Source: Ancylobacter amanitiformis | GTDB taxonomy: Bacteria > Pseudomonadota > Alphaproteobacteria > Rhizobiales > Xanthobacteraceae | Length of the DNA stretch: 64,000 bases | Direction of reading: 5' to 3' | NCBI RefSeq assembly: GCF_030814815.1 | Contig: NZ_JAUSVR010000001.1 | Span: 372,001-436,000, forward strand | The notes under the pieces: model-generated | Told to the model about the DNA's origin: nothing | The model's input: only the letters and a program-made list of their open reading frames with translations | Database searches by the model: none | In this document: one piece after another, positions 1 through 64,000 of the stretch | How positions within the stretch are numbered: position 1 is the first letter of the stretch | How the letters are laid out: each line of letters opens with the position of its first letter | Program-made: the position numbers and the translations under genes

Positions 1-2
1 AT

Positions 3-467
3 CTGGAAACCTGCCTGGAGCCGCTGCTTGCGGCGCTGCGTCAGGCCCTGAATGTGGTCATCGAACGCAATGTCGTGCCCCTGCCCCTCCAGGAACGCGG
101 CTATGGCATCCGCACGGCCACCATCATGGACCGCACCATCTTCTCGGGCGGGCGCTTCATCCTGGTCGCCAGTGCCGGCATTCCCCATGAGACCCTGCGC
201 ACCCAGCTGCCGGCTACCACCAAGGTGGGGTCTGTCGAGCAGATCCGCGATCTGGTGAACCTTCAGCTGCCCGGCATCCCCTTGCGCTCGCTGCCGGTGG
301 CGCCGCGAGAACTGCCCTATCTCCAGGGTGCGGTCTATTTCGAGATGGACCAGAGCGTGGAACTGTGGCGCAGTCTTGCGCGCTCGGCAGCCTTCGCCTT
401 CCATGTGAGCGGTGACTATCCGGACCTGCACCTGGAATTCTGGGCCATCCGGGCGGTGCAGCCGTGA
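3..467 (+). CDS. tssK: TssK, T6SS baseplate subunit (C-terminal part, cut by window start)
   Basis: Only the last 154 residues are present; the frame is open to the left edge. TssK is the trimeric baseplate protein that joins the TssF/G wedge to the TssJLM membrane complex in the cytoplasm. The visible part resembles the TssK C-terminal region that docks on TssL/TssM: it holds the stretch GGRFILVASAG, the LVNLQLPGIPLRSLPVAPREL segment with its short proline-rich run, and a YFEMD...W tail. Its TGA overlaps the GTG of tssL by 4 bp, so the two are probably translationally coupled. Identity rests on this C-terminal pattern and on its position directly before tssL-tssM. Confidence 0.85.
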   Translation: METCLEPLLAALRQALNVVIERNVVPLPLQERGYGIRTATIMDRTIFSGGRFILVASAGIPHETLRTQLPATTKVGSVEQIRDLVNLQLPGIPLRSLPVAPRELPYLQGAVYFEMDQSVELWRSLARSAAFAFHVSGDYPDLHLEFWAIRAVQP

Positions 468-1375
468 ACCAGGCCTCCAACACGGGCGACGATGAACCCA
501 CCGTCATCGGCCACCGGCCGGTAGCGGTGGGGCGCAACGGCGCGGTTCCGGATGGCGCGCGCGCGACCGCGCCAATTCTGCCCGTCGACCCCGCCATGCC
601 ACTGCGGCCCGCACCATCCAACTCCGCCCCCTCCTCTCCACAGCCTGTGCCCGGGCTGCTGGCGGAACTGCCGCTATCGGCCGATGCCAGCCGGCCCGAG
701 GAACTGATTGCCGCCGCAGCCACGCCGCTTCTGGCCCTGGCCGCGCAGTTGCGGCAGTCGGTGGACTATGCGGATGTGACCGCTCTGCGAACCGAGACGG
801 TGGCCCAGATCAAGAAGTTCGACGAGCGCGCCATAAAGCTCGGCGCCCGCGTTTCCGATGTCAGCGCCGCTCGCTACGTTCTGTGTTCGCTGCTGGACGA
901 AACGGTGATGACAACCCCGTGGGGCGCCGCCAGCAACTGGAGCACTCACAGCCTGCTCAACCAGTTCCACGGCGAGACCTGGGGCGGGGAGAAGGTGTTC
1001 GCCATTCTGGATCGTGTGCGCGCCAACCCGCCGCAACGCCTCGCTCTCCTGAAGCTGATCGACCTGTGCCTCGCGTTCGGCTTCGAGGGCAAGTACCGGG
1101 TCATGGAGGGCGGCCAGTACCAGCTGGAGGAACTGCGCGACGAGTTGGGGCGGCTCTGGCGCAGCCATGTGAAGGCATTGCCGGAGGATCTCTCCCCACA
1201 GTGGCAGGGCGTGTCCGTGCGCCGCAAACTGCGCGCGGCGTTGCCGCTCTGGGTGCTATTCGCCGTGGCCGGAGCGCTCCTTCTGGGAATTTACGGACTG
1301 TTCGCCTTCCGCCTGGACCAGGGGCTCAAGCCCATTGAACAGCGGTTCGAACGTATCGGCGTGCCGAGGATCTGA
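464..1375 (+). CDS. tssL: TssL (DotU/IcmH family), T6SS inner-membrane protein, short form
   Basis: This 303-residue protein has a proline-rich disordered N-terminus (about residues 1-75), then the all-helical cytoplasmic DotU domain (motifs YVLCSLLDE, FHGETWGGEKVF, CLAFGFEGKYR) and a single C-terminal membrane helix near residues 258-283. Together with TssM and TssJ it forms the trans-envelope complex and contacts the TssK baseplate. There is no C-terminal OmpA/peptidoglycan-binding domain, so this is the short TssL type, and peptidoglycan anchoring would need another protein. The GTG start overlaps the tssK stop (GTGA); tssM follows 9 bp downstream. Confidence 0.95.
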   Translation: MNQASNTGDDEPTVIGHRPVAVGRNGAVPDGARATAPILPVDPAMPLRPAPSNSAPSSPQPVPGLLAELPLSADASRPEELIAAAATPLLALAAQLRQSVDYADVTALRTETVAQIKKFDERAIKLGARVSDVSAARYVLCSLLDETVMTTPWGAASNWSTHSLLNQFHGETWGGEKVFAILDRVRANPPQRLALLKLIDLCLAFGFEGKYRVMEGGQYQLEELRDELGRLWRSHVKALPEDLSPQWQGVSVRRKLRAALPLWVLFAVAGALLLGIYGLFAFRLDQGLKPIEQRFERIGVPRI

Positions 1376-1384
1376 GGAACGCCA

Positions 1385-4300
1385 ATGCTCAACGCCGCCA
1401 TTACCGAATTGCTGCGGGTTCGAAACCTGCTGATTTTGCTCGGCATGCAGTGCGTTGCCATCCTGATCTGGTTTGTCGGGCCATCGGTGAGCATCGCGGG
1501 CGTGGCACCCCTCGCCAGTGTCGGCGCGCGCATCGGCGCCATCGCGGCGCTGTTTGTGGTCGTGTTTGCCGCCACGGTCCTGCGCATTTTTCTGGCCCGA
1601 CGGGCCAATGCGCTGGCGATCCGCAATCTGCTGGATTCCGACGGCCTGGCAACGCTTGCCACCGACAAGTCATCCGATGAGATCGAGCTGATCCGCGAGC
1701 GCTTCGAAAGCACGATGCGGGTTTTGAAGGACACCGCGATCGGCAAGGAGTCCGGGCGCAACTACATGATCCAGTTGCCGTGGTACGTGGTCATCGGACC
1801 ACCCGGCGCCGGCAAGACAACGATCCTGAAGAATTCCGGCCTCACCTTCCCGCTGGCCGAACGTGTCGGTGACGACCCGGTCGCCGGGATCGGCGGCACC
1901 CGCTATTGCGACTGGTGGTTCACCGACGAGGCGGTGCTTATCGACACGGCCGGGCGCTATACCACGCAGGATATCAACAGCGAGGTCGACAAGGCCACCT
2001 GGCGCGGCTTTCTGGAACTGTTGCGCACCCACCGCGCCCGCCGGCCCATCAACGGCGTGATCATCGCCATCAGCCTTGCCGACATGGTGTCGGGGGACGA
2101 GGCCACCCGCAGGAAGCATGTGGAGGCCCTCAAGAAGCGGCTCCAGGAACTGATGCGCTTCTTCGGCATGCCGGTGCCGGTCTACGTGCTGTTCACCAAA
2201 TGCGACCTGGTGAGCGGCTTCAGCGAGTATTTCGAGGAACTGGACGACACCGGCCGGGCCCAGGCCTGGGGCACCACCTTCGCGCTGGACGATGCCACCG
2301 CCGAGCCCGGAGCGGGTTTCGACCGCCGCTTCCTGGGACTGGTGGAGCGTCTGGAAGGCCGGCTGATGCGGCAACTGCACCAGGAGCGCAGCATTGCCCG
2401 GCGGTGTCGCATTTTCACCTTCCCGAAGGAATTCGCCAGCCTGCGCGATCCCCTGAACACTTTCATCGCCGACGTGTTCAAGGCCAGCCGATTCGAGATG
2501 CGTCCGATCCTGCGCGGTGTCTATTTCACCAGCGGCACTCAGGAAGGCACCCCCATGGACCGCCTTCTGGGCTCCATGAGCCGCAATTTCGGGCTGGCCG
2601 GCACCCGCCAGACGGCTTTCAGCGGCAAGGGCAAGGCCTTCTTCATCAACCGGGTCCTGACCGACGTGGTGTTCGAGGAGCAGGGCCTGGTGGGCGTCAA
2701 CCGCCAGCTGGAGCGGCGCCTGTCCATGGTGCGCGGGCTGGCCTATGTGGCAACGGCCGGGTTCACCCTCGCTCTCGCATCCGCCTGGATCTTCGGCGCG
2801 GCTCGGAGCGAGATTCGGATCGGCGAGACCCGGATTGCGCTCGACGATCTGGAGCGCCAGCTGCAGGGCCTGCCGCCAAATGCCAGCTTCAATGATCTTC
2901 TGCCGACATTGAATGCCGCGAGCGCCCTGGAGGACATTGCCGGCAAGCGCGACAGCTGGATCAATTCCGAAAGCCTCGGCCTCTCCGCGGTGCCGCGCCT
3001 CAGCTCGGCCTCCAGCTCGGCCTATGATCGCCTGCTGGTCACACGACTGCTGCCCAGTCTGGCCAATCGGCTGGAAAACCGCATCGACCAGGACCAGCGG
3101 CTGGGGACGCCGGCTGCGCTCGAAGATCTGCGCACCGCGCTGCGCAACTATCTGATGCTGGGCGAGCCGGCCCGTTTCGACCGCGCCACCATGAGCCAGG
3201 TGGCGAAGACCGAAGCCGTGCTGAGCTTTCCGCTGGATACCGCCAAGCAAAGCCAGATGGCGGATCATCTGGCGGCGCTGATGGCGCTGATGCCAAAGCC
3301 CTATCCGTTGAACCTGGCCCTGATCAGCAGCGCCCGCACGAAGCTCGCCAAGGTGCCGCAGGTGGATCAGGTCTATGCCCGGCTGCTGCGCGAAGGGTAC
3401 CAGAACCCGGCCCTCGCCAGCCTTGATCTTGGGCAGGTTGTGGGCGCGCGCAGCCTGACCGGCACCCGGGACGCGCAGGCCAATGGCGGTCTGGTCATTC
3501 CCGGCCTTTTCACCCGCCCTGGCTTCTACAACTACTTCCTGGTGCAATTGCCCATTCTGGTAAGTGAAGAGCTGGGGTCGGATTGGGTCGCCGGTGGCGG
3601 CAGCCAGCCGCAGGCTCAGGCCCTCGCCCGTCAGATCGCCGATCGCTATGTGAAGGACTATGTGGCCACCTGGCAGAGCGCCCTCGCGCGCATCACGCCC
3701 GTGCGGTTCAACGACATGCCGCGGGCCATGGCGGTGCTGCAGAACCTGGCGGGCCCGCAGTCCCCGGTGGATGCGCTGGTGGCGAGCGTGCGCGAGAACA
3801 CCGATCTGCCGCCACCGGGGCAGGAGACCAACGTGCCGCCGCCGCCCGGCTCCGCCCCGCCCCAGGTCTCGCCGCTGACAGTGGCCGCCAGCAAGGCCGG
3901 CGGAGCCGTGACCAATGCCGCCACCAGCGCCGCTCTGGGCGAAGGCCCATGGCCGGGCAAGACCATTACCCAGCCGTTCATCCCCCTGATCCAGCTGGCA
4001 TCGCCCGGCGCTGCCGGCCAGTTGCCGGCGCTTGGCCGCATCCGCGATCTGCTGAGCAACGTATATGGCGTGATGTCCGGCGTCGCCAACGCGCCGCAGC
4101 CGTCGGTGGCCGCTTTCCAGATCGTCGCCAACCGGATCAAGGACCAGAGGAACGACGCCTTCGCAGCCCTCAGGGCCGATTCCGCGCTTCGGCCGGAGCC
4201 GGTGCGCACCATTCTCCAGGTGGTGGGTGACAGTGCCTGGGCCACACTGCTGTCGCTCGCCTACCAGAATGTGAACCAGGCCTGGAAGCAGGACGTGTTG

Positions 4301-4963
4301 CCGGTCTGCGAAAGTTCCATCGCGCGGCGCTATCCGATCTACGCGGATGCCAAGGACGAGGTGACGCTTACCGATTTCACCGATTTCTTTCGGCCCGGCG
4401 GGGTGCTCGATACGTTCTTCACCCAATACATGGCCGGCTTCGTTGTGGATCAGCGTGGCACCTATGTTCCGGTGACGGTGGACGGGTCGCGGGTGCCGGT
4501 GAGTCAGGCGGCGCTGTCGCAATTCAGCCGCGCCCGTCAGATCCGGGACGCCTTCTTCCCCAACAAGGGACCGACCCTGCTGGTGAAATTCAGCGTCAGA
4601 CCGACCTTCCTCTCACCCAATGTGCTGCGGGCAACCTTGTCGGTCGATGGCAGCGACATCGTCTATCGCCACGAAGCCCCGCGCAGCTATGACCTGGATT
4701 GGCCCACGCGCAGCGATGCCAGCACGGTATCGGTGACCCTCAGCCCTGTGGCCGGCGCTGATACCAAAGTGCAGCGCTCCGGTCCCTGGGCGCTGTTCCG
4801 CTTCATCAGCGCCTCGTCACCGCGCGGACGCTCGGAACGCCAGTCCTTTACGGTCAACGGACCCGACGGCGCCAGCGTCACCTATGATCTGCGCTCGGGC
4901 AGCGTGAACAGTCCGTTCAATCTCGGCGCCCTCGCCAGCTTCCGCTGTCCGGACGACCTATGA
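1385..4963 (+). CDS. tssM: TssM (IcmF family), T6SS inner-membrane ATPase-like core protein
   Basis: This 1192-residue protein has the family's usual length and layout. Two N-terminal membrane helices lie within about residues 10-70. They are followed by a cytoplasmic NTPase-like domain with an intact Walker A (GPPGAGKTT, about residues 138-146) and the DTAGRYTTQD segment. A third helix near residue 455 leads to a large periplasmic IcmF-related and C-terminal region (FFRPGGVLDTFF and the RSERQSF end). It spans the envelope and links the baseplate to the outer membrane. A GAGGAA ribosome-binding site sits inside the tssL stop region. The stop overlaps the tagF start (ATGA). Confidence 0.96.
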   Translation: MLNAAITELLRVRNLLILLGMQCVAILIWFVGPSVSIAGVAPLASVGARIGAIAALFVVVFAATVLRIFLARRANALAIRNLLDSDGLATLATDKSSDEIELIRERFESTMRVLKDTAIGKESGRNYMIQLPWYVVIGPPGAGKTTILKNSGLTFPLAERVGDDPVAGIGGTRYCDWWFTDEAVLIDTAGRYTTQDINSEVDKATWRGFLELLRTHRARRPINGVIIAISLADMVSGDEATRRKHVEALKKRLQELMRFFGMPVPVYVLFTKCDLVSGFSEYFEELDDTGRAQAWGTTFALDDATAEPGAGFDRRFLGLVERLEGRLMRQLHQERSIARRCRIFTFPKEFASLRDPLNTFIADVFKASRFEMRPILRGVYFTSGTQEGTPMDRLLGSMSRNFGLAGTRQTAFSGKGKAFFINRVLTDVVFEEQGLVGVNRQLERRLSMVRGLAYVATAGFTLALASAWIFGAARSEIRIGETRIALDDLERQLQGLPPNASFNDLLPTLNAASALEDIAGKRDSWINSESLGLSAVPRLSSASSSAYDRLLVTRLLPSLANRLENRIDQDQRLGTPAALEDLRTALRNYLMLGEPARFDRATMSQVAKTEAVLSFPLDTAKQSQMADHLAALMALMPKPYPLNLALISSARTKLAKVPQVDQVYARLLREGYQNPALASLDLGQVVGARSLTGTRDAQANGGLVIPGLFTRPGFYNYFLVQLPILVSEELGSDWVAGGGSQPQAQALARQIADRYVKDYVATWQSALARITPVRFNDMPRAMAVLQNLAGPQSPVDALVASVRENTDLPPPGQETNVPPPPGSAPPQVSPLTVAASKAGGAVTNAATSAALGEGPWPGKTITQPFIPLIQLASPGAAGQLPALGRIRDLLSNVYGVMSGVANAPQPSVAAFQIVANRIKDQRNDAFAALRADSALRPEPVRTILQVVGDSAWATLLSLAYQNVNQAWKQDVLPVCESSIARRYPIYADAKDEVTLTDFTDFFRPGGVLDTFFTQYMAGFVVDQRGTYVPVTVDGSRVPVSQAALSQFSRARQIRDAFFPNKGPTLLVKFSVRPTFLSPNVLRATLSVDGSDIVYRHEAPRSYDLDWPTRSDASTVSVTLSPVAGADTKVQRSGPWALFRFISASSPRGRSERQSFTVNGPDGASVTYDLRSGSVNSPFNLGALASFRCPDDL

Positions 4964-5718
4964 GCTCCCCGAACCGGCGCGGAGGCGGACTCTTCGGGAA
5001 GATCCCCACCACCGACGACTTCATCCGTCGCCACCTGCCGCTTGGCTTCGTAACCCCCTGGGAACGCTGGATCGCCAGCGTGATCGGCGGCGACGGCACG
5101 CTCTCGCGCGAGATGTGGATCCAGCGCTACCTCACGAGTCCGCCCTGGCATTTCGCGCTGGATCCGGGGGTGGCCGGCCCCTGCGGCTGGGTGGGGGTGC
5201 TGATCTCCTCCGTGGACAGCTTCGGGCGCGCCTTTCCGCTCACTCTCGCGGTTCCCTTCTCCCGCTCCTGCGGGCTTCTCGACCTCCACGAGGAGACGCA
5301 CCGCCTTGCCGGCACTCTCGAGACCATGGCCCTGGACCTGATCGAGGGCGATATGCCCGTGGATGTCGCGGCCGAATATCTGGCTACCCTGCACCTCGCC
5401 GCGCTGCCGGAGCGCCATTCCGTGTGGCGGCAGGTGCGCGGGAATGTACGGCAGGGCAACCGGCTCTGGATCCTCACCGGGCGCCGCCATCGCTCGGTGG
5501 GGTGCGCCGCCAGCGACCTCCTGACGGGCGTTCTGCGCGAACAGGCCAATCGTCCCGCCGGTCTGACATGCTGGTGGCACGAAGGCTGGGGCGACTTTCC
5601 CCCCGCCAATGTGCTGGTGCAGGGCCTACCCGGCGTGGACACCTATATGCGCATGATGGATGGCGCGTGGACCGACGATTTGCCGGCGCAGCCCCTTGCG
5701 CGGGAGGCTCCGCGATGA
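4960..5718 (+). CDS. tagF: TagF, T6SS-associated post-translational regulator
   Basis: This 252-residue protein opens with the TagF/ImpM signature GLFGKIPTTDDFIRRHLP, followed by a WHFALDPG..GPCGWVGVLISSVDSFGRAFPLT block typical of the domain. In Pseudomonas and Agrobacterium, TagF represses T6SS assembly at the post-translational level, acting with or parallel to the PpkA/PppA phosphorylation switch; that role is transferred here by homology. The gene overlaps tssM upstream and pppA downstream by 4 bp each (ATGA), so it is embedded in the regulatory part of the operon. It is a stand-alone protein, not the TagF-PppA fusion found in some alphaproteobacteria. Confidence 0.92.
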   Translation: MSSPNRRGGGLFGKIPTTDDFIRRHLPLGFVTPWERWIASVIGGDGTLSREMWIQRYLTSPPWHFALDPGVAGPCGWVGVLISSVDSFGRAFPLTLAVPFSRSCGLLDLHEETHRLAGTLETMALDLIEGDMPVDVAAEYLATLHLAALPERHSVWRQVRGNVRQGNRLWILTGRRHRSVGCAASDLLTGVLREQANRPAGLTCWWHEGWGDFPPANVLVQGLPGVDTYMRMMDGAWTDDLPAQPLAREAPR

Positions 5719-6446
5719 CCGGCGCGCCGACCCGGCCGATCCTGCCTTGGCAGCTCGATGTCTCCTCCGCCAGCCGCGCCGGCGTCTCGCGGCAAATGAA
5801 CGAGGACTCGTTTGCCGTGATGGCCGAGCAGGCGCTCTTCGCGGTGGCGGACGGCATTGGCGGGCTGGTGGAGGGCGCGGTTGCCAGCCGGGCCATTGTC
5901 GAGGTTGTCGCACGCGTGGTCACGCCCGGCGCTTCGCTGGAAACCCGGGTGCGCGAGGCCGAGGACGCCTTGCACCACGTGAACGACGCATTGTTCGAGG
6001 AGGGCCTTGGACGGCGGCCGCCCGTCAACCTGGGCTCGACCATCGTCCTGCTGCTGGTGGGTGAGACGGCAGGCGTCTGCCTGTGGGCGGGAGATTCCCG
6101 GGCCTATCTGCGCCGCGGCGGCGAACTTCATCAGCTGACGCACGACCATTCCCTGTGCGCGCAACATGGCGGCATCCACCCCCGCAACGTCATCACCCGC
6201 GCCATCGGCCCCAGCCGCGAGGTGGAGATCGATTGCTGCGTGGTGGACATTGCCCCCGGGGACGTGCTGCTGCTGTGCACGGATGGGGTCAGCAATGTTC
6301 TCGATGACGCCCGTCTCACGCAGCTCCTGCGCGGCCCCATGGCCGGCATGGCCGACCGGATCGTCACCGAAGCCGTGACCCGAGGCTCGCGCGACGATGT
6401 CACCGCCGTGACCGTCCGCATCCCGGCCGGCGAGGATCTGCCGTGA
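5715..6446 (+). CDS. pppA: PppA-type PP2C Ser/Thr phosphatase of the T6SS
   Basis: This 243-residue PP2C (Stp1-like) phosphatase has the metal-binding motifs MNEDSF (about residues 29-34), FAVADGIGG, GSTIVLLLV, WAGDSRAYL..GELHQLTHDHS, LLLCTDGVSN and SRDDVTAVTV, so all key aspartates appear present. The known PppA dephosphorylates the T6SS substrate (often the FHA protein) phosphorylated by PpkA and switches secretion off. I chose the ATG at 5715 because it overlaps the tagF stop (ATGA) and starts just before the domain; the open frame extends further upstream only inside tagF. It is coupled to the next gene by a GTGA overlap. Confidence 0.93.
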   Translation: MTGAPTRPILPWQLDVSSASRAGVSRQMNEDSFAVMAEQALFAVADGIGGLVEGAVASRAIVEVVARVVTPGASLETRVREAEDALHHVNDALFEEGLGRRPPVNLGSTIVLLLVGETAGVCLWAGDSRAYLRRGGELHQLTHDHSLCAQHGGIHPRNVITRAIGPSREVEIDCCVVDIAPGDVLLLCTDGVSNVLDDARLTQLLRGPMAGMADRIVTEAVTRGSRDDVTAVTVRIPAGEDLP

Positions 6447-7405
6447 GCCGGGCGGTCCCGCCGCACCACGTGCCGGGCCGCGTCTCCCGCGATGCGGCGA
6501 CGCCGTCGCTGCTGCCCCATTATCTAGGCGCCCGCCTCAAGGACCGCTATGAACTGATCCAGGTGATCGGTCGCGGCGGCATGAGCACGGTCTATCACGC
6601 GGTGGATCACATTCGCCTGCGCGGACGCGCCTCGCAACCCCATGTGGCGGTGAAGGTGGCCAGCATGCCACCGCCCTATGACCATGCCGCGCACGAACTG
6701 ATCCACCGCGAAGCCCAGCGCATGCAGCGTCTGGTGCATCCCAATATCGTCCGGGTGTTCGACAGCGACCATCAGGACGACACCCATTTCCTGGTCATGG
6801 AACTGCTCACCGGCCGCACGCTGGCGACCGTCCTGCCGGAAGGCGCCGGCAAGGGCCTGGACTGGCCGCAGGCGCGCCGGGTCGTCGAGGGCGTCGCGGC
6901 GGCGCTGGGCCACGCCCATCGAAATGGCGTCATCCATACCGATCTAAAGCCGGGAAATGTCTTCATCGGCGGCGACGGAACGGTGAAGGTGCTGGACTTC
7001 GGCCTCGCCCAGAGCACCGGCGGCGGCGATGCCCACCAGCCGGACGCCACAATCCGCTATCTCGATTTTGTGGGCGGATTAACGCCTTCCTTCGCCTCGC
7101 CGGAACGTCTGGCGGGGGCCGCGCCCACTCCCGGATGCGATCTTTTTGCCTTCGGCCTGCTGATCTACATGGTGCTGTGCGGAGCGCATCCATTCCAGCG
7201 GCGCAACGCCGAAGAGGCCCGGAAGATGGGCCTGCAACCCCTGCGGCCGCCGGGCCTGGCCCTGCATCGCTGGCGGGCCTTGCGGGCCTTGATGGACTTC
7301 GACCCCGCGGCCCGACCGGCCAGCGTGGACGCCTTCATGACCCGCTTCCTCGCACCGCGTTTCGGTCCGCGCGCGTTGCTGGACGTGATGCGGACGGGAG
7401 GCTGA
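6443..7405 (+). CDS. ppkA: PpkA-type Ser/Thr protein kinase of the T6SS
   Basis: This 320-residue cytoplasmic Hanks-type kinase has the Gly-rich loop GRGGMSTVY at about 43-51, the ATP lysine in VAVKVAS at 71, the catalytic loop HTDLKPGN at 165-172, DFG at 185-187 and FASPERL. The usual HRD is HTD, so it is a non-RD kinase. No membrane helix, VWA or FHA domain follows the kinase domain, so it is shorter than Pseudomonas PpkA. By homology it phosphorylates a T6SS component to trigger assembly, opposed by the phosphatase encoded immediately upstream. The GTG start overlaps the pppA stop. The next gene starts 4 bp after the stop. Confidence 0.92.
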   Translation: MSRAVPPHHVPGRVSRDAATPSLLPHYLGARLKDRYELIQVIGRGGMSTVYHAVDHIRLRGRASQPHVAVKVASMPPPYDHAAHELIHREAQRMQRLVHPNIVRVFDSDHQDDTHFLVMELLTGRTLATVLPEGAGKGLDWPQARRVVEGVAAALGHAHRNGVIHTDLKPGNVFIGGDGTVKVLDFGLAQSTGGGDAHQPDATIRYLDFVGGLTPSFASPERLAGAAPTPGCDLFAFGLLIYMVLCGAHPFQRRNAEEARKMGLQPLRPPGLALHRWRALRALMDFDPAARPASVDAFMTRFLAPRFGPRALLDVMRTGG

Positions 7406-7409
7406 TCGG

Positions 7410-7958
7410 GTGTCAGGAGAGCCGACAGATTCCTCGCCCGGCACACCCGGCGTGAAGGCGAACGGTCCACGACTGTCGGAGACCTTGTCCCGGCTGGACA
7501 AGGTATGTCACGAGATCGCCCGCGGCAATTACGGCAATACGGATGATCTGTTTGCCTTGACCGTCGATCCCACGGCATCTCAGACCATCCGCGAACTCGC
7601 GGAATCCTTCGGCAGTATGCTGGTGCAGGTGGAAGCGCGCGAATTTCGCCTTACCGGCCTCATCGAGGAGTTGCGCGAGGCCCATCGGCAACTGGAAGAC
7701 GCCAACCGGCAACTGGCCCGCGAGAATGTAACGCTGGCCCGGAAGGTGCAGACGCTGACCATCGAGATCGACCGCCAGCGCTTCAAACGCGAGGTGGGCG
7801 AGATCATCGAGACCGATTATTTCCAGGATCTGCAGAAGCGCGCCCGGTCCATGCGCGCCCGCGTCAGAGGCGCCGGCGCCCCACCGGACGGCTCGCCCGA
7901 GAGTGGCCCGACCGCCGATGGCAAGAACCCGAACGGCGAACCACAGGACGGTCCATGA
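7410..7958 (+). CDS. Coiled-coil protein linked to the T6SS kinase/ATPase module, function unknown
   Basis: This 182-residue hydrophilic protein has a GTG start 4 bp after ppkA. The N-terminal ~70 residues look helical (LSETLSRLDKVCHEIARG). Residues about 85-125 form a strong coiled coil (VEAREFRLTGLIEELREA, NRQLARENVTLARKV). A conserved-looking C-terminal block, VGEIIETDYFQDLQKRAR, is followed by a disordered Pro/Gly/Ser tail. The block resembles short motifs I recall at the ends of some signalling proteins (adenylate-cyclase-like coiled coils), but I cannot verify this. The gene overlaps the following ParA-like ATPase gene by 4 bp, so a physical partnership of the two products is likely. 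I do not recognise a named family. Confidence 0.75.
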   Translation: MSGEPTDSSPGTPGVKANGPRLSETLSRLDKVCHEIARGNYGNTDDLFALTVDPTASQTIRELAESFGSMLVQVEAREFRLTGLIEELREAHRQLEDANRQLARENVTLARKVQTLTIEIDRQRFKREVGEIIETDYFQDLQKRARSMRARVRGAGAPPDGSPESGPTADGKNPNGEPQDGP

Positions 7959-8725
7959 TGACGCGCATCGTATCCACCCATTCCTACCGGGGCGGCACCG
8001 GAAAATCCAACATCACCGCCAATGTCGCGGCTCTGCTTGCAGAGCGGGGCCATCGGGTGGCGGTGGTGGATACGGACATCCACTCGCCGGGCATCCATGT
8101 GCTGTTCGGTCTCGATCCGTCCGCCATACGCTTCACCCTCAATGATTATCTCTGGGGTCGCTGCGCGGTGGAGGACGCCGCCGTGGATGTTACCAATGCC
8201 GCCCTGCGCGACCCTTCGCGGGCCGGCAGCGGGAAGGTGCTGCTGGTACCCTCCTCGATGCGAGCGGGCGAAATCGCGCGGGTGCTGAAGGAGGGTTATG
8301 AAGTCGACCTGTTGAACGAGGGCTTTCACGCGCTCTGCGAGCGCCTGCGGCTGGATTATCTGCTGATCGACACCCATCCCGGCGTCAATGACGAAACCCT
8401 GCTGTCCATCGCCATTTCCGATTGCCTGCTGCTCGTGCTTCGCCCCGACCACCAGGATTATCAGGGCACCGCGGTAACCCTGGAACTGGCCCGCCGGCTG
8501 GAGGTGCCGCAATTGCTGTTGGTGGTGAACAAGGCGCTGGCCTCGTTCGATGCCAAGGCGCTGGCAGAACAGATCTCGGTGGCCTATCGCTCGCCCGTAG
8601 CGGCAGTGCTGCCCCTCACCGAGGATCTGGTACGCCTGGGCAGCGCCGGCGTGCTCAGCGCCCAGATGCCCGACTGCGCCTATGTGAACGGCCTGCGGCA
8701 GGTGGTCGACCAGTTGGAAGGCTGA
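7955..8725 (+). CDS. ParA/MinD-like P-loop ATPase in the T6SS operon
   Basis: This 256-residue SIMIBI-class ATPase has the deviant Walker A as SYRGGTGKSN at about 8-17, VVDTDIHSPGIHVLFG (Walker A' region), LLIDTHPGVND (Walker B) and LLLVVNKA. The usual signature lysine of the ParA/MinD Walker A (KGG) is Arg here, so dimerisation or hydrolysis behaviour may differ. No C-terminal amphipathic MinD-type helix is obvious. Family members position protein complexes at membranes, poles or nucleoids, so a role in placing or counting T6SS machines with the coiled-coil partner is an inference. The ATG overlaps the previous stop (ATGA), and this is the last + strand gene of the locus. Confidence 0.85.
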   Translation: MMTRIVSTHSYRGGTGKSNITANVAALLAERGHRVAVVDTDIHSPGIHVLFGLDPSAIRFTLNDYLWGRCAVEDAAVDVTNAALRDPSRAGSGKVLLVPSSMRAGEIARVLKEGYEVDLLNEGFHALCERLRLDYLLIDTHPGVNDETLLSIAISDCLLLVLRPDHQDYQGTAVTLELARRLEVPQLLLVVNKALASFDAKALAEQISVAYRSPVAAVLPLTEDLVRLGSAGVLSAQMPDCAYVNGLRQVVDQLEG

Positions 8726-8795
8726 CGCCGCCGGATCGCTCGCTTCCCGAGCCTTTGCGAGCAAGGTGGGTACCGGAGCGCGTGATGAAAGCGCG

Positions 8796-10220
8796 TCAGG
8801 GCAGCGAACCGGACTGCCAGTTCGACGCGCGCAGGAATGCCTGCGCATCGGCCAGCCGGTCTTCGGGGGCGAAGGCTAGCGCGTCGCGCACCGCCGCCTG
8901 CTCCTGCGGGCGCAGCAGGGGCAGCGGCGCGGGCGCCATCCCCTTGGCCAGAGCGTCCAGCGCCGTGGCCCGGCCGAACGGATGATGCCCGGTCATCATC
9001 AGGTGGATGAGGCATCCCAGGGCATAGACGTCGTCACGCGGGTCCCGCCGCGCACCACGCAGACGTTCCGGGCTGGCGTAAACCGGGGTCATGGCATCCA
9101 GCCGCGAACCATCGAAGCCGCCATCGTCCCGCGCGGCACAGGAAATGCCGAAATCCAGAATCTTCAGGGTACCGTCGATGCACAGGAACAGATTTGCGGG
9201 TTTCAGGTCGGCATGCACCACGCCGCGCGCATGGGCCAGGGCCAGGCCGGCGCACAATTCCCCCACGGCCCGATGGGCGGCCGGACTTCCCACGAAACCC
9301 GGATTCGGATCCTTCAGCGCCACATCCAGGGAGCGCCCTTCCAACAGTTCCATCACCATGAACACATGGTCGCCGTCGCGATCGAAATCGTGCACGGCCA
9401 CGATATTGGGATGCGGCAGATCCTGGGTGCGGCGGGCCTCCGCCTCCATGGCACGGAGGGCGTCGGGATGGGTGCGAAAATCGCCCGCCAGCAATTTCAG
9501 CGCCACATAGGGACGCCGCGCCTGCGCCTCCAGCCGCCGCCGATCAACCGCGCGATACACCACGCCCATGCCGCCGCGGCCCAACTCCTTGTCGAGAACG
9601 AAGCGGTCGCGCAGCATATGCCCGATCATGTTGCGCTCCGGCGATGCCTCCGCCACGGGATAGGCTCGGGCCTCGCCCGAAGCCGCCTTGCGGGCATCAT
9701 GGCGGGTGCGCACGCCGCGAAAGGCGGCCAGCGCCGCATCGAGATGGCGCTGCGGCGTCGGGGCACGGCCAGCATCGGCCTGCCGGCGGTCCCTGTATTG
9801 CCCCACAAGCGCCTGGAGCACCACGGAATCGACCTTGCGCCGCAGTTCCTCGTCGGTGTCCGCGGCAGGCGCGTCGCCTCCGGCCGCACGGGCCCCCGGC
9901 TCCGGCTGGCCCGCCTCCGCCGCGGCATCATCGGTCTCGACACCGTCATTCGGGGCGGTTTCGGCCGGGGCGGTTTCGCCGGCCCGGTCCTTCGCGACGT
10001 CCCGATAGACCAGCACCGCCAGATCATAGGGCAGGCGCCCCGCATCGATGAAGCTCTGCAAATGCCTGGAGAGTTGGGCCAGGCCATCCTCACGCGCCCG
10101 CACGAGAGCGCGCAGATCCAGCACAAGCTTCTCGAACGGACAGTGCCCGGCAAGAAACGTCGTCAGCGCCCCATCGAATGAAGCCGGGATGCTGGGCCCC
10201 GAAGGAGAACGTGCGGAAAT
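8796..10220 (-). CDS. Second T6SS-linked Ser/Thr protein kinase (start unusual)
   Basis: The C-terminal ~290 residues are a Hanks-type kinase: GRGGMGVVYRAVD, VALKLL, HADLKPANLF (HAD replaces HRD), LDFGISC, YASPERLRG. An Ala/Glu-rich linker and an N-terminal helical region precede it. The first conventional start is GTG at 10124. However, the same frame stays open upstream to 10235 and encodes what looks like the true N-terminal domain (ASFDGALTTFLAGHCPFEKL) without any ATG, GTG or TTG. An ATT at 10220, preceded by a GAGGA at suitable distance, is the best candidate; CTG at 10163 is another. The stop codon of the upstream sigma-54 activator is in this same frame. The kinase identity is secure and the start is not. 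Confidence 0.85.
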   Translation of the reverse strand: MSARSPSGPSIPASFDGALTTFLAGHCPFEKLVLDLRALVRAREDGLAQLSRHLQSFIDAGRLPYDLAVLVYRDVAKDRAGETAPAETAPNDGVETDDAAAEAGQPEPGARAAGGDAPAADTDEELRRKVDSVVLQALVGQYRDRRQADAGRAPTPQRHLDAALAAFRGVRTRHDARKAASGEARAYPVAEASPERNMIGHMLRDRFVLDKELGRGGMGVVYRAVDRRRLEAQARRPYVALKLLAGDFRTHPDALRAMEAEARRTQDLPHPNIVAVHDFDRDGDHVFMVMELLEGRSLDVALKDPNPGFVGSPAAHRAVGELCAGLALAHARGVVHADLKPANLFLCIDGTLKILDFGISCAARDDGGFDGSRLDAMTPVYASPERLRGARRDPRDDVYALGCLIHLMMTGHHPFGRATALDALAKGMAPAPLPLLRPQEQAAVRDALAFAPEDRLADAQAFLRASNWQSGSLP

Positions 10221-10235
10221 GGTCGACCCCCGTCC

Positions 10236-11924
10236 TCACGCCCGCTCGGGCTGGCGGATGGCGTAGCGCTGGACCTTGTCCACCAGACTGCGCCGCGAGA
10301 TTTTCAGCAGGCCCGCCGCCCGGCTCTGGTTCCAGCCGCTCTCGCGCAGCTGCACCTCGATCAACGCCGCCTCATAGCATTGCACCATGGTGCGCAATCC
10401 CCCGCCCGCCTGCGGATGGGCCGGCGGAACCGGGGCCGGTATCGCCGGGTCACTCCGTAGTTCCGGCGGCAGATGGCCCAGTTCCAGGCGTCCTCCGTCA
10501 CACAGCAAAATGGCGCGCTCGAGGATGTTCTTCAGTTCGCGCACATTGCCGGGGAAGCGCCATTTCATCAACACATCCAGCACCCCGGGGCTGAGCGCGG
10601 GAGGCGCGCGGCCGATGGCCTCGCACGCCCGCCCGAGAAAATGCTCGATCAGCGCGGGAATGTCGGACGGGCGCTCCCGCAGGGCCGGCAGGGTGATGGG
10701 GAAGACGCTGAGCCGGTAATAGAGATCCTCACGAAACTGTCCGGAGGCGATCTTGGCCGGCAGGTCCGCATTGGTCGCGGCGACGATGCGCACGTCCACA
10801 TTCTCGGTGCGGGTGTCGCCCACCCGGCGCGCCTCGCCCTGACCCAGCAGGCGCAGGATCTTGGCCTGCAGGCCCAGCGGCATGTCGCCGATCTCGTCCA
10901 GGAACAGCGTGCCGCCATGCGCTTCGTGGACAAGGCCCTTCTTGTCCATATGAGCCCCGGAAAACGCCCCCTTGCGATAGCCGAACAACTCGCTTTCCAG
11001 CAGGTTCTCCGGTAGCGCCGCGCAATTCTGCACCACCAGCGCCTTGCCCTTGCGTGGCCCCAGGCTGTGCAGAAGCTTGGCGAACACCTCCTTGCCGGTT
11101 CCGGTTTCACCCAGCAGCAGAACCGGCACATCGGCGGGAGCGGCGCGGCGCAGCAGGGCGACCGCGGACTGGAAAGCCGGGCTCTCGCCAATCACTCCCT
11201 TCCCCGCGCCAATCCCGCTGCGCAACCGCGAATTCTCCAGGGCCAGGTCGGCATTGGCTCGATCCAGCTGGCGAATGAGCTGGCGGTTCTCCTCGAACAG
11301 CCGCGCGTTTGAGATGGCCACCGCCGCATGGGCGGCAAACGCGCGCACGATGCGCTCGAATGGAGGTGTCAGCGCCACGGGCGCGCCGCCCGCCTCAAGG
11401 CGGGTGTTGGTGAGCTGGAGCACGCCCAACGTCACCCCCTCCAGGCTGCGCAAGGGCAGCACCAGGAACGAGCGGGTGCGGAAGGATCCCCGCGCCTCGC
11501 GCCGGTAGAGTTCGGCGAAGTCGAAGCCGCTATAGGCGCGCACATCGGCAAGGTTCACCATGCGTCCGGTGACCGCCGCATAGGCGCTCGGATCTTCCAT
11601 GTGGAAGCCCCCGCCGGCGCGATAGAGCGCCACCGGCTGAACCAGCCCGGCGGCATCGGGGGCGCCATCATTCTGGCCCACGATGCAATAAAGCTCGCGC
11701 CCCGTTCGGTCGAGCACCAGCACCCGGCCGCCATCCGCGTGAGTGAGGCGGCGTGCGGAACTGACCACGGCACTGATCACGCTCTCCAGCCGCCGTTCCG
11801 TCGACAAAGCGGTCGTAAGCTCGATCAGTTCCTCGATGACTCCCAACGGGTCGCGCACGAAGAGATCCGGCGGCGATATCAGCGGCGATATCAGCGACTT
11901 GGGCACGTTTTCGGGCTCCGACAC
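10236..11924 (-). CDS. Sigma-54-dependent transcriptional activator (GAF-AAA+-Fis) of the T6SS
   Basis: This 562-residue enhancer-binding protein has an N-terminal GAF-like sensory domain (about 30-210) and a coiled linker. Its AAA+ domain carries Walker A GETGTGKE (near 272), Walker [11 protein letters not shown] and arginine-finger region, and it ends in a Fis-type helix-turn-helix ([18 protein letters not shown]). The sigma-54-contacting GAFTGA loop reads GAFSGA, a conservative change. Such activators drive hcp/vgrG genes in other T6SS loci; the -24/-12 promoter found before hcp in this window fits. The GTG start lies 3 bp after the clpV stop, so it is probably transcribed with clpV, giving possible positive feedback. 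It ends just before the second kinase. Confidence 0.93.
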
Positions 11925-11927
11925 CGC

Positions 11928-14702
11928 TCAGGCATCCAGCCCGACACCCGGCGCCCCGGTGCGGGCAGCGGCATCCTCCCGGCGATAGAGGAAGCGCCCC
12001 TCCGCATTGGTGTCCACATGTATGGCGCTGGCCTGCGGCTCGCGGCCCGTGCCCATCCCCATGCCCATTCCCTGCAGGATTTCGGTGGCGATGTCCGGCA
12101 ACAGCGTCTTGTTGACGATATGGTCAATGTTGCGCGCTCCGGTCTCCACATCGGTGCAGCGGGCAACGATCTGCTCCACCACCGCGTCGGAATAGACAAA
12201 GGCCATCTTCTGGCTGTCGCGAAGCCTGCGGCCCACCTTGTCCAGCTTGAGGCGCACGATCTCGCCGAGAATATCGCCCAGCAGCGGATAGAACGGCACG
12301 ATCTGCATGCGCGCCAGCAGCGCTGGCTTGAAGTGCCGCGACAATTGCGGGCGGATCGCCTCCACCAGGGCATCGGTGCCGGGGCGCGGCGTCATCTGGC
12401 CCATGCGGGTCAGCGTGTCGGTCGCCAGGTTGCTGGTGAGGATGACGATTGTGTTCCTGAAGTCCACCACCCGACCCTCGCCATCGGACAGAACACCCTT
12501 GTCGAACACCTGATAGAACAGGTTCATCACCTCCGGATCGGCCTTCTCCACTTCGTCCAGCAGCACCACGCTATAGGGCCGCTGGCGCACCGCCTCGGTC
12601 AGGATGCCGCCCTCGCCGAAGCCGACATAGCCGGGGGGCGAACCCACCAGCTTGGAGACGGTGTGCTTCTCCTGGAATTCCGACATGTTGATCGAAATCA
12701 GGAAGCGCTCGCCACCGAACAGCAGGTCCGCCACCGCCGTTGCCAGCTCGGTCTTGCCCACGCCGGAGGGGCCGACGAACAGAAACACGCCCATGGGTTG
12801 GGTCGGACTGTTGAGGCCCGCCTTCGCGGCGCGCATGCCCTCGTCGATGGCGGCGATCGCCTGATCCTGTCCGCGGATCCGGCGCTCAAGATCGCCGGCC
12901 AGAGCCAGGATGGAACGGGCCTCGTCGCGCACCATGTTGCCGGTGGGAATGCCGGTCCAGTCGGAGATCACCTGCCCCACCGCATCCGGGGTCACTTCGT
13001 AGTGCAGCAGACCGTTTCGGCCCTGGATCGCCGCCAGTTCGGCCACCACGCGGGCGAGTTCGGCCCGCACCACAGCGGCGGTGCTCCCCTCCGCGGCGAG
13101 ATTGTCGGCCGGCATCGGCGCCGCTTCGGCGACGACATGCGCAGTGGGCGCGTCCGTGGCCGTTTCGGGATCGGCCAGAGCGTTGATTTGCTGACGCAAG
13201 GCAAGGATCCGGTCCACCAGCCCCTTCTCCCTCCCCCAACGCTCCTCCACCGCGGCGATCTCGGTGCGCAGTTGCGCCACTTCCTCGGCAATCTCCCGAG
13301 CGCGGGGGCGGTCACCGCCGCCCAATGTGTCCTGGTCGCGGGTCAGCGCGGAGAGTTCGCGCTCCAGCATGGCGATGCGCCGCTCCCGGCTGTCGAGGGC
13401 ATGGGGGCGATTGCTCAGGCCCAGCTTGACCCGGGCGCAGGCCGTGTCGAGCACATCCACCGCCTTGTCCGGCAGCTGGCGGCCGGAAATGTAGCGGGCG
13501 GCCAGTTGGCTTGCCGCCACCACGGCGTCATCGCGCACATAGACATTGTGGCTGCGCTCGTAGATCGGTCGCAGGCCGCGCAGAATGGTGGTGGCTTCCG
13601 CCGGGCTCGGCTCATCCAGCTTCACCACCTGGAAGCGCCGCTCCAGCGCGGAATCCTTTTCGAAATACTTCTTGTATTCACTCCATGTCGTCGCGGCGAT
13701 CGTGCGCAGTTCTCCGCGCGCCAGCGCCGGCTTGAGCAGATTGGCCGCGTCTCCGCCGCCCGCCGCGCCGCCCGCCCCCACCATCATGTGGGCCTCGTCG
13801 ACGAACAGGATGATGGGCGTGGGCGAGGCCTTCACCTCTTCGATGATTCCCTTGAGCCGGTTCTCGAACTCGCCCTTCATCCCCGCGCCGGCCTGGAGCA
13901 TCCCCAGATCAATGCCCACCAGTTCCACCTGCCGAAGAAATTCCGGCACGTCCCCCTGGGCGATCTTGAGGGCAAGGCCCTCGACGACGGCCGTCTTGCC
14001 CACGCCCGGCTCGCCGACGCAAATGGGATTGTTCTTCCGACGACGACCCAGAATATCAATCATCTGCTGGATCTCGCGATCCCGGCAGAATACCGGGTCG
14101 ATCTTGCCGGCCCGCGCCTGAGCGGTGAAATCGGTGGCGAAGCGGGCCAGAACACTGTCGGGATTGCGCTGGCCGTGGCCCGCGGGGCGCCCGCCCGCCG
14201 GGCCGCTGGAAACCGCCGCGGCGTCGCTCTCGACGGACGTGGCGAGAAGCCCGTGAAACTCTGCCTTGAACCGGGCGCTCGATACCTGCCGAAGGGTCTC
14301 CCACCATTCGGTAAGACCGAACCGGTTGCCATTGGCCAGCACCGCCAGCAACACCGCGCCGGAGCGGGTCGCGCTTTGCCCCAGCTCCACCGAAGCCAGC
14401 AGCCACGCATCGGTGAGAATCTCGATGAGCACCGGCGCGAACACGGGACGGCCCGGATTCCCAACCTTCATCTCCTCAACCGCGCGCTGCAGCTGGCGCT
14501 TCAGGCTGGCGGTCTCGACGGCGTAGTGGCGCAGGGCCAGGCCCAGATCGCGGTCGGTGTCATCCACCATGGCGAGAAGGAAATGCTCGACGGTCACATC
14601 ATAATTGCCGCGCCCCACCGCAAGGCCCGCCGCCATCTCCAAGGCGCGCTTGGTATAGGGCGACAGGCGGTCCAGAAGCGGCTTGAGATCCAGCGACAAC
14701 AT
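11928..14702 (-). CDS. clpV: ClpV (TssH), T6SS sheath-disassembly AAA+ ATPase
   Basis: This 924-residue Hsp100/ClpB-like protein has an N-terminal Clp-N domain (double helical repeats to about 160). Two AAA+ modules follow, with Walker A GEPGVGKT near 229 and GPSGVGKT near 644, the Walker B segments IILFVDEAHMMVG and SVVLLDEVEKADPEVMN, and a middle coiled-coil region between them. ClpV recognises the contracted TssB/C sheath and recycles it in the cytoplasm. The middle domain contains extra Ala/Thr-rich sequence (about residues 500-545), as in many alphaproteobacterial ClpVs. It is followed after 3 bp by the sigma-54 activator and preceded at 291 bp by hcp on the same strand. Confidence 0.96.
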   Translation of the reverse strand: MLSLDLKPLLDRLSPYTKRALEMAAGLAVGRGNYDVTVEHFLLAMVDDTDRDLGLALRHYAVETASLKRQLQRAVEEMKVGNPGRPVFAPVLIEILTDAWLLASVELGQSATRSGAVLLAVLANGNRFGLTEWWETLRQVSSARFKAEFHGLLATSVESDAAAVSSGPAGGRPAGHGQRNPDSVLARFATDFTAQARAGKIDPVFCRDREIQQMIDILGRRRKNNPICVGEPGVGKTAVVEGLALKIAQGDVPEFLRQVELVGIDLGMLQAGAGMKGEFENRLKGIIEEVKASPTPIILFVDEAHMMVGAGGAAGGGDAANLLKPALARGELRTIAATTWSEYKKYFEKDSALERRFQVVKLDEPSPAEATTILRGLRPIYERSHNVYVRDDAVVAASQLAARYISGRQLPDKAVDVLDTACARVKLGLSNRPHALDSRERRIAMLERELSALTRDQDTLGGGDRPRAREIAEEVAQLRTEIAAVEERWGREKGLVDRILALRQQINALADPETATDAPTAHVVAEAAPMPADNLAAEGSTAAVVRAELARVVAELAAIQGRNGLLHYEVTPDAVGQVISDWTGIPTGNMVRDEARSILALAGDLERRIRGQDQAIAAIDEGMRAAKAGLNSPTQPMGVFLFVGPSGVGKTELATAVADLLFGGERFLISINMSEFQEKHTVSKLVGSPPGYVGFGEGGILTEAVRQRPYSVVLLDEVEKADPEVMNLFYQVFDKGVLSDGEGRVVDFRNTIVILTSNLATDTLTRMGQMTPRPGTDALVEAIRPQLSRHFKPALLARMQIVPFYPLLGDILGEIVRLKLDKVGRRLRDSQKMAFVYSDAVVEQIVARCTDVETGARNIDHIVNKTLLPDIATEILQGMGMGMGTGREPQASAIHVDTNAEGRFLYRREDAAARTGAPGVGLDA

Positions 14703-14993
14703 GGCAACATTTCCCCCGCACGCGACCGCGACGTCCCGTCACAAGAGGCGAGCATCGACGAATGGCCAATCAAGGGGCTGTGAGACGACGCGGGCTCGGT
14801 CCATCCAAATGCATGGCACGGCGCCGCGATCCCACCAGCCCGAGCGCATGGAAGACAGGTTCGATGACCTGGAAATGACAGTCATGCATTATACTACCGC
14901 ACTCCCGGCCGCCATTGCCCCTGGCCGTGCCGAAGGCCGAGGGCGCGCGTGCGCCCCCGTCCCCAGGAGAGGATAAGGAACCGTGGACGGCGA
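14703..14993. other. Intergenic region between hcp and clpV
   Basis: These 291 bp carry no convincing gene on either strand. Just after hcp there is a GC-rich hairpin (listed separately). I see no good -24/-12 or -35/-10 element for clpV, so clpV is probably read from the hcp promoter past the hairpin, or from a weak promoter that I cannot recognise. Confidence 0.5.
14941..14956 (-). terminator. GC-rich hairpin downstream of hcp
   Basis: A GGGCGC / GCGCCC stem of 6 bp with a 4-nt loop lies 38 bp after the hcp stop on its transcript. No U-tract follows, so it may be an mRNA-stabilising or attenuating stem rather than a true terminator. Such a stem would let the abundant tube protein be made in excess over ClpV. 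Confidence 0.35.
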
Positions 14994-15509
14994 TCAGGTG
15001 GCCGGCTTGCGCCAGTCGTCGGAACCGGAGGTGCCGGCCTTCTCGTGCGTCCATGTCACCTGGCGATAGGTGAAGGACCAGTCTTCCATGTGCTGGAGCT
15101 GGGCGTTCTCCGGCAGCAGGCAGTTGGGGATCATGGCCTTGCCGTCCACCAGCACGGCGTCTTGCCATTTGATGGTGAAGTATTTTTCCTGCTGCCCGGT
15201 CTTGGACGTGCGCCAGAAGAACAGTTCAACCGTGGTCAGAACTTCACCGGTAGCCAACGCCTGCCACAGCAGCGGCGAAGCCTTGTCCTGATACTTGGTG
15301 AAGGTCGCCGGCTGGTGCACGCGCCCGCCGGTCGGCTGACCCGACTGCGGATCGCGGGGAATCATCACATTGCTCATGAAGCCCTGGACGATGCTCTCAT
15401 CCTCGTGGCCTTCCTGATAGGAATTGCCCACGCTGTCGGCGGTGAAGGCGCCCTTGGTGATAAGGCCCTGCTTCTCGCCGGTGATGCTGATGTAAGCGGG
15501 TGTCGGCAT
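14994..15509 (-). CDS. hcp: Hcp (TssD), T6SS inner-tube protein
   Basis: This 171-residue protein begins MPTPAYISITGEKQG and contains the Hcp-family pattern SYQEGHEDESIVQGF, HQPATFTKYQDKASPLLWQAL, VELFFWR and YFTIKWQDAVL, ending in an LEDWSFTYR-like motif (MEDWSFTYRQVTWTHE). Hexameric rings stack into the secreted tube and can carry effectors in the lumen. A GAGGG ribosome-binding site lies 8 nt before the ATG. Upstream are a sigma-54 promoter and a distal inverted repeat, so it is probably controlled by the activator encoded at 10236-11924. It stands apart from its neighbours by about 245 and 291 bp, consistent with its own strong transcription unit. Confidence 0.96.
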   Translation of the reverse strand: MPTPAYISITGEKQGLITKGAFTADSVGNSYQEGHEDESIVQGFMSNVMIPRDPQSGQPTGGRVHQPATFTKYQDKASPLLWQALATGEVLTTVELFFWRTSKTGQQEKYFTIKWQDAVLVDGKAMIPNCLLPENAQLQHMEDWSFTYRQVTWTHEKAGTSGSDDWRKPAT

Positions 15510-15557
15510 AATGCCCTCGGTCTCGGGTCCCGGCCAGTCGCCGGTGCTGCCCTTACC

Positions 15558-15572
15558 GCAAGACTGACGCCA
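15558..15572 (-). promoter_or_regulatory. Sigma-54 (-24/-12) promoter of hcp
   Basis: On the - strand the sequence reads TGGCGTCAGTCTTGC. It has GG and GC dinucleotides exactly 10 nt apart and matches the TGGC...TTGC core of the sigma-54 consensus. Transcription would start near 15546 and give a leader of about 37 nt before the hcp ATG. Confidence 0.75.
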
Positions 15573-15678
15573 GTTTTATTTCACGACGCCGTCATGAAGA
15601 TAAATATTCCATTTAAGCAACGACTTAACCCCATTCCGGCGTTGCAAATATTGGCTATGCGAACGTCATTATCTAACG

Positions 15679-15706
15679 GTCACTGCGCAGGTTTTCGCGC
15701 AGTGAC
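15679..15706. promoter_or_regulatory. Inverted repeat, candidate upstream activating site for the sigma-54 activator
   Basis: There are perfect 10-bp arms GTCACTGCGC and GCGCAGTGAC separated by 8 bp. The centre is about 145 bp upstream of the predicted hcp transcription start, the usual position for an enhancer bound by a Fis-type HTH dimer. No T-run follows on either strand, which argues against a terminator. Confidence 0.6.
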
Positions 15707-15754
15707 AGGGATTTCCCCGACTTCTGCGCACATGACGACGGCGTGATCCGCGTT

Positions 15755-16102
15755 TCACACCGCCTCCAAGGCGCCAATTGGCGAGAGCCGGCACTGGACA
15801 TCGAGCAGTGCCCGCGTCTTCAGATCCAGGATCGCCTCGCCTCGGCACATAAAGCCTTCCGAGCCGATCACCGCCTGCCCGCTCACCTCATAGGTGATGA
15901 CCGCGCGCGGACCGAATGTGGTGCGGATCTGCGGCCGGGCGGCCAGACGCAGTTGCAAGGTCCGTCCATCGGGCAACGCGAATGACTGCCAGGCGGGCCG
16001 CTCGGGCCCGCCGGCGGGATACGCAGCCACCAGCAAGCACACCGCCGCGGAAAGCTGCACCTCCACCACGTCCGGATCGTCCTTCAACGGCTGCCAGATC
16101 AC
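15755..16102 (-). CDS. Small T6SS-locus protein of unknown function
   Basis: The ORF encodes 115 residues from GTG at 16102, preceded by GAGGAG at good spacing and lying 4 bp after the stop of the TPR gene. The open frame extends further upstream, but only as an antisense-like Trp/Arg-rich shadow of that gene. The protein looks like a compact beta-rich domain (VVEVQLSAAVCLLVAAYP, GRTLQLRLAARPQIRTTFG, AVITYEVSGQAVIGSEG, ALLDVQCRLSP). It has no signal peptide and I recognise no family. It ends the vgrG transcription unit, just before the hcp promoter region; an adaptor, chaperone or immunity role is possible but unproven. Confidence 0.7.
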   Translation of the reverse strand: MIWQPLKDDPDVVEVQLSAAVCLLVAAYPAGGPERPAWQSFALPDGRTLQLRLAARPQIRTTFGPRAVITYEVSGQAVIGSEGFMCRGEAILDLKTRALLDVQCRLSPIGALEAV

Positions 16103-16106
16103 GGGA

Positions 16107-17972
16107 TCAGTTCTCCTCGATGGACGCGCCAAGCGGGCCGGCGTCGCGGCGGGTAAGACGGCTGGCGATCGCCGCCAGCGCCCGCAGCGGGTCCGCCCAT
16201 TGGCCGGGCCGGGTCTGCCGCAGCACACGGACGCTCGGATACCACAGGGCCACGCCCTCGCGATGGGCGAAGGCCCAGGGCAGCGCCGCCGGCACCAGGG
16301 CCACCGCCGCCGCGCCCATCGCCCCGGCCATGTGCAGGGCGAGGCCCGGATGGCCTGCCACCAGATCCAGATGAGAGAGGATTGCCGCGAGATCGCGGGC
16401 ATCGGCCATATCCGCGCCCGCATCAACGACATCAGGACATTCGGACACCTGTGCCCGCGCCGCGTCGAAAGCCAGCGAGATCAGGGTGCCGTGCCCCGCC
16501 AGTGCGGCCGCCAGCGGCGCAAGCTGCAGCCCCAGCGCGCCGTTCTCCGGCACCAGGCCGATCCAGGGCCGCGGCAGGTGGGCCATGGCGGCGCCCCATC
16601 GCGCATGGCGGGCCGCATCCACCGCCAGATAGGGCGGGCGCGCCAGATCCCGCGGGCCGACGCCCAGCAGGCCCGGAAGGGCCGATAGCGCCACGGCATC
16701 GGCAGGCGCGGGGGCCGCGGTAGCGCGAATTCCCACCATGCCCTGCAGCAGCGGCAGCAGCGCGGGCTCGCAATGGCAGGGCATCGGCCCGCCATCAGCC
16801 GGCCGGCGGCCGGCAAAACGGGCAAGCAGCACGATCTCCCCCGCCGTCAGATGCGCCGGGATGACCACCGCCGTCACATCCGGCAGCGGCGGCGCGGCGG
16901 CGTCCCGTTCCGGCCAGACCTGCGCCATCCGCCCCAGCGCCAGCCGCAGGTGATTGCAAAGCTGAGAAGCCTCCGGCGCCTCGGGAGCCTGCTGCACCGC
17001 CTGCTCGGTGAAGGCCAGCGCCTTCTCCAGATCGCCGTTCAGCCGCAGCAGGCGCGCCATGGCCAGCAGAACGCCCGGAGCGCCCTCTGTACGGCGCACC
17101 ACCTGTCCGAACGCCGCCAGTCCCCGCGCCGCATCCCCCTGAAGGATCGAAACCCGCGCCAGGGCGTCGGCCGCCGATATGTCATGGGGCGTGATGGCCA
17201 GCACTCGCCGAAGCGCCGCTTCCGCCTCGCCAAGGCGCCCGACCTCCATCAGGCATCCGGCGCGGGCGACGGCGTAGGCGGGATTGGCGGGCGCGGCGAG
17301 ATAGGCCTGCTCGGCAACCGCCAAGGCCTCCTCGGCGCGCGCCATCATGGCCAGCAGGTCGGCCAGAAGGGCAAGGTCCGGGGCGTGCGCGGGGCGCAGT
17401 TCCAGCGCCCGCCGCAGCGACGCCTCGGCCATCGCGGCCTTGCCCTCGCGGATGAGAAGGCGCGCGGCCAGCGACCACCCCTCGGCGGCGAGCGGCACAT
17501 CGTCCGCCGCCTCGGCCAAGCGCTGCACGGCAAGGATTTCCGCGCGGGCTTTCACCGGCTCGTCGCGGGCCAGCAGCAGCGCGGCCAGTTCCGCCCGCCG
17601 CAACCCGTCGTCCGGCGCCAGTTGGGCCGCCTGCTCCAGACAAATGAAAGCCTCCTCCGAGCGCCCCAGCGCGGCGTGAGCCGCGCCCAGATTGGCGATC
17701 ACATCGGCACGGCCGGGGTGGCGACCGGCCAGCGCGGCCATAAGCTCGAAACCCGGCTCCAGCGCCCCGCGGGCCATGGCACCGGTGGCGCGCAGCAACA
17801 GCGCGTCCACCTGCTCGGGCGCAACGGCGAGCACGTCCGCCACCAGAATGTCCGCCTCCTCGAACCGCCCGGCGGACATCAGCCGGCCCGCCGCAGCCAC
17901 ATGAGCCGCCAGATGGGAAGCCAGATGGGGCGCATAGCGCGCGGTGGCGCCGGCAGGCTCGATGTTCCTCAT
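16107..17972 (-). CDS. TPR protein with C-terminal glycosyltransferase-like domain, T6SS locus
   Basis: This 621-residue protein starts at the ATG overlapping the stop of the DUF3540 gene (ATGA). Residues about 15-390 are tandem tetratricopeptide repeats (for example GRSEEAFICLEQAAQLAPDD, GRLGEAEAALRRVLAITPHD). The C-terminal ~230 residues resemble the GT9/heptosyltransferase-like tail seen on many TPR proteins: DLAAILSHLDLVAGHPGLA, HMAGAMGAAAVALVP, WYPSVRVLRQ. In typical members the final motif binds a nucleotide sugar. Here DTS/H-type residues are replaced by GHPGL, so catalysis is uncertain. It sits between spike-accessory genes and hcp; a scaffold or modifying enzyme for the T6SS is inferred. 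Confidence 0.8.
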   Translation of the reverse strand: MRNIEPAGATARYAPHLASHLAAHVAAAGRLMSAGRFEEADILVADVLAVAPEQVDALLLRATGAMARGALEPGFELMAALAGRHPGRADVIANLGAAHAALGRSEEAFICLEQAAQLAPDDGLRRAELAALLLARDEPVKARAEILAVQRLAEAADDVPLAAEGWSLAARLLIREGKAAMAEASLRRALELRPAHAPDLALLADLLAMMARAEEALAVAEQAYLAAPANPAYAVARAGCLMEVGRLGEAEAALRRVLAITPHDISAADALARVSILQGDAARGLAAFGQVVRRTEGAPGVLLAMARLLRLNGDLEKALAFTEQAVQQAPEAPEASQLCNHLRLALGRMAQVWPERDAAAPPLPDVTAVVIPAHLTAGEIVLLARFAGRRPADGGPMPCHCEPALLPLLQGMVGIRATAAPAPADAVALSALPGLLGVGPRDLARPPYLAVDAARHARWGAAMAHLPRPWIGLVPENGALGLQLAPLAAALAGHGTLISLAFDAARAQVSECPDVVDAGADMADARDLAAILSHLDLVAGHPGLALHMAGAMGAAAVALVPAALPWAFAHREGVALWYPSVRVLRQTRPGQWADPLRALAAIASRLTRRDAGPLGASIEEN

Positions 17973-18697
17973 CCCACCGTCACCCTTTTGCCGTCGAAGC
18001 GCACATCCTCCTTGGCCACCAGAACGGCGGTGCCTGCGGTGGTGCTGGTGATGCCGGCCACTGACTGCGTCACGGTGCCGGCCTCCAGCACATCGATATC
18101 GCGCACCAGGACGACCCGCGATTGCGCCTGCACCGCGATCTGGTCGGCCACCACCTCCCGCCGCCGGGCGGTGGAGCGCAGATGATCGGCCACGAGGGTG
18201 ACAAGCCGCCCCACAAGGAAGACGGCGTGGGCGCGGATGCCCACGGTGCGACTCTCGATGGTCACGTCCCGCGCCGCCGCCAGCGCCAGCGTGTCGCCGG
18301 CAGCAAGTTCCAGCCGGGGGGCAGCAACGGTGAGCCGCTCCACGCCTGGCGCCGACAAGGTCGCGGCAACAGGCAGCAGGCGATCCAGCACGGCGAGCAC
18401 GAAGCGCGTGCCTTCCACCTCGGCCAACAGCACCCGGTCCCCCACGACCGGCTCCACGAGACAGCCGAAGGCGCGGATTGCCGTATCCTCGACCTCGCCG
18501 AAAACCACCCTGATCCGACCATCGGCCCCCGGCCCCAGGACGCGGGCCGCGTGCACGCCCGCCGGCGCGGGCACCACGGCCACGGATGCCGAAGTCTCCC
18601 GGGCGACGGGCCGATCCCTCCCATCGCCCACAGGATCTGTAATGGATGGCGCAACACTCACAATCGCATCCCCCAAGGCCAGCACGCCACATGTCAC
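17969..18697 (-). CDS. DUF3540 domain protein, T6SS spike-associated
   Basis: This 242-residue protein fits DUF3540 proteins found beside VgrG and DUF2169/DUF4150 genes. It has an N-terminal variable part, a beta-barrel-like stretch (ARVLGPGADGRIRVVFGEVE, CLVEPVVGDRVLLAEVEG) similar to the OB/gp5 fold of VgrG, and repeated beta-strand segments later (LAAARDVTIESRTVGIRA). It may extend or cap the spike or help load cargo; this is inferred from context. The GTG start overlaps the vgrG stop (GTGA) and the stop overlaps the TPR gene start (ATGA). Confidence 0.8.
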   Translation of the reverse strand: MTCGVLALGDAIVSVAPSITDPVGDGRDRPVARETSASVAVVPAPAGVHAARVLGPGADGRIRVVFGEVEDTAIRAFGCLVEPVVGDRVLLAEVEGTRFVLAVLDRLLPVAATLSAPGVERLTVAAPRLELAAGDTLALAAARDVTIESRTVGIRAHAVFLVGRLVTLVADHLRSTARRREVVADQIAVQAQSRVVLVRDIDVLEAGTVTQSVAGITSTTAGTAVLVAKEDVRFDGKRVTVG

Positions 18698-21207
18698 ATG
18701 TAGGCTTCCAGCGTCACAAAGTTGATCTTGGAAGATTTTTTTTCCGTAATTATATCCATTTGTTTGAAAACTAGCTCTGCCTGCTCAAGATTCCACGACA
18801 CATGCGTCGCTTTTGTTTTGACGTCTTCGAAGCCGACATTCACGATTTTAGCATCCATTACAGCGCAATATTTGAAATCTATATTGGCTATTTTCATATC
18901 CGACGTTGTAATCTTGCTGTCTTTCGTTGTAATTTTCATGTCTCCTGCGCCGATGCAGAATTTGGCCGACAAGCCGACGATCACATCCGCCTTCGCCCCC
19001 AGAGTCATGGAGGTGGAGGCACCCAGGGTGATGGTGCTCACCGCCGACAATTGGATGGTCAGGGAGATCGAGGCTTTCAGCGTCTGCTCGAAACCCATGA
19101 AGATGCTGAAGGATTCCCCCATGGAATATTTCGTCGTGGTGCCATAGGTGAAGAAGGTGGTGTCGCCCATGGACTTCGTCTTCACCATATTGGTGGCGGT
19201 GATGGACACATCCGCCAACCCGGTGTCGCCGCCGGTGATCTTCACTCCATTGGTGGCCTTCAGCGTATATTGGCCGTCTTTCACCGAATGGGTGGAATCG
19301 CCCTTGGTGGTCTGCGTGGCGTGACCGGCGCCGAATTTCAGGGTCGCCGCGCCGACGATGTTCACGTCCAGATCCTGCTCGCTATAGAGCAGAATGCCAT
19401 TGCCCGACGTGGCGTGAGTGGTGCTGGTCACCGTCACCGTGTTCACGGTATTGGCGGTCGCGGTCTTGAAATCGGCATAGGCCAGCCCGCCTTGGGTCGA
19501 GCCATAGGCGTCCGAATCCGAGACGCCCACGGTGGAGGTGGAATAGCTCAGGCCGGACTGCGCCGGCTTTTCATCCTCGCCCGCCTGCGAGCCGAGCCGC
19601 AGATAATTTCCCGTGGGAGGCTTGTCGCCCACCACCTTGGGCACGTCCATGCGCAGAAAGCGGGTGCCCGTGTCACTCGCGCCATCCTCCATTTCCAGCA
19701 GCGTGCCGGCGGTGGAACGCAGCCGGTTGAGGGTGCGCGAGGCCTTCACCACAGGGTCGGCATTGGCACCGTTATAAGCGGCGCCGACGATCACCGGGCG
19801 ATCGGGGTCGCCGTTCACGTAGCCCACCAGCACCTCCGCGTTCTTCAACAGCGGCATGTGCAATCCACTTGCGACGCTGTTGGCGGACGCGCCCGCATAG
19901 GGCTGGAGCTGCCGCAAAGCGGCGCTGGCCTTGCCGGGAATGGTATGGTTCTGGCCGTCATTGTAGCTGAAGCGCACGCGATAGCGGCCGCTGTCATCCA
20001 GGGGCGCCCGCTTGTCGTCGGTTTCCGCATCGACCAGCGCGTTGAAGACACCGGACATGACAGGTCGCGGCGTCACCCGCCGTGGTCGAAAAGGCACATC
20101 CTTGCGTATGGCCACGAAACTGTTGCCATAGGCTGCCGCCTCCCCGCCCGCGGTGAAGCCCAGCGGCGCCGGAGCGCCCGCAACGTGGGTCACGGACACC
20201 ACGATATACGTGGTGTTGAACGTGTCTATCGGATGTTCGGTCAAGGTGAAGGTGGCGCCGGCGCGCATGCCGGGGAAATCGCTGGAACCCTCGAAAACCG
20301 CCGCCTGCCAGGCCAGTTCCTGGGCGCGGATGGTCACGAGACTGTTGCCTTCCGTCGTATTGGGGAAGTTGTCGCCATAGGCCACGATCTGGCCTACGCC
20401 ATCGACGGCCGGTGAAGCCGAGATGAGATCGACGGTCGGCGTCGCCTCGTTATAGTCGCGCAGGCGCACCTGCTTCACCTGCGGGCGCTGCACGCTGCAG
20501 AAGGAGGTGACGGACACCGCATCGACGGCGTCGCTGAGCCCGCCGATTCCGCCCCTTTGCCGCGCCTTGAAGCGGATCTCCGCCGGCGCCAGGAAATCAG
20601 TGTTTGCGGACCCCACCATGATGGCATCCTTCGGGGTCTGGCCGGATTCTTCGGTGGTCAGAAAGTAGAATATTCCATAATGCTCGCACACACGCGAAAA
20701 GAATTTAAGATCCGACTCGTTGTATTTTGTTATATTTGTACGCGAATATTCCGTAGCAATAGTTGAAGATATTGTAATATCAAGTTGCTGCCCATGCCCA
20801 CCTGTCGTGCTGTTCTGGGACAGCGTGCCATTGAGAATTCCTGTGATCAGCGATTTCACGTCCAGTGCGCTATCGGCCGCGAAAACCTCGGTCTGCTGAC
20901 TGAAATCCAGCAGTGACAGCCGCGGCGCAATCACCAGCGAATAGGCGAAATCGTTCTGGTTCGGCTTGTCATTGACACGGAACTCCATCACCACCCCGGC
21001 GAAAGTGGCCGTACTGCCCTTGGCGGTCACGGTCACCCAAGCCGGCTTGCCGGCAGCACTCCGGCCGGCGAGATCGCGCGGCGACACCCAAGAAACCTCG
21101 AACCGATAGGGCTGGGAAATTTCTTCAAAGCCCTTGAAGGTTTCGCAGCGGCTATCGTGCTCCTCAAGGGCCGGGATCGAAACCGAGATGATCAGGTCGG
21201 TCGGCAT
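18694..21207 (-). CDS. vgrG: VgrG (TssI), T6SS spike protein
   Basis: This 837-residue protein has a gp27-like N-terminal part (CETFKGFEEISQPYRFEV, YNESDLKFFSRVCEHYGIFYF), a gp5/OB-like domain (RYRVRFSYNDGQ, LLKNAEVLVGYVNGDPDRPVIVG) and a long repetitive C-terminal beta-helix (residues about 560-837, many T/S/G/I strands). No recognisable enzymatic extension follows, so it is a structural spike, and cargo probably binds its tip through the PAAR-like protein. Two patches are strikingly AT-rich compared with the rest, at about 18720-18960 (C-terminal tip) and 20680-20800. The GTG of the next gene overlaps its stop. Confidence 0.95.
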   Translation of the reverse strand: MPTDLIISVSIPALEEHDSRCETFKGFEEISQPYRFEVSWVSPRDLAGRSAAGKPAWVTVTAKGSTATFAGVVMEFRVNDKPNQNDFAYSLVIAPRLSLLDFSQQTEVFAADSALDVKSLITGILNGTLSQNSTTGGHGQQLDITISSTIATEYSRTNITKYNESDLKFFSRVCEHYGIFYFLTTEESGQTPKDAIMVGSANTDFLAPAEIRFKARQRGGIGGLSDAVDAVSVTSFCSVQRPQVKQVRLRDYNEATPTVDLISASPAVDGVGQIVAYGDNFPNTTEGNSLVTIRAQELAWQAAVFEGSSDFPGMRAGATFTLTEHPIDTFNTTYIVVSVTHVAGAPAPLGFTAGGEAAAYGNSFVAIRKDVPFRPRRVTPRPVMSGVFNALVDAETDDKRAPLDDSGRYRVRFSYNDGQNHTIPGKASAALRQLQPYAGASANSVASGLHMPLLKNAEVLVGYVNGDPDRPVIVGAAYNGANADPVVKASRTLNRLRSTAGTLLEMEDGASDTGTRFLRMDVPKVVGDKPPTGNYLRLGSQAGEDEKPAQSGLSYSTSTVGVSDSDAYGSTQGGLAYADFKTATANTVNTVTVTSTTHATSGNGILLYSEQDLDVNIVGAATLKFGAGHATQTTKGDSTHSVKDGQYTLKATNGVKITGGDTGLADVSITATNMVKTKSMGDTTFFTYGTTTKYSMGESFSIFMGFEQTLKASISLTIQLSAVSTITLGASTSMTLGAKADVIVGLSAKFCIGAGDMKITTKDSKITTSDMKIANIDFKYCAVMDAKIVNVGFEDVKTKATHVSWNLEQAELVFKQMDIITEKKSSKINFVTLEAYM

Positions 21208-21256
21208 AGGGGATCCCCCGCGGCGATGACAGGAACGGACAGGCGATCAACCGGCA

Positions 21257-21661
21257 TCAGCGCATCGACGCCAGCTTGACCTGGGACGGACTGATGCGGA
21301 TGCCCGGCTCGTTGGGGCAGGAGCCGTTCTGCTTGGTGGGCGAGGTCAGCTTGGTGGCCGGCGTGCCGCAGATGATGAGATTGGTGGAACCCATGGAGGC
21401 CTGCGCCGGGCCCATGATCATGTTGGACACCACCCCGAGGAGAACGCCGGGCTGATTGCCGTTGGTCATGGGCGTGATGGTGGCCAGATTATGCGCCGGC
21501 ATGGCGGAAAGCAGCAGCTTGGTCTGATTGGGAATGGACGTGGTCGACAGGCCGATGCAGGCATAGGGAACGGGAACCACGGCGGGGCCCATGGGGGTCT
21601 TGCAGACATCGGGAAAGCCCATATCGGTGGCCGGCATGGGACCTTGGGACGTTACGAACAT
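21257..21661 (-). CDS. DUF4150 PAAR-like spike-tip protein
   Basis: This 134-residue protein is of the DUF4150 (PAAR-like) family: MFVTSQGPMPATDMGFPDVC, VVPVPYACIG, NQTKLLLSAMPAHNL, MGSTNLIICGTPATKLTS. PAAR-like proteins cap VgrG and recruit effectors; DUF4150 members often occur with DUF2169 adaptors, as here. This one has no C-terminal toxin extension. It starts 1 bp after the pentapeptide gene stop, with a GGAG site inside that gene, and lies 49 bp before vgrG. Confidence 0.85.
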   Translation of the reverse strand: MFVTSQGPMPATDMGFPDVCKTPMGPAVVPVPYACIGLSTTSIPNQTKLLLSAMPAHNLATITPMTNGNQPGVLLGVVSNMIMGPAQASMGSTNLIICGTPATKLTSPTKQNGSCPNEPGIRISPSQVKLASMR

Positions 21662-21662
21662 C

Positions 21663-22751
21663 TCACTGCTCCGGAATGGCGCGCCGCACCTGTTGGGGAT
21701 TGTAAAGCTCCGCCACGGCCCGCTCCGGGTCGGTCTCGAGGGTGTCGCCAGTGGCGCCGAAATTCAGCGCGCCGAGCGTATTGGCCCGGTGCAAATCCGT
21801 GCGCTTGAAGGTGGCGCCGCTGAAGTCCGCCCCCTCCAGCCGCGCGCCGGCCAAGGTCGCATGGGCCAGATTCGCCCCGACGAAACGCGCCGCGGGCGCG
21901 CTCGCGCCTGTCATGACCGCCATTTCGAGATCCGCTCCGGTAAAGTCCGCCTGCCCGAGACGGGCGGACATGAAATTCGCGCCACCAAGCCTGGCCTCCA
22001 CCAGCCGCGCGCCGGTGAGGTCGCTCTGGGCGAAATGCGCCTGCGGCGCGGTGATCCCGGAAAGATCGGCTCCGGCCAATCCGCAAGCCTTCATGAAGCT
22101 GCCGGAGAGGTCCACCCCGGCAAGGTTCGACCCGGCAAGGTTCGACCCCATCATGTTGACCCGGGCGAGCGCCAGCGAGGTAAGATCAAGGCCGGAGAGG
22201 TCGGCTTCGGCCAGCAGAACGGTGTCGCACGTCAGCCCAGTGAGGATGGCGTCGGTCAGATCCGCCTTGGTGGCGATCAGGCGCGTCGCCGTCACGCCCG
22301 ACAGGTCGATGCCGGACAGGTTGCATTCCATCAGTGCCGTGCCGTCGATCCGGGCTCCCGGAAGCCGCGCCTGCGACAGATCGCATTTCATGAAGGTGGT
22401 GTCGGTCAGTTGCGCCGCCGCCAGACCCGCCTGCGCCAGCGCGCACTGCAGGAAAACCGTGCCGGACAACTGCGCGCCGTCGAAACGGGCGGCGGTGAGC
22501 GTGCACTCGATGAATTGGACATCCCGCAGGTCCGCCCCGGCAAACACGGCGCCGGACAGGTCGCACTGGACGAACATCGCGCCCACCAGCGCGGTGTGAT
22601 CAAGGCGCACGCCGCGAAACCCGGTGCGGACGCAACGTATTCCGGCCAGAGATGGCGCCTGTGTCCAGTCGGTGAAGGAGAAGTCGCCTCCCTCATAGAG
22701 CAGGCCGAGGCGCGCGTGCTCCAGAAGATCCGCATGCGCAGGGTCACGCAT
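21663..22751 (-). CDS. Pentapeptide-repeat protein of the T6SS locus
   Basis: I take the start as the ATG at 22751 (MRDPAHADLLEHARLGLLYE), which overlaps the end of the preceding gene by 8 bp; upstream sequence in this frame is only a shadow. The 362-residue product is almost entirely A(D/N)LXX pentapeptide repeats (for example AVFAGADLRDVQFIECTLTA, NLAGSNLAGVDLSGSFMKA), predicted to fold as a right-handed quadrilateral beta-helix. It has no signal peptide or enzymatic domain. Such proteins can act as DNA mimics or as structural adaptors. Here, between DUF2169 and DUF4150 genes, an adaptor or delivered cargo is most plausible. Confidence 0.88.
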   Translation of the reverse strand: MRDPAHADLLEHARLGLLYEGGDFSFTDWTQAPSLAGIRCVRTGFRGVRLDHTALVGAMFVQCDLSGAVFAGADLRDVQFIECTLTAARFDGAQLSGTVFLQCALAQAGLAAAQLTDTTFMKCDLSQARLPGARIDGTALMECNLSGIDLSGVTATRLIATKADLTDAILTGLTCDTVLLAEADLSGLDLTSLALARVNMMGSNLAGSNLAGVDLSGSFMKACGLAGADLSGITAPQAHFAQSDLTGARLVEARLGGANFMSARLGQADFTGADLEMAVMTGASAPAARFVGANLAHATLAGARLEGADFSGATFKRTDLHRANTLGALNFGATGDTLETDPERAVAELYNPQQVRRAIPEQ

Positions 22752-25700
22752 GGCTGGTCTCGAGGACGAGTATCGTGTTGGCGAGGTTCGCCCCGGTAAA
22801 ATCCGCCCCCGCGAGATTGGCATCGCTGAGGTCCGCGCCGTAGAGATTGGCGCCGCGCAAGGTCGCCCGGACCAGATCCGCGCGATGAAGCTGCGCCTCC
22901 ATCATCTGCGCGCCGATAAAGTCGGCATCGACGAGAGTGGCGCCGTCCGCAAAGATCCGGCGCAGCGAGGCAAGCCGGAAGTCTGCCCCGGCAAGCTGGG
23001 CATCCGCGATGGTCGACCGGTCGAGAACCGCGCGCGGGAAGCGTGCGCCCGTGAGATTGGCGCCGAAAAAGCTGCAATCGCTGGCGAGGACGCCGGGACA
23101 GTCCGCGGCGGTCAGATCCGTCCCGCCGATGAAATTGGAGCCTCGCAAATCGGCATTCACGGCCCGCATCCCGGACGCATTCACCTTCAGAAAGCCACAG
23201 CGATCCACAAAGGCGTCGGAGAAATCCACGCCGGTCATGTCCGTTTGCAGAAACTGGCACTGCCGCAACTGCGCCCCGGTGAACGCTGCCCGCCGCATCG
23301 TGGCTTTCAGCACCATCACCTCGTCCAGGCGGGCCTCGGCAAGGTCGGCGCCATCCAAATCCGCCTCCAGCGCCTGCACGTCGCGCAGGGTCGCCTTCTG
23401 CATCAGGGCGCCGCGCAGGCCGGCCTTCATCAGGCGCGTGCGCACCAACCGCGCGCCCGCCAGACGCACAGAGGGGGCATCCACCCCGCTTAAGTTCGCC
23501 CCGGTGAGATCGGCATCCGACAGATCCGCATGGTCGAGCCGCGCCTGGGTCAGTGCCGCATCGACAAGGATCGCCCCGACAAGCCGCGTGTTGGCGAGGT
23601 TGGCGCGTTCAAGAAAAATGCCGCTGAGGTCGAGCCCCGAGAGGTCGGCCCCGGCCAGGTTCGCTCCCGCGAGGTCGCGTCCGCGCAGGCTCAGGCCGCC
23701 TCGGGCCTCCGCTACGATCAGATCGCCGAAGCTGCGCGCCACATGGGGGGAGAAAAGTTCCTGTGGATAGGCCGCCTCCGGCGCGTTCAGCCGCAGGTTG
23801 GCGATGCCGGCCATCAGGCGGGACTCAGCCGCGTCCATCGCCGCGCGGGACGGCGTCAGTTCGCTCCTGGCATGCGCCATCCGCTCATCGGCGCTCAGGC
23901 CGGCCGCTCGCGGATCGCTCGGGGCCACCTGCGCCAGCAGGAGGTCCAGCGCCGAGCCGTCACCGCTCGCCGCGAGCCCCGGCAGGGCTGCCCGCAACTG
24001 CCGGTCCGCGACGGCCACCTGCCGCGCGAGATCCGCCCCCTCCGCCGCCGGCAGGTCCGGGCTCGCGGCAAGCGTGGCCAGCAGCGCCGCCACCGGGTCG
24101 GCGGGCGGCGGCGGTGCGGGGCGTGCATCCTGCGGCAGATCCGGCATGGGCGGCAAAGCCACCGCATCGAGACGCTCGAAGCTTGCGCGCGCCTCCGCCA
24201 GCGGACGGGCGCCCGGCAGGTCCAGGAAGCGCGCCCGCGCGGCTGCCAGCACGGCCTCATCGTCCGCGCCCTGAAGCGCATTCGCCAGCAGGGCCCGCCA
24301 ATCGCTCGCCACGGCGGCGGCGGTCAGGGCGGTGTCCAGCACCGGCGGCACAGGATCGCCGTCGAGATCCGGGGCCGGCGCCGGGCGCTGCGCCGCGGCG
24401 ATATCGAGGCTCGCGGCAATGTCGGGGGCACCCAGCGGCGCGAGGCTCGCCAGAAGGGCATCAATCTGCGTCACCCCGGCTCCGGGCCGCGCGAGATCCG
24501 CCATGGCGTCGATCACCGGCTGGCCCTGCGCCGCCAATTGCTGCAGGCTCTCCTCGGCGGCACGGGTGGTCGCTTGCAGCGCATCGAGAAGGGCGCCCAG
24601 ATCGAAATTTCCATCCGCCAGGTCTTCCGGGGTCGGCAGGGGTAACGGGTCTGGGTCCGGCACCGTCGGCGGCGGTCGCAGCACGACCGGCACCGACAGC
24701 CGGTCCATCTCGCGGGTGATGAGGAAGTCGGATGCCTGCGCGTCGCGCACGGCACGCGCACGCGCCCGGGTCGAGCGGGCAGCGACGCGGCGCGCGGTAT
24801 CGATCGGATCCGGCTCGGGCGAGAGCTGGCCCTCGCTGAAGGCATGGCGCGGCCCGGTCTCAGGGTCGATCCGCAGGCGCCGCACCTGCGCATAATGGTC
24901 AAGGGAGCGGGGCGCATCCGCCATGCGCTCATAGGCCAGCATCAGATCGGTGACATCCTTGCCATCCATGTCGGCCACGGGCACCCCGCCGTGCCAGCAC
25001 AAAAGACCCCGGCGCGCACCGGCGAACAGCCAGAGCGTGTCGAGTTGCAGGCTCACCTCCACCCACTCCTGCCGCTCCCGCCCCACGAAGGCCCGCGGTC
25101 GCAAAGCCGGAAGCCGGCCGCTGAGCTCGGGCCTGTCGCGGGAGAAGTTGCGCAGGCGAAAGGGTTCATCACCGCGCAGATAATCGGCGAACCGCTGGTC
25201 CGGCGGGGCCGTCATGAAGAAATCCGGATGAATGTCATCGGCCAGCGCCGGCGCCACATTCTGCAGCCAGGCCTTGTCATAGGTCCCGGCAAGAGCGGCC
25301 CGCGCGGGATGCATCACATCCATGGGACCGAACACCGCGGGGGCCGGCTCATCGTCCATCGCGTAGACGAGGGCGGCGGGATCCTCCACATTGGGCAGCG
25401 CCACGGGCGCGCCAGCACCGATGCGCGCCGCCGCGCCAAAACCGAGCCCGGCCGGATTGAGCCGGTGCCCCGGCCCGCCATAGGCCCGGTCCGGCCCCAG
25501 CAGCAGATCGACCAGCGGTTGCGCCGGGGTCGCCTCATAGCCCGCCACGCCCAGACGCCACCAGCGATCACCATAGACCGCGAGGCGCTTGGTCAGGGCG
25601 CCCACCTGCGCCTCCAGCAGGAGCCCCGAACTTTCGGGGACCTGGATGCGCCCGCCAATGAGCAATTCCGCCCGGGGCTTGGGCATGCCGACATCCAGAA

Positions 25701-25878
25701 CCCCACCGGAAGGCAGCGCCTGCGCCGCCATCATCCACAGGCCTTGCTCACCATCGAGGCGGGAACTGTCCGCGAGATCGAACGATGCCATCACGGTGAC
25801 GAGATACTGGGTCCCGCGTCGGCGCCGTTCGACCTTGGTGAGCACCGCCAACGGGCGCGGCTTGATGACGAGGGGCAT
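22744..25878 (-). CDS. DUF2169-pentapeptide repeat fusion protein, T6SS accessory
   Basis: This is a 1044-residue protein. The N-terminal ~330 residues are DUF2169 (MPLVIKPRPLAVLTKVERRR, LLIGGRIQVP, KRLAVYGDRWW, AYGGPGHRLNPAGLG, the PENFSRDRPELS-like FRLRNFSRDRPELSG). A Pro/Ala-rich helical middle (about 400-700) follows, then pentapeptide repeats from about 715 to the end (LAGANLAGADLSGLDLSGIF). DUF2169 proteins serve as adaptors loading effectors or PAAR-like tips onto VgrG. The fusion to a long beta-helix and the overlapping second pentapeptide gene suggest that the two products work together. It is first in a leftward unit running through vgrG to the small gene at 15755. No sigma-54 site is seen upstream. 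Confidence 0.88.
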   Translation of the reverse strand: MPLVIKPRPLAVLTKVERRRRGTQYLVTVMASFDLADSSRLDGEQGLWMMAAQALPSGGVLDVGMPKPRAELLIGGRIQVPESSGLLLEAQVGALTKRLAVYGDRWWRLGVAGYEATPAQPLVDLLLGPDRAYGGPGHRLNPAGLGFGAAARIGAGAPVALPNVEDPAALVYAMDDEPAPAVFGPMDVMHPARAALAGTYDKAWLQNVAPALADDIHPDFFMTAPPDQRFADYLRGDEPFRLRNFSRDRPELSGRLPALRPRAFVGRERQEWVEVSLQLDTLWLFAGARRGLLCWHGGVPVADMDGKDVTDLMLAYERMADAPRSLDHYAQVRRLRIDPETGPRHAFSEGQLSPEPDPIDTARRVAARSTRARARAVRDAQASDFLITREMDRLSVPVVLRPPPTVPDPDPLPLPTPEDLADGNFDLGALLDALQATTRAAEESLQQLAAQGQPVIDAMADLARPGAGVTQIDALLASLAPLGAPDIAASLDIAAAQRPAPAPDLDGDPVPPVLDTALTAAAVASDWRALLANALQGADDEAVLAAARARFLDLPGARPLAEARASFERLDAVALPPMPDLPQDARPAPPPPADPVAALLATLAASPDLPAAEGADLARQVAVADRQLRAALPGLAASGDGSALDLLLAQVAPSDPRAAGLSADERMAHARSELTPSRAAMDAAESRLMAGIANLRLNAPEAAYPQELFSPHVARSFGDLIVAEARGGLSLRGRDLAGANLAGADLSGLDLSGIFLERANLANTRLVGAILVDAALTQARLDHADLSDADLTGANLSGVDAPSVRLAGARLVRTRLMKAGLRGALMQKATLRDVQALEADLDGADLAEARLDEVMVLKATMRRAAFTGAQLRQCQFLQTDMTGVDFSDAFVDRCGFLKVNASGMRAVNADLRGSNFIGGTDLTAADCPGVLASDCSFFGANLTGARFPRAVLDRSTIADAQLAGADFRLASLRRIFADGATLVDADFIGAQMMEAQLHRADLVRATLRGANLYGADLSDANLAGADFTGANLANTILVLETSHA

Positions 25879-26451
25879 AGATCCTGCGGAAGCTCACGTT
25901 GAACGATCCCTTGTAGAGGTGCGCTCTTACAGTCGTAAGACGCTCCAACATGCTGGACGGACGCGGCGAGGTATCCGGGATTCGGTCGCGGGCCCTGCTC
26001 ACCCCACAGGCTGGCGCGGCTCGCTTCGTCACGCCGACAGCGCGCAGGCCGGCGCCCCGATGCGGGAGCCGCGGCACCGGGCCGAGAACGCCATCGCGTC
26101 CCAGATCGTCGGTCGCCCGTAGCCGCCGGCAATGCGCGCAGCGCGGCCGTGGGCATCACGCCGATTCGAGGCCATGGAGGATTGCGCCTCGCCCCGGCGG
26201 CGACGCGTGCGGTCAGCCGCAGATCAGCCCGGACGCAGCAGGCTTCGTGATGATGGCCACACGCCGACAGCCCGGGCGGGCGGCCATGGCCGGGCATGCC
26301 GTTTCGAGCATGCGTGTGCGTCTTGACGCATCTATCTCGCAGCGTGGATCGAGCTTGGGGAGACGGAGATGACCAGATCGGCAAAGCATGCGGATCTGGA
26401 AGATAAGTCAAACCGCACGGAAAACGATCTGAAAGTTCCACCATCCAGGGA
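25879..26451. other. Non-coding region between T6SS locus and tRNA-Lys
   Basis: These 573 bp lie between the first gene of the leftward T6SS unit and the 3' end of tRNA-Lys. The region holds a small palindrome CTTACAGTCGTAAG (25927-25940) close to the DUF2169 start, possibly an operator. Near its right end it holds a short ORF with a good ribosome-binding site that runs into the tRNA (listed separately). No other gene, integrase remnant or insertion sequence is evident on either strand. Confidence 0.5.

Positions 26452-26479
<28 letters not shown>
26369..26479 (+). pseudogene. Possible truncated 5' gene fragment ending in tRNA-Lys
   Basis: An ATG preceded by GGGGAGACGGAG opens a hydrophilic 36-residue reading frame (MTRSAKHADLEDKSNRTEND...) that is stopped by a TAG inside the tRNA-Lys gene. 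It may be the start of a gene cut off when the region was rearranged at the tRNA, or simply a chance ORF. Confidence 0.25.
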
Positions 26480-26527
<48 letters not shown>

Positions 26528-26634
26528 TCGCGGGCCGTGGCCTCGCGAACGAGTGGTCATGTAGCAAAGGGATTCTGGCCTGTCCATAGGGACCGGCCAG
26601 GCGATCCATCTTTCCCCAACGTGCCTGTGGATAC

Positions 26635-28134
26635 CTATTCCTTGAAGGCCTCCTCGCGCTTCTTGCGGACCGACGGCAACAGCACGACGACAAGAGCCAG
26701 AATGGCGAGGGCCAGCATGGTGGCGGAGATCGGCCGGGTGAAGAACACGGTCGGGTCGCCACGGGAGATCAGCATGGCGCGGCGCAGATATTCCTCGAGC
26801 ATCGGCCCGATGATGAAGCCGAGCAAAAGTGGGGCCGGCTCGCAGTCGAGCTTCACCAGCACGTAGCCCACGAGGCCGAACACGGCCATGGTGAACACGT
26901 CGATCGCGTTGTTGTTCACGCTGTAGACGCCGATGCAGCAGAAGCCGACGATCAGCGGAAACAGGATGTGATAGGGCACGGTGAGCAGGCGCACCCATAT
27001 GCCGATCATCGGCAGGTTGAGCACCACCAGCATCAGATTGCCCAGCCACATCGACACGACGATGCCCCAGAACAGGCTCGGCTGCTCGTTCACCACATTG
27101 GGGCCCGGCACGATGCCCTGGATGATCAGCGCGCCGATCATCAGCGCCATGACCGGGTTGGACGGGATGCCCAGCGTCAGCATCGGGATGAACGAGGTCT
27201 GCGCGCCGGCATTATTGGCCGATTCCGGCGCCGCCACGCCTTCGATGGCGCCCCGGCCGAACTGCTCGGGATGGCGCGAGATCTTCTTCTCGATCGAATA
27301 GGCGGCGAAGGAGGAGAGAATCGCCCCGCCGCCCGGCAGGATGCCGAGGAAGGAGCCGAGGAAGGTGCCGCGCAGGATCGGCCCAATGATTCGCTTGATG
27401 TCGTCCTTCGACAACAGCAGGCCCTTCACCTTCTGCACCATTACGGTGCGGGTATGCTCGTCCTCCAGATTGCGCACGATCTCGCCGATGCCGAACACGC
27501 CCATGGCGAGCGCCACGAACTCGATGCCATCGGCCAGTTCCAGCATGTCGAAGGTAAAACGCGGCGCTCCGGTATAGACATCCTGGCCCGAGAGGCCGAG
27601 CAGGATGCCGAGCACCACCATCGCCAGCGCCTTGACCACCGAGCCGGAAGCCAGCGCGACCGAGGCGACGAGGCCCAGCACCATCAGCGCGAAATATTCC
27701 GGCGGACCGAATTTCAAGGCGAGGTCGGCCAGCGGCGGCGCGAACACCGCCAATAGGAACGTCGCCACCGAGCCGGCAACGAACGAGCCGATCGCCGCCG
27801 TGGCCAGCGCCGCGCCCGCGCGCCCCTGACGCGCCATCTGGTAGCCGTCAATGGCGGTGACGACCGAGGAACTCTCGCCCGGCAGGTTGATGAGGATCGC
27901 CGTGGTCGAGCCGCCATATTGCGCACCGTAATAGATGCCGGCCAGCATGATGAGCGCCGCCACCGGCGGCAGGCCGAAGGTGATGGGCAGCAGCATGGCG
28001 ATGGTCGGCACCGGCCCGAGGCCCGGCAGCACGCCGATCAGCGTGCCGAGCAGCACGCCGAGGAAGCAGTAGAAGATGTTCTGGAAGGTGAAGGCGACGG
28101 AGAAGCCAAGGGCGAGATTATCGAAAATTTCCAA
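26635..28134 (-). CDS. tctA: TctA, large permease of a tripartite tricarboxylate transporter
   Basis: This 499-residue, multi-helix inner-membrane protein has the TctA signatures GTLIGVLPGLGPVPTIAMLLPITF, YYGAQYGGSTTAILINLPGE and PGGGAILSSFAAYSIEKK. With TctB it imports a carboxylate delivered by the periplasmic TctC. The start is an unusual TTG at 28134, supported by GGGAG 8 nt upstream, 16 bp after the tctB stop; no in-frame ATG lies nearby. Substrate cannot be deduced from sequence (citrate is the classic one). Confidence 0.95.
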   Translation of the reverse strand: MEIFDNLALGFSVAFTFQNIFYCFLGVLLGTLIGVLPGLGPVPTIAMLLPITFGLPPVAALIMLAGIYYGAQYGGSTTAILINLPGESSSVVTAIDGYQMARQGRAGAALATAAIGSFVAGSVATFLLAVFAPPLADLALKFGPPEYFALMVLGLVASVALASGSVVKALAMVVLGILLGLSGQDVYTGAPRFTFDMLELADGIEFVALAMGVFGIGEIVRNLEDEHTRTVMVQKVKGLLLSKDDIKRIIGPILRGTFLGSFLGILPGGGAILSSFAAYSIEKKISRHPEQFGRGAIEGVAAPESANNAGAQTSFIPMLTLGIPSNPVMALMIGALIIQGIVPGPNVVNEQPSLFWGIVVSMWLGNLMLVVLNLPMIGIWVRLLTVPYHILFPLIVGFCCIGVYSVNNNAIDVFTMAVFGLVGYVLVKLDCEPAPLLLGFIIGPMLEEYLRRAMLISRGDPTVFFTRPISATMLALAILALVVVLLPSVRKKREEAFKE

Positions 28135-28150
28135 GATACCCGCTCCCGAT

Positions 28151-28630
28151 TCAATAGCCGCCGAGCCAGGGCCCGAGCAGGGGCAGCGGCAGGCCGAGCC
28201 CCTTGATGAACACCGCCCACGAGAACGCGACCATGATCAGCGCCGAGGCGAGGCCGGTGAGGAGGTTGAACTTGCGGCTCGCCAGCGCGGAGAGGAAGAC
28301 CGCCAGCCCCATGGACGGGCCGAGCCCCAGCGGGCGGATGCCGAGCCCGAAAATGACCACCGCCAGTGTCACCAGCGCCAGCGAGCGCCACGGCCAGCCA
28401 GCGAAATCGATCGCGTGGCTTTCCCCGGCGGGCACCGCCAGCCCGGTTGTGAGCACGATGAGGCCGAGCAGCGCCAGCAGCCCGGCCAGGATCATCGGGA
28501 AATAGCCCGGCCCCATGCGGATCGCCCGCCCCATCGGCAGGTCCATCGCCTGCCAGGCGAAGAAGGCGGCCAGCCCAATCAGCAGGAGGCCGCTGGCGAC
28601 ATCCTTGGGATTCTTCACGAAACGCGTCAT
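28151..28630 (-). CDS. tctB: TctB, small permease of a tripartite tricarboxylate transporter
   Basis: This 159-residue protein has four hydrophobic segments, typical of TctB (LLLIGLAAFFAWQAMDLPMG, RMGPGYFPMILAGLLALLGL). I chose the ATG at 28630 (MTRFVKNPKD) over a GTG at 28669 because the extra residues are atypical and the family usually starts just before the first helix. It sits between tctC and tctA, 16 bp before the latter. Confidence 0.88.
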   Translation of the reverse strand: MTRFVKNPKDVASGLLLIGLAAFFAWQAMDLPMGRAIRMGPGYFPMILAGLLALLGLIVLTTGLAVPAGESHAIDFAGWPWRSLALVTLAVVIFGLGIRPLGLGPSMGLAVFLSALASRKFNLLTGLASALIMVAFSWAVFIKGLGLPLPLLGPWLGGY

Positions 28631-28664
28631 GCGCGGACATTCCCCGAGATCGTCACGAATGAAG

Positions 28665-28696
28665 CCCACCCGGCGACGCGCGCGTCACCGGGTGGG
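28665..28696 (-). terminator. Long hairpin between tctC and tctB
   Basis: CCCACCCGG-c-GACG pairs with CGTC-a-CCGGGTGGG: 13 bp with one internal mismatch and a 4-nt loop. It lies in the 86-bp gap after tctC. No U-run follows, so it probably works as an attenuator or mRNA-end stabiliser that raises binding-protein levels above those of the permeases. Confidence 0.5.
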
Positions 28697-28716
28697 TGGC
28701 CCTTCCGGGCGCCGCG

Positions 28717-29703
28717 TCAGTCGGCGAAGACGCCGGCCTGCTCGATGACCGGCTTCCACTTGGCCACTTCCGCCGCGAGGAAAGCCTTGTGCACCTCCGG
28801 GGTCGCACGATCGAGCGCCACCGGCTCGGTGCCCAGATCCGCGAAGCGGGCGATCACCTTGGGGTCCTGCAGCGCCTGAACCAGCGCGGCGTTGATCTTG
28901 TCCACCACCGCCTTCGGCGTGCCCTTGGGCGCATAGACACCGTGCCACACCGCCACCTCGAAGCCCGAAAGCCCGCCCTCCTGCAGGGTCGGCAGGTCAG
29001 GCATCGACTTGAGGCGGTTCTTGGTGGTCACGCCATAGGCCTTCACCTTGCCCGCCTTGATCTGGCCGGTGGTGTTGGTGGTCTGGTCGCACATCAGGTC
29101 GATCTGGCCGCCGATCAGGTCGTTCATCGCAGGTCCCGTGCCCTGATAGGGAACGGTGGTCATCTGCGTGCCGAGCGCGGACATGAACAGCATGCCGCAC
29201 AGATGCGAGGCGGAGCCGACGCCGGCATTGCCGTAGATCACGCCGTCCTTCTTGTCCTTCACATGCGCGATCAGCGCGCCGATGTCCTGGGGCGCAAGGT
29301 CCGGCTTGCCGATCAGCGTCATGGGCACGTCGGTGACGAGCCCGACCTCCTCGAAATCGGTCAGCACATTGTAGGGCAGCTTGCGGTAGAGCGTGGCCGC
29401 CGTCGCCTGGCCGATATGGTGCAGCAGGATCGTGTAGCCGTCCGGCGACGCCTTGGCGACCTGTCCCGCCCCGCGCGTGCCGCCGGCACCGCCGACATTC
29501 TCGACGATGACCTGCTGGCCGAGCGAGCGCGACATCGATTCGGCGACGAGGCGCGCCACCGTGTCGGTCGGCCCACCGGCAGCGAACGGCACCACCATGG
29601 TGATGGTGCGCGCCGGATAATCCTGCGCATTGCCCTTGCTGAGCGGCAGGGTGGTGAGCGCCAGTGCGGCGAGCGCCATGGCGGCGGCGGTCAATTTCTT
29701 CAT
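28717..29703 (-). CDS. tctC: TctC-family periplasmic solute-binding protein
   Basis: The 328-residue product starts at ATG 29703 after a strong GGGAGGGA site; the frame upstream is not coding-like. A Sec signal peptide (KK, then AAAMALAALALTTLPLSKGNAQ) is followed by the Bug/TctC fold: YPARTITMVVPFAAGGPTDTVAR, NVGGAGGTRGAGQVAKASPDGY, YGNAGVGSASHLCG, APKGTPKAVVDKINAAL. It captures a carboxylate in the periplasm for TctAB, encoded just downstream. Confidence 0.94.
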   Translation of the reverse strand: MKKLTAAAMALAALALTTLPLSKGNAQDYPARTITMVVPFAAGGPTDTVARLVAESMSRSLGQQVIVENVGGAGGTRGAGQVAKASPDGYTILLHHIGQATAATLYRKLPYNVLTDFEEVGLVTDVPMTLIGKPDLAPQDIGALIAHVKDKKDGVIYGNAGVGSASHLCGMLFMSALGTQMTTVPYQGTGPAMNDLIGGQIDLMCDQTTNTTGQIKAGKVKAYGVTTKNRLKSMPDLPTLQEGGLSGFEVAVWHGVYAPKGTPKAVVDKINAALVQALQDPKVIARFADLGTEPVALDRATPEVHKAFLAAEVAKWKPVIEQAGVFAD

Positions 29704-29898
29704 GCGTCCCTCCCGAGACTGTGTGTGGCTTGTTCTGAACGCTTGAGCGACTTCGAGCCGGAGCGAAACCCGGCCGGTCCCTGCTTGTCCGTCTAGGCGA
29801 GCATTGGCGTGTCCGTGCGTCAAGAGACGCTTTGGACTGAGGCGGGGATGTCGGCAAACAAATCGCGCCCCGCGCCGTCCGATCTAGGAACGCGCGGC

Positions 29899-31347
29899 AT
29901 GAGGCTCCATATTCGGTCCATGATTCAGGAAGCGCTCCCGCTCGTCGTCGAAATCGCCTTTCAGGACCCGTGGGAGGCCGCGCGCCGCCTCGCGGGCGGG
30001 GCGGATGCGCGCCAGTCCGGACTGGTCTTTCTCGACAGCGCGATGGCGCACCCGCGGCTCGGGCGGTGGTCCTACCTGATGGCGCGCCCCTTCGGCCGCT
30101 TCAGGGTCGAGGACGGCGTGGCGCGCTGGAACGGCGCGCGCGAGGCGCCGCCGCCGCTGGAGGCGCTGCGCGCGCGGCTCAGGGCCTATGCGCAGCCGCG
30201 CCTGCCGGGCGACGCCGCCTTCCAGGCCGGTGCGGCGGGTTATGTCGCCTATGAGGCCGGCCGCCTGTTCGACCGCTTTCCGACGCGCGCGGCCGAGCCG
30301 GGAGAAGGGCCGGAAATCGACCTCGGCTTCTACGATCTCACCATCGCCTTCGATGTGGTGGGCCGGCGCGCCTTCATCGTCTCCACCGGCTGGCCCGAGC
30401 ACGAGCCCGCCCGCCGCGCGCGCCGCGCCCGCGAGCAGCTGGCGCAGGCGAGCGAGCGGCTCGCCGGCCCGCTGCCCCCGCTCGGCGCGCCGGCCATCGC
30501 CCGCGACTGGCGGTCCAATTTCGATGCCGACGGCTACCGCGCCGCCGTGGCGCGGGTCATCGCGTATATCCGCGCCGGCGATATCTTCCAGGCCAACTTC
30601 ACCCAGCGCTTCGAGGCGTTGATCGACGCCACCGATCCGCTCGCGCTCTACGACCAGCTGCGCCGCGCCAACCCGGCGACCTTCGCGGCGCTGATCGTCA
30701 ATGATGATCGCATCATCGCCTCCTCCTCGCCGGAGCGCTTCGTGAAGCTGACCGGCCCGCAGGTGGAGACCCGCCCGATCAAGGGCACGGTGCCGCGCTC
30801 GGTGGAGCCGACCCTCGATGCCTTTCGCGGCCGCGAACTCGCCGCCAGCGAGAAGGACCGCGCCGAGAACGTGATGATCGTCGACCTGCTGCGCAACGAC
30901 CTCTCGCGGGTCTGCCGGCCCGGCACGGTGAAGGTGCCGCACCTGTGCGGGCTGGAGACCTATGCCAATGTGCATCATCTCGTCTCGGTCGTGACGGGCA
31001 CACTGCAGGACGGACGCGACGGGCTGGACCTGATGGCGGCCTCCTTTCCCGGCGGCTCCATCACCGGCGCGCCGAAGATCCGCGCCATGGAGATCATCCG
31101 CGAGCTGGAGGGTCGCCCGCGCGGCCTTTATTGCGGCTCCATCGGCTATATCGGCTTCGATGGCGCGATGGACTTCAACATCGCCATCCGCAGCGTGACG
31201 GTGGAGAAGGGCCCCGATGGGCCTGTCGCCAGCTTCGGCGTCGGCGGCGGCATCACTGCGCTGTCCGACCCCGCCGCCGAACATGCCGAGAGCCTGACCA
31301 AGGCCGAGCGGCTGTTCCGCGCCTTCAAGCCGGAGGACGTGGCGTGA
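29899..31347 (+). CDS. pabB: PabB, aminodeoxychorismate synthase component I
   Basis: The protein has 482 residues from ATG 29899 (AGGAA 8 nt upstream); the frame continues further 5' without a ribosome-binding site. The chorismate-binding domain is complete: [85 protein letters not shown]. It adds ammonia from PabA to chorismate for folate synthesis. An anthranilate synthase role is less likely because pabA and pabC follow directly with 4-bp overlaps. Confidence 0.92.
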
Positions 31348-32051
31348 TCCTGCTCATCGACAATTACGACAGCTTTGTCTTCAACGTCGCGCGCTACCTC
31401 ACCGAACTGGGCGAGGAGGTGGAAGTGGTGCGCAACGATGCGCTCGACCTTGCCGCCATCGAGCGTCTGGCGCCCGATGCGCTGGTGGTCTCGCCCGGCC
31501 CCTGCTCACCCTTTGAGGCCGGCATCTCGCTGGCGGCGGTGCGCGCCTTCTCCGGCCGGCTGCCGATCCTGGGCATCTGCCTCGGCCATCAATGCATCGG
31601 CCAGGCCTTTGGCGGGCGCGTGGTGCGCGCGAAGGAGCCGATGCACGGGCGCGTCTCCCGCGTCACCCATCGCGGCAGCGACGTGTTCGCGGGGCTTCCC
31701 TCCCCCTTCCCGGCCGGGCGCTATCATTCGCTCGCCGTCGAGCTGGACCCCGGCTCCCCGCTCGTCGCCACCGCCTGGAGCGAGGATGGCGAGATCATGG
31801 GCCTCGCCCACCGCACGCATCCCACGTTCGGCGTGCAATTCCATCCCGAATCGGTGCTGACCGGCCCCGGCTATGAGCTTCTGGCGAACTTCCTGCGCCT
31901 CGCCGGGCTCGGCAAGGCGATGCCGGCGCTCGCCCTCGCCCCCTTGCCGGACGACGCGCCGCAGCTCTACCCGCCGCTGCTGGCGCCCGCCGCCTTGCCG
32001 ACTCCGGACTGGGCCAAGGTCTGGCCCGCCCGCTGGGGTGCCGAGCCGTGA
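31344..32051 (+). CDS. pabA: PabA, glutamine amidotransferase component of aminodeoxychorismate synthase
   Basis: This is a 235-residue class I glutamine amidotransferase starting at the GTG that overlaps the pabB stop ([19 protein letters not shown]). The nucleophilic Cys is in [12 protein letters not shown] and the His-Glu pair in [11 protein letters not shown]. It releases ammonia for PabB. The C-terminus carries about 35 extra Pro/Leu/Ala-rich residues beyond the usual end. The gene overlaps pabC by 4 bp (GTGA), giving a complete pabBAC cassette. Confidence 0.92.
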
Positions 32052-32857
32052 GTGCCGTCGTCTCGGTCGACGATCGCGGCTTCACCCTCGGGGATGGCGT
32101 GTTCGACACCGCGCTGGCGCTGGGAGGCGTGGTCTTCGCGCGCGACCGTCATGTGGAGCGGCTGCTCGCCGCCGCACGGCAGCTCGGCATTGCCGTCGAA
32201 CGCACGGCGATCGACGCGGCGATCGACGCGGGGCTCGCCTCTGCCCCCGCCATCCTGCGCACCACGCTGACGCGCGGCGCAGCGGCGCGCGGCCTGTGGC
32301 CGGCAAACGCGGGGGAGCCGACACTCATCGTCACCACCGCGCCGTGGAGCCCCACCCTGGTCGGCCAGCCGGCGCGCCTCGTCACCGCCACCGGCCGGCG
32401 CAACGAGTACTCGGCGACCGCCAACCTCAAGACGCTCGGATATCTCGACCACATCCTCGCCGCGCGCGAGGCGGCGGTCGCCGGCGTCGACGACGCGCTC
32501 ATCCTCAACACGCGCGGGCGTGTGTGCTGCTCCACCATCGCCAATATCTTCGTGCGGATCGGCAGACGGCTCGTCACGCCCTCGCTGGCCGAGGGTTGCC
32601 TGCCGGGCATCCTGCGCGCACGGGTGATCGAGGCCGCGCCCGCGCTCGGCCTCTCGGTGGAGGAGCGTCCGCTGGCGCCGGAGGTGCTGTTCGGCGCGGA
32701 CGCGGTCTTCCTCACCAACAGCGTACGCTTCATCCGCCCGGTGCTGGTGCTGGACGGGCGCCCGCTCGCCGGCGACGACGCGGCCGTCGCGACGCTGATG
32801 GCGCATTTGCGGGCGCTGGTACGCACCGAATGCGGCGCGGATCTCGCCGCGCCCTGA
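32048..32857 (+). CDS. pabC: PabC-like aminodeoxychorismate lyase (class IV aminotransferase)
   Basis: This 269-residue PLP enzyme of fold type IV has [20 protein letters not shown], the lysine motif [17 protein letters not shown] and the late [12 protein letters not shown] segment. Branched-chain and D-amino-acid aminotransferases share this fold, but position in the pab cassette favours the lyase that splits aminodeoxychorismate into p-aminobenzoate and pyruvate. GTG start inside the pabA stop. Confidence 0.88.
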
Positions 32858-32886
32858 GCCCGCCCCCTGAGCCCGCGCCCTGAGCG

Positions 32887-33663
32887 TCAGTGCAGGGAGG
32901 GAAGATTGTCCGTCGCCCATTCCTCGCGCGGGATCGCCGCGCCGACGCGGAAGGCGAAGCCGACCACCTTGCGCAGCCCGGCGTCCAGCTCGCAGCGATA
33001 GGAGACTTCGTACCATTTGCGCTGGTTGCGGAAGGCGCCGCCATGGGCGATGAGCGTGGTGCCCTCCATGCGCGTGTCGGACAGCGCATAGTCGACCAGC
33101 CGGTCGGGCTGGAAGTCGGCCTGCCAGGCGTGGATCTGCTCCATCGCCTCGAGGTCGCACAATTGGGCGATGCGATCCTCGTCCACCAGCCGCCCGAGTT
33201 CGCGGCGCAGCCCCCGGTTATGCGGCTGGCCGAGCGCCAGATCGGAGAGCATGCGGGAGGGCTGGATCATGTCGGGTATCACCGGGCGAGCGGCGGTTCC
33301 CGGCACCGCGGCGACCGGCGGTGGCATGGAGGTGGGGCGCGCGGACGGCAGCGCCTCGGACGCGGTATCCGGCGCCGGCAGTGGCGTTTCCGACCGCGCC
33401 GCGCCGGAGGGCGCCGGTGTGACACCGCGCAGCGCGTCGAAGGCGCGAGCGTCGATCACTTCCGTCTCCACCGCATTTTCCTCGATCGGTGGCAGGCGGG
33501 CCGGCACGGCAACGAACAGGATGGCGGCGAACAGAGCGAGGTGCACCCCCACGGAACCGGCGAGGCGGCCGGCATCGGCAGGCGGACTCAGCCGCTCCCG
33601 CCGCGCAGGGCGCGCGTCCAGGGCCGGCAGATCGACCTCCGGGGCGGACACAGCCAGAATCAT
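32887..33663 (-). CDS. DUF930 domain membrane-anchored protein
   Basis: The 258-residue product has one hydrophobic helix at about 38-55 (VGVHLALFAAILFVAVPA), a Pro/Ser/Ala-rich linker, and a C-terminal DUF930 domain (LVDEDRIAQLCDLEAMEQI, PDRLVDYALSDT, QRKWYEVSYRCELD, VVGFAFRVG) that is probably periplasmic. DUF930 is common in rhizobia and relatives and has no known function. It converges on pabC with a 29-bp gap. Confidence 0.85.
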   Translation of the reverse strand: MILAVSAPEVDLPALDARPARRERLSPPADAGRLAGSVGVHLALFAAILFVAVPARLPPIEENAVETEVIDARAFDALRGVTPAPSGAARSETPLPAPDTASEALPSARPTSMPPPVAAVPGTAARPVIPDMIQPSRMLSDLALGQPHNRGLRRELGRLVDEDRIAQLCDLEAMEQIHAWQADFQPDRLVDYALSDTRMEGTTLIAHGGAFRNQRKWYEVSYRCELDAGLRKVVGFAFRVGAAIPREEWATDNLPSLH

Positions 33664-33730
33664 GCGGCGCGGATCGTCATCGGAGAGCCTTGAGCGGAAA
33701 CGACAGCCATCCCCGACCGGGCGGGCAGCA

Positions 33731-34840
33731 TTATGGCGGCGACGCCTCGACCACCCGCATGAGCAGGCCCACCAGTTCCGACCCCCGCACCGTGTGCCCG
33801 CCCTGCCGCCAATCGGTGGTGACGGCCATCACCAGGCCTCGCGCGGGCACGATGGCGATCATCTGCCCGCCATAGCCGGCGGCATAGGCGGCACCCGGGC
33901 CGAACACGTCGGGGTTTGGCACCCACCAGAGATAACCGTAGCCCTGATGCCCGCGATCCGTCGGCGACCAGGCGGTGGTGGAGGCTGCGACCCAATCGGC
34001 GGGCACGATCTGCCGGCCGCCCCACATGCCCCTGTCCAGGTAAAGCTGGCCGAAGCGTGCAGCGTCACGGGCGGTGAGGCGGAACGGGTAGGCCGGGTGT
34101 TCGGAAGCTTTTTCGCGCACATAGCGGCCATCGGCGGCGGTGAAGTCCTGCATGCCGATGGGCCCGGCGATACGTCGCTCGAAGGCCGCGAACAGGTCTT
34201 CGCCGGTGGCGCGGCGATAGATGGTGCCCAGCGCGTTGAAGTCCCAGTTATTGTAGAACCGGAAGCTGCCGGGCGGGTGGCTGCCGCGCGCCGGGCGATC
34301 GCGCTTCATCGGTGCCGTTTCATGTGCGGCGGGGTGATAGATGCCGGAGCGCGCCATGAGGAGATCGCGCAGCCTCGCGCGGCGCTCTTCCGGTGTGAGC
34401 GCGGGCGGGAGGTCGTCAATGCCGAGATCGGCCAGCGTGCTGTCGAGCGACAGCCGCCCTTCCGCCACCGCGATGCCGATCAGTGCCCCGAGGAGGCTCT
34501 TGCGCACCGAGGCGACATCGACCTTGCGGGTCACATCACCCCAGCCAGCCACCAGCCGGCCATGCCGCGCCACGACCACGGCTGTCGTGCCAAGCCGGGC
34601 CGCCTCGTCCTGCGCCGCCTGGAGACGGGCGGACGACCAGCCGGCGGTCCGGGGATCGGCGCTCTCCCACACCGAGCCGGGCACGGCATCGGGAGAGGCA
34701 AGCGAGGGAAATCCGCTGCCGAGAAAAGATGCCGCCGCACCGAGGACGGTGCGACGGTTGATCGCGCGTGCCGACAGGGCTGAAGGGCGGGAGGGCAAGG
34801 TCAGGACGCCATCCTGCGCATGACCATCCCTCACCCTCAC
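33731..34840 (-). CDS. Serine hydrolase of the beta-lactamase/class C family, exported by Tat
   Basis: This is a protein of about 369 residues. The N-terminus carries a twin-arginine signal (NRRTVLGAAASFLGSG). The catalytic SxxK is in DVASVRKSLLG, the YxN in FRFYNNWDF, and GYGGQMI probably supplies the third box. The 6-aminohexanoate-dimer hydrolase / esterase-type penicillin-binding-protein relatives have this pattern, so esterase or amidase action in the periplasm is likely and true beta-lactamase action is not implied. The annotated GTG at 34840 lies in a short tandem repeat; GTG 34834 or TTG 34801 are alternatives. It lies 24 bp after leuA. Confidence 0.82.
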   Translation of the reverse strand: MRVRDGHAQDGVLTLPSRPSALSARAINRRTVLGAAASFLGSGFPSLASPDAVPGSVWESADPRTAGWSSARLQAAQDEAARLGTTAVVVARHGRLVAGWGDVTRKVDVASVRKSLLGALIGIAVAEGRLSLDSTLADLGIDDLPPALTPEERRARLRDLLMARSGIYHPAAHETAPMKRDRPARGSHPPGSFRFYNNWDFNALGTIYRRATGEDLFAAFERRIAGPIGMQDFTAADGRYVREKASEHPAYPFRLTARDAARFGQLYLDRGMWGGRQIVPADWVAASTTAWSPTDRGHQGYGYLWWVPNPDVFGPGAAYAAGYGGQMIAIVPARGLVMAVTTDWRQGGHTVRGSELVGLLMRVVEASPP

Positions 34841-34866
34841 CCCTCACCCCTCACCCCTCACCCGTC
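34829..34866. repeat. Tandem CACCCCT heptamer repeat
   Basis: About five copies of a CACCCCT-type heptamer, the outer ones degenerate, fill the gap between the leuA stop and the serine hydrolase start. On the - strand they read as repeated GGGTGAG, which offers several near-identical ribosome-binding-site and GTG choices. Slippage here could change the hydrolase start. Confidence 0.6.
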
Positions 34867-36463
34867 ACTCCGCCGCCGGCTGGGCCTGCGCGTTGAGGCT
34901 CTGGCGCTTGGTCTGCAGCTTGTTGAGCGCGATGATATAGGCCTGCGCCGAGGCGACCAGCGTATCCGGATCGGAACCGCGCCCCGTCACCGCCTTGTCG
35001 CCCTCTTCCAGCCGCACCGACACTTCGGCCTGCGCGTCCGTGCCCTCGGTGACGGCATGCACCTGGTAGAGCGCCAGCTTGGCGGCATGCGGCACGATCG
35101 CCTTGATGCAGTTGAACACGGCATCGACCGGACCGTTGCCCTCGCATTCCTCGGTAGTGACGACGCCATCCACCGCCATCTTCATGGTGGCGCGCTGCGG
35201 GCCGTGGCTACCGGCGATGACGGAGAGCGACACCAGCTTCATGCGGTCATGCGCGGCGGCGATCTCCTGATCGACCAGCGCCTCGATATCCTCGTCGTAA
35301 ACCACCTTCTTGCGGTCGGCGAGGTCCTTGAAGCGGGCGAAGGCATCGTTCAGCGCGTTCTCGCCCAGCTCGTAGCCCAGCGCCTTCAGCTTGTCGCGGA
35401 AGGCCGCGCGACCGGAATGCTTGCCCATGACCAGCGAGGTCTTGGACACGCCGACACTGTCGGGCGTCATGATCTCATAGGTCGTGTTGTTCTTGAGCAT
35501 GCCATCCTGATGGATGCCGCTCTCATGGGCGAAGGCATTCCGGCCGACAATGGCCTTGTTGTACTGCACGGGGAAACTCGTCACCGCCGAGACCAGCTTG
35601 GAGGCGCGCGTCACCAGCGTGGCGTCGATGCCAGTCTGGTAGGGCAGCACATCGGCGCGGGTGCGGATGGCCATCACCACCTCTTCCAGCGCCGCGTTGC
35701 CCGCGCGCTCGCCGAGGCCGTTGACCGTGCATTCGATCTGCCGCGCGCCGCCGGCCAGCGCCGCCAGCGAATTGGCCACGGCGAGGCCGAGATCGTCATG
35801 GCAATGGGCGGAGAACACGATCTTTTCCGGGTTGGGCACGCGGTCGAGCACGCGCTCGCGCACGTTACGGAACATCGCCTCATATTCGGACGGGGTGGCG
35901 TAGCCCACCGTGTCGGGCAGGTTGATGGTGGTGGCGCCGGACCTGATCGCGGTTTCCACGCAGCGCACCAGATAATCGAGCGGCGTGCGGGTGGCATCCA
36001 TCGCCGACCATTCGATGTCGTCGATCAGGTTGCGCGCCTGGCTGACCGTGGCGGTGATGATGTCGATCACCTGATCCTGCGTCTTGCGCATCTGGAATTC
36101 GAGATGGATCGGCGAGGTCGAGACGAAGGTGTGGATGCGCGGGCGCTGCGCATGCTTCACCGCCTCGCCGGCGCGGGCGATGTCGGCGGGAATGGCGCGG
36201 GCGAGGCCGGCGATCACCGCGCGCTTCGTGCGGCGGGCAATCTCGGCGACCGACTCGAAATCGCCATTGGAGGCGATCGGGAAACCCGCCTCGATGACAT
36301 CGACGCCCATCGTGTCGAGGAGGTCGGCCACTTCCAGCTTTTCCTCGAAGGTCATCGAGGCGCCGGGGCACTGCTCGCCATCGCGCAGCGTGGTGTCGAA
36401 GATGATGACGCGGTCCGTCTCGGTGGAAGCGGCGGCGGCGCTTGTGGCGTTCATGGCGGACAT
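34865..36463 (-). CDS. leuA: LeuA, 2-isopropylmalate synthase
   Basis: This 532-residue enzyme condenses acetyl-CoA with 2-oxoisovalerate, the first committed step of leucine synthesis. The HMGL-like barrel shows DTTLRDGEQCPGASMT, GVDVIEAGFPIASNGDF, NLPDTVGYATPSEYE, FSAHCHDDLGLAVANSLAAL (metal-binding HxH region) and AGNAALEEVVMAI. The C-terminal regulatory domain that binds leucine is complete. It is preceded by a Leu-rich leader ORF and stem-loops typical of leucine attenuation. I chose ATG 36463; ATG 36454 is possible. Confidence 0.96.
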   Translation of the reverse strand: MSAMNATSAAAASTETDRVIIFDTTLRDGEQCPGASMTFEEKLEVADLLDTMGVDVIEAGFPIASNGDFESVAEIARRTKRAVIAGLARAIPADIARAGEAVKHAQRPRIHTFVSTSPIHLEFQMRKTQDQVIDIITATVSQARNLIDDIEWSAMDATRTPLDYLVRCVETAIRSGATTINLPDTVGYATPSEYEAMFRNVRERVLDRVPNPEKIVFSAHCHDDLGLAVANSLAALAGGARQIECTVNGLGERAGNAALEEVVMAIRTRADVLPYQTGIDATLVTRASKLVSAVTSFPVQYNKAIVGRNAFAHESGIHQDGMLKNNTTYEIMTPDSVGVSKTSLVMGKHSGRAAFRDKLKALGYELGENALNDAFARFKDLADRKKVVYDEDIEALVDQEIAAAHDRMKLVSLSVIAGSHGPQRATMKMAVDGVVTTEECEGNGPVDAVFNCIKAIVPHAAKLALYQVHAVTEGTDAQAEVSVRLEEGDKAVTGRGSDPDTLVASAQAYIIALNKLQTKRQSLNAQAQPAAE

Positions 36464-36573
36464 CGGGGGCGTTCCTTCTTGTCTGCGGGCGCCGGGAGCC
36501 GCGCGGGTTCATATCCCTCTCGGCTTCGTCCGGCGCAAATTCAGCTTTTCAGGCGGTGGCGTGGAGGCATCAT

Positions 36574-36636
36574 CCCCTGAGCGCCCAGGCATCAGCCCGG
36601 CCGGCCCTCAGGGGCGGCTAAGAAGAAGCAGGCCGG
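36574..36636 (-). promoter_or_regulatory. Candidate leucine attenuator stem-loops before leuA
   Basis: On the - strand, CCGGCC (36636-36631), just before the Leu codon run, can pair with GGCCGG (36606-36601) after the leader stop. Alternatively CCCCTGAG (36614-36607), at the leader stop, pairs perfectly with CTCAGGGG (36581-36574). The two stems exclude each other, as expected for attenuation. I do not see a clear U-tract, so control could act on translation or on a terminator that I cannot define. Confidence 0.5.
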
Positions 36637-36712
36637 ACGCAAGGAGAGCCTTCCCCGTGAACCGCAGGGCGGCCGGGGTCGCGGAATAGCAGCGGGCGGA
36701 CGAAGGCGTCAC
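36608..36712 (-). CDS. Leucine-rich leader peptide of leuA
   Basis: A 34-codon ORF (GTG start) ends ...GKALLASGLLLLSRP. It has 7 Leu codons, four of them consecutive (CTG CTT CTT CTT), close to the stop. It lies 144 bp before leuA on the same strand and ends in mutually exclusive hairpins. A ribosome stalling at the Leu run would sense charged tRNA-Leu. The start codon is the least certain part; only GTG 36712 fits in frame. Confidence 0.6.
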   Translation of the reverse strand: MTPSSARCYSATPAALRFTGKALLASGLLLLSRP

Positions 36713-36747
36713 GGCTCGGCTCTCGCGAGGTTGCTCTCTGGACACGC

Positions 36748-36776
36748 TGTTTAGCCGAGAGCCGGCCCAACGGCAA
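36748..36776 (-). promoter_or_regulatory. Possible sigma-70-type promoter for the leuA leader
   Basis: On the - strand TTGCCG and TAAACA are separated by 17 bp, about 36 bp upstream of the leader ORF start. The match is moderate and position supports it. Confidence 0.4.
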
Positions 36777-36780
36777 GAGC

Positions 36781-36844
36781 AGCGTTGACCGGCAGCGTTG
36801 GCCGGTAGCGTTGACCGGCGGCGTTGACGAGCAGCCTGACCGGC
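36781..36844. repeat. Five tandem degenerate 13-bp repeats
   Basis: Units AGCGTTGACCGGC, AGCGTTGGCCGGT, AGCGTTGACCGGC, GGCGTTGACGAGC and a 12-bp AGCCTGACCGGC follow one another between the leuA leader promoter and the end of the efflux gene. They could be a protein-binding array or simple slippage products. Confidence 0.7.
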
Positions 36845-36858
36845 GGGTCCGGGCGGGG

Positions 36859-38433
36859 TCAATGCCCCCCGCCGCCGCCCATCGCCTTCGGCCGGCTCAT
36901 CAGCGGCGTGCAGAAGAACAGCACCACGAACAGCACGGTCAGCACCAGGAAGACATCGGAGAAGGCCATCACCTCGGCCTGCAGACGCACCTGGCCGGCC
37001 AGTCTCTTCAGCGCGGCCGCCTCGGCATCCGAGCCGAGCGAGCCCATGGCCTTCGTCATCGTGTCGAGCCGCTCGACCGCCGTCGCGCTGGCCCATTGCA
37101 CGCTTTCATGCAGACGAGCGAGGTGAAGGTCCCAGCGGTCGTTCAGCACGGTGTTGATGAGCGCCAGCCCGACCGCGCCGCCGAGATTGCGCATCAGGTT
37201 GAACAGGCCGGAGGCGTTCTTGATCTGCGAGGGCGGCAGCGTGCCGAGCGAGATATTATTGATCGGGATCATCGCCATCATGATGCCGACGCCGCGCAGG
37301 ATCTGCGGCACCAGCAATTCCCCGAAGTCGAAATCCTTGGTGATCCCCGTCATCTGCCAGGTGCCGACCGCGAAGACCGCGAAGCCGAAGGCGATCATCA
37401 GGCGCGGATCGACCTTCGCCACCATCCGCCCGGCGACCGGCGCCATGAAGAACATGGCGAGGCCGGAGACGAACATGGTCTCGCCGATCTGCAAGGCCGA
37501 ATAGCCGCGCACCCGGGCGAGATAGAGCGGGTACAGATAGGTCAGGCCATAGAGGCCGATGCCGACCACGAAGCTGAAGGCGGAGCCGACCGAGAAATTG
37601 CGGTTGGCAAAGGCCTTGAGGTCCACCACCGGATCGCGCGCCAGCAGCACGCGGGCGAAGAAGGCGAAGGACGAGAGCCCACCGACGATGGCGAAGAAGA
37701 AGATCGCCCGGTCCTCGAACCAGTCGTTGGTCGGCCCCTCCTCCAGCACGAATTCGAGGCTGCCGAGGAAGCCGGCCATGAAGAGGAGACCCCACCAGTC
37801 GAAGCGCTGCAGCAGGGAGAAGTCCGGCTCATCGAAATCCACCAGCGTCACCGTGGCGATGACGACGAAGATGCCGGGCACGATGTTCACCAGGAACAGC
37901 CAGTGCCAGGAGAACAGGTCGGTGAGGTAGCCGCCGATGGTCGGGCCGATGGTCGGCGCCAGCGTGGCCACGAGGCCGATCAGCGGGGTGACGATCGGCA
38001 GCTTCGAGCGCGGGAAGATGGTGTAGGCCGCCGCGAACACGGTCGGGATCATGCCGCCGCCGAGAAAGCCCTGCAGCGCGCGGTAGACGATCATTTCGTT
38101 GATGCTGGTCGCCGTCGCGCACATGAAGCTCATGAGCGTGAAGCCCACCGCCGAGGCGGCGAACAGCCAGCGCGTCGACAGCGCCCGCGACAGGAAGCCG
38201 GACAGCGGGATCATCACCACCTCGGCGATGAGATAGCTGGTCTGCACCCAGGAAATCTCATCCGACGAAGCGGCGAGCCCGGCCTGGATTTCGGAGAGCG
38301 AGGCGGAGACGATCTGGATGTCCAGGATCGCCATGAACATGCCGAACACCATGCACAGGAAGGCGAACATGCGCCGCCCGTCGGTGGAGGCCGCGCGCGG
38401 CGCGCCTCCCGCTGTGATCGTTGCATCGGCCAT
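36859..38433 (-). CDS. emrB: EmrB/QacA-type (DHA2) MFS drug efflux transporter
   Basis: This 524-residue, 14-helix DHA2 family transporter begins FAFLCMVFGMFMAILDIQIV with the usual SEIQAGL..SSDEISWVQTSYLIAEVV stretch (motif D1). It also carries the FLGGGMIPTVFAAAY motif and TIGPTIGGYLTDLFSWHWLFLVNI (antiporter motif C). It pairs with the periplasmic adaptor encoded 14 bp upstream to export drugs through an outer-membrane channel. Expression is probably repressed by the divergent TetR regulator. The C-terminal Gly/His tail (GGGGGH) is unusual. Confidence 0.94.
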   Translation of the reverse strand: MADATITAGGAPRAASTDGRRMFAFLCMVFGMFMAILDIQIVSASLSEIQAGLAASSDEISWVQTSYLIAEVVMIPLSGFLSRALSTRWLFAASAVGFTLMSFMCATATSINEMIVYRALQGFLGGGMIPTVFAAAYTIFPRSKLPIVTPLIGLVATLAPTIGPTIGGYLTDLFSWHWLFLVNIVPGIFVVIATVTLVDFDEPDFSLLQRFDWWGLLFMAGFLGSLEFVLEEGPTNDWFEDRAIFFFAIVGGLSSFAFFARVLLARDPVVDLKAFANRNFSVGSAFSFVVGIGLYGLTYLYPLYLARVRGYSALQIGETMFVSGLAMFFMAPVAGRMVAKVDPRLMIAFGFAVFAVGTWQMTGITKDFDFGELLVPQILRGVGIMMAMIPINNISLGTLPPSQIKNASGLFNLMRNLGGAVGLALINTVLNDRWDLHLARLHESVQWASATAVERLDTMTKAMGSLGSDAEAAALKRLAGQVRLQAEVMAFSDVFLVLTVLFVVLFFCTPLMSRPKAMGGGGGH

Positions 38434-38447
38434 GGTCGCAGCCTCGC

Positions 38448-39632
38448 TCAGGCGCCGCCGCGTATATCGACGGTGGCGACCACGGACATGCCCGGACGCA
38501 GTTCGCCCTTGTCGCGGTCGCTCTGGTCGAGTTCGATGCGAACCGGCACGCGCTGGACGATCTTGGTGAAGTTGCCGGTGGCGTTTTCCGGCGGCAGCAG
38601 GCTGAACACCGAGCCGGAGGCTGGCGCCACGCTGACCACGTGGCCGTGGAACTCCTCGTCCGGATAGGCATCGACCGCGATGTCGACCTTCTGGCCCGGC
38701 TTGAGCTTGCCGAGCTGGGTCTCCTTGAAGTTCGCGTCGACATAGACCTGATCGATCGGCACCAGCGCGACAAGCCGGGTGCCGACCTGCACCAGCTGGC
38801 CGACCTGCACCGCGCGATTGCCGATGACGCCGTCGAACGGCGCGTGCACCACCGTGAAGTCGAGATCGCGCTGGGCCTGCTGGCGGGCATTTTCCAGCTC
38901 GCCCTGCACCTGCGACGCCTCGGTGCGCTGGGCCTTCAGCACGTCGATATTGGCTTCGGCCGAGGTGACCGCGGCCTTGGCGGCATCGACCGCCGCCTGC
39001 GCCTTGTCACGGTCGGCGCGCGCATTGTCGAGCGTGGCGCGGCTGGAATATTGCGACTTGACCAACTCGGACTGGCGATCGAATTCCAGTTGCGTGCGGT
39101 TGAGTTCCGCCTCGACCGACACAAGCTGGGCCTTTGCCTGGTCGACGCTCGCCTGCCCGGCGGCGATCTGCTCGCCGAAGCGGCGGATCGTGGCCTGCTG
39201 AGTGGCGATCTTCGCCTCGGCGGCCTTGAGGGAGAGGAGATAGTCGCCGTCGTCGATGCGCGCGATGACATCGCCGGCCTTCACCGGATGGTTGGTCTCG
39301 ACCTCGAGCGCCACGATGTGGCCGCCCACCTTGGCCGACAGGATGGACATATCGGCGCCCACATAGGCGTCGTCGGTCGACACCATGAAACGGCCGACGC
39401 GCCACCAGTGCGCGCCGTAATAGCCGGCGCCACCCAGCGCGGCGACGAGCAGCACGCCCAGCACCAGCCGCTTGTGCCCGCGCCGCCGCGGCCGTGCCGG
39501 GGGAGAAGACAGGGCGCCATGGTCGCCCGGCGCGGTATCGGGCTTCTTCAGCGTCACGAGCGTCGCGGATTCCGAACCGCGAACGGCCCCGCCCTCCCCG
39601 ATCTCCATCGTCTTCGCTTCCGCCTGAGCCAT
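38448..39632 (-). CDS. emrA: EmrA/HlyD-type membrane fusion protein
   Basis: This 394-residue periplasmic adaptor has an N-terminal membrane helix (LVLGVLLVAALGGAGYYGAHW), a biotinyl-lipoyl half domain (STDDAYVGADMSILSAKVGGHIVALEVE), a long alpha-helical hairpin rich in Ala/Gln/Glu (about 130-240), the second lipoyl half (RDLDFTVVHAPFDGVIGNRAVQVGQLV) and a beta-barrel (ANFKETQLGKLKPGQKVDIAVDAYP). It couples EmrB to a TolC-like channel. It is the first gene of the efflux operon, transcribed from a promoter overlapped by TetR-type operators. Confidence 0.94.
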   Translation of the reverse strand: MAQAEAKTMEIGEGGAVRGSESATLVTLKKPDTAPGDHGALSSPPARPRRRGHKRLVLGVLLVAALGGAGYYGAHWWRVGRFMVSTDDAYVGADMSILSAKVGGHIVALEVETNHPVKAGDVIARIDDGDYLLSLKAAEAKIATQQATIRRFGEQIAAGQASVDQAKAQLVSVEAELNRTQLEFDRQSELVKSQYSSRATLDNARADRDKAQAAVDAAKAAVTSAEANIDVLKAQRTEASQVQGELENARQQAQRDLDFTVVHAPFDGVIGNRAVQVGQLVQVGTRLVALVPIDQVYVDANFKETQLGKLKPGQKVDIAVDAYPDEEFHGHVVSVAPASGSVFSLLPPENATGNFTKIVQRVPVRIELDQSDRDKGELRPGMSVVATVDIRGGA

Positions 39633-39652
39633 GGCTCACCTCACCGAGGGTC

Positions 39653-39669
39653 AACTAAACCGTTTAGTT
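39653..39669. promoter_or_regulatory. TetR-type operator 1 (emrAB/tetR intergenic)
   Basis: The perfect palindrome AACTAAAC-c-GTTTAGTT (8-bp arms) lies between the efflux operon and the divergent TetR gene, just downstream of the predicted emrA transcription start. Confidence 0.75.
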
Positions 39670-39681
39670 CATCTGCGACTT

Positions 39682-39709
39682 TACATATCAAACTAAACCG
39701 TCTAGTCAA
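39682..39709 (-). promoter_or_regulatory. Predicted emrAB promoter
   Basis: On the - strand TTGACT (39709-39704) and TATGTA (39687-39682) are 16 bp apart, a good -35/-10 pair. Operator 2 fills the spacer, so repressor binding would block RNA polymerase. Confidence 0.6.
39691..39707. promoter_or_regulatory. TetR-type operator 2 (emrAB/tetR intergenic)
   Basis: AACTAAAC-c-GTCTAGTC is a near copy of operator 1, with a matching left half and a right half differing at two positions. It lies 38 bp centre to centre from operator 1, inside the predicted emrA promoter spacer. Confidence 0.65.
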
Positions 39710-39776
39710 CTCCTCAGACGCAAGCCCTTCACGAGCCCCGATCCGTTCGCGAGCCCGTGTCGAGGATGGAGAAGCC

Positions 39777-40436
39777 ATGAGCACGAGTGACGCCGGGATG
39801 GCGCCCGGGCGCGGCGCATCGCGCGCCGACGCTGAATCGTCCAAGCGCCGCGACATCATCGACGGCGCACGCCGCGCTTTTTTCGACAAGGGGTTCGACG
39901 GCGCCAGCATGGACGAGGTCGCCAAGACGGCGGGCGTCTCCAAGGCGACGATCTACGCCTATTTCAGCGGCAAGGCCGAGCTGTTCGAAGCACTGGTGCA
40001 GAATGACCGCATGCGCTCGGCCGAGAGCCTGTTCACGGTCGATGCCTCGATCACCGACGTGGACGCCCTGCTGCGCCGCATCGGCACCTCGTTCATGACC
40101 ATGATGGTGCAGCCCGACCATATCCGCCTGCTGCGCATGGTGATGGGCGCCGCCGAGAAATTCCCGCGCATCGGTCGCACCTTCTACGATGCCGGGCCCT
40201 GCCATGGCGGGCAGCGCCTCGCCCAGCTTCTGCACGAGCAGGCCGAACTCGGCCGGCTGCAGCTCGACGATGAACTCGCCGCCGCGCATGTTTTCTTCAA
40301 TATCTGCCAAGGCAACATGGTGAAGGCGCTGCTGTTCAGCGATGCCCCCACCCCTACGCCGGCGCAGATCGAGGAAAACGTCAACCGCGCGGTCCGCGTC
40401 TTCCTCGCCGCCTACGGCACCGGCCGGCCGAACTGA
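39777..40436 (+). CDS. TetR-family repressor of the adjacent efflux operon
   Basis: This 219-residue regulator has a helix-turn-helix at about residues 40-60 (ASMDEVAKTAGVSKATIYAYF) and an AefR-like C-terminal ligand domain (FYDAGPCHGGQRLAQLLHEQ). ATG 39777 follows GGAG. It is divergent from emrAB, with two near-identical palindromes in the shared 144-bp gap, so it very likely represses the pump and itself and is released by a pump substrate. Confidence 0.92.
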   Translation: MSTSDAGMAPGRGASRADAESSKRRDIIDGARRAFFDKGFDGASMDEVAKTAGVSKATIYAYFSGKAELFEALVQNDRMRSAESLFTVDASITDVDALLRRIGTSFMTMMVQPDHIRLLRMVMGAAEKFPRIGRTFYDAGPCHGGQRLAQLLHEQAELGRLQLDDELAAAHVFFNICQGNMVKALLFSDAPTPTPAQIEENVNRAVRVFLAAYGTGRPN

Positions 40437-40484
40437 GCCGGCCCACCGGAGGCCGAACGGAACAGTCCCGGCCAGCCTCGCCGC

Positions 40485-41708
40485 TCAGGCGTCGTGGACG
40501 GCCAGCCGGCGCTCCTCGTCCACGATGAAGTCGCGGATGACGGGCACGTCGTCGCGGTCATTGGACAGCAGCAGCTGGTAGACCATGTTCGAGCCGTGCA
40601 GGAAGCCCAGCTCGACCGCGACGAGATAGAACTCCCACATGCGGGCGAAGCGCTCGCCCATCATGGCCACCACCTCGGGGCGCTTGGCCTCGAAATTGAT
40701 CCGCCAGTGGCGGATGGTCCAGTAATAGTGCAGCCGCAGGATCTCGCAGTCGGCGGTCCACAGCCCGACCCGCTCCAGCGAGGTGAACACTTCCGACATG
40801 GCCGGCACGTAGCCGCCGGGGAAGATGTATTTGCGGATGAACGGCGCCGTGGTGCCGGGCGGCGACATGCGCCCGATGGCGTGGATCATGGCGAAGCCGC
40901 CGGGCGCCAGCAGCCGCTTCACCGTGCCGAAATACTCGTCAAAGTGATTGACGCCGACATGCTCCATCATGCCGACGGAGACGATGCGGTCATAGGTGCC
41001 GGTCAGTTCGCGATAATCGCGCTCGAAAAAGGTGATGCGGTCGAGCACGCCCGCCGCCTCGGCCCGCTTCCTCGATTCCGCCAGCTGTTCGGTGGCGACG
41101 TTGATGGCGGTGACGTGCACGCCGAGCTTGGCGAGATAGATGGCCAGCGCGCCCCAGCCTGAGCCGATCTCGGCCACGCGCATGCCGGGCTCCAGCTTCA
41201 GCTTGGCCGCGATATGGCGCAGCTTTGCCTCTTGCGCCTCTTCCAGCGACGCCTCGGGCGTCGGGAAATAGGCACATGAATAGATCATCTGGCTGTCGAG
41301 CCACAGCCGGTAGAATTCGGGCGGGTGGTCGTAATGGCTCTGCGCGTTCTTGGCCGACTTCCCCAGCGGGTTGGACTGGTGCCAGCGCTTGAAGGCCCGC
41401 CAGCCGCGCCTGAGCGCCTGCTGCACCGGGTGCGAGGCGAGGCCGCGCCGGTTGATCGAAAACAGATAGAGGAAATCATAGACGCTGGAGCCGTCCTCGA
41501 AGGTCAGCCGCCCATCCATGTAGGCTTCGGCCGAAACCAGCTCCGGATTGAAGAACAGCTCGCGGTCCAGCTTGTCGTCATGCAGGCGAATGACGACCTC
41601 GGGGCCGTCCTCACCCGTGCCGAACGCATGGCGAACGCCATCCGGGCCGATAACGACAAGGCGCCCCTTGTGGACGAACCGCTTCAGGAGATGGGGTAGG
41701 AAACGCAT
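40485..41708 (-). CDS. cfa: Cyclopropane-fatty-acyl-phospholipid synthase family protein
   Basis: This 407-residue SAM-dependent enzyme methylates double bonds of membrane phospholipid acyl chains. The SAM site is seen in RVAEIGSGWGALAIYLAKLG, followed by FFERDYRELTGTYDRIVSVGMMEHVG, HAIGRMSPP and YIFPGGYVPAMSEV. The N-terminal region (residues 1-110) matches the Cfa lipid-binding domain. I chose ATG 41708 (MRFLPHLLKRF); the frame runs 15 codons further without support. Confidence 0.92.
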   Translation of the reverse strand: MRFLPHLLKRFVHKGRLVVIGPDGVRHAFGTGEDGPEVVIRLHDDKLDRELFFNPELVSAEAYMDGRLTFEDGSSVYDFLYLFSINRRGLASHPVQQALRRGWRAFKRWHQSNPLGKSAKNAQSHYDHPPEFYRLWLDSQMIYSCAYFPTPEASLEEAQEAKLRHIAAKLKLEPGMRVAEIGSGWGALAIYLAKLGVHVTAINVATEQLAESRKRAEAAGVLDRITFFERDYRELTGTYDRIVSVGMMEHVGVNHFDEYFGTVKRLLAPGGFAMIHAIGRMSPPGTTAPFIRKYIFPGGYVPAMSEVFTSLERVGLWTADCEILRLHYYWTIRHWRINFEAKRPEVVAMMGERFARMWEFYLVAVELGFLHGSNMVYQLLLSNDRDDVPVIRDFIVDEERRLAVHDA

Positions 41709-41817
41709 GGGACGCAGGGTTCTCCCGACAGCCAGGGTGCGGGCATCGGGCATAAGGCCGGCGCCCCTGTCAAGGGCACGGGTCCCGGCAGCGCGCCAAT
41801 CAGCCCGCCGTTTCCAA

Positions 41818-43200
41818 TCAGTCCGCCGTTTCCTTGACGGTGGCGGGCCGCACCTCGCTCTCGGCCCGCAGCAGCTTGCGCACGGGGCTGCTGGCGACGA
41901 TCTCGCCCTTGTCGAAGAAGGCCTCGTGGTTCTTCTCGATATCGGCGAGGATGTAGCGGTAGTTCACCATCAGCCCCGCCGCCTGCTGCAGGCCGCGCGC
42001 GGAGAGATCGCCGAACGGGTTGATGCGCTCCAGCCGGGCGCCGTTGCCCAGGTGGAAGCGCGCGACGGGATCGAGCGGCCGGCCTTTGGGCGAGCGGGCG
42101 ACGAGAAAGAAATGCGCCGCCAGCGCCTCGATAAGCGGGCGCAGCGCCGCGCGGGCGGCCTCATCGGGCCCCTCCGGCGCGTCCATTGCGGCGAGCGCGG
42201 CACGGTCCTCCGGGGTGAGGAGGCGCGAGGCGTCATTCTGGCGCTCCCCATCCAGCCACGCGCGGAAGGCCGGCACCGGCGACAGGGTGACGAAGGTCGA
42301 GAGGTTGGCAAACTCGCGGGAAATTTCCTCCACCACCTGCTTGATGAGGAAATTGCCGAAGGTGACGCCCCCGAGGCCACGCTGGCAGTTCGAGATGGAA
42401 TAGAACACCGCCGTCCGGGCATTCGCCGGGTCGAGCGGGATGCGCCCGGATGCCAGGATCGGCGCGATGGCGGCGGGCGGTTCGCGGGTGAGCGCGACCT
42501 CGACGAAGATCAGCGGCTCATCCACCAAGGCGGGGTGGAAGAAGGCGTAGCAGCGCCGGTCCGGCGAATCGACACGGGCGCGCAGGTCGTTCCAGTCGCG
42601 AATCTCGTGCACGGCCTCGTAGCGGATGATCTTTTCCAGGACGTTGGCGGGCGTCGACCAGTCGATCCGGCGCAGCACGAGAAACCCCCGATTGAACCAC
42701 GAAGCGAACAGATGCACGAAATCGCGGTCGACTTCGACAAGATCCGCGCGGCGGGCCATGCAATCCAGAAGATCCGCGCGCATCGCCACAAGCCGCCCGG
42801 TCGCGCCGGGCGCGAGGTTGAACCGGCGGATCAGTTCCTGCCGGCGCGGCTCGCTGGCGGCATGGAGTTCGGCCACCGTGCGGGTGGAGGGATGGGCGGC
42901 ATGGGCGGCGATGGCCGCGTCGAGCCGGACCGCGTCGGGCCCGAACGACCGTGCCAGCGCCTCGAAGAAGGCCACCCGCTCGCCGGTCTTCAGCGCCGCA
43001 TAGGCGGTGAGGATCTCCCGTGCCAGCGCCACGCCCGAGGCCTCGCCCCGCCCCGACAGCAGCCGTTCGCACAGATCGATGATGCCGGCCGCCCGCACCG
43101 CCCCGGCCGGCCGGCGCTCGCGCCCGAGGTCGAGCAGCGCCCGGCCGCGCTCGGCAATGGTGCCGAGCAGATCGCCGAAGAAACTGGTTCCGCTCTCCAC
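41818..43200 (-). CDS. Malonyl-CoA decarboxylase
   Basis: This 460-residue protein matches the MatA/MCD family. It has a helical N-terminal domain and a GNAT-like catalytic domain (WNDLRARVDSPDRRCYAFFHPALVDEPLIFVEVALT, TAVFYSISNCQRGLGGVTFGNFLIKQVV, TFVTLSPVPAFRAWL, YLAHFHLGNGAR-like ARFHLGNGARLERIN). It converts malonyl-CoA to acetyl-CoA. The start is GTG 43200 after GGAGGGAGGG. No malonate transporter or malonyl-CoA synthetase lies beside it, so it may serve fatty-acid balance rather than malonate use. Confidence 0.92.
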   Translation of the reverse strand: MESGTSFFGDLLGTIAERGRALLDLGRERRPAGAVRAAGIIDLCERLLSGRGEASGVALAREILTAYAALKTGERVAFFEALARSFGPDAVRLDAAIAAHAAHPSTRTVAELHAASEPRRQELIRRFNLAPGATGRLVAMRADLLDCMARRADLVEVDRDFVHLFASWFNRGFLVLRRIDWSTPANVLEKIIRYEAVHEIRDWNDLRARVDSPDRRCYAFFHPALVDEPLIFVEVALTREPPAAIAPILASGRIPLDPANARTAVFYSISNCQRGLGGVTFGNFLIKQVVEEISREFANLSTFVTLSPVPAFRAWLDGERQNDASRLLTPEDRAALAAMDAPEGPDEAARAALRPLIEALAAHFFLVARSPKGRPLDPVARFHLGNGARLERINPFGDLSARGLQQAAGLMVNYRYILADIEKNHEAFFDKGEIVASSPVRKLLRAESEVRPATVKETAD

Positions 43201-43321
43201 CTTCGCCCTCCCTCGCCGCGGCGCGACGCAGCCGGGCCATGAGAGCGCGAGAGCCGAGCCGGCGCAAGACGCCGCGTGACGGGCGCGCCGGCGCTCATGC
43301 AGCCGTGATCCGGCGCCGCGA

Positions 43322-44677
43322 TCAGGCGCCGAGGAAGAAGTCGTAGAGCAGCTTCATGTTGAGCGAGATGATCAGCGCGGCGGCGAGCGAGGCGAGCACG
43401 ATCTGCCAGCGCGGCGCGGCGAGCGTGCCCATCTTGGCGCGGTTCGCGGTGAACAGGATCAGCGGCACCACGGCGAAGGGCAGTTGCAGGCTGAGAACCA
43501 CCTGGCTGAGGATCAGCAGCGATCCCGCCCCGCTCTCGCCATAGGCGATCGTCACCGCCGCCGCCGGCACGATGGCGATGGAGCGGGTGATGAGTCGGCG
43601 CAGCCATGGCGCCAGCCGAATCTGCAGGAAGCCCTCCATCACGGCCTGCCCGGCTATGGTGGCCGTCACGGTGGAGTTGAGGCCGCAGCACAAGAGCGCG
43701 ATGGCGAACAGCGTCGGCGCCCAGGCGCTGCCGAGCAGCGGGTTGAGCAGTTCGTGCGCCTTGCCCAGATCCGCCACCTCGCCCACGCCGCCATGATGGA
43801 AGGCGGACGCCGCGAGAATGAGGATCGAGGCGTTGATGGTCAGCGCGAACATCAGCGCCAGCGTGGAATCCCAGGTGGCGAGCTTGATCGCCTCGCGCTT
43901 GCCCTCGATCGTGTTGTCGTGACGCCGCGTCTGCACGATGGCCGAGTGCAGGTAGAGATTGTGCGGCATCACCGTCGCGCCGAGGATGCCGAGCGCGAGA
44001 TAGAGCATGTCGGGATTGGTGACGATCTCCGTGGTCGGCGCGAAGCCGCGGATGACATCGCCCCAGTTCGGATCGGCCATGGCGATCTGGACGCCGAAAC
44101 ACAGGGCGATCACCGCCAGCAGCGTCATCACCAGAGCCTCCACGAAGCGGAAGCCGAGCGTCTGCAGCCACAGGATAAGGAACACGTCGAGCGCGGTTAT
44201 GATGACGCCGATTTCGAGCGGAATGCCGAACAGCAGGTTGAGGCCGATGGCCGTGCCGATGACCTCGGCAAGGTCGGTGGCGCAGATCGCCGCCTCCGCC
44301 AGGATCCACAGCACGAAGCTGACCGGACGCGGGAAGGAATCCCGGCAGGCCTGCGCGAGGTCGCGCCCCGAGGCGATGCCGAGCCGCGAGCACAGCGCCT
44401 GCAGCAGGATGGCGATCATGTTGGAGAGCAGCGCGACGGTGAGCAGCGCGTAGCCGAACTTGGACCCGCCAGCCAGCGAGGTCGCCCAGTTGCCGGGGTC
44501 CATGTAGCCGGTGGCGACGAGATAGCCCGGCCCCATGAAGGCGAAGAAGCGCCAGATGCCCGACTTCTTCGGAACATTGATGCTGCCATGCACCTCCGCG
44601 AGCGCCGGATCCCCGCGCTCCCGCCGCCAACCCGCGCCCTCGCCCGATCCCTCGCCTGCCTGCAACCGATCCAGCAT
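43322..44677 (-). CDS. mntH: MntH, Nramp-family Mn2+/divalent metal transporter
   Basis: This 451-residue inner-membrane proton-coupled importer has the metal-site motifs [12 protein letters not shown] (helix 1) and [15 protein letters not shown] (helix 6), with 11 predicted helices. It imports Mn2+, possibly Fe2+. Its promoter region carries two TTGCGAA-type palindromes, so metal-dependent repression by a Fur/Mur-like protein is probable. The N-terminus before the first helix is about 45 residues, rather long for Nramp. Confidence 0.95.
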
Positions 44678-44692
44678 CGTTCATTCTCGCTA

Positions 44693-44709
44693 TTGCGAAT
44701 TAGTCGCAA
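44693..44709. promoter_or_regulatory. Metal-regulator-like box 1 before mntH
   Basis: TTGCGAA-tta-GTCGCAA is a 7-3-7 palindrome with one mismatch. It overlaps the predicted mntH transcription start, a position suited to repression. Confidence 0.55.
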
Positions 44710-44711
44710 AA

Positions 44712-44740
44712 AACATGCGCGCTCTACCGGGCGGTGTCAA
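44712..44740 (-). promoter_or_regulatory. Predicted mntH promoter
   Basis: On the - strand a perfect TTGACA (44740-44735) is followed 17 bp later by CATGTT (44717-44712). The element lies between the two palindromic boxes, 35-63 bp upstream of the ATG. Confidence 0.6.
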
Positions 44741-44745
44741 TGCGA

Positions 44746-44762
44746 TTGCGAACCATTCGCAA
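44746..44762. promoter_or_regulatory. Metal-regulator-like box 2 before mntH
   Basis: TTGCGAA-cca-TTCGCAA is a perfect 7-3-7 palindrome just upstream of the -35 element and 53 bp from box 1. Its pattern resembles Fur/Mur or MntR sites; which regulator binds is not known. It also lies upstream of the divergent DUF3750 gene. Confidence 0.6.
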
Positions 44763-44835
44763 CAGGCGGACACGTTTTCGCGTGCGATGCGGCAAGCACT
44801 TGTGCGGATCGGCTTCCCGGGCGAAGCCATGGGGC

Positions 44836-45582
44836 ATGTTTCGCGCCTTCCGCATCGGTGCCCTCGCCTTCCTGCTCGGATTCGGCCTGCCGCTCGGCGC
44901 GCACGCGCTGGTGCAGTGGCACGCGGTCGACTGGACGCGGAACTGGAGCAATGCCGACTGGTCCAGCACCGGCTCGCTGCCGCCCGCCAGCGCGGCGTCT
45001 CCGGCGCTGGTGCGCATCTATGCCGCCCGGGTGGGGCGCTGGCGCTCCATCTTCGCGGTGCATAGCTGGATCGTGTTCAAGCCGGCGGACGCGGATGGCT
45101 ATGACCGCTACGACGTGGTCGGCTGGAGCGGCACACCGGTGCGCCACAATATCCGCCCGCCGGATGCGCGCTGGTATGGCAACGCGCCGCAGCTGGTCGT
45201 GGCGCTGGAAGGCGAGGCGGCGGAGCGGCTGATCCCGAAACTGCGGGCCGCCATCGCCTCCTATCCCTTTGCCGAGGCCGGCGACTACCGCGCCTGGCCG
45301 GGCCCGAACTCCAACACGTTCATCGCCCATATCGTCGCGCAGGTGCCGGAAATCGCAGCCGCCCTGCCCTCCACCGCCATCGGCAAGGATTTCCCGGTCG
45401 ATGGCCGCTGGTTCGGCCCCGCGCCCTCGCGCACCGGCATCCGGTTCACGCTCGGGGGCTATGCCGGGCTCACGCTCGCCTGGGTCGAGGGCATCGAGTT
45501 CAACCTGCTCGGCGCCGTTGCCGGGCTCGATCTGCGCCGGCCCGGCATCAAGCTGCCCGGCTTCGGGCGGATCGGCATCTGA
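44836..45582 (+). CDS. DUF3750 family exported/membrane protein
   Basis: This 248-residue protein has an N-terminal signal or anchor helix (FRIGALAFLLGFGLPLGAHAL) and the conserved DUF3750 body (AARVGRWRSIFAVHSWIVFK, YDVVGWSGTPVRHN, ADARWYGNAP-like PDARWYGNAPQLVVAL, WPGPNSNTFIAHI, LPSTAIGKDF). The NSNTF segment suggests a papain-like or amidase-type fold, but the function is unknown. I chose ATG 44836, because longer forms add Arg-rich residues inside the mntH promoter region. It is divergent from mntH. Confidence 0.82.
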   Translation: MFRAFRIGALAFLLGFGLPLGAHALVQWHAVDWTRNWSNADWSSTGSLPPASAASPALVRIYAARVGRWRSIFAVHSWIVFKPADADGYDRYDVVGWSGTPVRHNIRPPDARWYGNAPQLVVALEGEAAERLIPKLRAAIASYPFAEAGDYRAWPGPNSNTFIAHIVAQVPEIAAALPSTAIGKDFPVDGRWFGPAPSRTGIRFTLGGYAGLTLAWVEGIEFNLLGAVAGLDLRRPGIKLPGFGRIGI

Positions 45583-45654
45583 GCTCGCACGGATACCGTG
45601 CGTTCATCTTCCTCGTGCATGCTGTGCGCGAGAATGCTGTCGCGGGGATCGGCC

Positions 45655-46494
45655 ATGATCGGACATATCGTCAACCGGATGAAACTGGCGGGGCGCGGGG
45701 CGGGCCTGCTCGCCGCGCTTCTGGCGCCGCTCGCGGCGGGGCCGGCGCTGGCCGCCCCCTGCGGCAACGACGCCGCGGGCTTCGACGCCTGGATGCGCGA
45801 TTTCCGCCAGCAGGCCGTGTCGCAGGGCATTTCCCCCGCCGCGCTGCGCCCGCTCGACGGCGTCACCTATGATACCAAGGTGATCAGCCTCGACCGCAAC
45901 CAGAAGCACTTCAAGATGAGCTTCGAGGAATTCTCGCGCAACCGCATCAGCAAGGGCCGCATCGCCAAGGGCAAGCAGATGCTGCAGCGCTACGCCTCGA
46001 CACTGGCCCAGATCGAGCGGCGCTATGGCGTGCCCGGCCCGATCCTGGTCGCCATCTGGGGCATGGAGACCGATTACGGCGCCAATATCGGCAACATGCC
46101 GATCCTGCGCTCGCTCGCTACCCTGTCCTATGACTGCCGGCGCAGCGGTTTCTTCACGCCCCAGCTGCTTGACGCGCTGCGCATCTACCAGCGCGGCGAC
46201 CTCACGCTCGACGAGATGCGCGGCGCCTGGGCCGGCGAAATCGGCCAGACCCAGTTCCTCGCCAGTTCCTACGTCAAGTTCGCGGTCGATTTCGACGGCG
46301 ACGGCCGCGCCGATCTGGTGCGCAGTCCGACGGATGTGCTCGCCTCCACGGCCAATTACCTGCGCGGCTATGGCTGGCGGGCCGGCGCCGGCTGGGGCCC
46401 GGGCGAGCCGAACTATCAAGCCCTGCTCGGCTGGAACAAGGCGGAGGTCTACGCCCGGACGCTGGGCGTCTTCGCCGGCATGCTGACGCAATAG
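45655..46494 (+). CDS. MltB-type lytic murein transglycosylase
   Basis: This is a 279-residue exported SLT_2 family enzyme. The signal peptide (LAGRGAGLLAALLAPLAAGPALA) is followed by the catalytic Glu in PILVAIWGMETDYGAN. Other family landmarks are NMPILRSLATLSYDCRR, GAWAGEIGQTQFLASSYVKFAVDFDGDGRADL and DVLASTANYLRGYGW. It cleaves peptidoglycan glycan strands to 1,6-anhydro ends. ATG 45655 is preceded by GGGGA; ATG 45679 is possible. No peptidoglycan-binding C-terminal domain is present. Confidence 0.9.
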   Translation: MIGHIVNRMKLAGRGAGLLAALLAPLAAGPALAAPCGNDAAGFDAWMRDFRQQAVSQGISPAALRPLDGVTYDTKVISLDRNQKHFKMSFEEFSRNRISKGRIAKGKQMLQRYASTLAQIERRYGVPGPILVAIWGMETDYGANIGNMPILRSLATLSYDCRRSGFFTPQLLDALRIYQRGDLTLDEMRGAWAGEIGQTQFLASSYVKFAVDFDGDGRADLVRSPTDVLASTANYLRGYGWRAGAGWGPGEPNYQALLGWNKAEVYARTLGVFAGMLTQ

Positions 46495-46631
46495 CCCGGA
46501 CCACGGCAGCCTCGGCGGGCACCCCGTTGCGCACGTTTGCGAACAGCCCTTATGCGCGATTTCCCGTTGCCGCCCGCCCGCCCCACGGGCAGCGTGCCGG
46601 CAACGAGAAATGCGTGAGTGTCTTCCGTGAG

Positions 46632-46643
46632 AGTCGATCGACT
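46632..46643. promoter_or_regulatory. Perfect 12-bp palindrome upstream of GMC oxidoreductase gene
   Basis: AGTCGATCGACT lies 45 bp before the start codon and could be an operator; no regulator gene is adjacent. Confidence 0.35.
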
Positions 46644-46658
46644 TTCGCGATCCGAAAC

Positions 46659-46682
46659 GCTCCCGCCGATGCAAACGGGAGC
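46659..46682 (+). promoter_or_regulatory. Hairpin covering the ribosome-binding site of the GMC gene
   Basis: GCTCCCG pairs with CGGGAGC across a 10-nt loop. The second arm is the Shine-Dalgarno sequence of the ATG at 46688, so the stem would hide it and lower translation unless opened. Confidence 0.4.
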
Positions 46683-46687
46683 CCGCC

Positions 46688-48307
46688 ATGCCGAACCCAA
46701 CCGAAAGCTATGACTACATCGTGGTCGGCGCCGGCTCGGCGGGTTGCGTGCTGGCGAACCGGCTTTCCGCCGACCCGACGCACCGCGTGCTGGTGCTGGA
46801 AGCGGGCGGGCGCGACAACTGGATCTGGTTCCACATCCCGGTCGGCTATCTCTTCGCCATCGGCAATCCGCGCGCCGACTGGTGCTTCCGGACCGAGGCC
46901 GAGCCGGGGCTGAACGGGCGCACGCTCAACTATCCGCGCGGCAAGACCCTTGGCGGCTCCTCGGCCATCAACGCCATGATCTACATGCGCGGGCAGGCCG
47001 CCGATTACGACCATTGGCGCCAGCTCGGGCTCGAAGGCTGGGGCTGGGACGACGTGCTGCCCATCTTCAGGTCGCACGAGGACCATTATCTCGGCGCCGA
47101 CGCGTTCCACGGCGCGGGCGGCGAGTGGCGGGTGGAATTTCCTCGCCTCACCTGGAAGCTGCTGGACGAGGTGCGCGTGGCCGCCAGCCAGGCGGGCATC
47201 GCCCCGGTTGCCGATTTCAACAGCGGCGACAATGAGGGCTCCTCCTATTTTCAGGTGAACCAGAAGCGCGGCTTTCGCTGGAGCGCCGCGCGGGGATTTC
47301 TCAAGCCGGTGCTCTCGCGCCCCAATCTGCGGCTGGAGACGGGGTGCCACACCGAGCGCGTCCTCATCGAGAATGGCCGCGCCGTGGGCGTCGTCTATCG
47401 CCAGGACGGCGTGTCACGCACGGTGCGAACGCGCGGCGAGGTCATCCTCGCGGCAGGCGCCATCGGCTCGCCGCACCTGATGAAGCTCTCCGGCATCGGG
47501 CCCGGCGCGGAACTCGCGCAGCACGGCATCCCTGTCGTGAAGGACCTGCCGGGCGTCGGCGCCAATCTGCAGGACCATCTGCAGATCCGCATGATCTACA
47601 AGGTCGCCGGCGTGCCGACGCTGAACGAGCAGTACCACTCGCTGTTCGGCCGCGCGAAGATGGGGCTGGATTTCGCGCTGTTCCAGCGCGGGCCGCTCAC
47701 CATGGCGCCCTCGCAGCTCGGCATCTTCACCCGCTCCCGGACGGAGAAGGAACGCGCCGACCTCGAATTCCACGTGCAGCCGCTCTCACTGGGCAAATTC
47801 GGCGAGCCGCTGCACCGGTTCCCCGCCTTCACCATGAGCGTGTGCAATCTGCGCCCCGAGAGCCGGGGCACGCTGACTCTGGCCAGCCGCGACAGCACCG
47901 CCGCCCCACGCATCCAGCCGAACTACCTCAGCGCCGAGGAGGACCGCCGGGTGGCGGCGGACAGCATCCGCGTCGCCCGCCGCATCGTCGCCCAGCCCGC
48001 GCTGGCGCCCTATCGACCGGACGAGATGCTGCCGGGCCCCGCGGTGGCCGACACGGAGGAGGCGCTGGCGCGCGCGGCCGGCGATATCGGCACCACCATC
48101 TTCCATCCGGTCGGCACGGCGAAAATGGGGTTGGCCAGCGATGCCATGGCCGTGGTGGACGGGCGCCTGCGGGTATTCGGCATTGCCGGCCTGCGCGTGG
48201 CGGATGCCTCGATCATGCCGACCATCGTGTCGGGCAACACCAATTCGCCGACCATCATGATCGCCGAGAAAGCCGCCGGCATGATCCTGCGGGATGCGCG
48301 CGGCTGA
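46688..48307 (+). CDS. GMC-family FAD oxidoreductase (choline-dehydrogenase-like)
   Basis: This 539-residue flavoenzyme has the FAD dinucleotide motif YIVVGAGSAGCVLANRLS, GMC signature 1 (NYPRGKTLGGSSAINAMIYMRG), signature 2 (GAIGSPHLMKLSGIGPG) and the C-terminal catalytic His in FHPVGTAKMG. The family oxidises alcohols. Choline specificity cannot be claimed, because no betaine aldehyde dehydrogenase or betI lies nearby. There is no signal peptide, so it is cytoplasmic or membrane-associated. Confidence 0.93.
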   Translation: MPNPTESYDYIVVGAGSAGCVLANRLSADPTHRVLVLEAGGRDNWIWFHIPVGYLFAIGNPRADWCFRTEAEPGLNGRTLNYPRGKTLGGSSAINAMIYMRGQAADYDHWRQLGLEGWGWDDVLPIFRSHEDHYLGADAFHGAGGEWRVEFPRLTWKLLDEVRVAASQAGIAPVADFNSGDNEGSSYFQVNQKRGFRWSAARGFLKPVLSRPNLRLETGCHTERVLIENGRAVGVVYRQDGVSRTVRTRGEVILAAGAIGSPHLMKLSGIGPGAELAQHGIPVVKDLPGVGANLQDHLQIRMIYKVAGVPTLNEQYHSLFGRAKMGLDFALFQRGPLTMAPSQLGIFTRSRTEKERADLEFHVQPLSLGKFGEPLHRFPAFTMSVCNLRPESRGTLTLASRDSTAAPRIQPNYLSAEEDRRVAADSIRVARRIVAQPALAPYRPDEMLPGPAVADTEEALARAAGDIGTTIFHPVGTAKMGLASDAMAVVDGRLRVFGIAGLRVADASIMPTIVSGNTNSPTIMIAEKAAGMILRDARG

Positions 48308-48344
48308 ATGGGTAGGCCCCGACCTCACAGCCACATCAACACTG

Positions 48345-48455
48345 CCCTCTCCCCGACGGGGAGAGGTGGCCCGCGAAGCGGGTCGGTGAGGGGCGGCGCG
48401 ACTGCGGAGCGGCGAAGACCCCTCTCCCCACCCCTCTCCCCGACGGGGAGAGGGA
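48345..48455. repeat. Dispersed intergenic repeat, copy A
   Basis: This is a 111-bp element bounded by two CCTCTCCCC-gac-GGGGAGAGG hairpins, with GTGGCCCGCGAAGC and GCGGAGCG..CGAAGACCCC between them. It is nearly identical to copy B (63163-63274). It lies between two convergent genes and could terminate or stabilise both transcripts. Confidence 0.85.
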
Positions 48456-48503
48456 GAAGAAAGCGCCGTCCAGCGTCGAGGACGTCCTGGGTAGGGGCGG
48501 CCT

Positions 48504-49463
48504 TCACGGCGCCAGCACCACCTCGCGGCAGGCGGGCGGCAGGTCCTTCAGCATCATCGGCGGCGGCGGCGTCACCGGCTTCTTGGGCGGCTTGGGACGG
48601 AGATTGCCCTCCGAAAACCACCAGTTTAGCTCGCTGCCGCAGCCCTCGCCCGGCACCACCGCATCCTGCGGACGGCAGTCGGGGCTGCCCGTCGGGCACG
48701 CGATGCGCACATGCATGTGGTAGTCGTGCCCCCAATAGGGCCGCACCTTCTGCAACCAGGCGCGATCGCCGGTGGCGTCGCGGCACAGCGCCTTCTTGAT
48801 CGCCGCATTGACCAGCACGCGCTCGACCTCGGGGTCCTGCGCCGCGGCCTTGATCACCGCGACATGCGCGGATGTCCACACCTTGGCGTCGACATCGAGC
48901 CGGTCGGGCCGCACGATCATGGTGGCGGAGATCGTCTCCCGCTCCTCCGCCGTGAAACTGCGCTTGGGCATGGGGGTGAGCCAGATATCGGCATCGAGCC
49001 CGATCTGGTGCGAGGCATGGCCGGTCAGCATCGGCCCGCCGCGCGGCTGCGACATGTCGCCGACGAGGATGCCCGGCCAGTTCGAGACCGCGGGAACACG
49101 CGTGGCGAAGCGCTCCAGGAAGGCGACCAGATCCGGGTGGCCCCAGTTGCGGTTGCGCGAGAGGCGCATCGCCTGCCAGGTCCTGCCATTGACCGGCAGC
49201 ACCTGCGCGCCGGCGAGGCACCCCTTGGAATAGAAGCCGATCGCGCGCGTGGAAAGGTCCGCCGGGCCCCGCACCGCGCCGAACAGCTGCTTGGCCGTCG
49301 CGCTGTCGGCATTGCGCGGCGTCGGCGCGGCAAGGGGAGCGACATTCGCCTGTGTGATATCCTGCGCCCGGGCGGAAGGGGCCGGCAGCGCGAGGCCGGC
49401 CGCAACCAACCCCGCGACCAGCAAGGCGACCCGTGCCGCTCCAAGGCGCGCGCCGTGGCTCAT
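48504..49463 (-). CDS. mepA: MepA-like penicillin-insensitive murein endopeptidase (M74)
   Basis: This 319-residue exported zinc peptidase begins with a signal peptide (VALLVAGLVAAGLALPAPSARA). The metal ligands are in TGHASHQIGLDADIWLTPMP and the H-x-H in GHDYHMHVRIACP, both typical of MepA. It cleaves D-Ala-mDAP crosslinks in the periplasm. A Pro-rich stretch (PKPPKKPVTPPPP) near the C-terminus is an addition often seen in alphaproteobacteria. It starts 10 bp after the L,D-transpeptidase gene, so the two are co-transcribed. Confidence 0.93.
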   Translation of the reverse strand: MSHGARLGAARVALLVAGLVAAGLALPAPSARAQDITQANVAPLAAPTPRNADSATAKQLFGAVRGPADLSTRAIGFYSKGCLAGAQVLPVNGRTWQAMRLSRNRNWGHPDLVAFLERFATRVPAVSNWPGILVGDMSQPRGGPMLTGHASHQIGLDADIWLTPMPKRSFTAEERETISATMIVRPDRLDVDAKVWTSAHVAVIKAAAQDPEVERVLVNAAIKKALCRDATGDRAWLQKVRPYWGHDYHMHVRIACPTGSPDCRPQDAVVPGEGCGSELNWWFSEGNLRPKPPKKPVTPPPPMMLKDLPPACREVVLAP

Positions 49464-49473
49464 TCCTGCCTCC

Positions 49474-50526
49474 TCAGCTCATCGCCTGCGAAAGGACGAC
49501 GAAGTCCTTGCCGGACGAGCGCGTATCCGGCGCGGCCGAGAGTTCGGTGACGAACAGGGTGGAGCCGGGCACGAGCAGGCTGGCAAGCTGCTGGTTGGCC
49601 TCGGGCGCCACGGTGATGCGGTCGATGGCGCTGGTCGCCTTTCCCTGCCCGGCGCCGTTGCCCTCGAAGCCCACGGCGGTCCAGGTGACGTCGCCCCCCA
49701 CCTTCTTCAGCACATACACGACATTGCCGAGCGGCGTGTCGGGATCCTGGATGGTGACGGGCGCGGTGAGCACTTCCGCCCCATCCTTGATCGCCACCAG
49801 CTTCTTGTCGGCGCCGCTGACGATCAGCGACACGGCATCAGCGGCCGGGTTCGGCGCGGCTTCGGTATCGGGCGTTCCGTTGGCGTTCTTGGGGTCATCG
49901 GCCTGGATCGCGCTGGTCGCATCCGCCGGCAGCACCAGGCCGGGATGCAGCACATCCACCGGCTGGGAATGCGAATCGGCGATGATGACCGGCGTGCCGT
50001 AATGGGTGACGCCGAACAGCAGCTTGGAGAATTCCAGCGGCAGGTGCACGCAGCCATGCGAGGACGGATAGCCCGGCAGCCCGCCGGCATGCAGGCACAC
50101 GCCCGACCAGGTCAGACGCTCGGTATAGGGCATCGACGCATCGTCATAGAGCGAGGAGTGGTGATCGACATCCTTCTGCAGGATGATGAAGATGCCGACC
50201 GGCGTCTCATGCCCCTCCCGGCCGGTGGAGCAGGTGGAGACACCGATGCGCACGCCATTGCGATAGACATAGCAGCGCTGGTCCGGCAGCGAGACGATGA
50301 TGGCGACGAAGCCATCGGGCGCGCGGTCGGGGTACCACACATATTGCCCCGGCTTGAGCGTGTCGATCGCCTCCAGTTCGCCATCCTGCGCCATGGCGGA
50401 ACCCATGCCGAGGCCGATCATGCCGGCACCGAGGCCCGCACCTGCCGCCGCCCTGCCCGCCAGCGACAGCGCCGCGCGGCGCGTCAGCCCTGTCCCGCTC
50501 CCCTTGCCGCCCATCTCGCTCCCCAT
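49474..50526 (-). CDS. L,D-transpeptidase (YkuD) with Tat-type signal
   Basis: The 350-residue product starts at ATG 50526, with GGAG 9 nt upstream. A twin-arginine leader (LTRRAALSLAGRAAAG) is followed by the catalytic domain with HAGGLPGYPSSHGCVHLP, which contains the active-site Cys. The C-terminal ~170 residues are an extra domain with a Pro/Ala/Asp linker (DDPKNANGTPDTEAAPNP) and repeated beta-rich segments (TPLGNVVYVLK, PGSTLFVTELSA). It forms 3-3 peptidoglycan crosslinks or attaches proteins to peptidoglycan. It is coupled with the endopeptidase gene downstream. Confidence 0.92.
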   Translation of the reverse strand: MGSEMGGKGSGTGLTRRAALSLAGRAAAGAGLGAGMIGLGMGSAMAQDGELEAIDTLKPGQYVWYPDRAPDGFVAIIVSLPDQRCYVYRNGVRIGVSTCSTGREGHETPVGIFIILQKDVDHHSSLYDDASMPYTERLTWSGVCLHAGGLPGYPSSHGCVHLPLEFSKLLFGVTHYGTPVIIADSHSQPVDVLHPGLVLPADATSAIQADDPKNANGTPDTEAAPNPAADAVSLIVSGADKKLVAIKDGAEVLTAPVTIQDPDTPLGNVVYVLKKVGGDVTWTAVGFEGNGAGQGKATSAIDRITVAPEANQQLASLLVPGSTLFVTELSAAPDTRSSGKDFVVLSQAMS

Positions 50527-50695
50527 GCGCTGATTCTCCGCTCCGCTGCGAGGAACAATATAACACCGGCCCACGCTGCGGGCACCGCCGTGCCGGGCCC
50601 GGACATCAGACGGTATCAAGATGAAGTCGCCGATGGTTCACCCATTCTCGAAGCACATGACAATAAAATGAGCGCGTGCAAATCGATATAATCGT

Positions 50696-50720
50696 GGAAC
50701 GCAAGGGCAGGTTGGCTGTT
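50696..50720 (+). promoter_or_regulatory. Possible EcfG-type or sigma-70-type promoter of the PRC-barrel gene
   Basis: GGAAC (50696-50700) and TGTT (50717-50720), 16 bp apart, nearly match the alphaproteobacterial general-stress consensus GGAAC-N16-CGTT. A perfect TATAAT at 50687-50692 is an alternative -10, but no clear -35 accompanies it. Confidence 0.35.
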
Positions 50721-50759
50721 TTCCTCACATCGCAGCTGAGCAAATAAGGGAGGCTTTCG

Positions 50760-51143
50760 ATGCAAAGCACGCAGCACAATCTCGAAAACCGCGAAACCAT
50801 GACGCTGATCGGCAGCGACAAGGTCGAGGGCACCGCCGTTTATCGCCCCGATGGCGATCGCATCGGCTCCATCGCGCGGGTGATGATCGACAAGCTGAGT
50901 GGCCAGACCGCCTATGCGGTCATGAGTTTCGGCGGGTTCCTCGGCTTCGGCGAGGATTATTACCCGCTGCCGTGGTCGCTGCTGAAATATGACGAGGCAC
51001 TGGACGGCTACGTCGTCGACATCACCGACGAGCAGCTTCAGGGCGCGCCCCACCACACCAGCGCCAATGAGGGCGCGTGGGAAGACCGCAACTGGGACCG
51101 CAAGGTGAACGAGTATTACCACGTTCCGCCCTATGTGATCTGA
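50760..51143 (+). CDS. PRC-barrel domain protein
   Basis: This 127-residue cytoplasmic protein has one PRC barrel: TLIGSDKVEGTAVYRPDGDRIGSIARVMIDKLSGQ, YAVMSFGGFLGFGEDYYPLPWSLL. It ends with an acidic/His region (WEDRNWDRKVNEYYHVPPYV). PRC-barrel proteins of this kind are common and often stress-induced in alphaproteobacteria; the function is not defined. AAGGGAGG precedes the ATG, and a strong intrinsic terminator follows. Confidence 0.9.
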   Translation: MQSTQHNLENRETMTLIGSDKVEGTAVYRPDGDRIGSIARVMIDKLSGQTAYAVMSFGGFLGFGEDYYPLPWSLLKYDEALDGYVVDITDEQLQGAPHHTSANEGAWEDRNWDRKVNEYYHVPPYVI

Positions 51144-51161
51144 GCGGGCGCCCCCTCAACG

Positions 51162-51190
51162 AAAAGGCCGGGCCAGCGCCCGGCCTTTTT
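51162..51190 (+). terminator. Rho-independent terminator after the PRC-barrel gene
   Basis: AAAAGGCCGGGC-cagc-GCCCGGCCTTTTT is an 8-bp GC stem extended by A/T pairs, a 4-nt loop and a T5 run, 18 bp after the stop codon. The A-run on the other side could make it bidirectional for the leftward gene at 51260. Confidence 0.92.
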
Positions 51191-51259
51191 GGTGTTCGCC
51201 TGGCCGGGACGTACGCGCCCCGCGGCCTCCCACGCGCTGCCGTTCGAGCGGCTGCCCGC

Positions 51260-51457
51260 TCACGCGCCTTCCCGGGCTTCCCGGGTAGTGTCCACCGTTT
51301 CGGCGCCCGGCGCGTTCTTCTTGATCGATTCGATGGCGCTCACCGCCGATGCCCGCGCCTTGTAGCCCTCCGAAGAGAACATGGTCTCGCCGTTGGACGC
51401 CTTGAAGCGGAAGCGGAATTCCCCGGCCTTGTCCTTGTAGATTTCGAACTTGTGCAT
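51260..51457 (-). CDS. YegP-like DUF1508 protein
   Basis: This 65-residue protein has a single DUF1508 unit (MHKFEIYKDKAGEFRFRFKASNGETMFSSEGYKARASAVSAIESIKKN in two pieces: FEIYKDKAGEFRFRFKASNG and GYKARASAVSAIESIKKNA). GGGAGG lies at proper spacing before the ATG. Function unknown. Confidence 0.9.
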   Translation of the reverse strand: MHKFEIYKDKAGEFRFRFKASNGETMFSSEGYKARASAVSAIESIKKNAPGAETVDTTREAREGA

Positions 51458-51544
51458 GATCGAGCCTCCCTTTCGTGCCTAGGGGAGGCCGATGTGAGCA
51501 CGAAAGCAGGCGCTTGGACAGGGCAAGGCCGTGGACGGCCGCGC

Positions 51545-53350
51545 TCAGTCGTCGACCTTGAGCGCGGCGATGAACGCCTCCTGCGGGATCTCGACCCGGC
51601 CGAACTGGCGCATCTTCTTCTTGCCCTCTTTCTGCTTCTCCAGAAGCTTGCGCTTGCGCGAGATGTCGCCGCCATAGCACTTGGCGGTAACGTCCTTGCG
51701 CAGCGCCTTGATGGTCTCGCGGGCAATGATCTTGGCGCCGATCGCCGCCTGGATCGGAATCTGGAACAGGTGCTGCGGGATGAGGTCCTTCAGCTTCTCG
51801 CACATCGCCCGACCGCGATATTCCGCGCGGGTGCGGTGCACCAGCATGGAGAGCGCGTCGACCGGCTCGGCATTGACCAGGATCGACATCTTCACGAGGT
51901 CGCCGGGGCGATAGTCGGTGATCTGGTAATCGAACGAGGCATAGCCCTTCGAGATCGATTTCAGGCGATCGTAGAAATCGAACACCACCTCGTTGAGCGG
52001 CAGGTCATAGGTGACCATGGCGCGCGAGCCGACATAGGTCAGCTCGATCTGGTTGCCACGGCGGTCCTGGCAGAGCTTGAGCACCGCGCCGAGATAATCG
52101 TCCGGCGTCAGGATGACGGCGCGGATCCACGGCTCGCGGATTTCCTTGATCTTCACCACGTCCGGCATGTCGGCCGGGTTGTGCATGTCGATCACCGTGC
52201 CGTCATTCAGCTCGATCTCGTAGATGACCGAAGGCGCGGTGGCGATGAGGTCGAGGTTGAACTCGCGCTCCAGCCGCTCCTGGATGATCTCCAGATGCAG
52301 CAGCCCGAGAAACCCGCAGCGGAAGCCGAAGCCGAGCGCGGCGCTGGTCTCCATCTCGAAGGAGAAGCTCGCGTCGTTGAGGCGCAGCTTGCCCATGGCG
52401 GCGCGCAGATCCTCGAAGTCGGCGGCATCGACCGGGAACAGGCCGCAGAACACCACCGGCTGTGCCGGCTTGAAGCCCGGCAGCGCCTCGGCGGTCGGGC
52501 GCTTCTCGTCGGTGATGGTGTCGCCGACGCGGGTATCCGCCACTTCCTTGATCGAGCCGGTGAGGAAGCCGATCTCGCCCGGCCCGAGATGCGACATCAC
52601 GGTTAGCTTGGGCGTGAACACGCCGACGCGATCGACATCATAGACGGCCTCGGTGCGCATCATCTTGATGCGCTGGCCCTTCTTCATCACGCCGTCGACG
52701 ATGCGCACCAGCACGACGACGCCGAGATAGACATCGTACCAGCTATCGACCAGCAGCGCCTTCAGCGGCGCCTCGCGGTCGCCCTTGGGCGGCGGCAGGC
52801 GGGTGACGATGGCTTCCAGCACATCGGGAATGCCAAGGCCGGTCTTGGCCGAAATGAGCACGGCGTTGGACGCGTCGAGGCCGATCACGTCCTCGATCTG
52901 CGCCTTCACCTTGTCCGGCTCGGCGGCCGGCAGGTCCACCTTGTTGAGGACCGGGACGATCTCGTGATTATTGTCGATCGCCTGATAGACATTGGCGAGG
53001 GTCTGCGCCTCGACGCCCTGCGAGGCATCGACCACCAGCAGCGAGCCTTCGACGGCGGCGAGCGAGCGGTTCACCTCATAGGCGAAGTCGACATGGCCGG
53101 GCGTGTCGATGAGGTTGAGCACATAGTCCTTGCCGTCCTTGGCATGATAGGACAGCCGCACCGTCTGCGCCTTGATGGTGATGCCGCGCTCGCGCTCGAT
53201 ATCCATGCTGTCGAGCACCTGCTCGGACATCTCGCGCTCCGACAGCCCGCCGGTGATCTGGATCAGGCGGTCGGCGAGGGTCGACTTCCCGTGGTCGATA
53301 TGGGCGACGATCGAGAAGTTGCGGATGTTGTCGATGGGTTCGGTGCTCAT
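51545..53350 (-). CDS. lepA: LepA, elongation factor 4
   Basis: This 601-residue translational GTPase has G1 [19 protein letters not shown]2 [10 protein letters not shown]3 [13 protein letters not shown]4 NKVDLPAA and G5 ISAKTG, and the LepA-specific C-terminus ([24 protein letters not shown]). It associates with ribosomes during initiation or stalled elongation. ATG 53350 gives the conserved [17 protein letters not shown] start. Confidence 0.97.
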
Positions 53351-53439
53351 GGGCGCGGGATAGCATTGGCGCCGTGACGCCACAAGGCGGCACGCGCCTC
53401 AGCACTCCCCCGATTGCAAGTAAGATGCGCCGAAACAGC

Positions 53440-54183
53440 CTAGCGTCCGACGTCCCGCCGGGTGAGCATGACACGATTGGTATCAATTTCAGCAGGTACC
53501 AGCATGAATGTGACGTAGTCGGCAGTACTGCGCGACTCGTTGAACTGCCTGTCGCCGGAAAGGCTGCCGCTCGGGCAGAATAACGGCAGCAGGCACTTGA
53601 CGGTTATGCTGCCCTTCTTACCTTTCACGAAAGCTACCTTGAATTCCTTGGCTTGGATCGCCTGTCCTGCGATGAACACGGCTCGCCCTGCCTTCAGATG
53701 CTTAGCGATCAGGTCACGACAACCGGAGCCGATAGCTTTCAGCACATCGGAGGCCACGGTGTCGTCAGCCGAATAGACCTTCAACTGGCCGGTCGAAAGT
53801 TTGGCACTATTGGCGGATTCATATTGCCCTCCCACTTGCGCGACCTTGAGATCAAGACCGGTGAGCGAAGCACCAAAAGTCTTAGGCGCATCAATCGTTA
53901 CTCCCGGAGCCGTCGATTGCTCACGGTAAAGCGACTTCAGCGCCTCAATGTCCCGGAAATCGTGGGTGCAGATACGGGAAACCGCCATTTCACCCATCGC
54001 GGCAGGCGGGCCGAAGGATCGATAGATGGCCGGAGCGGCGAATGAACTGTCCTGCGGCGACACATAGATGCCGCCCGTATAAGCGCTCCCAAACGGCTGG
54101 CTCCAGCCCGGAGTCTGCGCTGAAGCAGCGCCAGCGATTGACATGCAACCCGCCACAACCAACCCCACTCGCAACCAGCGCAT
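53440..54183 (-). CDS. Secreted protein of unknown function
   Basis: This 247-residue protein has a clear signal peptide (MRWLRVGLVVAGCMSIAGAASAQ). The mature part has few landmarks: two Cys pairs (ICTHDF..; GSGCRDLI; VKCLLPLFCPSG), a lysine-rich strand pair (FKVAFVKGKKGSITVKC) and a C-terminal FMLVPAEIDTNRVML. I do not recognise a family. Base composition is clearly less GC-rich than in the neighbours, which suggests a recently acquired gene. GGGGG precedes ATG 54183. It is divergent from the metallo-hydrolase gene, with an AT-rich shared promoter region. Confidence 0.8.
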   Translation of the reverse strand: MRWLRVGLVVAGCMSIAGAASAQTPGWSQPFGSAYTGGIYVSPQDSSFAAPAIYRSFGPPAAMGEMAVSRICTHDFRDIEALKSLYREQSTAPGVTIDAPKTFGASLTGLDLKVAQVGGQYESANSAKLSTGQLKVYSADDTVASDVLKAIGSGCRDLIAKHLKAGRAVFIAGQAIQAKEFKVAFVKGKKGSITVKCLLPLFCPSGSLSGDRQFNESRSTADYVTFMLVPAEIDTNRVMLTRRDVGR

Positions 54184-54304
54184 ATCAGCCCCCACTGATC
54201 GATATATGCAGCTTTACTTAAATACCTTTATTAGATTGCGTCAACTTGATTCGGATATTGCGGTGCGTTCGGCTATGAAGTCCTGCAGAAAAGGGAGCAC
54301 CATC

Positions 54305-54940
54305 TTGCCCGAGATGAAGGTCGCCGTCGTACCCGTCACCCCGTTCCAGCAGAACTGCTCGATCGTCTGGGACGAAACCACCAAGCGGGGGGCGGTGATC
54401 GACCCGGGCGGCGACCTGCCGCGCATCCTCGCCGCGCTGGAGGAACTGGAAGTGACGGCGGAGAAGATCGTGCTCACCCACGGCCATATCGACCACGCCG
54501 CGGGCGCCGCCGAACTGGCCGAGACGCTGAAAATCCCGGTCGAGGGCCCACATGAGGCCGACAGGTTCCTGCTCGACGACCTGCCCACCGCCGGCGAGCG
54601 CACCGGCATTCCCGGCCGCGTGGTCACGCCGGATCGCTGGCTGAGCGAGGGCGACACGGTGGACATTGGCGGCGTCGGCTTCGAGATCCTGCATGTCCCC
54701 GGCCACACGCCCGGCCATATCGTGCTGGTCAATCGCGACAACCGGCTCGCCATCGTCGGCGACACGCTGTTCCAGCGCTCGGTCGGGCGGACCGATTTTC
54801 CCTATGGCGATTCCGCGCTGCTGATCGAGGGCATCAAGACCAAGATTCTCCCGCTCGGCGACGCCTTCACAATTCTGCCCGGCCACGGCTCGGCCTCCAA
54901 CATCGCGCTGGAGAAGCGGACCAACCCGTTCCTGCGCTGA
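54305..54940 (+). CDS. Metallo-beta-lactamase-fold hydrolase, glyoxalase II-like
   Basis: This 211-residue protein has the metal site HGHIDHAAGAAEL, the later His in LHVPGHTPGHIVLV, Asp in AIVGDTLFQRSVGRTDFPYGD and the final PGHGSASN. It resembles short YcbL-type hydrolases that act on glutathione thioesters or similar substrates. AAGGGAG lies 8 nt before a TTG at 54305, which I take as the start; ATG 54314 (MKVAVVPVTPFQQNC) is the other option. Confidence 0.9.
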   Translation: MPEMKVAVVPVTPFQQNCSIVWDETTKRGAVIDPGGDLPRILAALEELEVTAEKIVLTHGHIDHAAGAAELAETLKIPVEGPHEADRFLLDDLPTAGERTGIPGRVVTPDRWLSEGDTVDIGGVGFEILHVPGHTPGHIVLVNRDNRLAIVGDTLFQRSVGRTDFPYGDSALLIEGIKTKILPLGDAFTILPGHGSASNIALEKRTNPFLR

Positions 54941-55044
54941 GCGCGGCCCGGCGCGGCCGTTCGCGCACGCCGCCACGAAACTGTTACTCGCGCGGGCGCA
55001 CGGTGCGCCTGATGATGAACCCGTCACCAGACCGGGGTTTCGTC

Positions 55045-55866
55045 ATGACGCGCGTCGCGACCGTGTGCCTTCTCCTGCTCTGCGCGCTGGCCGCGCCCTT
55101 CGCGGTGGCGCCCGCGCAGGCGCAGGCCGACCGCTGCCCCAAGCTGGTGGCGCGCTCTCCCTTCCTCACCCCCCGCGCCGCGCTGACCTTGCCGGCCGCC
55201 TATCCCGCAGCGCGGGAGGTCAGCCTCACCTATGTCGGCCACTCGACCTTCCTCATCGAGACGGCCGGCGGCGTCAGCGTGGTGACGGACTATAACGACT
55301 ATGTGCGCCCCGCCACGGTCCCGCGCGTGGCCACCATGAACCGCGCCCACTCGACGCATTACTCGCTCAACCCGGATCCCGGCATCGAGCATGTGCTCAA
55401 GGGCTGGCGCGAGGATCGCGAGGCGGCGCGCTACGATCTGGAGATTGGCGACCTCTGGGTCGGCAACCTGCCGACCAATATCCGCGACTGGGAAGGCGGC
55501 ACGATCCGCAACGGCAATTCCATCTTCATCTTCCGCGCGGCGGATCTGTGCATCGCCCATCTCGGCCACCTGCACCACACCTTGACCCCGGAGGATCTCG
55601 GCGCGCTCGGCCGCATCGACGTGGTGCTGGCCCCGGTCGATGGCAGCTACACGCTCGATGTCGACGGCATGGTCGAGGTGCTGAAGGCGCTGGAAGCGCC
55701 GGTGGTGATACCCATGCACTATTTCAACAGAGGCACGCTGGAACGCTTCCTGCAGCGCTTCGCGAGCAGCAAATATGCCATAGAGCGCTCGGCCGGCCCC
55801 ACGCTCGTGCTCTCGCGCGAGACGCTGCCGCTTACGCCGACGGTGATGGTTCTGCCGGGCAACTGA
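55045..55866 (+). CDS. Exported metallo-beta-lactamase-fold protein, UlaG-like
   Basis: This is a 273-residue protein with a signal peptide (CLLLLCALAAPFAVAPAQAQA). It has LTYVGHSTFLIETAGGVSVVTDY, which keeps the first His and Asp region of UlaG-type lactonases. The classic HxHxDH is replaced by AHSTHYSLNP, and GHLHHTLTPEDLGALGRIDVVLAPVDG and MHYFNRG follow. Substrate unknown. ATG 55045 has CGGGG upstream; ATG 55015 is an alternative. Its last 35 bp overlap the convergent GGDEF-EAL gene. Confidence 0.85.
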   Translation: MTRVATVCLLLLCALAAPFAVAPAQAQADRCPKLVARSPFLTPRAALTLPAAYPAAREVSLTYVGHSTFLIETAGGVSVVTDYNDYVRPATVPRVATMNRAHSTHYSLNPDPGIEHVLKGWREDREAARYDLEIGDLWVGNLPTNIRDWEGGTIRNGNSIFIFRAADLCIAHLGHLHHTLTPEDLGALGRIDVVLAPVDGSYTLDVDGMVEVLKALEAPVVIPMHYFNRGTLERFLQRFASSKYAIERSAGPTLVLSRETLPLTPTVMVLPGN

Positions 55867-57958
55867 GCGCCGGCAGCCCGGCACCCGGCGGATGCGTCGC
55901 GATCTGCCGGAGCCAGTGCGTCACCGCCGCCGCATCCATCGGGCGTCCGTGGTGGAATCCCTGCCCGAGATCGCAGCCGATCGACACCAGCAGCGCCCGC
56001 TGCCCCTCGTTCTCGATGCCTTCCGCCAGCACCTTCATGCCGAGTTCTCGCCCCAGCGCCACCACCGCATGGACGATGGCGCGATCGTCGGCGGAGCGCT
56101 CCATGTCGGTGATGAAGCTGCGATCGATCTTGATCTTGCCGACCGGCAGGCGGCGCAGATGGGTGAGCGAGGCATGGCCGGTGCCGAAATCGTCCAGCGC
56201 AATGCCGAAGCCCCCCTCGCGCAGGGCGGACAGCGCCGCCAGCACCATCTCGCCGCGGCGGCCGAGAGTCACGGTCTCGGGCACCTCGAACTCGATCTGC
56301 GCGGGGGTGAGCCCGGCCGCGCCCACCATCTCGATGAGTTGCTCGGCGAGGCGCGGGTCGCGGAACTGGTTGGCCGAGAGATTGACCGCCACCCGACCGG
56401 GATCCAGCCCCTGATCCAGCCAGGCGCGGACCTGCGCGCAGGTCTTGCCCAGCATCACCCGGCCGATCGGCGCCATCAGCCCCACGCTCTCCGCCGCCGG
56501 GACGAACATGTCCGGCAACTGCATCCCGTGCACCGGGTGCTGCCAGCGCAGCAGCGCCTCGAATCCCACCAGCCGTGCGGTCGAGAGCTCGACGATCGGC
56601 TGGAAATGCACCTCGAACGCGTCATGGATGAGCGCCTGCCCGAGATCCTCGATGCACTGGTGGCGCTGGTCGGCGGTGCGGCGCAGCGCCATGTCGAAAC
56701 GGCGGACGCGCCGGCCGGTCTCGCTCTTGGCGGCATAGAGCGCGAGGTCGGCATTGCGCTGCAGCGCATCCGGGCTGGTGCCGTCCTGCGGCCAGCAGGC
56801 AATGCCGAAACTGGCCGCGAGCGTGAACGCGCCATCGGAAAGCGGATCGACGATCAACTGACTCAGCCGCAGGTCGATCTCCGCCGCCCGGCGCAGCAGC
56901 AATTCGGGATCGGACGTTCCGGGCAGCAGAATGGCGAACTCGTCGCCGCCGACCCGCGCGCACACGTCGCGCGTCCGCGCATTGGCGCGCAGCCGCGCCC
57001 CGATCTCCCGCAGCACCACATCGCCCGCCCCGTGGCCATGCGTGTCGTTGATCTCCTTGAAATTGTCGAGGTCGAGCGTGATGAGCGCGCCGGTCGCCCC
57101 CGGCTCCTGCATCGCCGCCTCCAGCAACTCCATGAAGCGACTGCGATTGATCAACCCGGTCATGGCATCATGCGTGGCCAGATAGTCCGAACGCGCATGC
57201 GCCTCGACGCGGTCGGTGATGTCGCGCTCGTTCACCAGCATGCTGATACTGCCGCTGACCGGATCGGTGGTGGTGCGGATGTCGATCCCGTGCCAGCGCT
57301 CCCCGGCCGCCGTCACCATGCGAAAATCGCCGGTCACGGTCTTGCCGAGAAAGGCGTCGGTGCGGGCCGGCTCGTGGTCGAAGGCCCGCCGCCACAGGGT
57401 CTGGCCCTCATCGGCCTCCGAGAACCGGGCGAGAAAACGATGATCCGGGTCCGGAAAACAGCGTGCCGCCGCCGGATTGCGGAACAGCAGCCGGCCCTCG
57501 GTGTCATAGAGCGAGACCATGACGGCGGTGTGCCGCAGCGCCTCAACCCCGCGCCGCTCGGCCGCCTCGATTTCCGGAATGGTGGCCTCGACCAGCATGC
57601 CGACATTGCCGTTCGGCAGCCGCACCGGGCTCATCAGGCAATCCACCGTGAAGGGCTGCCCCTTGGGATAGAAGGTCCAGCGCTCGGTGAACACCTCGCC
57701 CGCGCGCAGACGGTCGATGGTGAGGCCGAGACGCGCGCGAATGGCCGCCGAGTGCGGCGTGAAATCGCGCGCGAAGAACTCCTCCTCCTCGCCCGGCGCC
57801 ACCCGCCACAGGGCGCGGGCCGCCGCATTGGCGTAGTGCTTTCGCATGCGGACCATGTCGAGGATCCACACCGGGCGGTGCAGCAGTTCGAAACCTTCCG
57901 TCCGGCACTCCGGGATCGGCGTGACCTTGAACGCAACGGATCCGATATCACTGGGCAT
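55832..57958 (-). CDS. PAS-GGDEF-EAL protein, cyclic-di-GMP turnover
   Basis: This 708-residue cytoplasmic protein has two PAS-like regions (about 10-110 and 140-255), a diguanylate cyclase domain with intact GGDEF (RVGGDEFAILLPG) and a phosphodiesterase domain with intact EAL (FEALLRWQHP), NLSANQFRD, LDDFGTGHASLTHL and KIDRSFITDM. The EVPETV segment replaces the usual EVTE, where a metal ligand Glu sits. Either activity could dominate. There is no membrane helix. ATG 57958 is chosen; the upstream extension is not conserved-looking. Confidence 0.92.
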   Translation of the reverse strand: MPSDIGSVAFKVTPIPECRTEGFELLHRPVWILDMVRMRKHYANAAARALWRVAPGEEEEFFARDFTPHSAAIRARLGLTIDRLRAGEVFTERWTFYPKGQPFTVDCLMSPVRLPNGNVGMLVEATIPEIEAAERRGVEALRHTAVMVSLYDTEGRLLFRNPAAARCFPDPDHRFLARFSEADEGQTLWRRAFDHEPARTDAFLGKTVTGDFRMVTAAGERWHGIDIRTTTDPVSGSISMLVNERDITDRVEAHARSDYLATHDAMTGLINRSRFMELLEAAMQEPGATGALITLDLDNFKEINDTHGHGAGDVVLREIGARLRANARTRDVCARVGGDEFAILLPGTSDPELLLRRAAEIDLRLSQLIVDPLSDGAFTLAASFGIACWPQDGTSPDALQRNADLALYAAKSETGRRVRRFDMALRRTADQRHQCIEDLGQALIHDAFEVHFQPIVELSTARLVGFEALLRWQHPVHGMQLPDMFVPAAESVGLMAPIGRVMLGKTCAQVRAWLDQGLDPGRVAVNLSANQFRDPRLAEQLIEMVGAAGLTPAQIEFEVPETVTLGRRGEMVLAALSALREGGFGIALDDFGTGHASLTHLRRLPVGKIKIDRSFITDMERSADDRAIVHAVVALGRELGMKVLAEGIENEGQRALLVSIGCDLGQGFHHGRPMDAAAVTHWLRQIATHPPGAGLPALSCPAEPSPSA

Positions 57959-58051
57959 GCACGAAGGCCTTCGCTCGATCCCGCCGGGATAATACACACT
58001 CGCACGGCTCCCTTGAGGATACGTGACCGAGCGTCGGCAGGCCCGCAAACT

Positions 58052-59365
58052 TTAGCCGCCCTCCCCCTCGTGCGGCGCATAGGAGGCAGGATCGACCAGC
58101 GACGGCCGACCGGGAAGATCCAGCGCCGAGACGCGCGGCGTGCCCTCCGCGATGACGCGGCCGCGCCGGACCACGAAGAGCCGCGCCGCCTTCAGCCGGA
58201 TCGCCTCGATCGGGTCGGCCGCCTGCAGCACGACGAAATCGGCATGGCAGCCGGGCGCGAGCCCGTAGCCGTCCAGCCCCATGATGCGGGCGGGGTTGGT
58301 CGTCACCGCCTCGAAGCACCAGCCCATCGCCTCGCGTGCCGTCATCTGGCCGACATGCAGGCCCATATGGGCCACTTCCAGCATGTCGCCCGAGCCGAGC
58401 GAATACCAGGGGTCCATGACGCAGTCCTGCCCGAAGGCCACGTTGACCCCCGCCGCGCGCAGTTCCGGCACCCGCGTCATGCCGCGGCGCTTGGGGTAGG
58501 TGTCGTGCCTTCCCTGCAGGGTGATGTTGATCAGCGGATTGGCGATGGCATGGACGCCGGCCTCGGCAATCAGCGGGATCAGCTTGGAGACGTAGTAATT
58601 GTCCATGGAATGCATGGAGGTGAGGTGCGAGCCCGCCACCCGCCCGTGGAGCCCGAGCCGGGCGGTCTCGAAGGCCAGCGCCTCGATATGGCGGGAGAGC
58701 GGGTCGTCGCTCTCGTCGCAATGGATGTCGACGCGCAGCCCGCGATCGGCGGCGATCTCGCACAATTCCCGCAGCGAGGCGGCGCCATCGGCCATGGTGC
58801 GCTCGAAATGAGGAATGCCGCCCACGACATCCACGCCCATGTCGAGCGCGCGATAGAGATTCTGCCGGGCGTTGGGAGACCGGTAGAAGCCATCCTGCGG
58901 GAAGGCCACGAGCTGGAGGTCGATATAGTCCTTCACCTGCTCGCGCACATGCAGCAGCGCCTCGACCGCGAGCAGCCGGTCGTCGCACACATCGACATGG
59001 GAGCGGATGGCGAGCAGGCCCTGGCTCACCGCGAGGTCGCAATAGGCGAGCGCGCGCTCGATCACCGCCTCATGGGTCAGCAGCGGCTTCAGCTCGCCCC
59101 ATAGCGCGATGCCCTCCAACAGCGTGCCGGAGCGGTTCAGCCGGGGCAGGCCGAGCGAGAGCGTCGCGTCCATGTGGAAATGCACATCGACGAAGGGCGG
59201 CGCGACCAGCCGGCCGCCGGCATCGATCACCTGCCCCGCCGGCTCGCCCAGCTGCGCCGCGATGCCGGGCTCCACCGCGAGGATGCGCCCGTCGGCACAG
59301 GCGATGTCGACACCCGTCCGGCCGTCCGGCAGGCGGGCATTCGTCAGCAGCAGATCGACACTCAT
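58052..59365 (-). CDS. codA: Cytosine deaminase-like amidohydrolase
   Basis: This 437-residue metal-dependent amidohydrolase has the metal motif FVDVHFHMDATLSLG, IRSHVDVCDD, the metal His in VDIHCDESDDP, GSHLTSMHSM and the catalytic Asp in FGQDCVMDPWYSLGSGDM, in line with CodA. It would deaminate cytosine or a related base taken up by the ABC transporter encoded upstream. The ATG overlaps the permease stop by 4 bp. Other amidohydrolases (for example on other N-heterocycles) cannot be excluded. Confidence 0.88.
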   Translation of the reverse strand: MSVDLLLTNARLPDGRTGVDIACADGRILAVEPGIAAQLGEPAGQVIDAGGRLVAPPFVDVHFHMDATLSLGLPRLNRSGTLLEGIALWGELKPLLTHEAVIERALAYCDLAVSQGLLAIRSHVDVCDDRLLAVEALLHVREQVKDYIDLQLVAFPQDGFYRSPNARQNLYRALDMGVDVVGGIPHFERTMADGAASLRELCEIAADRGLRVDIHCDESDDPLSRHIEALAFETARLGLHGRVAGSHLTSMHSMDNYYVSKLIPLIAEAGVHAIANPLINITLQGRHDTYPKRRGMTRVPELRAAGVNVAFGQDCVMDPWYSLGSGDMLEVAHMGLHVGQMTAREAMGWCFEAVTTNPARIMGLDGYGLAPGCHADFVVLQAADPIEAIRLKAARLFVVRRGRVIAEGTPRVSALDLPGRPSLVDPASYAPHEGEGG

Positions 59366-60309
59366 CGCTGTCCCTTGAAGTACGGCTTCATCAGAGCGCG
59401 TGGATAGTCCGCGCGGCGGGCGACCAAGACAAGCGCGGCGATGGAGAAAACATAGGGCAGCATCAGGAAGATCTGGCTCGGCACCGCCCCGCCGGTAATC
59501 GTCTGGAGCCGTAGCTGGTAAGCATCGAGCGCGCCGAACAGCAAGGCCCCGAGCAGCGCTTTCCCCGGCCGCCAGGAGGCGAAGACGGTGAGCGCGATGC
59601 ACACCCAGCCGCGCCCGTTGATCATGCCGAAATAGAACGCGTTGAAGGCCGAGAGCGTGAGAAACGCCCCGCCCAGCGCCATCAGCGCCGACCCCGCCAT
59701 GACCGCGCCGAGGCGCAGGCCCACGACGGAGAGCCCCTGCGCCTCGACCGCTTCCGGGTTGTCGCCCACCGCGCGGAGCGCGAGGCCGAGCGGCGTGCGC
59801 GCGAGGATGAGCGCCAGCGCGCCGACACAGGCGAAGGCCAGCACCGTGAAGGCGGTCTGCTGGGCGAGGATCGGCCCGATGAAGGGCAGATCGCCCAGCA
59901 CCGGCAGGTCGAGTGGGGGAAAGGCTTCGATGCGCGGCGGCGTCGCGACATTGGGAAAGGCCACGCGATAGCCGAAATAGGCCACCGAGGTGGCGAGCAG
60001 TGTCACCCCGATGCCGGTGACATGCTGCGACAAGCCGAGCGGCACGGTCAGGATGCCGTGCAGCAGCCCGAACAGCGCGCCCGTGGCGGCCGCCACCAGC
60101 ACGCCGCCCCATAGCGGCAGGCCGAGATAGACCGCCAGCCAGCCCGACATGGCGCCGGCGACGAAAATACCCTCGATGCCGAGATTGAGCACCCCCGCCC
60201 GCTCGCAGAGCAGCGCGCCGAGCACGCCGAAGATCAGCGGCGTGGCGATGCGGATGGTCGCCGCCCAGAAATTGGCCTGGGTGAGGATGTCGAGCGCGGA
60301 CCACAGCAT
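59362..60309 (-). CDS. Nucleoside/base ABC transporter permease (NupC/YufQ-like)
   Basis: This 315-residue inner-membrane permease of the branched-chain/BMP type has FGVLGALLCERAGVLNLGIEGIF near the N-terminus, GLSQHVTGIGVTLLATSVAYFGYR, RAVGDNPEAVEAQGLSV (the EAA-like loop) and GALAIGALL-type C-terminal helices. It is coupled by ATGA overlaps to the second permease upstream and to the deaminase downstream. Family members import purine nucleosides or bases. Confidence 0.9.
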   Translation of the reverse strand: MLWSALDILTQANFWAATIRIATPLIFGVLGALLCERAGVLNLGIEGIFVAGAMSGWLAVYLGLPLWGGVLVAAATGALFGLLHGILTVPLGLSQHVTGIGVTLLATSVAYFGYRVAFPNVATPPRIEAFPPLDLPVLGDLPFIGPILAQQTAFTVLAFACVGALALILARTPLGLALRAVGDNPEAVEAQGLSVVGLRLGAVMAGSALMALGGAFLTLSAFNAFYFGMINGRGWVCIALTVFASWRPGKALLGALLFGALDAYQLRLQTITGGAVPSQIFLMLPYVFSIAALVLVARRADYPRALMKPYFKGQR

Positions 60310-61376
60310 CACACGGCCTCCCGGCGGACGAGCACGATGCGGAAGCGCGTGAGAAGTCCGCCCACCAGCACGCTGAGCAGCGACAGCGCCACCACGAGAT
60401 CGGCGAGATAGTTCGAGACGCCGATGGCCCGGCTCATCGAATCCGCCCCGACGAACACGCCGGCGATGAAGATGGCGGAGGGGATGACGCCCAGCGGGGA
60501 GAGATTGGCCAGCGTCGCCACCACGATGCCGGCATAGCCGAAGCCGGGCGAGAGGTCGGCGGTGAGATAGCCCTTGAGCCCTGCCACCTCGCTCGCCCCG
60601 GCCAGCCCCGCGAGCCCGCCCGAGAGCAGGCCGACCAGCGCCATCGCCGTGCCGACGGGCAAGCCGGCATAGCGCGCCGCCCGGGCATTCTCGCCCACCG
60701 CGCGGATACGGAAGCCCCACACGGTGCGGGTGATGAACACATGCAGCAGAAGCGCCGCGATCACCGCGATCACCAGCCCCCAGTGCAGGCGCAGCCCGGT
60801 GATCAGCTTGGGCAGGGTCGCCTCGTCCAGCACCGGCGCCGATTGCGGCCAGCCCATCGCCATCTCGTCCTTCATCGGCCCTTCGAGCATCATCTGCACG
60901 AAGAGAAGCACGATGAAGTTCATCAGGAGCGTCACCACCACCTCGTCGGCGCCGAAGCGGGTCTTGAACAGCACCGGCACCAGGAGCAGCGCCGCACCGG
61001 CCAGCGCCGCCCCGATCAGCACCAGCGGCACCAGCACATAGGCGGGCGCCTCGATCAACCCGGCACCGAGCGCGACGGTGGCAAGCGCCCCGGCATAGAG
61101 CTGGCCCTCGGCCCCGATGTTCCACAGCCTGGCGCGGAAGGCCACGGCGGCGGCAAGGCCGGTGAAAATCAGCGGCGTGGCGCGGGTCAGCGTTTCGGCC
61201 AGCGCGAAGCCGTCGCCCGCCGCGCCCTTGGCCATCAGCACGAAGGCGCCCAGCACCGGCGCGCCGGAGAGCGCCAGCGGAATGGCGGTGAGCAGCAGGG
61301 CGGCCAGCCCCGCCCCGACCGAGACCGCGACGGTGAGCCAGACCGGTGTGCGCTCGCGCGGGATGAAGCGGATCAC
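60309..61376 (-). CDS. Nucleoside/base ABC transporter permease (NupB/YufP-like)
   Basis: This 355-residue permease has about 10 helices, TRATPLIFTGLAAAVAFRARLWNIGAEGQLY and RAVGENARAARYAGLPVG, both typical of the larger partner in BmpA-type nucleoside importers. It starts at ATG 61376, 205 bp after the ATPase gene, a gap that holds part of a dispersed repeat. Confidence 0.9.
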   Translation of the reverse strand: MIRFIPRERTPVWLTVAVSVGAGLAALLLTAIPLALSGAPVLGAFVLMAKGAAGDGFALAETLTRATPLIFTGLAAAVAFRARLWNIGAEGQLYAGALATVALGAGLIEAPAYVLVPLVLIGAALAGAALLLVPVLFKTRFGADEVVVTLLMNFIVLLFVQMMLEGPMKDEMAMGWPQSAPVLDEATLPKLITGLRLHWGLVIAVIAALLLHVFITRTVWGFRIRAVGENARAARYAGLPVGTAMALVGLLSGGLAGLAGASEVAGLKGYLTADLSPGFGYAGIVVATLANLSPLGVIPSAIFIAGVFVGADSMSRAIGVSNYLADLVVALSLLSVLVGGLLTRFRIVLVRREAV

Positions 61377-61403
61377 GACCGTCCTCCCGACCGAAGCCGC
61401 AGT

Positions 61404-61443
61404 GCCCCCTCACCCCATCCCTCTCCCCGGCCGGGAGAGGGAG
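61404..61443. repeat. Dispersed intergenic repeat, partial copy C
   Basis: CCCCCTCACCCCATCCCTCTCCCCGGCCGGGAGAGGGAG matches the right half of copies A and B with changes in the hairpin loop. It lies between the ATPase and permease genes of the same operon. Confidence 0.7.
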
Positions 61444-61581
61444 CCACCCCGCCGCGCAAGCGCTCGGGCGGACAAAGGGAGAGGAGCGCCCGGACGGCCG
61501 CTTCGCGCGCCTTTCCATCGCCCTGCCGGCGAAAGGAGCGGGATGAGGCGTGGCGTGAACGGCCCGGCCCGCTGAAATCCA

Positions 61582-63129
61582 TCATGCCGCCTCCTCCGCC
61601 GCGTGGCCGGCCATCATCAGGCCGACCTTGCGGATATCCAGCCCGGCCGTGTCCATCGCGGCGGAGAGATGGCCGGCATGCACCACCGCGATTCGGTCGG
61701 ACAGGGCGAATAATTCGTCGAGATCCTCGGAGATCAGCAGCACGGCCGCGCCGCGGTCCCGCGCGGCGATGAGCCGGCGGTGCACATCGGTGGTGGCGCC
61801 GATGTCGAGCCCGCGCGTCGGCTGGTGGGCGAGCACGAGCCGGGGGGCGCGTTCCAGCACGCGGGCCAGCACCACCTTCTGCATGTTGCCGCCCGACAGC
61901 GCGCGGACCGCCGCGTCCGGGCCGGGGCAGCGCACATCGTAATCGGCGATCGCCCGTGCCGCCCGCCGCCGGATATCGCTGCGGCGGACCAGTCCGGCCC
62001 TCTGGTTCTCGGGCGCGGCGATGGTCTCCAGCACGTAATTCTCCGCCACGGAGAGGGCGCCGATCGTGCCGTCGCGATGACGGTCCTCCGGGATGCGGCC
62101 GATGCCGGCCGCGATACGCCCGGCGGGATCGGCGCGCGAGGCCCTCACCCCGGCGATCAACGCCTCTCCCGCGCGCGGGCTGGCGAGGCCGGCGACCAGC
62201 TGTGCCAGCGCGCCCTGCCCGTTGCCGGATACGCCGGCAATGCCGACGATCTCCCCCGCCCGCACCTCAAGATCGGCACCCTCCAGCCGGTCGCGCTGGC
62301 CCGGCGCGCCGACGCTGACGCCGCGCAGGTCCAGCACCGGGGCGCCCGGATTGGCCGGCGGGCGCTCGCGCGCCGGGATCGGGCGGCCGACCATCAGTTC
62401 GGCGAGGCTGGCCCGGCTCGCCCCAAGGGTCGGCTGGTCGGCCACCTTGGCGCCGCCCCGCAGCACGACGACGCGCTCGCACAGCGCCAGCACCTCGTGC
62501 AGCTTGTGGCTGATGAAGATGACGGCCAGCCCCTTGCGGGCCAGCGTGCGCACCGTCGCGGCGAGGCTGTCGGCCTCCTGCGGGGTGAGCACGGCGGTCG
62601 GCTCATCGAGGATCAGCACGCGCACATCGCGATAGAGCGCCTTGAGAATCTCGATGCGCTGCTGCTCGCCCACCGAGAGCCGCGCCACCGGCACGTCGAG
62701 GTCGGTGGCGAGCCCGCTCTCCGTGATCAGCCGCTCCAGCTTGGCGCGCGCCGCGCCGCGCCGCAGCCCGAGGCTCCACAGCGACTGCGTGCCGAGCACG
62801 ATGTTCTCGAAGCCGGTCAGGTTCTCGGCGAGGGCGAAGTGCTGGTGCACCATCCCGATGCCCGCCGCCAGCGCGGCCTCGGCCGAGCCGCCCGGCAGCG
62901 GCGCCAGTTGCCCGTCGGCGCCGGCAATGTGCACCACGCCCTCGTCGGCGACATAGTGGCCGAACAGGATGCTCATCAGCGTGGTCTTGCCCGCGCCGTT
63001 CTCGCCGAGCAGCGCGACGATCTCGCCGGCCCGCACGTCGAGGTCGATATGGTCGTTCGCCGTCAGCGGGCCGAACCGCTTGGTGATGCCGGCGAGCGAG
63101 AGGACGAGCGGGCGGGGGTCGGGGTGCAT
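61582..63129 (-). CDS. Nucleoside/base ABC transporter double ATP-binding protein (NupA/YufO-like)
   Basis: The 515-residue product starts at ATG 63129 (MHPDPRPLVLSLAGITKRFG). It holds two fused ABC domains. The first has Walker A GENGAGKTTLMSILFG, signature LSVGEQQRIEI and Walker B VLILDEPTAVL. The second has a degenerate Walker A (GVSGNGQGALAQ), signature ALSGGNMQKVVLARVL and HQPTRGLDIGA. The asymmetric second site is normal for sugar/nucleoside-type double ATPases. TTG 63162 is an alternative start. Confidence 0.92.
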   Translation of the reverse strand: MHPDPRPLVLSLAGITKRFGPLTANDHIDLDVRAGEIVALLGENGAGKTTLMSILFGHYVADEGVVHIAGADGQLAPLPGGSAEAALAAGIGMVHQHFALAENLTGFENIVLGTQSLWSLGLRRGAARAKLERLITESGLATDLDVPVARLSVGEQQRIEILKALYRDVRVLILDEPTAVLTPQEADSLAATVRTLARKGLAVIFISHKLHEVLALCERVVVLRGGAKVADQPTLGASRASLAELMVGRPIPARERPPANPGAPVLDLRGVSVGAPGQRDRLEGADLEVRAGEIVGIAGVSGNGQGALAQLVAGLASPRAGEALIAGVRASRADPAGRIAAGIGRIPEDRHRDGTIGALSVAENYVLETIAAPENQRAGLVRRSDIRRRAARAIADYDVRCPGPDAAVRALSGGNMQKVVLARVLERAPRLVLAHQPTRGLDIGATTDVHRRLIAARDRGAAVLLISEDLDELFALSDRIAVVHAGHLSAAMDTAGLDIRKVGLMMAGHAAEEAA

Positions 63130-63162
63130 GGGTGTGGCTGCCGCCTGAGGGGACTCTCTCAA

Positions 63163-63274
63163 CCTCTCCCCGATGGGGAGAGGTGGCCCGCGAAGCTGGT
63201 CGGTGAGGGGCTACGCCATTGCGGAGCGTCGAAGACCCCCTCACCCCACCCCTCTCCCCGCCGGGGAGAGGGAG
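63163..63274. repeat. Dispersed intergenic repeat, copy B
   Basis: This 112-bp element has the same layout as copy A: CCTCTCCCC-gat-GGGGAGAGG, GTGGCCCGCGAAGC, GCGGAGCG-T-CGAAGACCCC and a final CCTCTCCCC-gcc-GGGGAGAGG. It lies between the binding-protein gene and the ATPase gene; its hairpins may limit read-through and protect the upstream mRNA. Confidence 0.85.
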
Positions 63275-63283
63275 CAGCGCACG

Positions 63284-64000
63284 TCACAGCGTCGATTTGG
63301 GCTCGCCGTCGTTCACGTTGACCCGGAACAGGCCGTCCTTGATCTCCTTCTCCTTGACGAGAACGAGGTCGACGATTTCGGGCGGCACCAGCTTGGGGTC
63401 GAGCGGAGCAAGGCTGGCGCCGCCCTCGGCCATGTAGCTGTAGGGGCCGTAATCGGCGGCGACGAAGCTGCCCGCCGTCACCGCGGCGATCGCCTTGTCG
63501 ATGGTCGGCTCCATCTGCCACAGCGCCGAGGCGACCACCGTTCCGGGATACTGGGCGGAGGTGTCGATGACGTTGCCGATCGCCTTCACGCCGCGTTCCT
63601 TGGCGGCATCGGATACGCCGAAGCGCTCGGCGTAGAGAATGTCCGCGCCCTTGTCGATCTGGGCGAAGGCGGCTTCCTTGGCCTTGGGCGGGTCGTACCA
63701 GGAGTTGATGAAGGTGACGATGAACTTCACCTTCGGGTTCACCGACTGCGCCCCTTCCATGAAGGCCTGCATCAGCCGGTTCACCTCGGGGATGGCATAG
63801 CCGCCGACCAGGCCGATCACGTTCGACTTGGTGAGCTTTCCCGCCACCATGCCGGTGAGATAGGAGGGCTCGTGGATGAAATTGTCGAACACCGAGAAGT
63901 TCGGCTTGGTGGGACCGAAGGAAGAGCCCATGAGATAGGCGGTGCCCGGATAATCCGCCGCCACCTTGCGCGCCGGGCGCTCGACCGCGAACACCTCGCC
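63284..64000 (-). CDS. BMP-family (BmpA-like) substrate-binding protein, C-terminal part
   Basis: The last ~238 residues of a periplasmic binding protein are present; the 5' part lies beyond the window. It contains SVFDNFIHEPSYLTGMVAGKL, NVIGLVGGYAIPEVNRLMQAF and GADILYAERFGVSDAAKERGV, typical of the BMP/PnrA lipoprotein family that binds purine nucleosides or bases. It heads the leftward ABC-transporter-deaminase operon. Confidence 0.9.
   Translation of the reverse strand, partial: GEVFAVERPARKVAADYPGTAYLMGSSFGPTKPNFSVFDNFIHEPSYLTGMVAGKLTKSNVIGLVGGYAIPEVNRLMQAFMEGAQSVNPKVKFIVTFINSWYDPPKAKEAAFAQIDKGADILYAERFGVSDAAKERGVKAIGNVIDTSAQYPGTVVASALWQMEPTIDKAIAAVTAGSFVAADYGPYSYMAEGGASLAPLDPKLVPPEIVDLVLVKEKEIKDGLFRVNVNDGEPKSTL

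What the first reader, a model, noticed from the sequence alone, without database searches (positions are those of the whole stretch)
7410..8725. Coiled-coil protein plus ParA/MinD-like ATPase translationally coupled to the T6SS phosphatase-kinase switch
tagF, pppA, ppkA, a coiled-coil gene and a ParA-like ATPase gene follow one another with 4-bp overlaps or a 4-bp gap. ParA/MinD ATPases position large complexes, but I know of no described one acting in T6SS control. The pair could place or count T6SS machines, or read out their phosphorylation state. The gene order and overlaps are seen directly; the positioning role is inferred.
Basis: partly seen in the sequence, partly recalled or inferred. 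Interest (0 to 1): 0.7.

Follow-up and report, generated by a model that had tools for sequence, protein, structure and literature searches.

The report
Sensor-linked MinD-type ATPase in T6SS
Next to genes for a bacterial weapon (the type VI secretion system) sits a two-gene module, a sensor-like coiled-coil protein and a MinD-type ATPase, that belongs to a wider and apparently undescribed signalling pair found in several phyla, which suggests that the weapon is controlled through a borrowed signal switch rather than a positioning device.

Summary
In detail: tagF, pppA, ppkA, a coiled-coil gene and a ParA/MinD-like ATPase gene run head to tail with 4-bp overlaps or a 4-bp gap. Positioning is not supported. 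The coiled-coil protein matches the cytoplasmic half of HAMP-type receptors (HAMP, coiled coil, C-terminal helix), without sensor and membrane parts and with a 28-residue (four-heptad) insert. Its ~30-residue C-terminal motif also ends diverse sensors (Cache, CHASE2, PAS, GAF, FHA, cNMP-binding, Tll0287) in cyanobacteria and Chloroflexota, where it tracks the ATPase by genome: 42 of 45 ATPase-positive genomes carry it, 1 of 252 negative ones. It is therefore probably the docking or control helix of this ATPase family, which has Arg for the signature lysine. The alphaproteobacterial pairs found (18 loci) lie in T6SS clusters (17 show structural genes; one contig is too short). PppA-PpkA is next to the pair in 6 of 18; STAS and HATPase genes in 11 of 18; a second kinase in 18 of 18. 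Best reading: a receptor-ATPase signalling module, recruited perhaps once into T6SS, feeding Ser/Thr-phosphorylation control. Direct binding and output are inferred.

The parts
7410..7958 (+). HAMP-coiled-coil protein (182 aa), cytosolic receptor-like half
   Evidence: ORF; aligned to the C-terminal half of HAMP receptors by local hhalign, 99.4%, E 2.3e-21, reversed decoy E 0.12; model helices 19-37, 44-51, 58-133, 136-155
7464..7643 (+). degenerate HAMP-like region, about residues 19-78
7644..7727 (+). 28-residue insert (four heptads) in the coiled coil, residues 79-106
   Evidence: present in 16 of 16 T6SS rows, absent from 12 of 12 receptor rows of alignment A6
7779..7868 (+). C-terminal motif (residues 124-153), proposed ATPase-docking helix; predicted helix 136-155
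   Evidence: alignment A2; genome co-occurrence with the ATPase; model
7955..8725 (+). MinD/ParA-like ATPase (256 aa)
7988..8008 (+). Walker A RGGTGKS, Arg at the signature-lysine position
   Evidence: R12 invariant in 25 of 25 rows; table of Walker A motifs in PMC9178275 (passage)
6443..7405 (+). PpkA-like Ser/Thr kinase
   Evidence: Pfam Pkinase
5715..6446 (+). PppA-like PP2C phosphatase
   Evidence: Pfam PP2C_2
4960..5718 (+). TagF
   Evidence: Pfam TagF_N, TIGR03373, both above cut-off
8796..10124 (-). second Ser/Thr kinase (Kin2), convergent with the ATPase gene
   Evidence: Pfam Pkinase; adjacent in 18 of 18 pair-bearing loci, window included
10236..11924 (-). GAF + sigma-54 activator + Fis-type HTH regulator
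   Evidence: Pfam; found in 16 of 18 pair loci within the DNA held
11928..14702 (-). ClpV
   Evidence: Pfam AAA_2, ClpB_D2-small, Clp_N
14994..15509 (-). Hcp
   Evidence: Pfam T6SS_HCP
464..1375 (+). TssL
   Evidence: Pfam DotU
1385..4963 (+). TssM
   Evidence: Pfam IcmF domains

Best explanation
The pair is a signal-transduction module. The coiled-coil protein is a cytosolic HAMP-type signal transmitter that probably dimerises; its C-terminal helix docks on the MinD-type ATPase and sets its ATP-bound dimer state, much as MinE, ParB N-termini or FlhF do for their ATPases (recalled analogies). In cyanobacteria and Chloroflexota the same helix ends membrane or cytosolic sensors, so this ATPase would be a direct output of receptors. 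In one alphaproteobacterial lineage the module was recruited into T6SS clusters, where the ATPase most likely relays the signal to Ser/Thr phosphorylation control (the adjacent second kinase, PppA-PpkA here, or STAS/HATPase genes in related clusters). Shown: architecture, homology, co-occurrence, neighbourhoods. Inferred: docking, ATPase switching and, least surely (about 0.35), the phosphorylation output.
For: Motif and ATPase co-occur by genome: cyanobacteria 20 of 23 ATPase-positive against 1 of 123 negative (that hit weak, E 0.0068); Chloroflexota 22 of 22 against 0 of 129 (Fisher; without the 5 genomes that gave rows to the motif model 37 of 40 against 1 of 252, p 3e-42; no correction for relatedness). 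40 of 80 non-alphaproteobacterial motif hits lie within 5 kb of an ATPase gene, about 0.3 expected. A model built from T6SS forms only finds the motif in other phyla at E down to 1.6e-11 (best reversed decoy 0.08). The motif ends sensors with HAMP, dCache, Tll0287, CHASE2, PAS, GAF, FHA or cNMP-binding domains. The T6SS protein matches the HAMP-coil-motif half of 12 such sensors along its length; these were picked because they carry the motif, so only the HAMP part (E 8.9e-7) is independent of that choice. All 18 alphaproteobacterial ATPases in a quick tree lie on one side of a branch of support 100 (SH-aLRT) from the 76 others. STAS and HATPase genes stand in 11 of 18 pair-bearing loci and in 0 of 19 pair-less alphaproteobacterial T6SS loci, read to about 10 kb either side of TssK. 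The same gene kinds flank ATPases of this family in Deinococcus, Streptomyces and one Chloroflexota locus.
Against: No binding or complex model could be tested. Half of the non-T6SS motif hits lie farther than 5 kb from an ATPase gene or on another contig (40 of 80), and only 18 of 70 non-T6SS ATPase genes have the motif within 1 kb, 46 of 70 within 5 kb. Three ATPase-positive cyanobacteria have no motif hit, nor has the acidobacterial genome at E 0.05, and none was found near the Streptomyces relative. SpoIIE-type phosphatases flank only 3 of 48 non-T6SS loci scanned, the three that gave the search model its seeds, so a phosphorylation output is not general for the family; small winged-helix-like genes are commoner neighbours there. 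In pair-bearing clusters the STAS/HATPase genes sit beside the pair, often some 10 kb from TssK, so the 0 of 19 is not a like-for-like control. The window itself has no STAS/HATPase genes. HAMP assignment by Pfam is below cut-off.
Confidence: 0.57

Rival explanations
1. FleN-like anti-activator: the ATPase, gated by the HAMP-coil protein, binds and restrains the sigma-54 activator encoded two genes away, so the pair sets how much T6SS is made.
For: FleN and FlhG are among the best fold matches, including FleN-FleQ complexes; a sigma-54 activator gene lies close by in 16 of 18 pair loci. FleN antagonises FleQ (passage in PMC9178275).
Against: The family is found in cyanobacteria, which lack sigma-54 (recalled), so this would be a T6SS-specific use. 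MinD chains match better than FleN, and Soj/ParA chains about as well. Two of 18 loci show no activator in the DNA held.
Confidence: 0.2
2. Positioning or counting of T6SS machines in the ParA/MinD manner.
For: MinD/ParA fold; the alphaproteobacterial pairs found lie in T6SS clusters.
Against: Acidic protein, no amphipathic C-terminal tail by eye; Arg in place of the signature lysine, though McdA, a positioner, also lacks it (PMC6328274, passage); relatives go with sensors.
Confidence: 0.12
3. A cargo module without a T6SS role that merely travels with this cluster type.
For: Patchy: 1 of 30 same-genus genomes, 1 of 199 Rhizobiaceae drawn; the ATPase is absent at E 1e-40 from 336 of 337 class genomes, although 60 of 337 have TssK.
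Against: In 18 of 18 alphaproteobacterial loci it has the same convergent kinase, in 17 with T6SS structural genes; each of 12 genomes tested has exactly one copy; identity to the window ATPase is 65-89% in 12 of the 13 other pair-bearing rows aligned, 56% in the last.
Confidence: 0.1

Closest known systems
MinD-MinE and ParA-ParB (ATPase plus activating helix)
   Same: MinD/ParA fold, catalytic P-loop lysine and switch Asp kept; small partner encoded beside it with a conserved terminal helix
   Different: Arg at the signature lysine; no evident membrane tail; the partner is a HAMP-type signal transmitter and the helix is C-terminal and shared by many sensors
FlhG/FleN with FleQ and FlhF
   Same: fold; a nearby sigma-54 activator gene and a secretion-type machine
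   Different: FleN and FlhG keep the signature lysine (KGGVGKT, KGGVGKS; table in PMC9178275); no HAMP partner known (recalled); binding not tested
McdA-McdB (carboxysome positioning)
   Same: a ParA-type ATPase that lacks the signature lysine
   Different: McdA has Ser there (PMC6328274, passage) and acts on the nucleoid (title); McdB is not described as a HAMP protein (recalled)
BcsQ
   Same: Arg at the signature-lysine position
   Different: BcsQ is RGGVGTT, without the catalytic lysine (PMC9178275); its partners differ (BcsR, BcsE; titles)
T6SS threonine phosphorylation pathway (PpkA, PppA, Fha, TagF)
   Same: these genes are present in this cluster
   Different: the passages seen of PMC3953482 name no HAMP-coil protein or MinD-type ATPase in it
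SpoIIE-RsbW-STAS partner switching
   Same: STAS and HATPase_c_2-type genes stand near the pair in 11 of 18 pair-bearing loci, with SpoIIE in 4
   Different: not found in this window's cluster; this ATPase is not a known part of that system (recalled)
S-helix / HAMP signal transmitters (PMC1592074)
   Same: parallel coiled coil between a sensor and an output
   Different: here the output is in a separate protein, reached through a C-terminal helix; the abstract and passages seen name no ParA/MinD output

Membership tests
MinD/ParA superfamily (fold level) | MinD/ParA fold | tested here: met
MinD/ParA superfamily (fold level) | P-loop lysine and conserved Asp of switch/Walker B | tested here: met
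   K17 nearly invariant, D39 and D139 invariant, D41 nearly so in 25 rows
canonical deviant-Walker-A ATPases (MinD, ParA, FleN) | signature lysine (KGG) | tested here: not met
   R12 in 25 of 25 rows; table in PMC9178275
MinD proper | C-terminal amphipathic membrane-targeting helix | tested here: inconclusive
   C-termini listed show no basic amphipathic tail by eye; no predictor was run; the model ends in a helix 242-255 packed in the fold range
ParA-type nucleoid positioners | non-specific DNA binding | not testable with these tools
   pI 5.3, net charge -8 speak against it
FleN/FlhG | binds a sigma-54 activator or FlhF | not testable with these tools
   activator gene nearby only
HAMP domain proteins | HAMP sequence profile | tested here: inconclusive
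   Pfam HAMP in 7 of 17 members, best E 0.0036; profile match to HAMP receptors E 8.9e-7 for that part
T6SS threonine phosphorylation pathway | PpkA, PppA and Fha encoded in the cluster | tested here: met
   (presence of genes; membership of the pair itself is not shown)
partner-switching module | STAS plus RsbW-like HATPase beside the pair | tested here: not met
   absent from the window and L031 at E 1e-4; met in 11 of 18 pair-bearing loci

The most novel reading that the evidence does not exclude
A previously unrecognised class of signal transduction: sensors of many kinds share a C-terminal helix whose output is a dedicated MinD-type ATPase with an Arg-type Walker A, forming a two-protein receptor-ATPase system across at least cyanobacteria, Chloroflexota, Deinococcota (one locus) and Proteobacteria; one T6SS lineage has adopted a membrane-free version as a control input.
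Probability: 0.45. Interest if true: 0.85.

Novelty: new variant of a known kind. Interest (0 to 1): 0.7.

Why it matters
If true, receptors that now read as having no output (they end after HAMP and a coiled coil) would have one: a MinD-type ATPase. That links receptor signalling to the ParA/MinD world, gives a short, testable docking helix, and supplies a candidate input for control of one T6SS lineage in soil and plant-associated Alphaproteobacteria.

Full report
What is there. The five genes lie as described, within a T6SS that has TssA, TssF, TssG, Fha, TssJ, TssK, TssL, TssM, ClpV, Hcp, VgrG and a PAAR-like gene. Downstream, on the other strand, follow a second Ser/Thr kinase (here Kin2), a sigma-54 activator, ClpV and Hcp.

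The coiled-coil protein. On its own it looks like a plain coiled coil. Against the cytoplasmic ends of 12 motif-bearing sensors it aligns along its length (hhalign 99.4%, E 2.3e-21; the HAMP-like part alone E 8.9e-7; reversed decoys 0.12 and 0.44). The sensors were chosen because they carry the motif, so the HAMP-part score is the independent one. The one large difference is an insert of 28 residues, four heptads, in 16 of 16 T6SS rows and 0 of 12 receptor rows. The model gives a helix, a connector with a short helix, one long helix (58-133), a break at residues 134-135, then a separate helix 136-155 (block means of pLDDT 93-99 over residues 21-150).

The motif and the ATPase belong together. 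The ~30-residue C-terminal motif is shared with sensors elsewhere (alignment A2). I asked in the same draws of genomes for the ATPase (E 1e-60 or better) and for the motif (E 0.01 or better). Cyanobacteria, 146 genomes: 23 with ATPase, of which 20 have the motif; 123 without, of which 1 has a weak motif hit. Chloroflexota, 151 genomes: 22 with ATPase, 22 with motif; 129 without, 0 with motif. Together 42 of 45 against 1 of 252; leaving out the five genomes that contributed rows to the motif model, 37 of 40 against 1 of 252. Genomes were treated as independent and the two centre genomes carry the pair by choice, so the p-values overstate the case; the pattern itself is strong. In 64 genomes chosen for having the ATPase, 61 have the motif at E 0.05; in the 16 alphaproteobacterial ones it lies beside the ATPase gene in 16 of 16, with one extra weak hit in one genome. 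In the others 40 of 80 motif hits are within 5 kb of an ATPase gene (about 0.3 expected for 5-Mb genomes) and 40 are farther away or on other contigs, so partners may act in trans. The motif mostly ends within 16 residues of the C-terminus; in several cyanobacterial proteins it is internal with a second, weaker copy nearer the end.

Which sensors carry it. Pfam finds HAMP, dCache, Tll0287, CHASE2, PAS, GAF with PrsW, FHA with GAF, and cNMP-binding domains upstream of the motif. An acidobacterial neighbour (L024) looks like an FHA protein by eye, with a weak motif (E 0.03).

T6SS loci. I hold 18 alphaproteobacterial loci with the full pair: the window, 13, 3, 1. They were found by similarity to the window's ATPase, so more distant alphaproteobacterial pairs could be missed. 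All 18 have Kin2 beside the ATPase gene; 16 have the sigma-54 activator in the DNA held; 17 show T6SS structural genes, and the 7-kb contig L012 is too short to. Upstream, 6 have TagF-PppA-PpkA (window, L005, L006, L026, L032, L033). Eleven have STAS and HATPase genes: in the same direction directly before the pair in L008-L011 and L013; with a SpoIIE phosphatase in L012, L014, L017, L148; and on the opposite strand in L007 and L025. One (L034, 11-kb contig) shows neither. The name RsbW-like rests on Pfam HATPase_c_2 and is a label, not a test. In 8 clusters read further out, TagF and PppA are present in 8 and PpkA in 7 (the eighth runs off its contig), but elsewhere in the cluster. I read about 10 kb either side of TssK in 19 other alphaproteobacterial T6SS loci (all 19 strong TssK hits besides the window's own; the 42 weaker hits were not read): none has the pair or the STAS/HATPase genes. 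The whole genomes behind them also lack the ATPase at E 1e-40. Because in pair-bearing clusters the STAS/HATPase genes sit beside the pair, often some 10 kb from TssK, their absence from the 19 is only a rough control. The pair is rare: 1 of 337 in the class, where 60 of 337 have TssK; 1 of 30 in the genus; 1 of 199 in the family of G679, Rhizobiaceae. In a quick tree of 94 ATPases the 18 alphaproteobacterial rows (the remote G224 row among them) lie on one side of a branch of support 100 and the 76 others on the other side: one recruitment is the simplest reading, not proved, since the tree has no outgroup and some branches are long.

How it most likely works. A cytosolic HAMP-coil dimer takes a signal (unknown) and, through its C-terminal helix, controls the ATP state of the ATPase; the ATPase then acts on the phosphorylation control of the T6SS. 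The first step rests on homology and on the genome-level bond between motif and ATPase; the second on analogy with MinE, ParB and FlhF (recalled); the third on neighbourhood only: a kinase in 18 of 18, and PppA-PpkA or STAS/HATPase genes next to or near the pair in 17 of 18. Outside T6SS, SpoIIE with STAS and HATPase genes stand beside the ATPase in Deinococcus (L149), Streptomyces (L151, a 38-39% relative without the motif nearby) and one Chloroflexota locus (L020), but in only 3 of 48 loci scanned, so the link is not a family rule.

Verdict. The pair is neither a plain coiled coil nor a plain ParA: it is a soluble relative of receptor-ATPase pairs of which ten paper searches in an open-licence library, with capped lists, showed me no description.

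Noticed in passing
L035:8994-9719 (G224), also L030: A remote MinD-like protein (37% identity, Walker A RGGVGTTT, BcsQ-like) directly follows TssK in another T6SS; no coiled-coil gene was found upstream and the contig ends there.
   Followed up: partly
L153, L154, L155, L157, L160, L162, L163, L165, L167, L170, L174, L178, L180, L186, L188, L020, L149: In 17 of 48 non-T6SS loci scanned a small (about 100-130 aa) winged-helix-like gene lies within about 300 bp of an ATPase gene (weak IclR/MarR/TrmB matches in 4 of 5 scanned), a possible output.
   Followed up: partly
L019, L020, L149, L152, L156, L158, L159, L161: Several Chloroflexota loci and the Deinococcus locus carry two ATPase copies of this family side by side or a few kb apart.
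   Followed up: no
L014:3951-7413 and L012, L017, L148: Rhizobiaceae pair loci with a SpoIIE phosphatase (dCache-HAMP-SpoIIE in L014), HATPase and STAS gene directly before the pair: an apparent partner-switching input to a T6SS.
   Followed up: partly
L149 and L151: In Deinococcus and Streptomyces the ATPase lies with STAS, HATPase and SpoIIE genes beside glycogen genes (GlgX in both, GlgB and a maltosyltransferase in Streptomyces).
   Followed up: no
window 8796-10124: The second Ser/Thr kinase is the most constant neighbour of the pair, more so than PppA-PpkA; its roughly 165-residue N-terminal part has no Pfam match.
   Followed up: no
window 16107-22823: Beyond Hcp lie a TPR protein, VgrG, a PAAR-like gene and a pentapeptide-repeat protein on the minus strand.
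   Followed up: no
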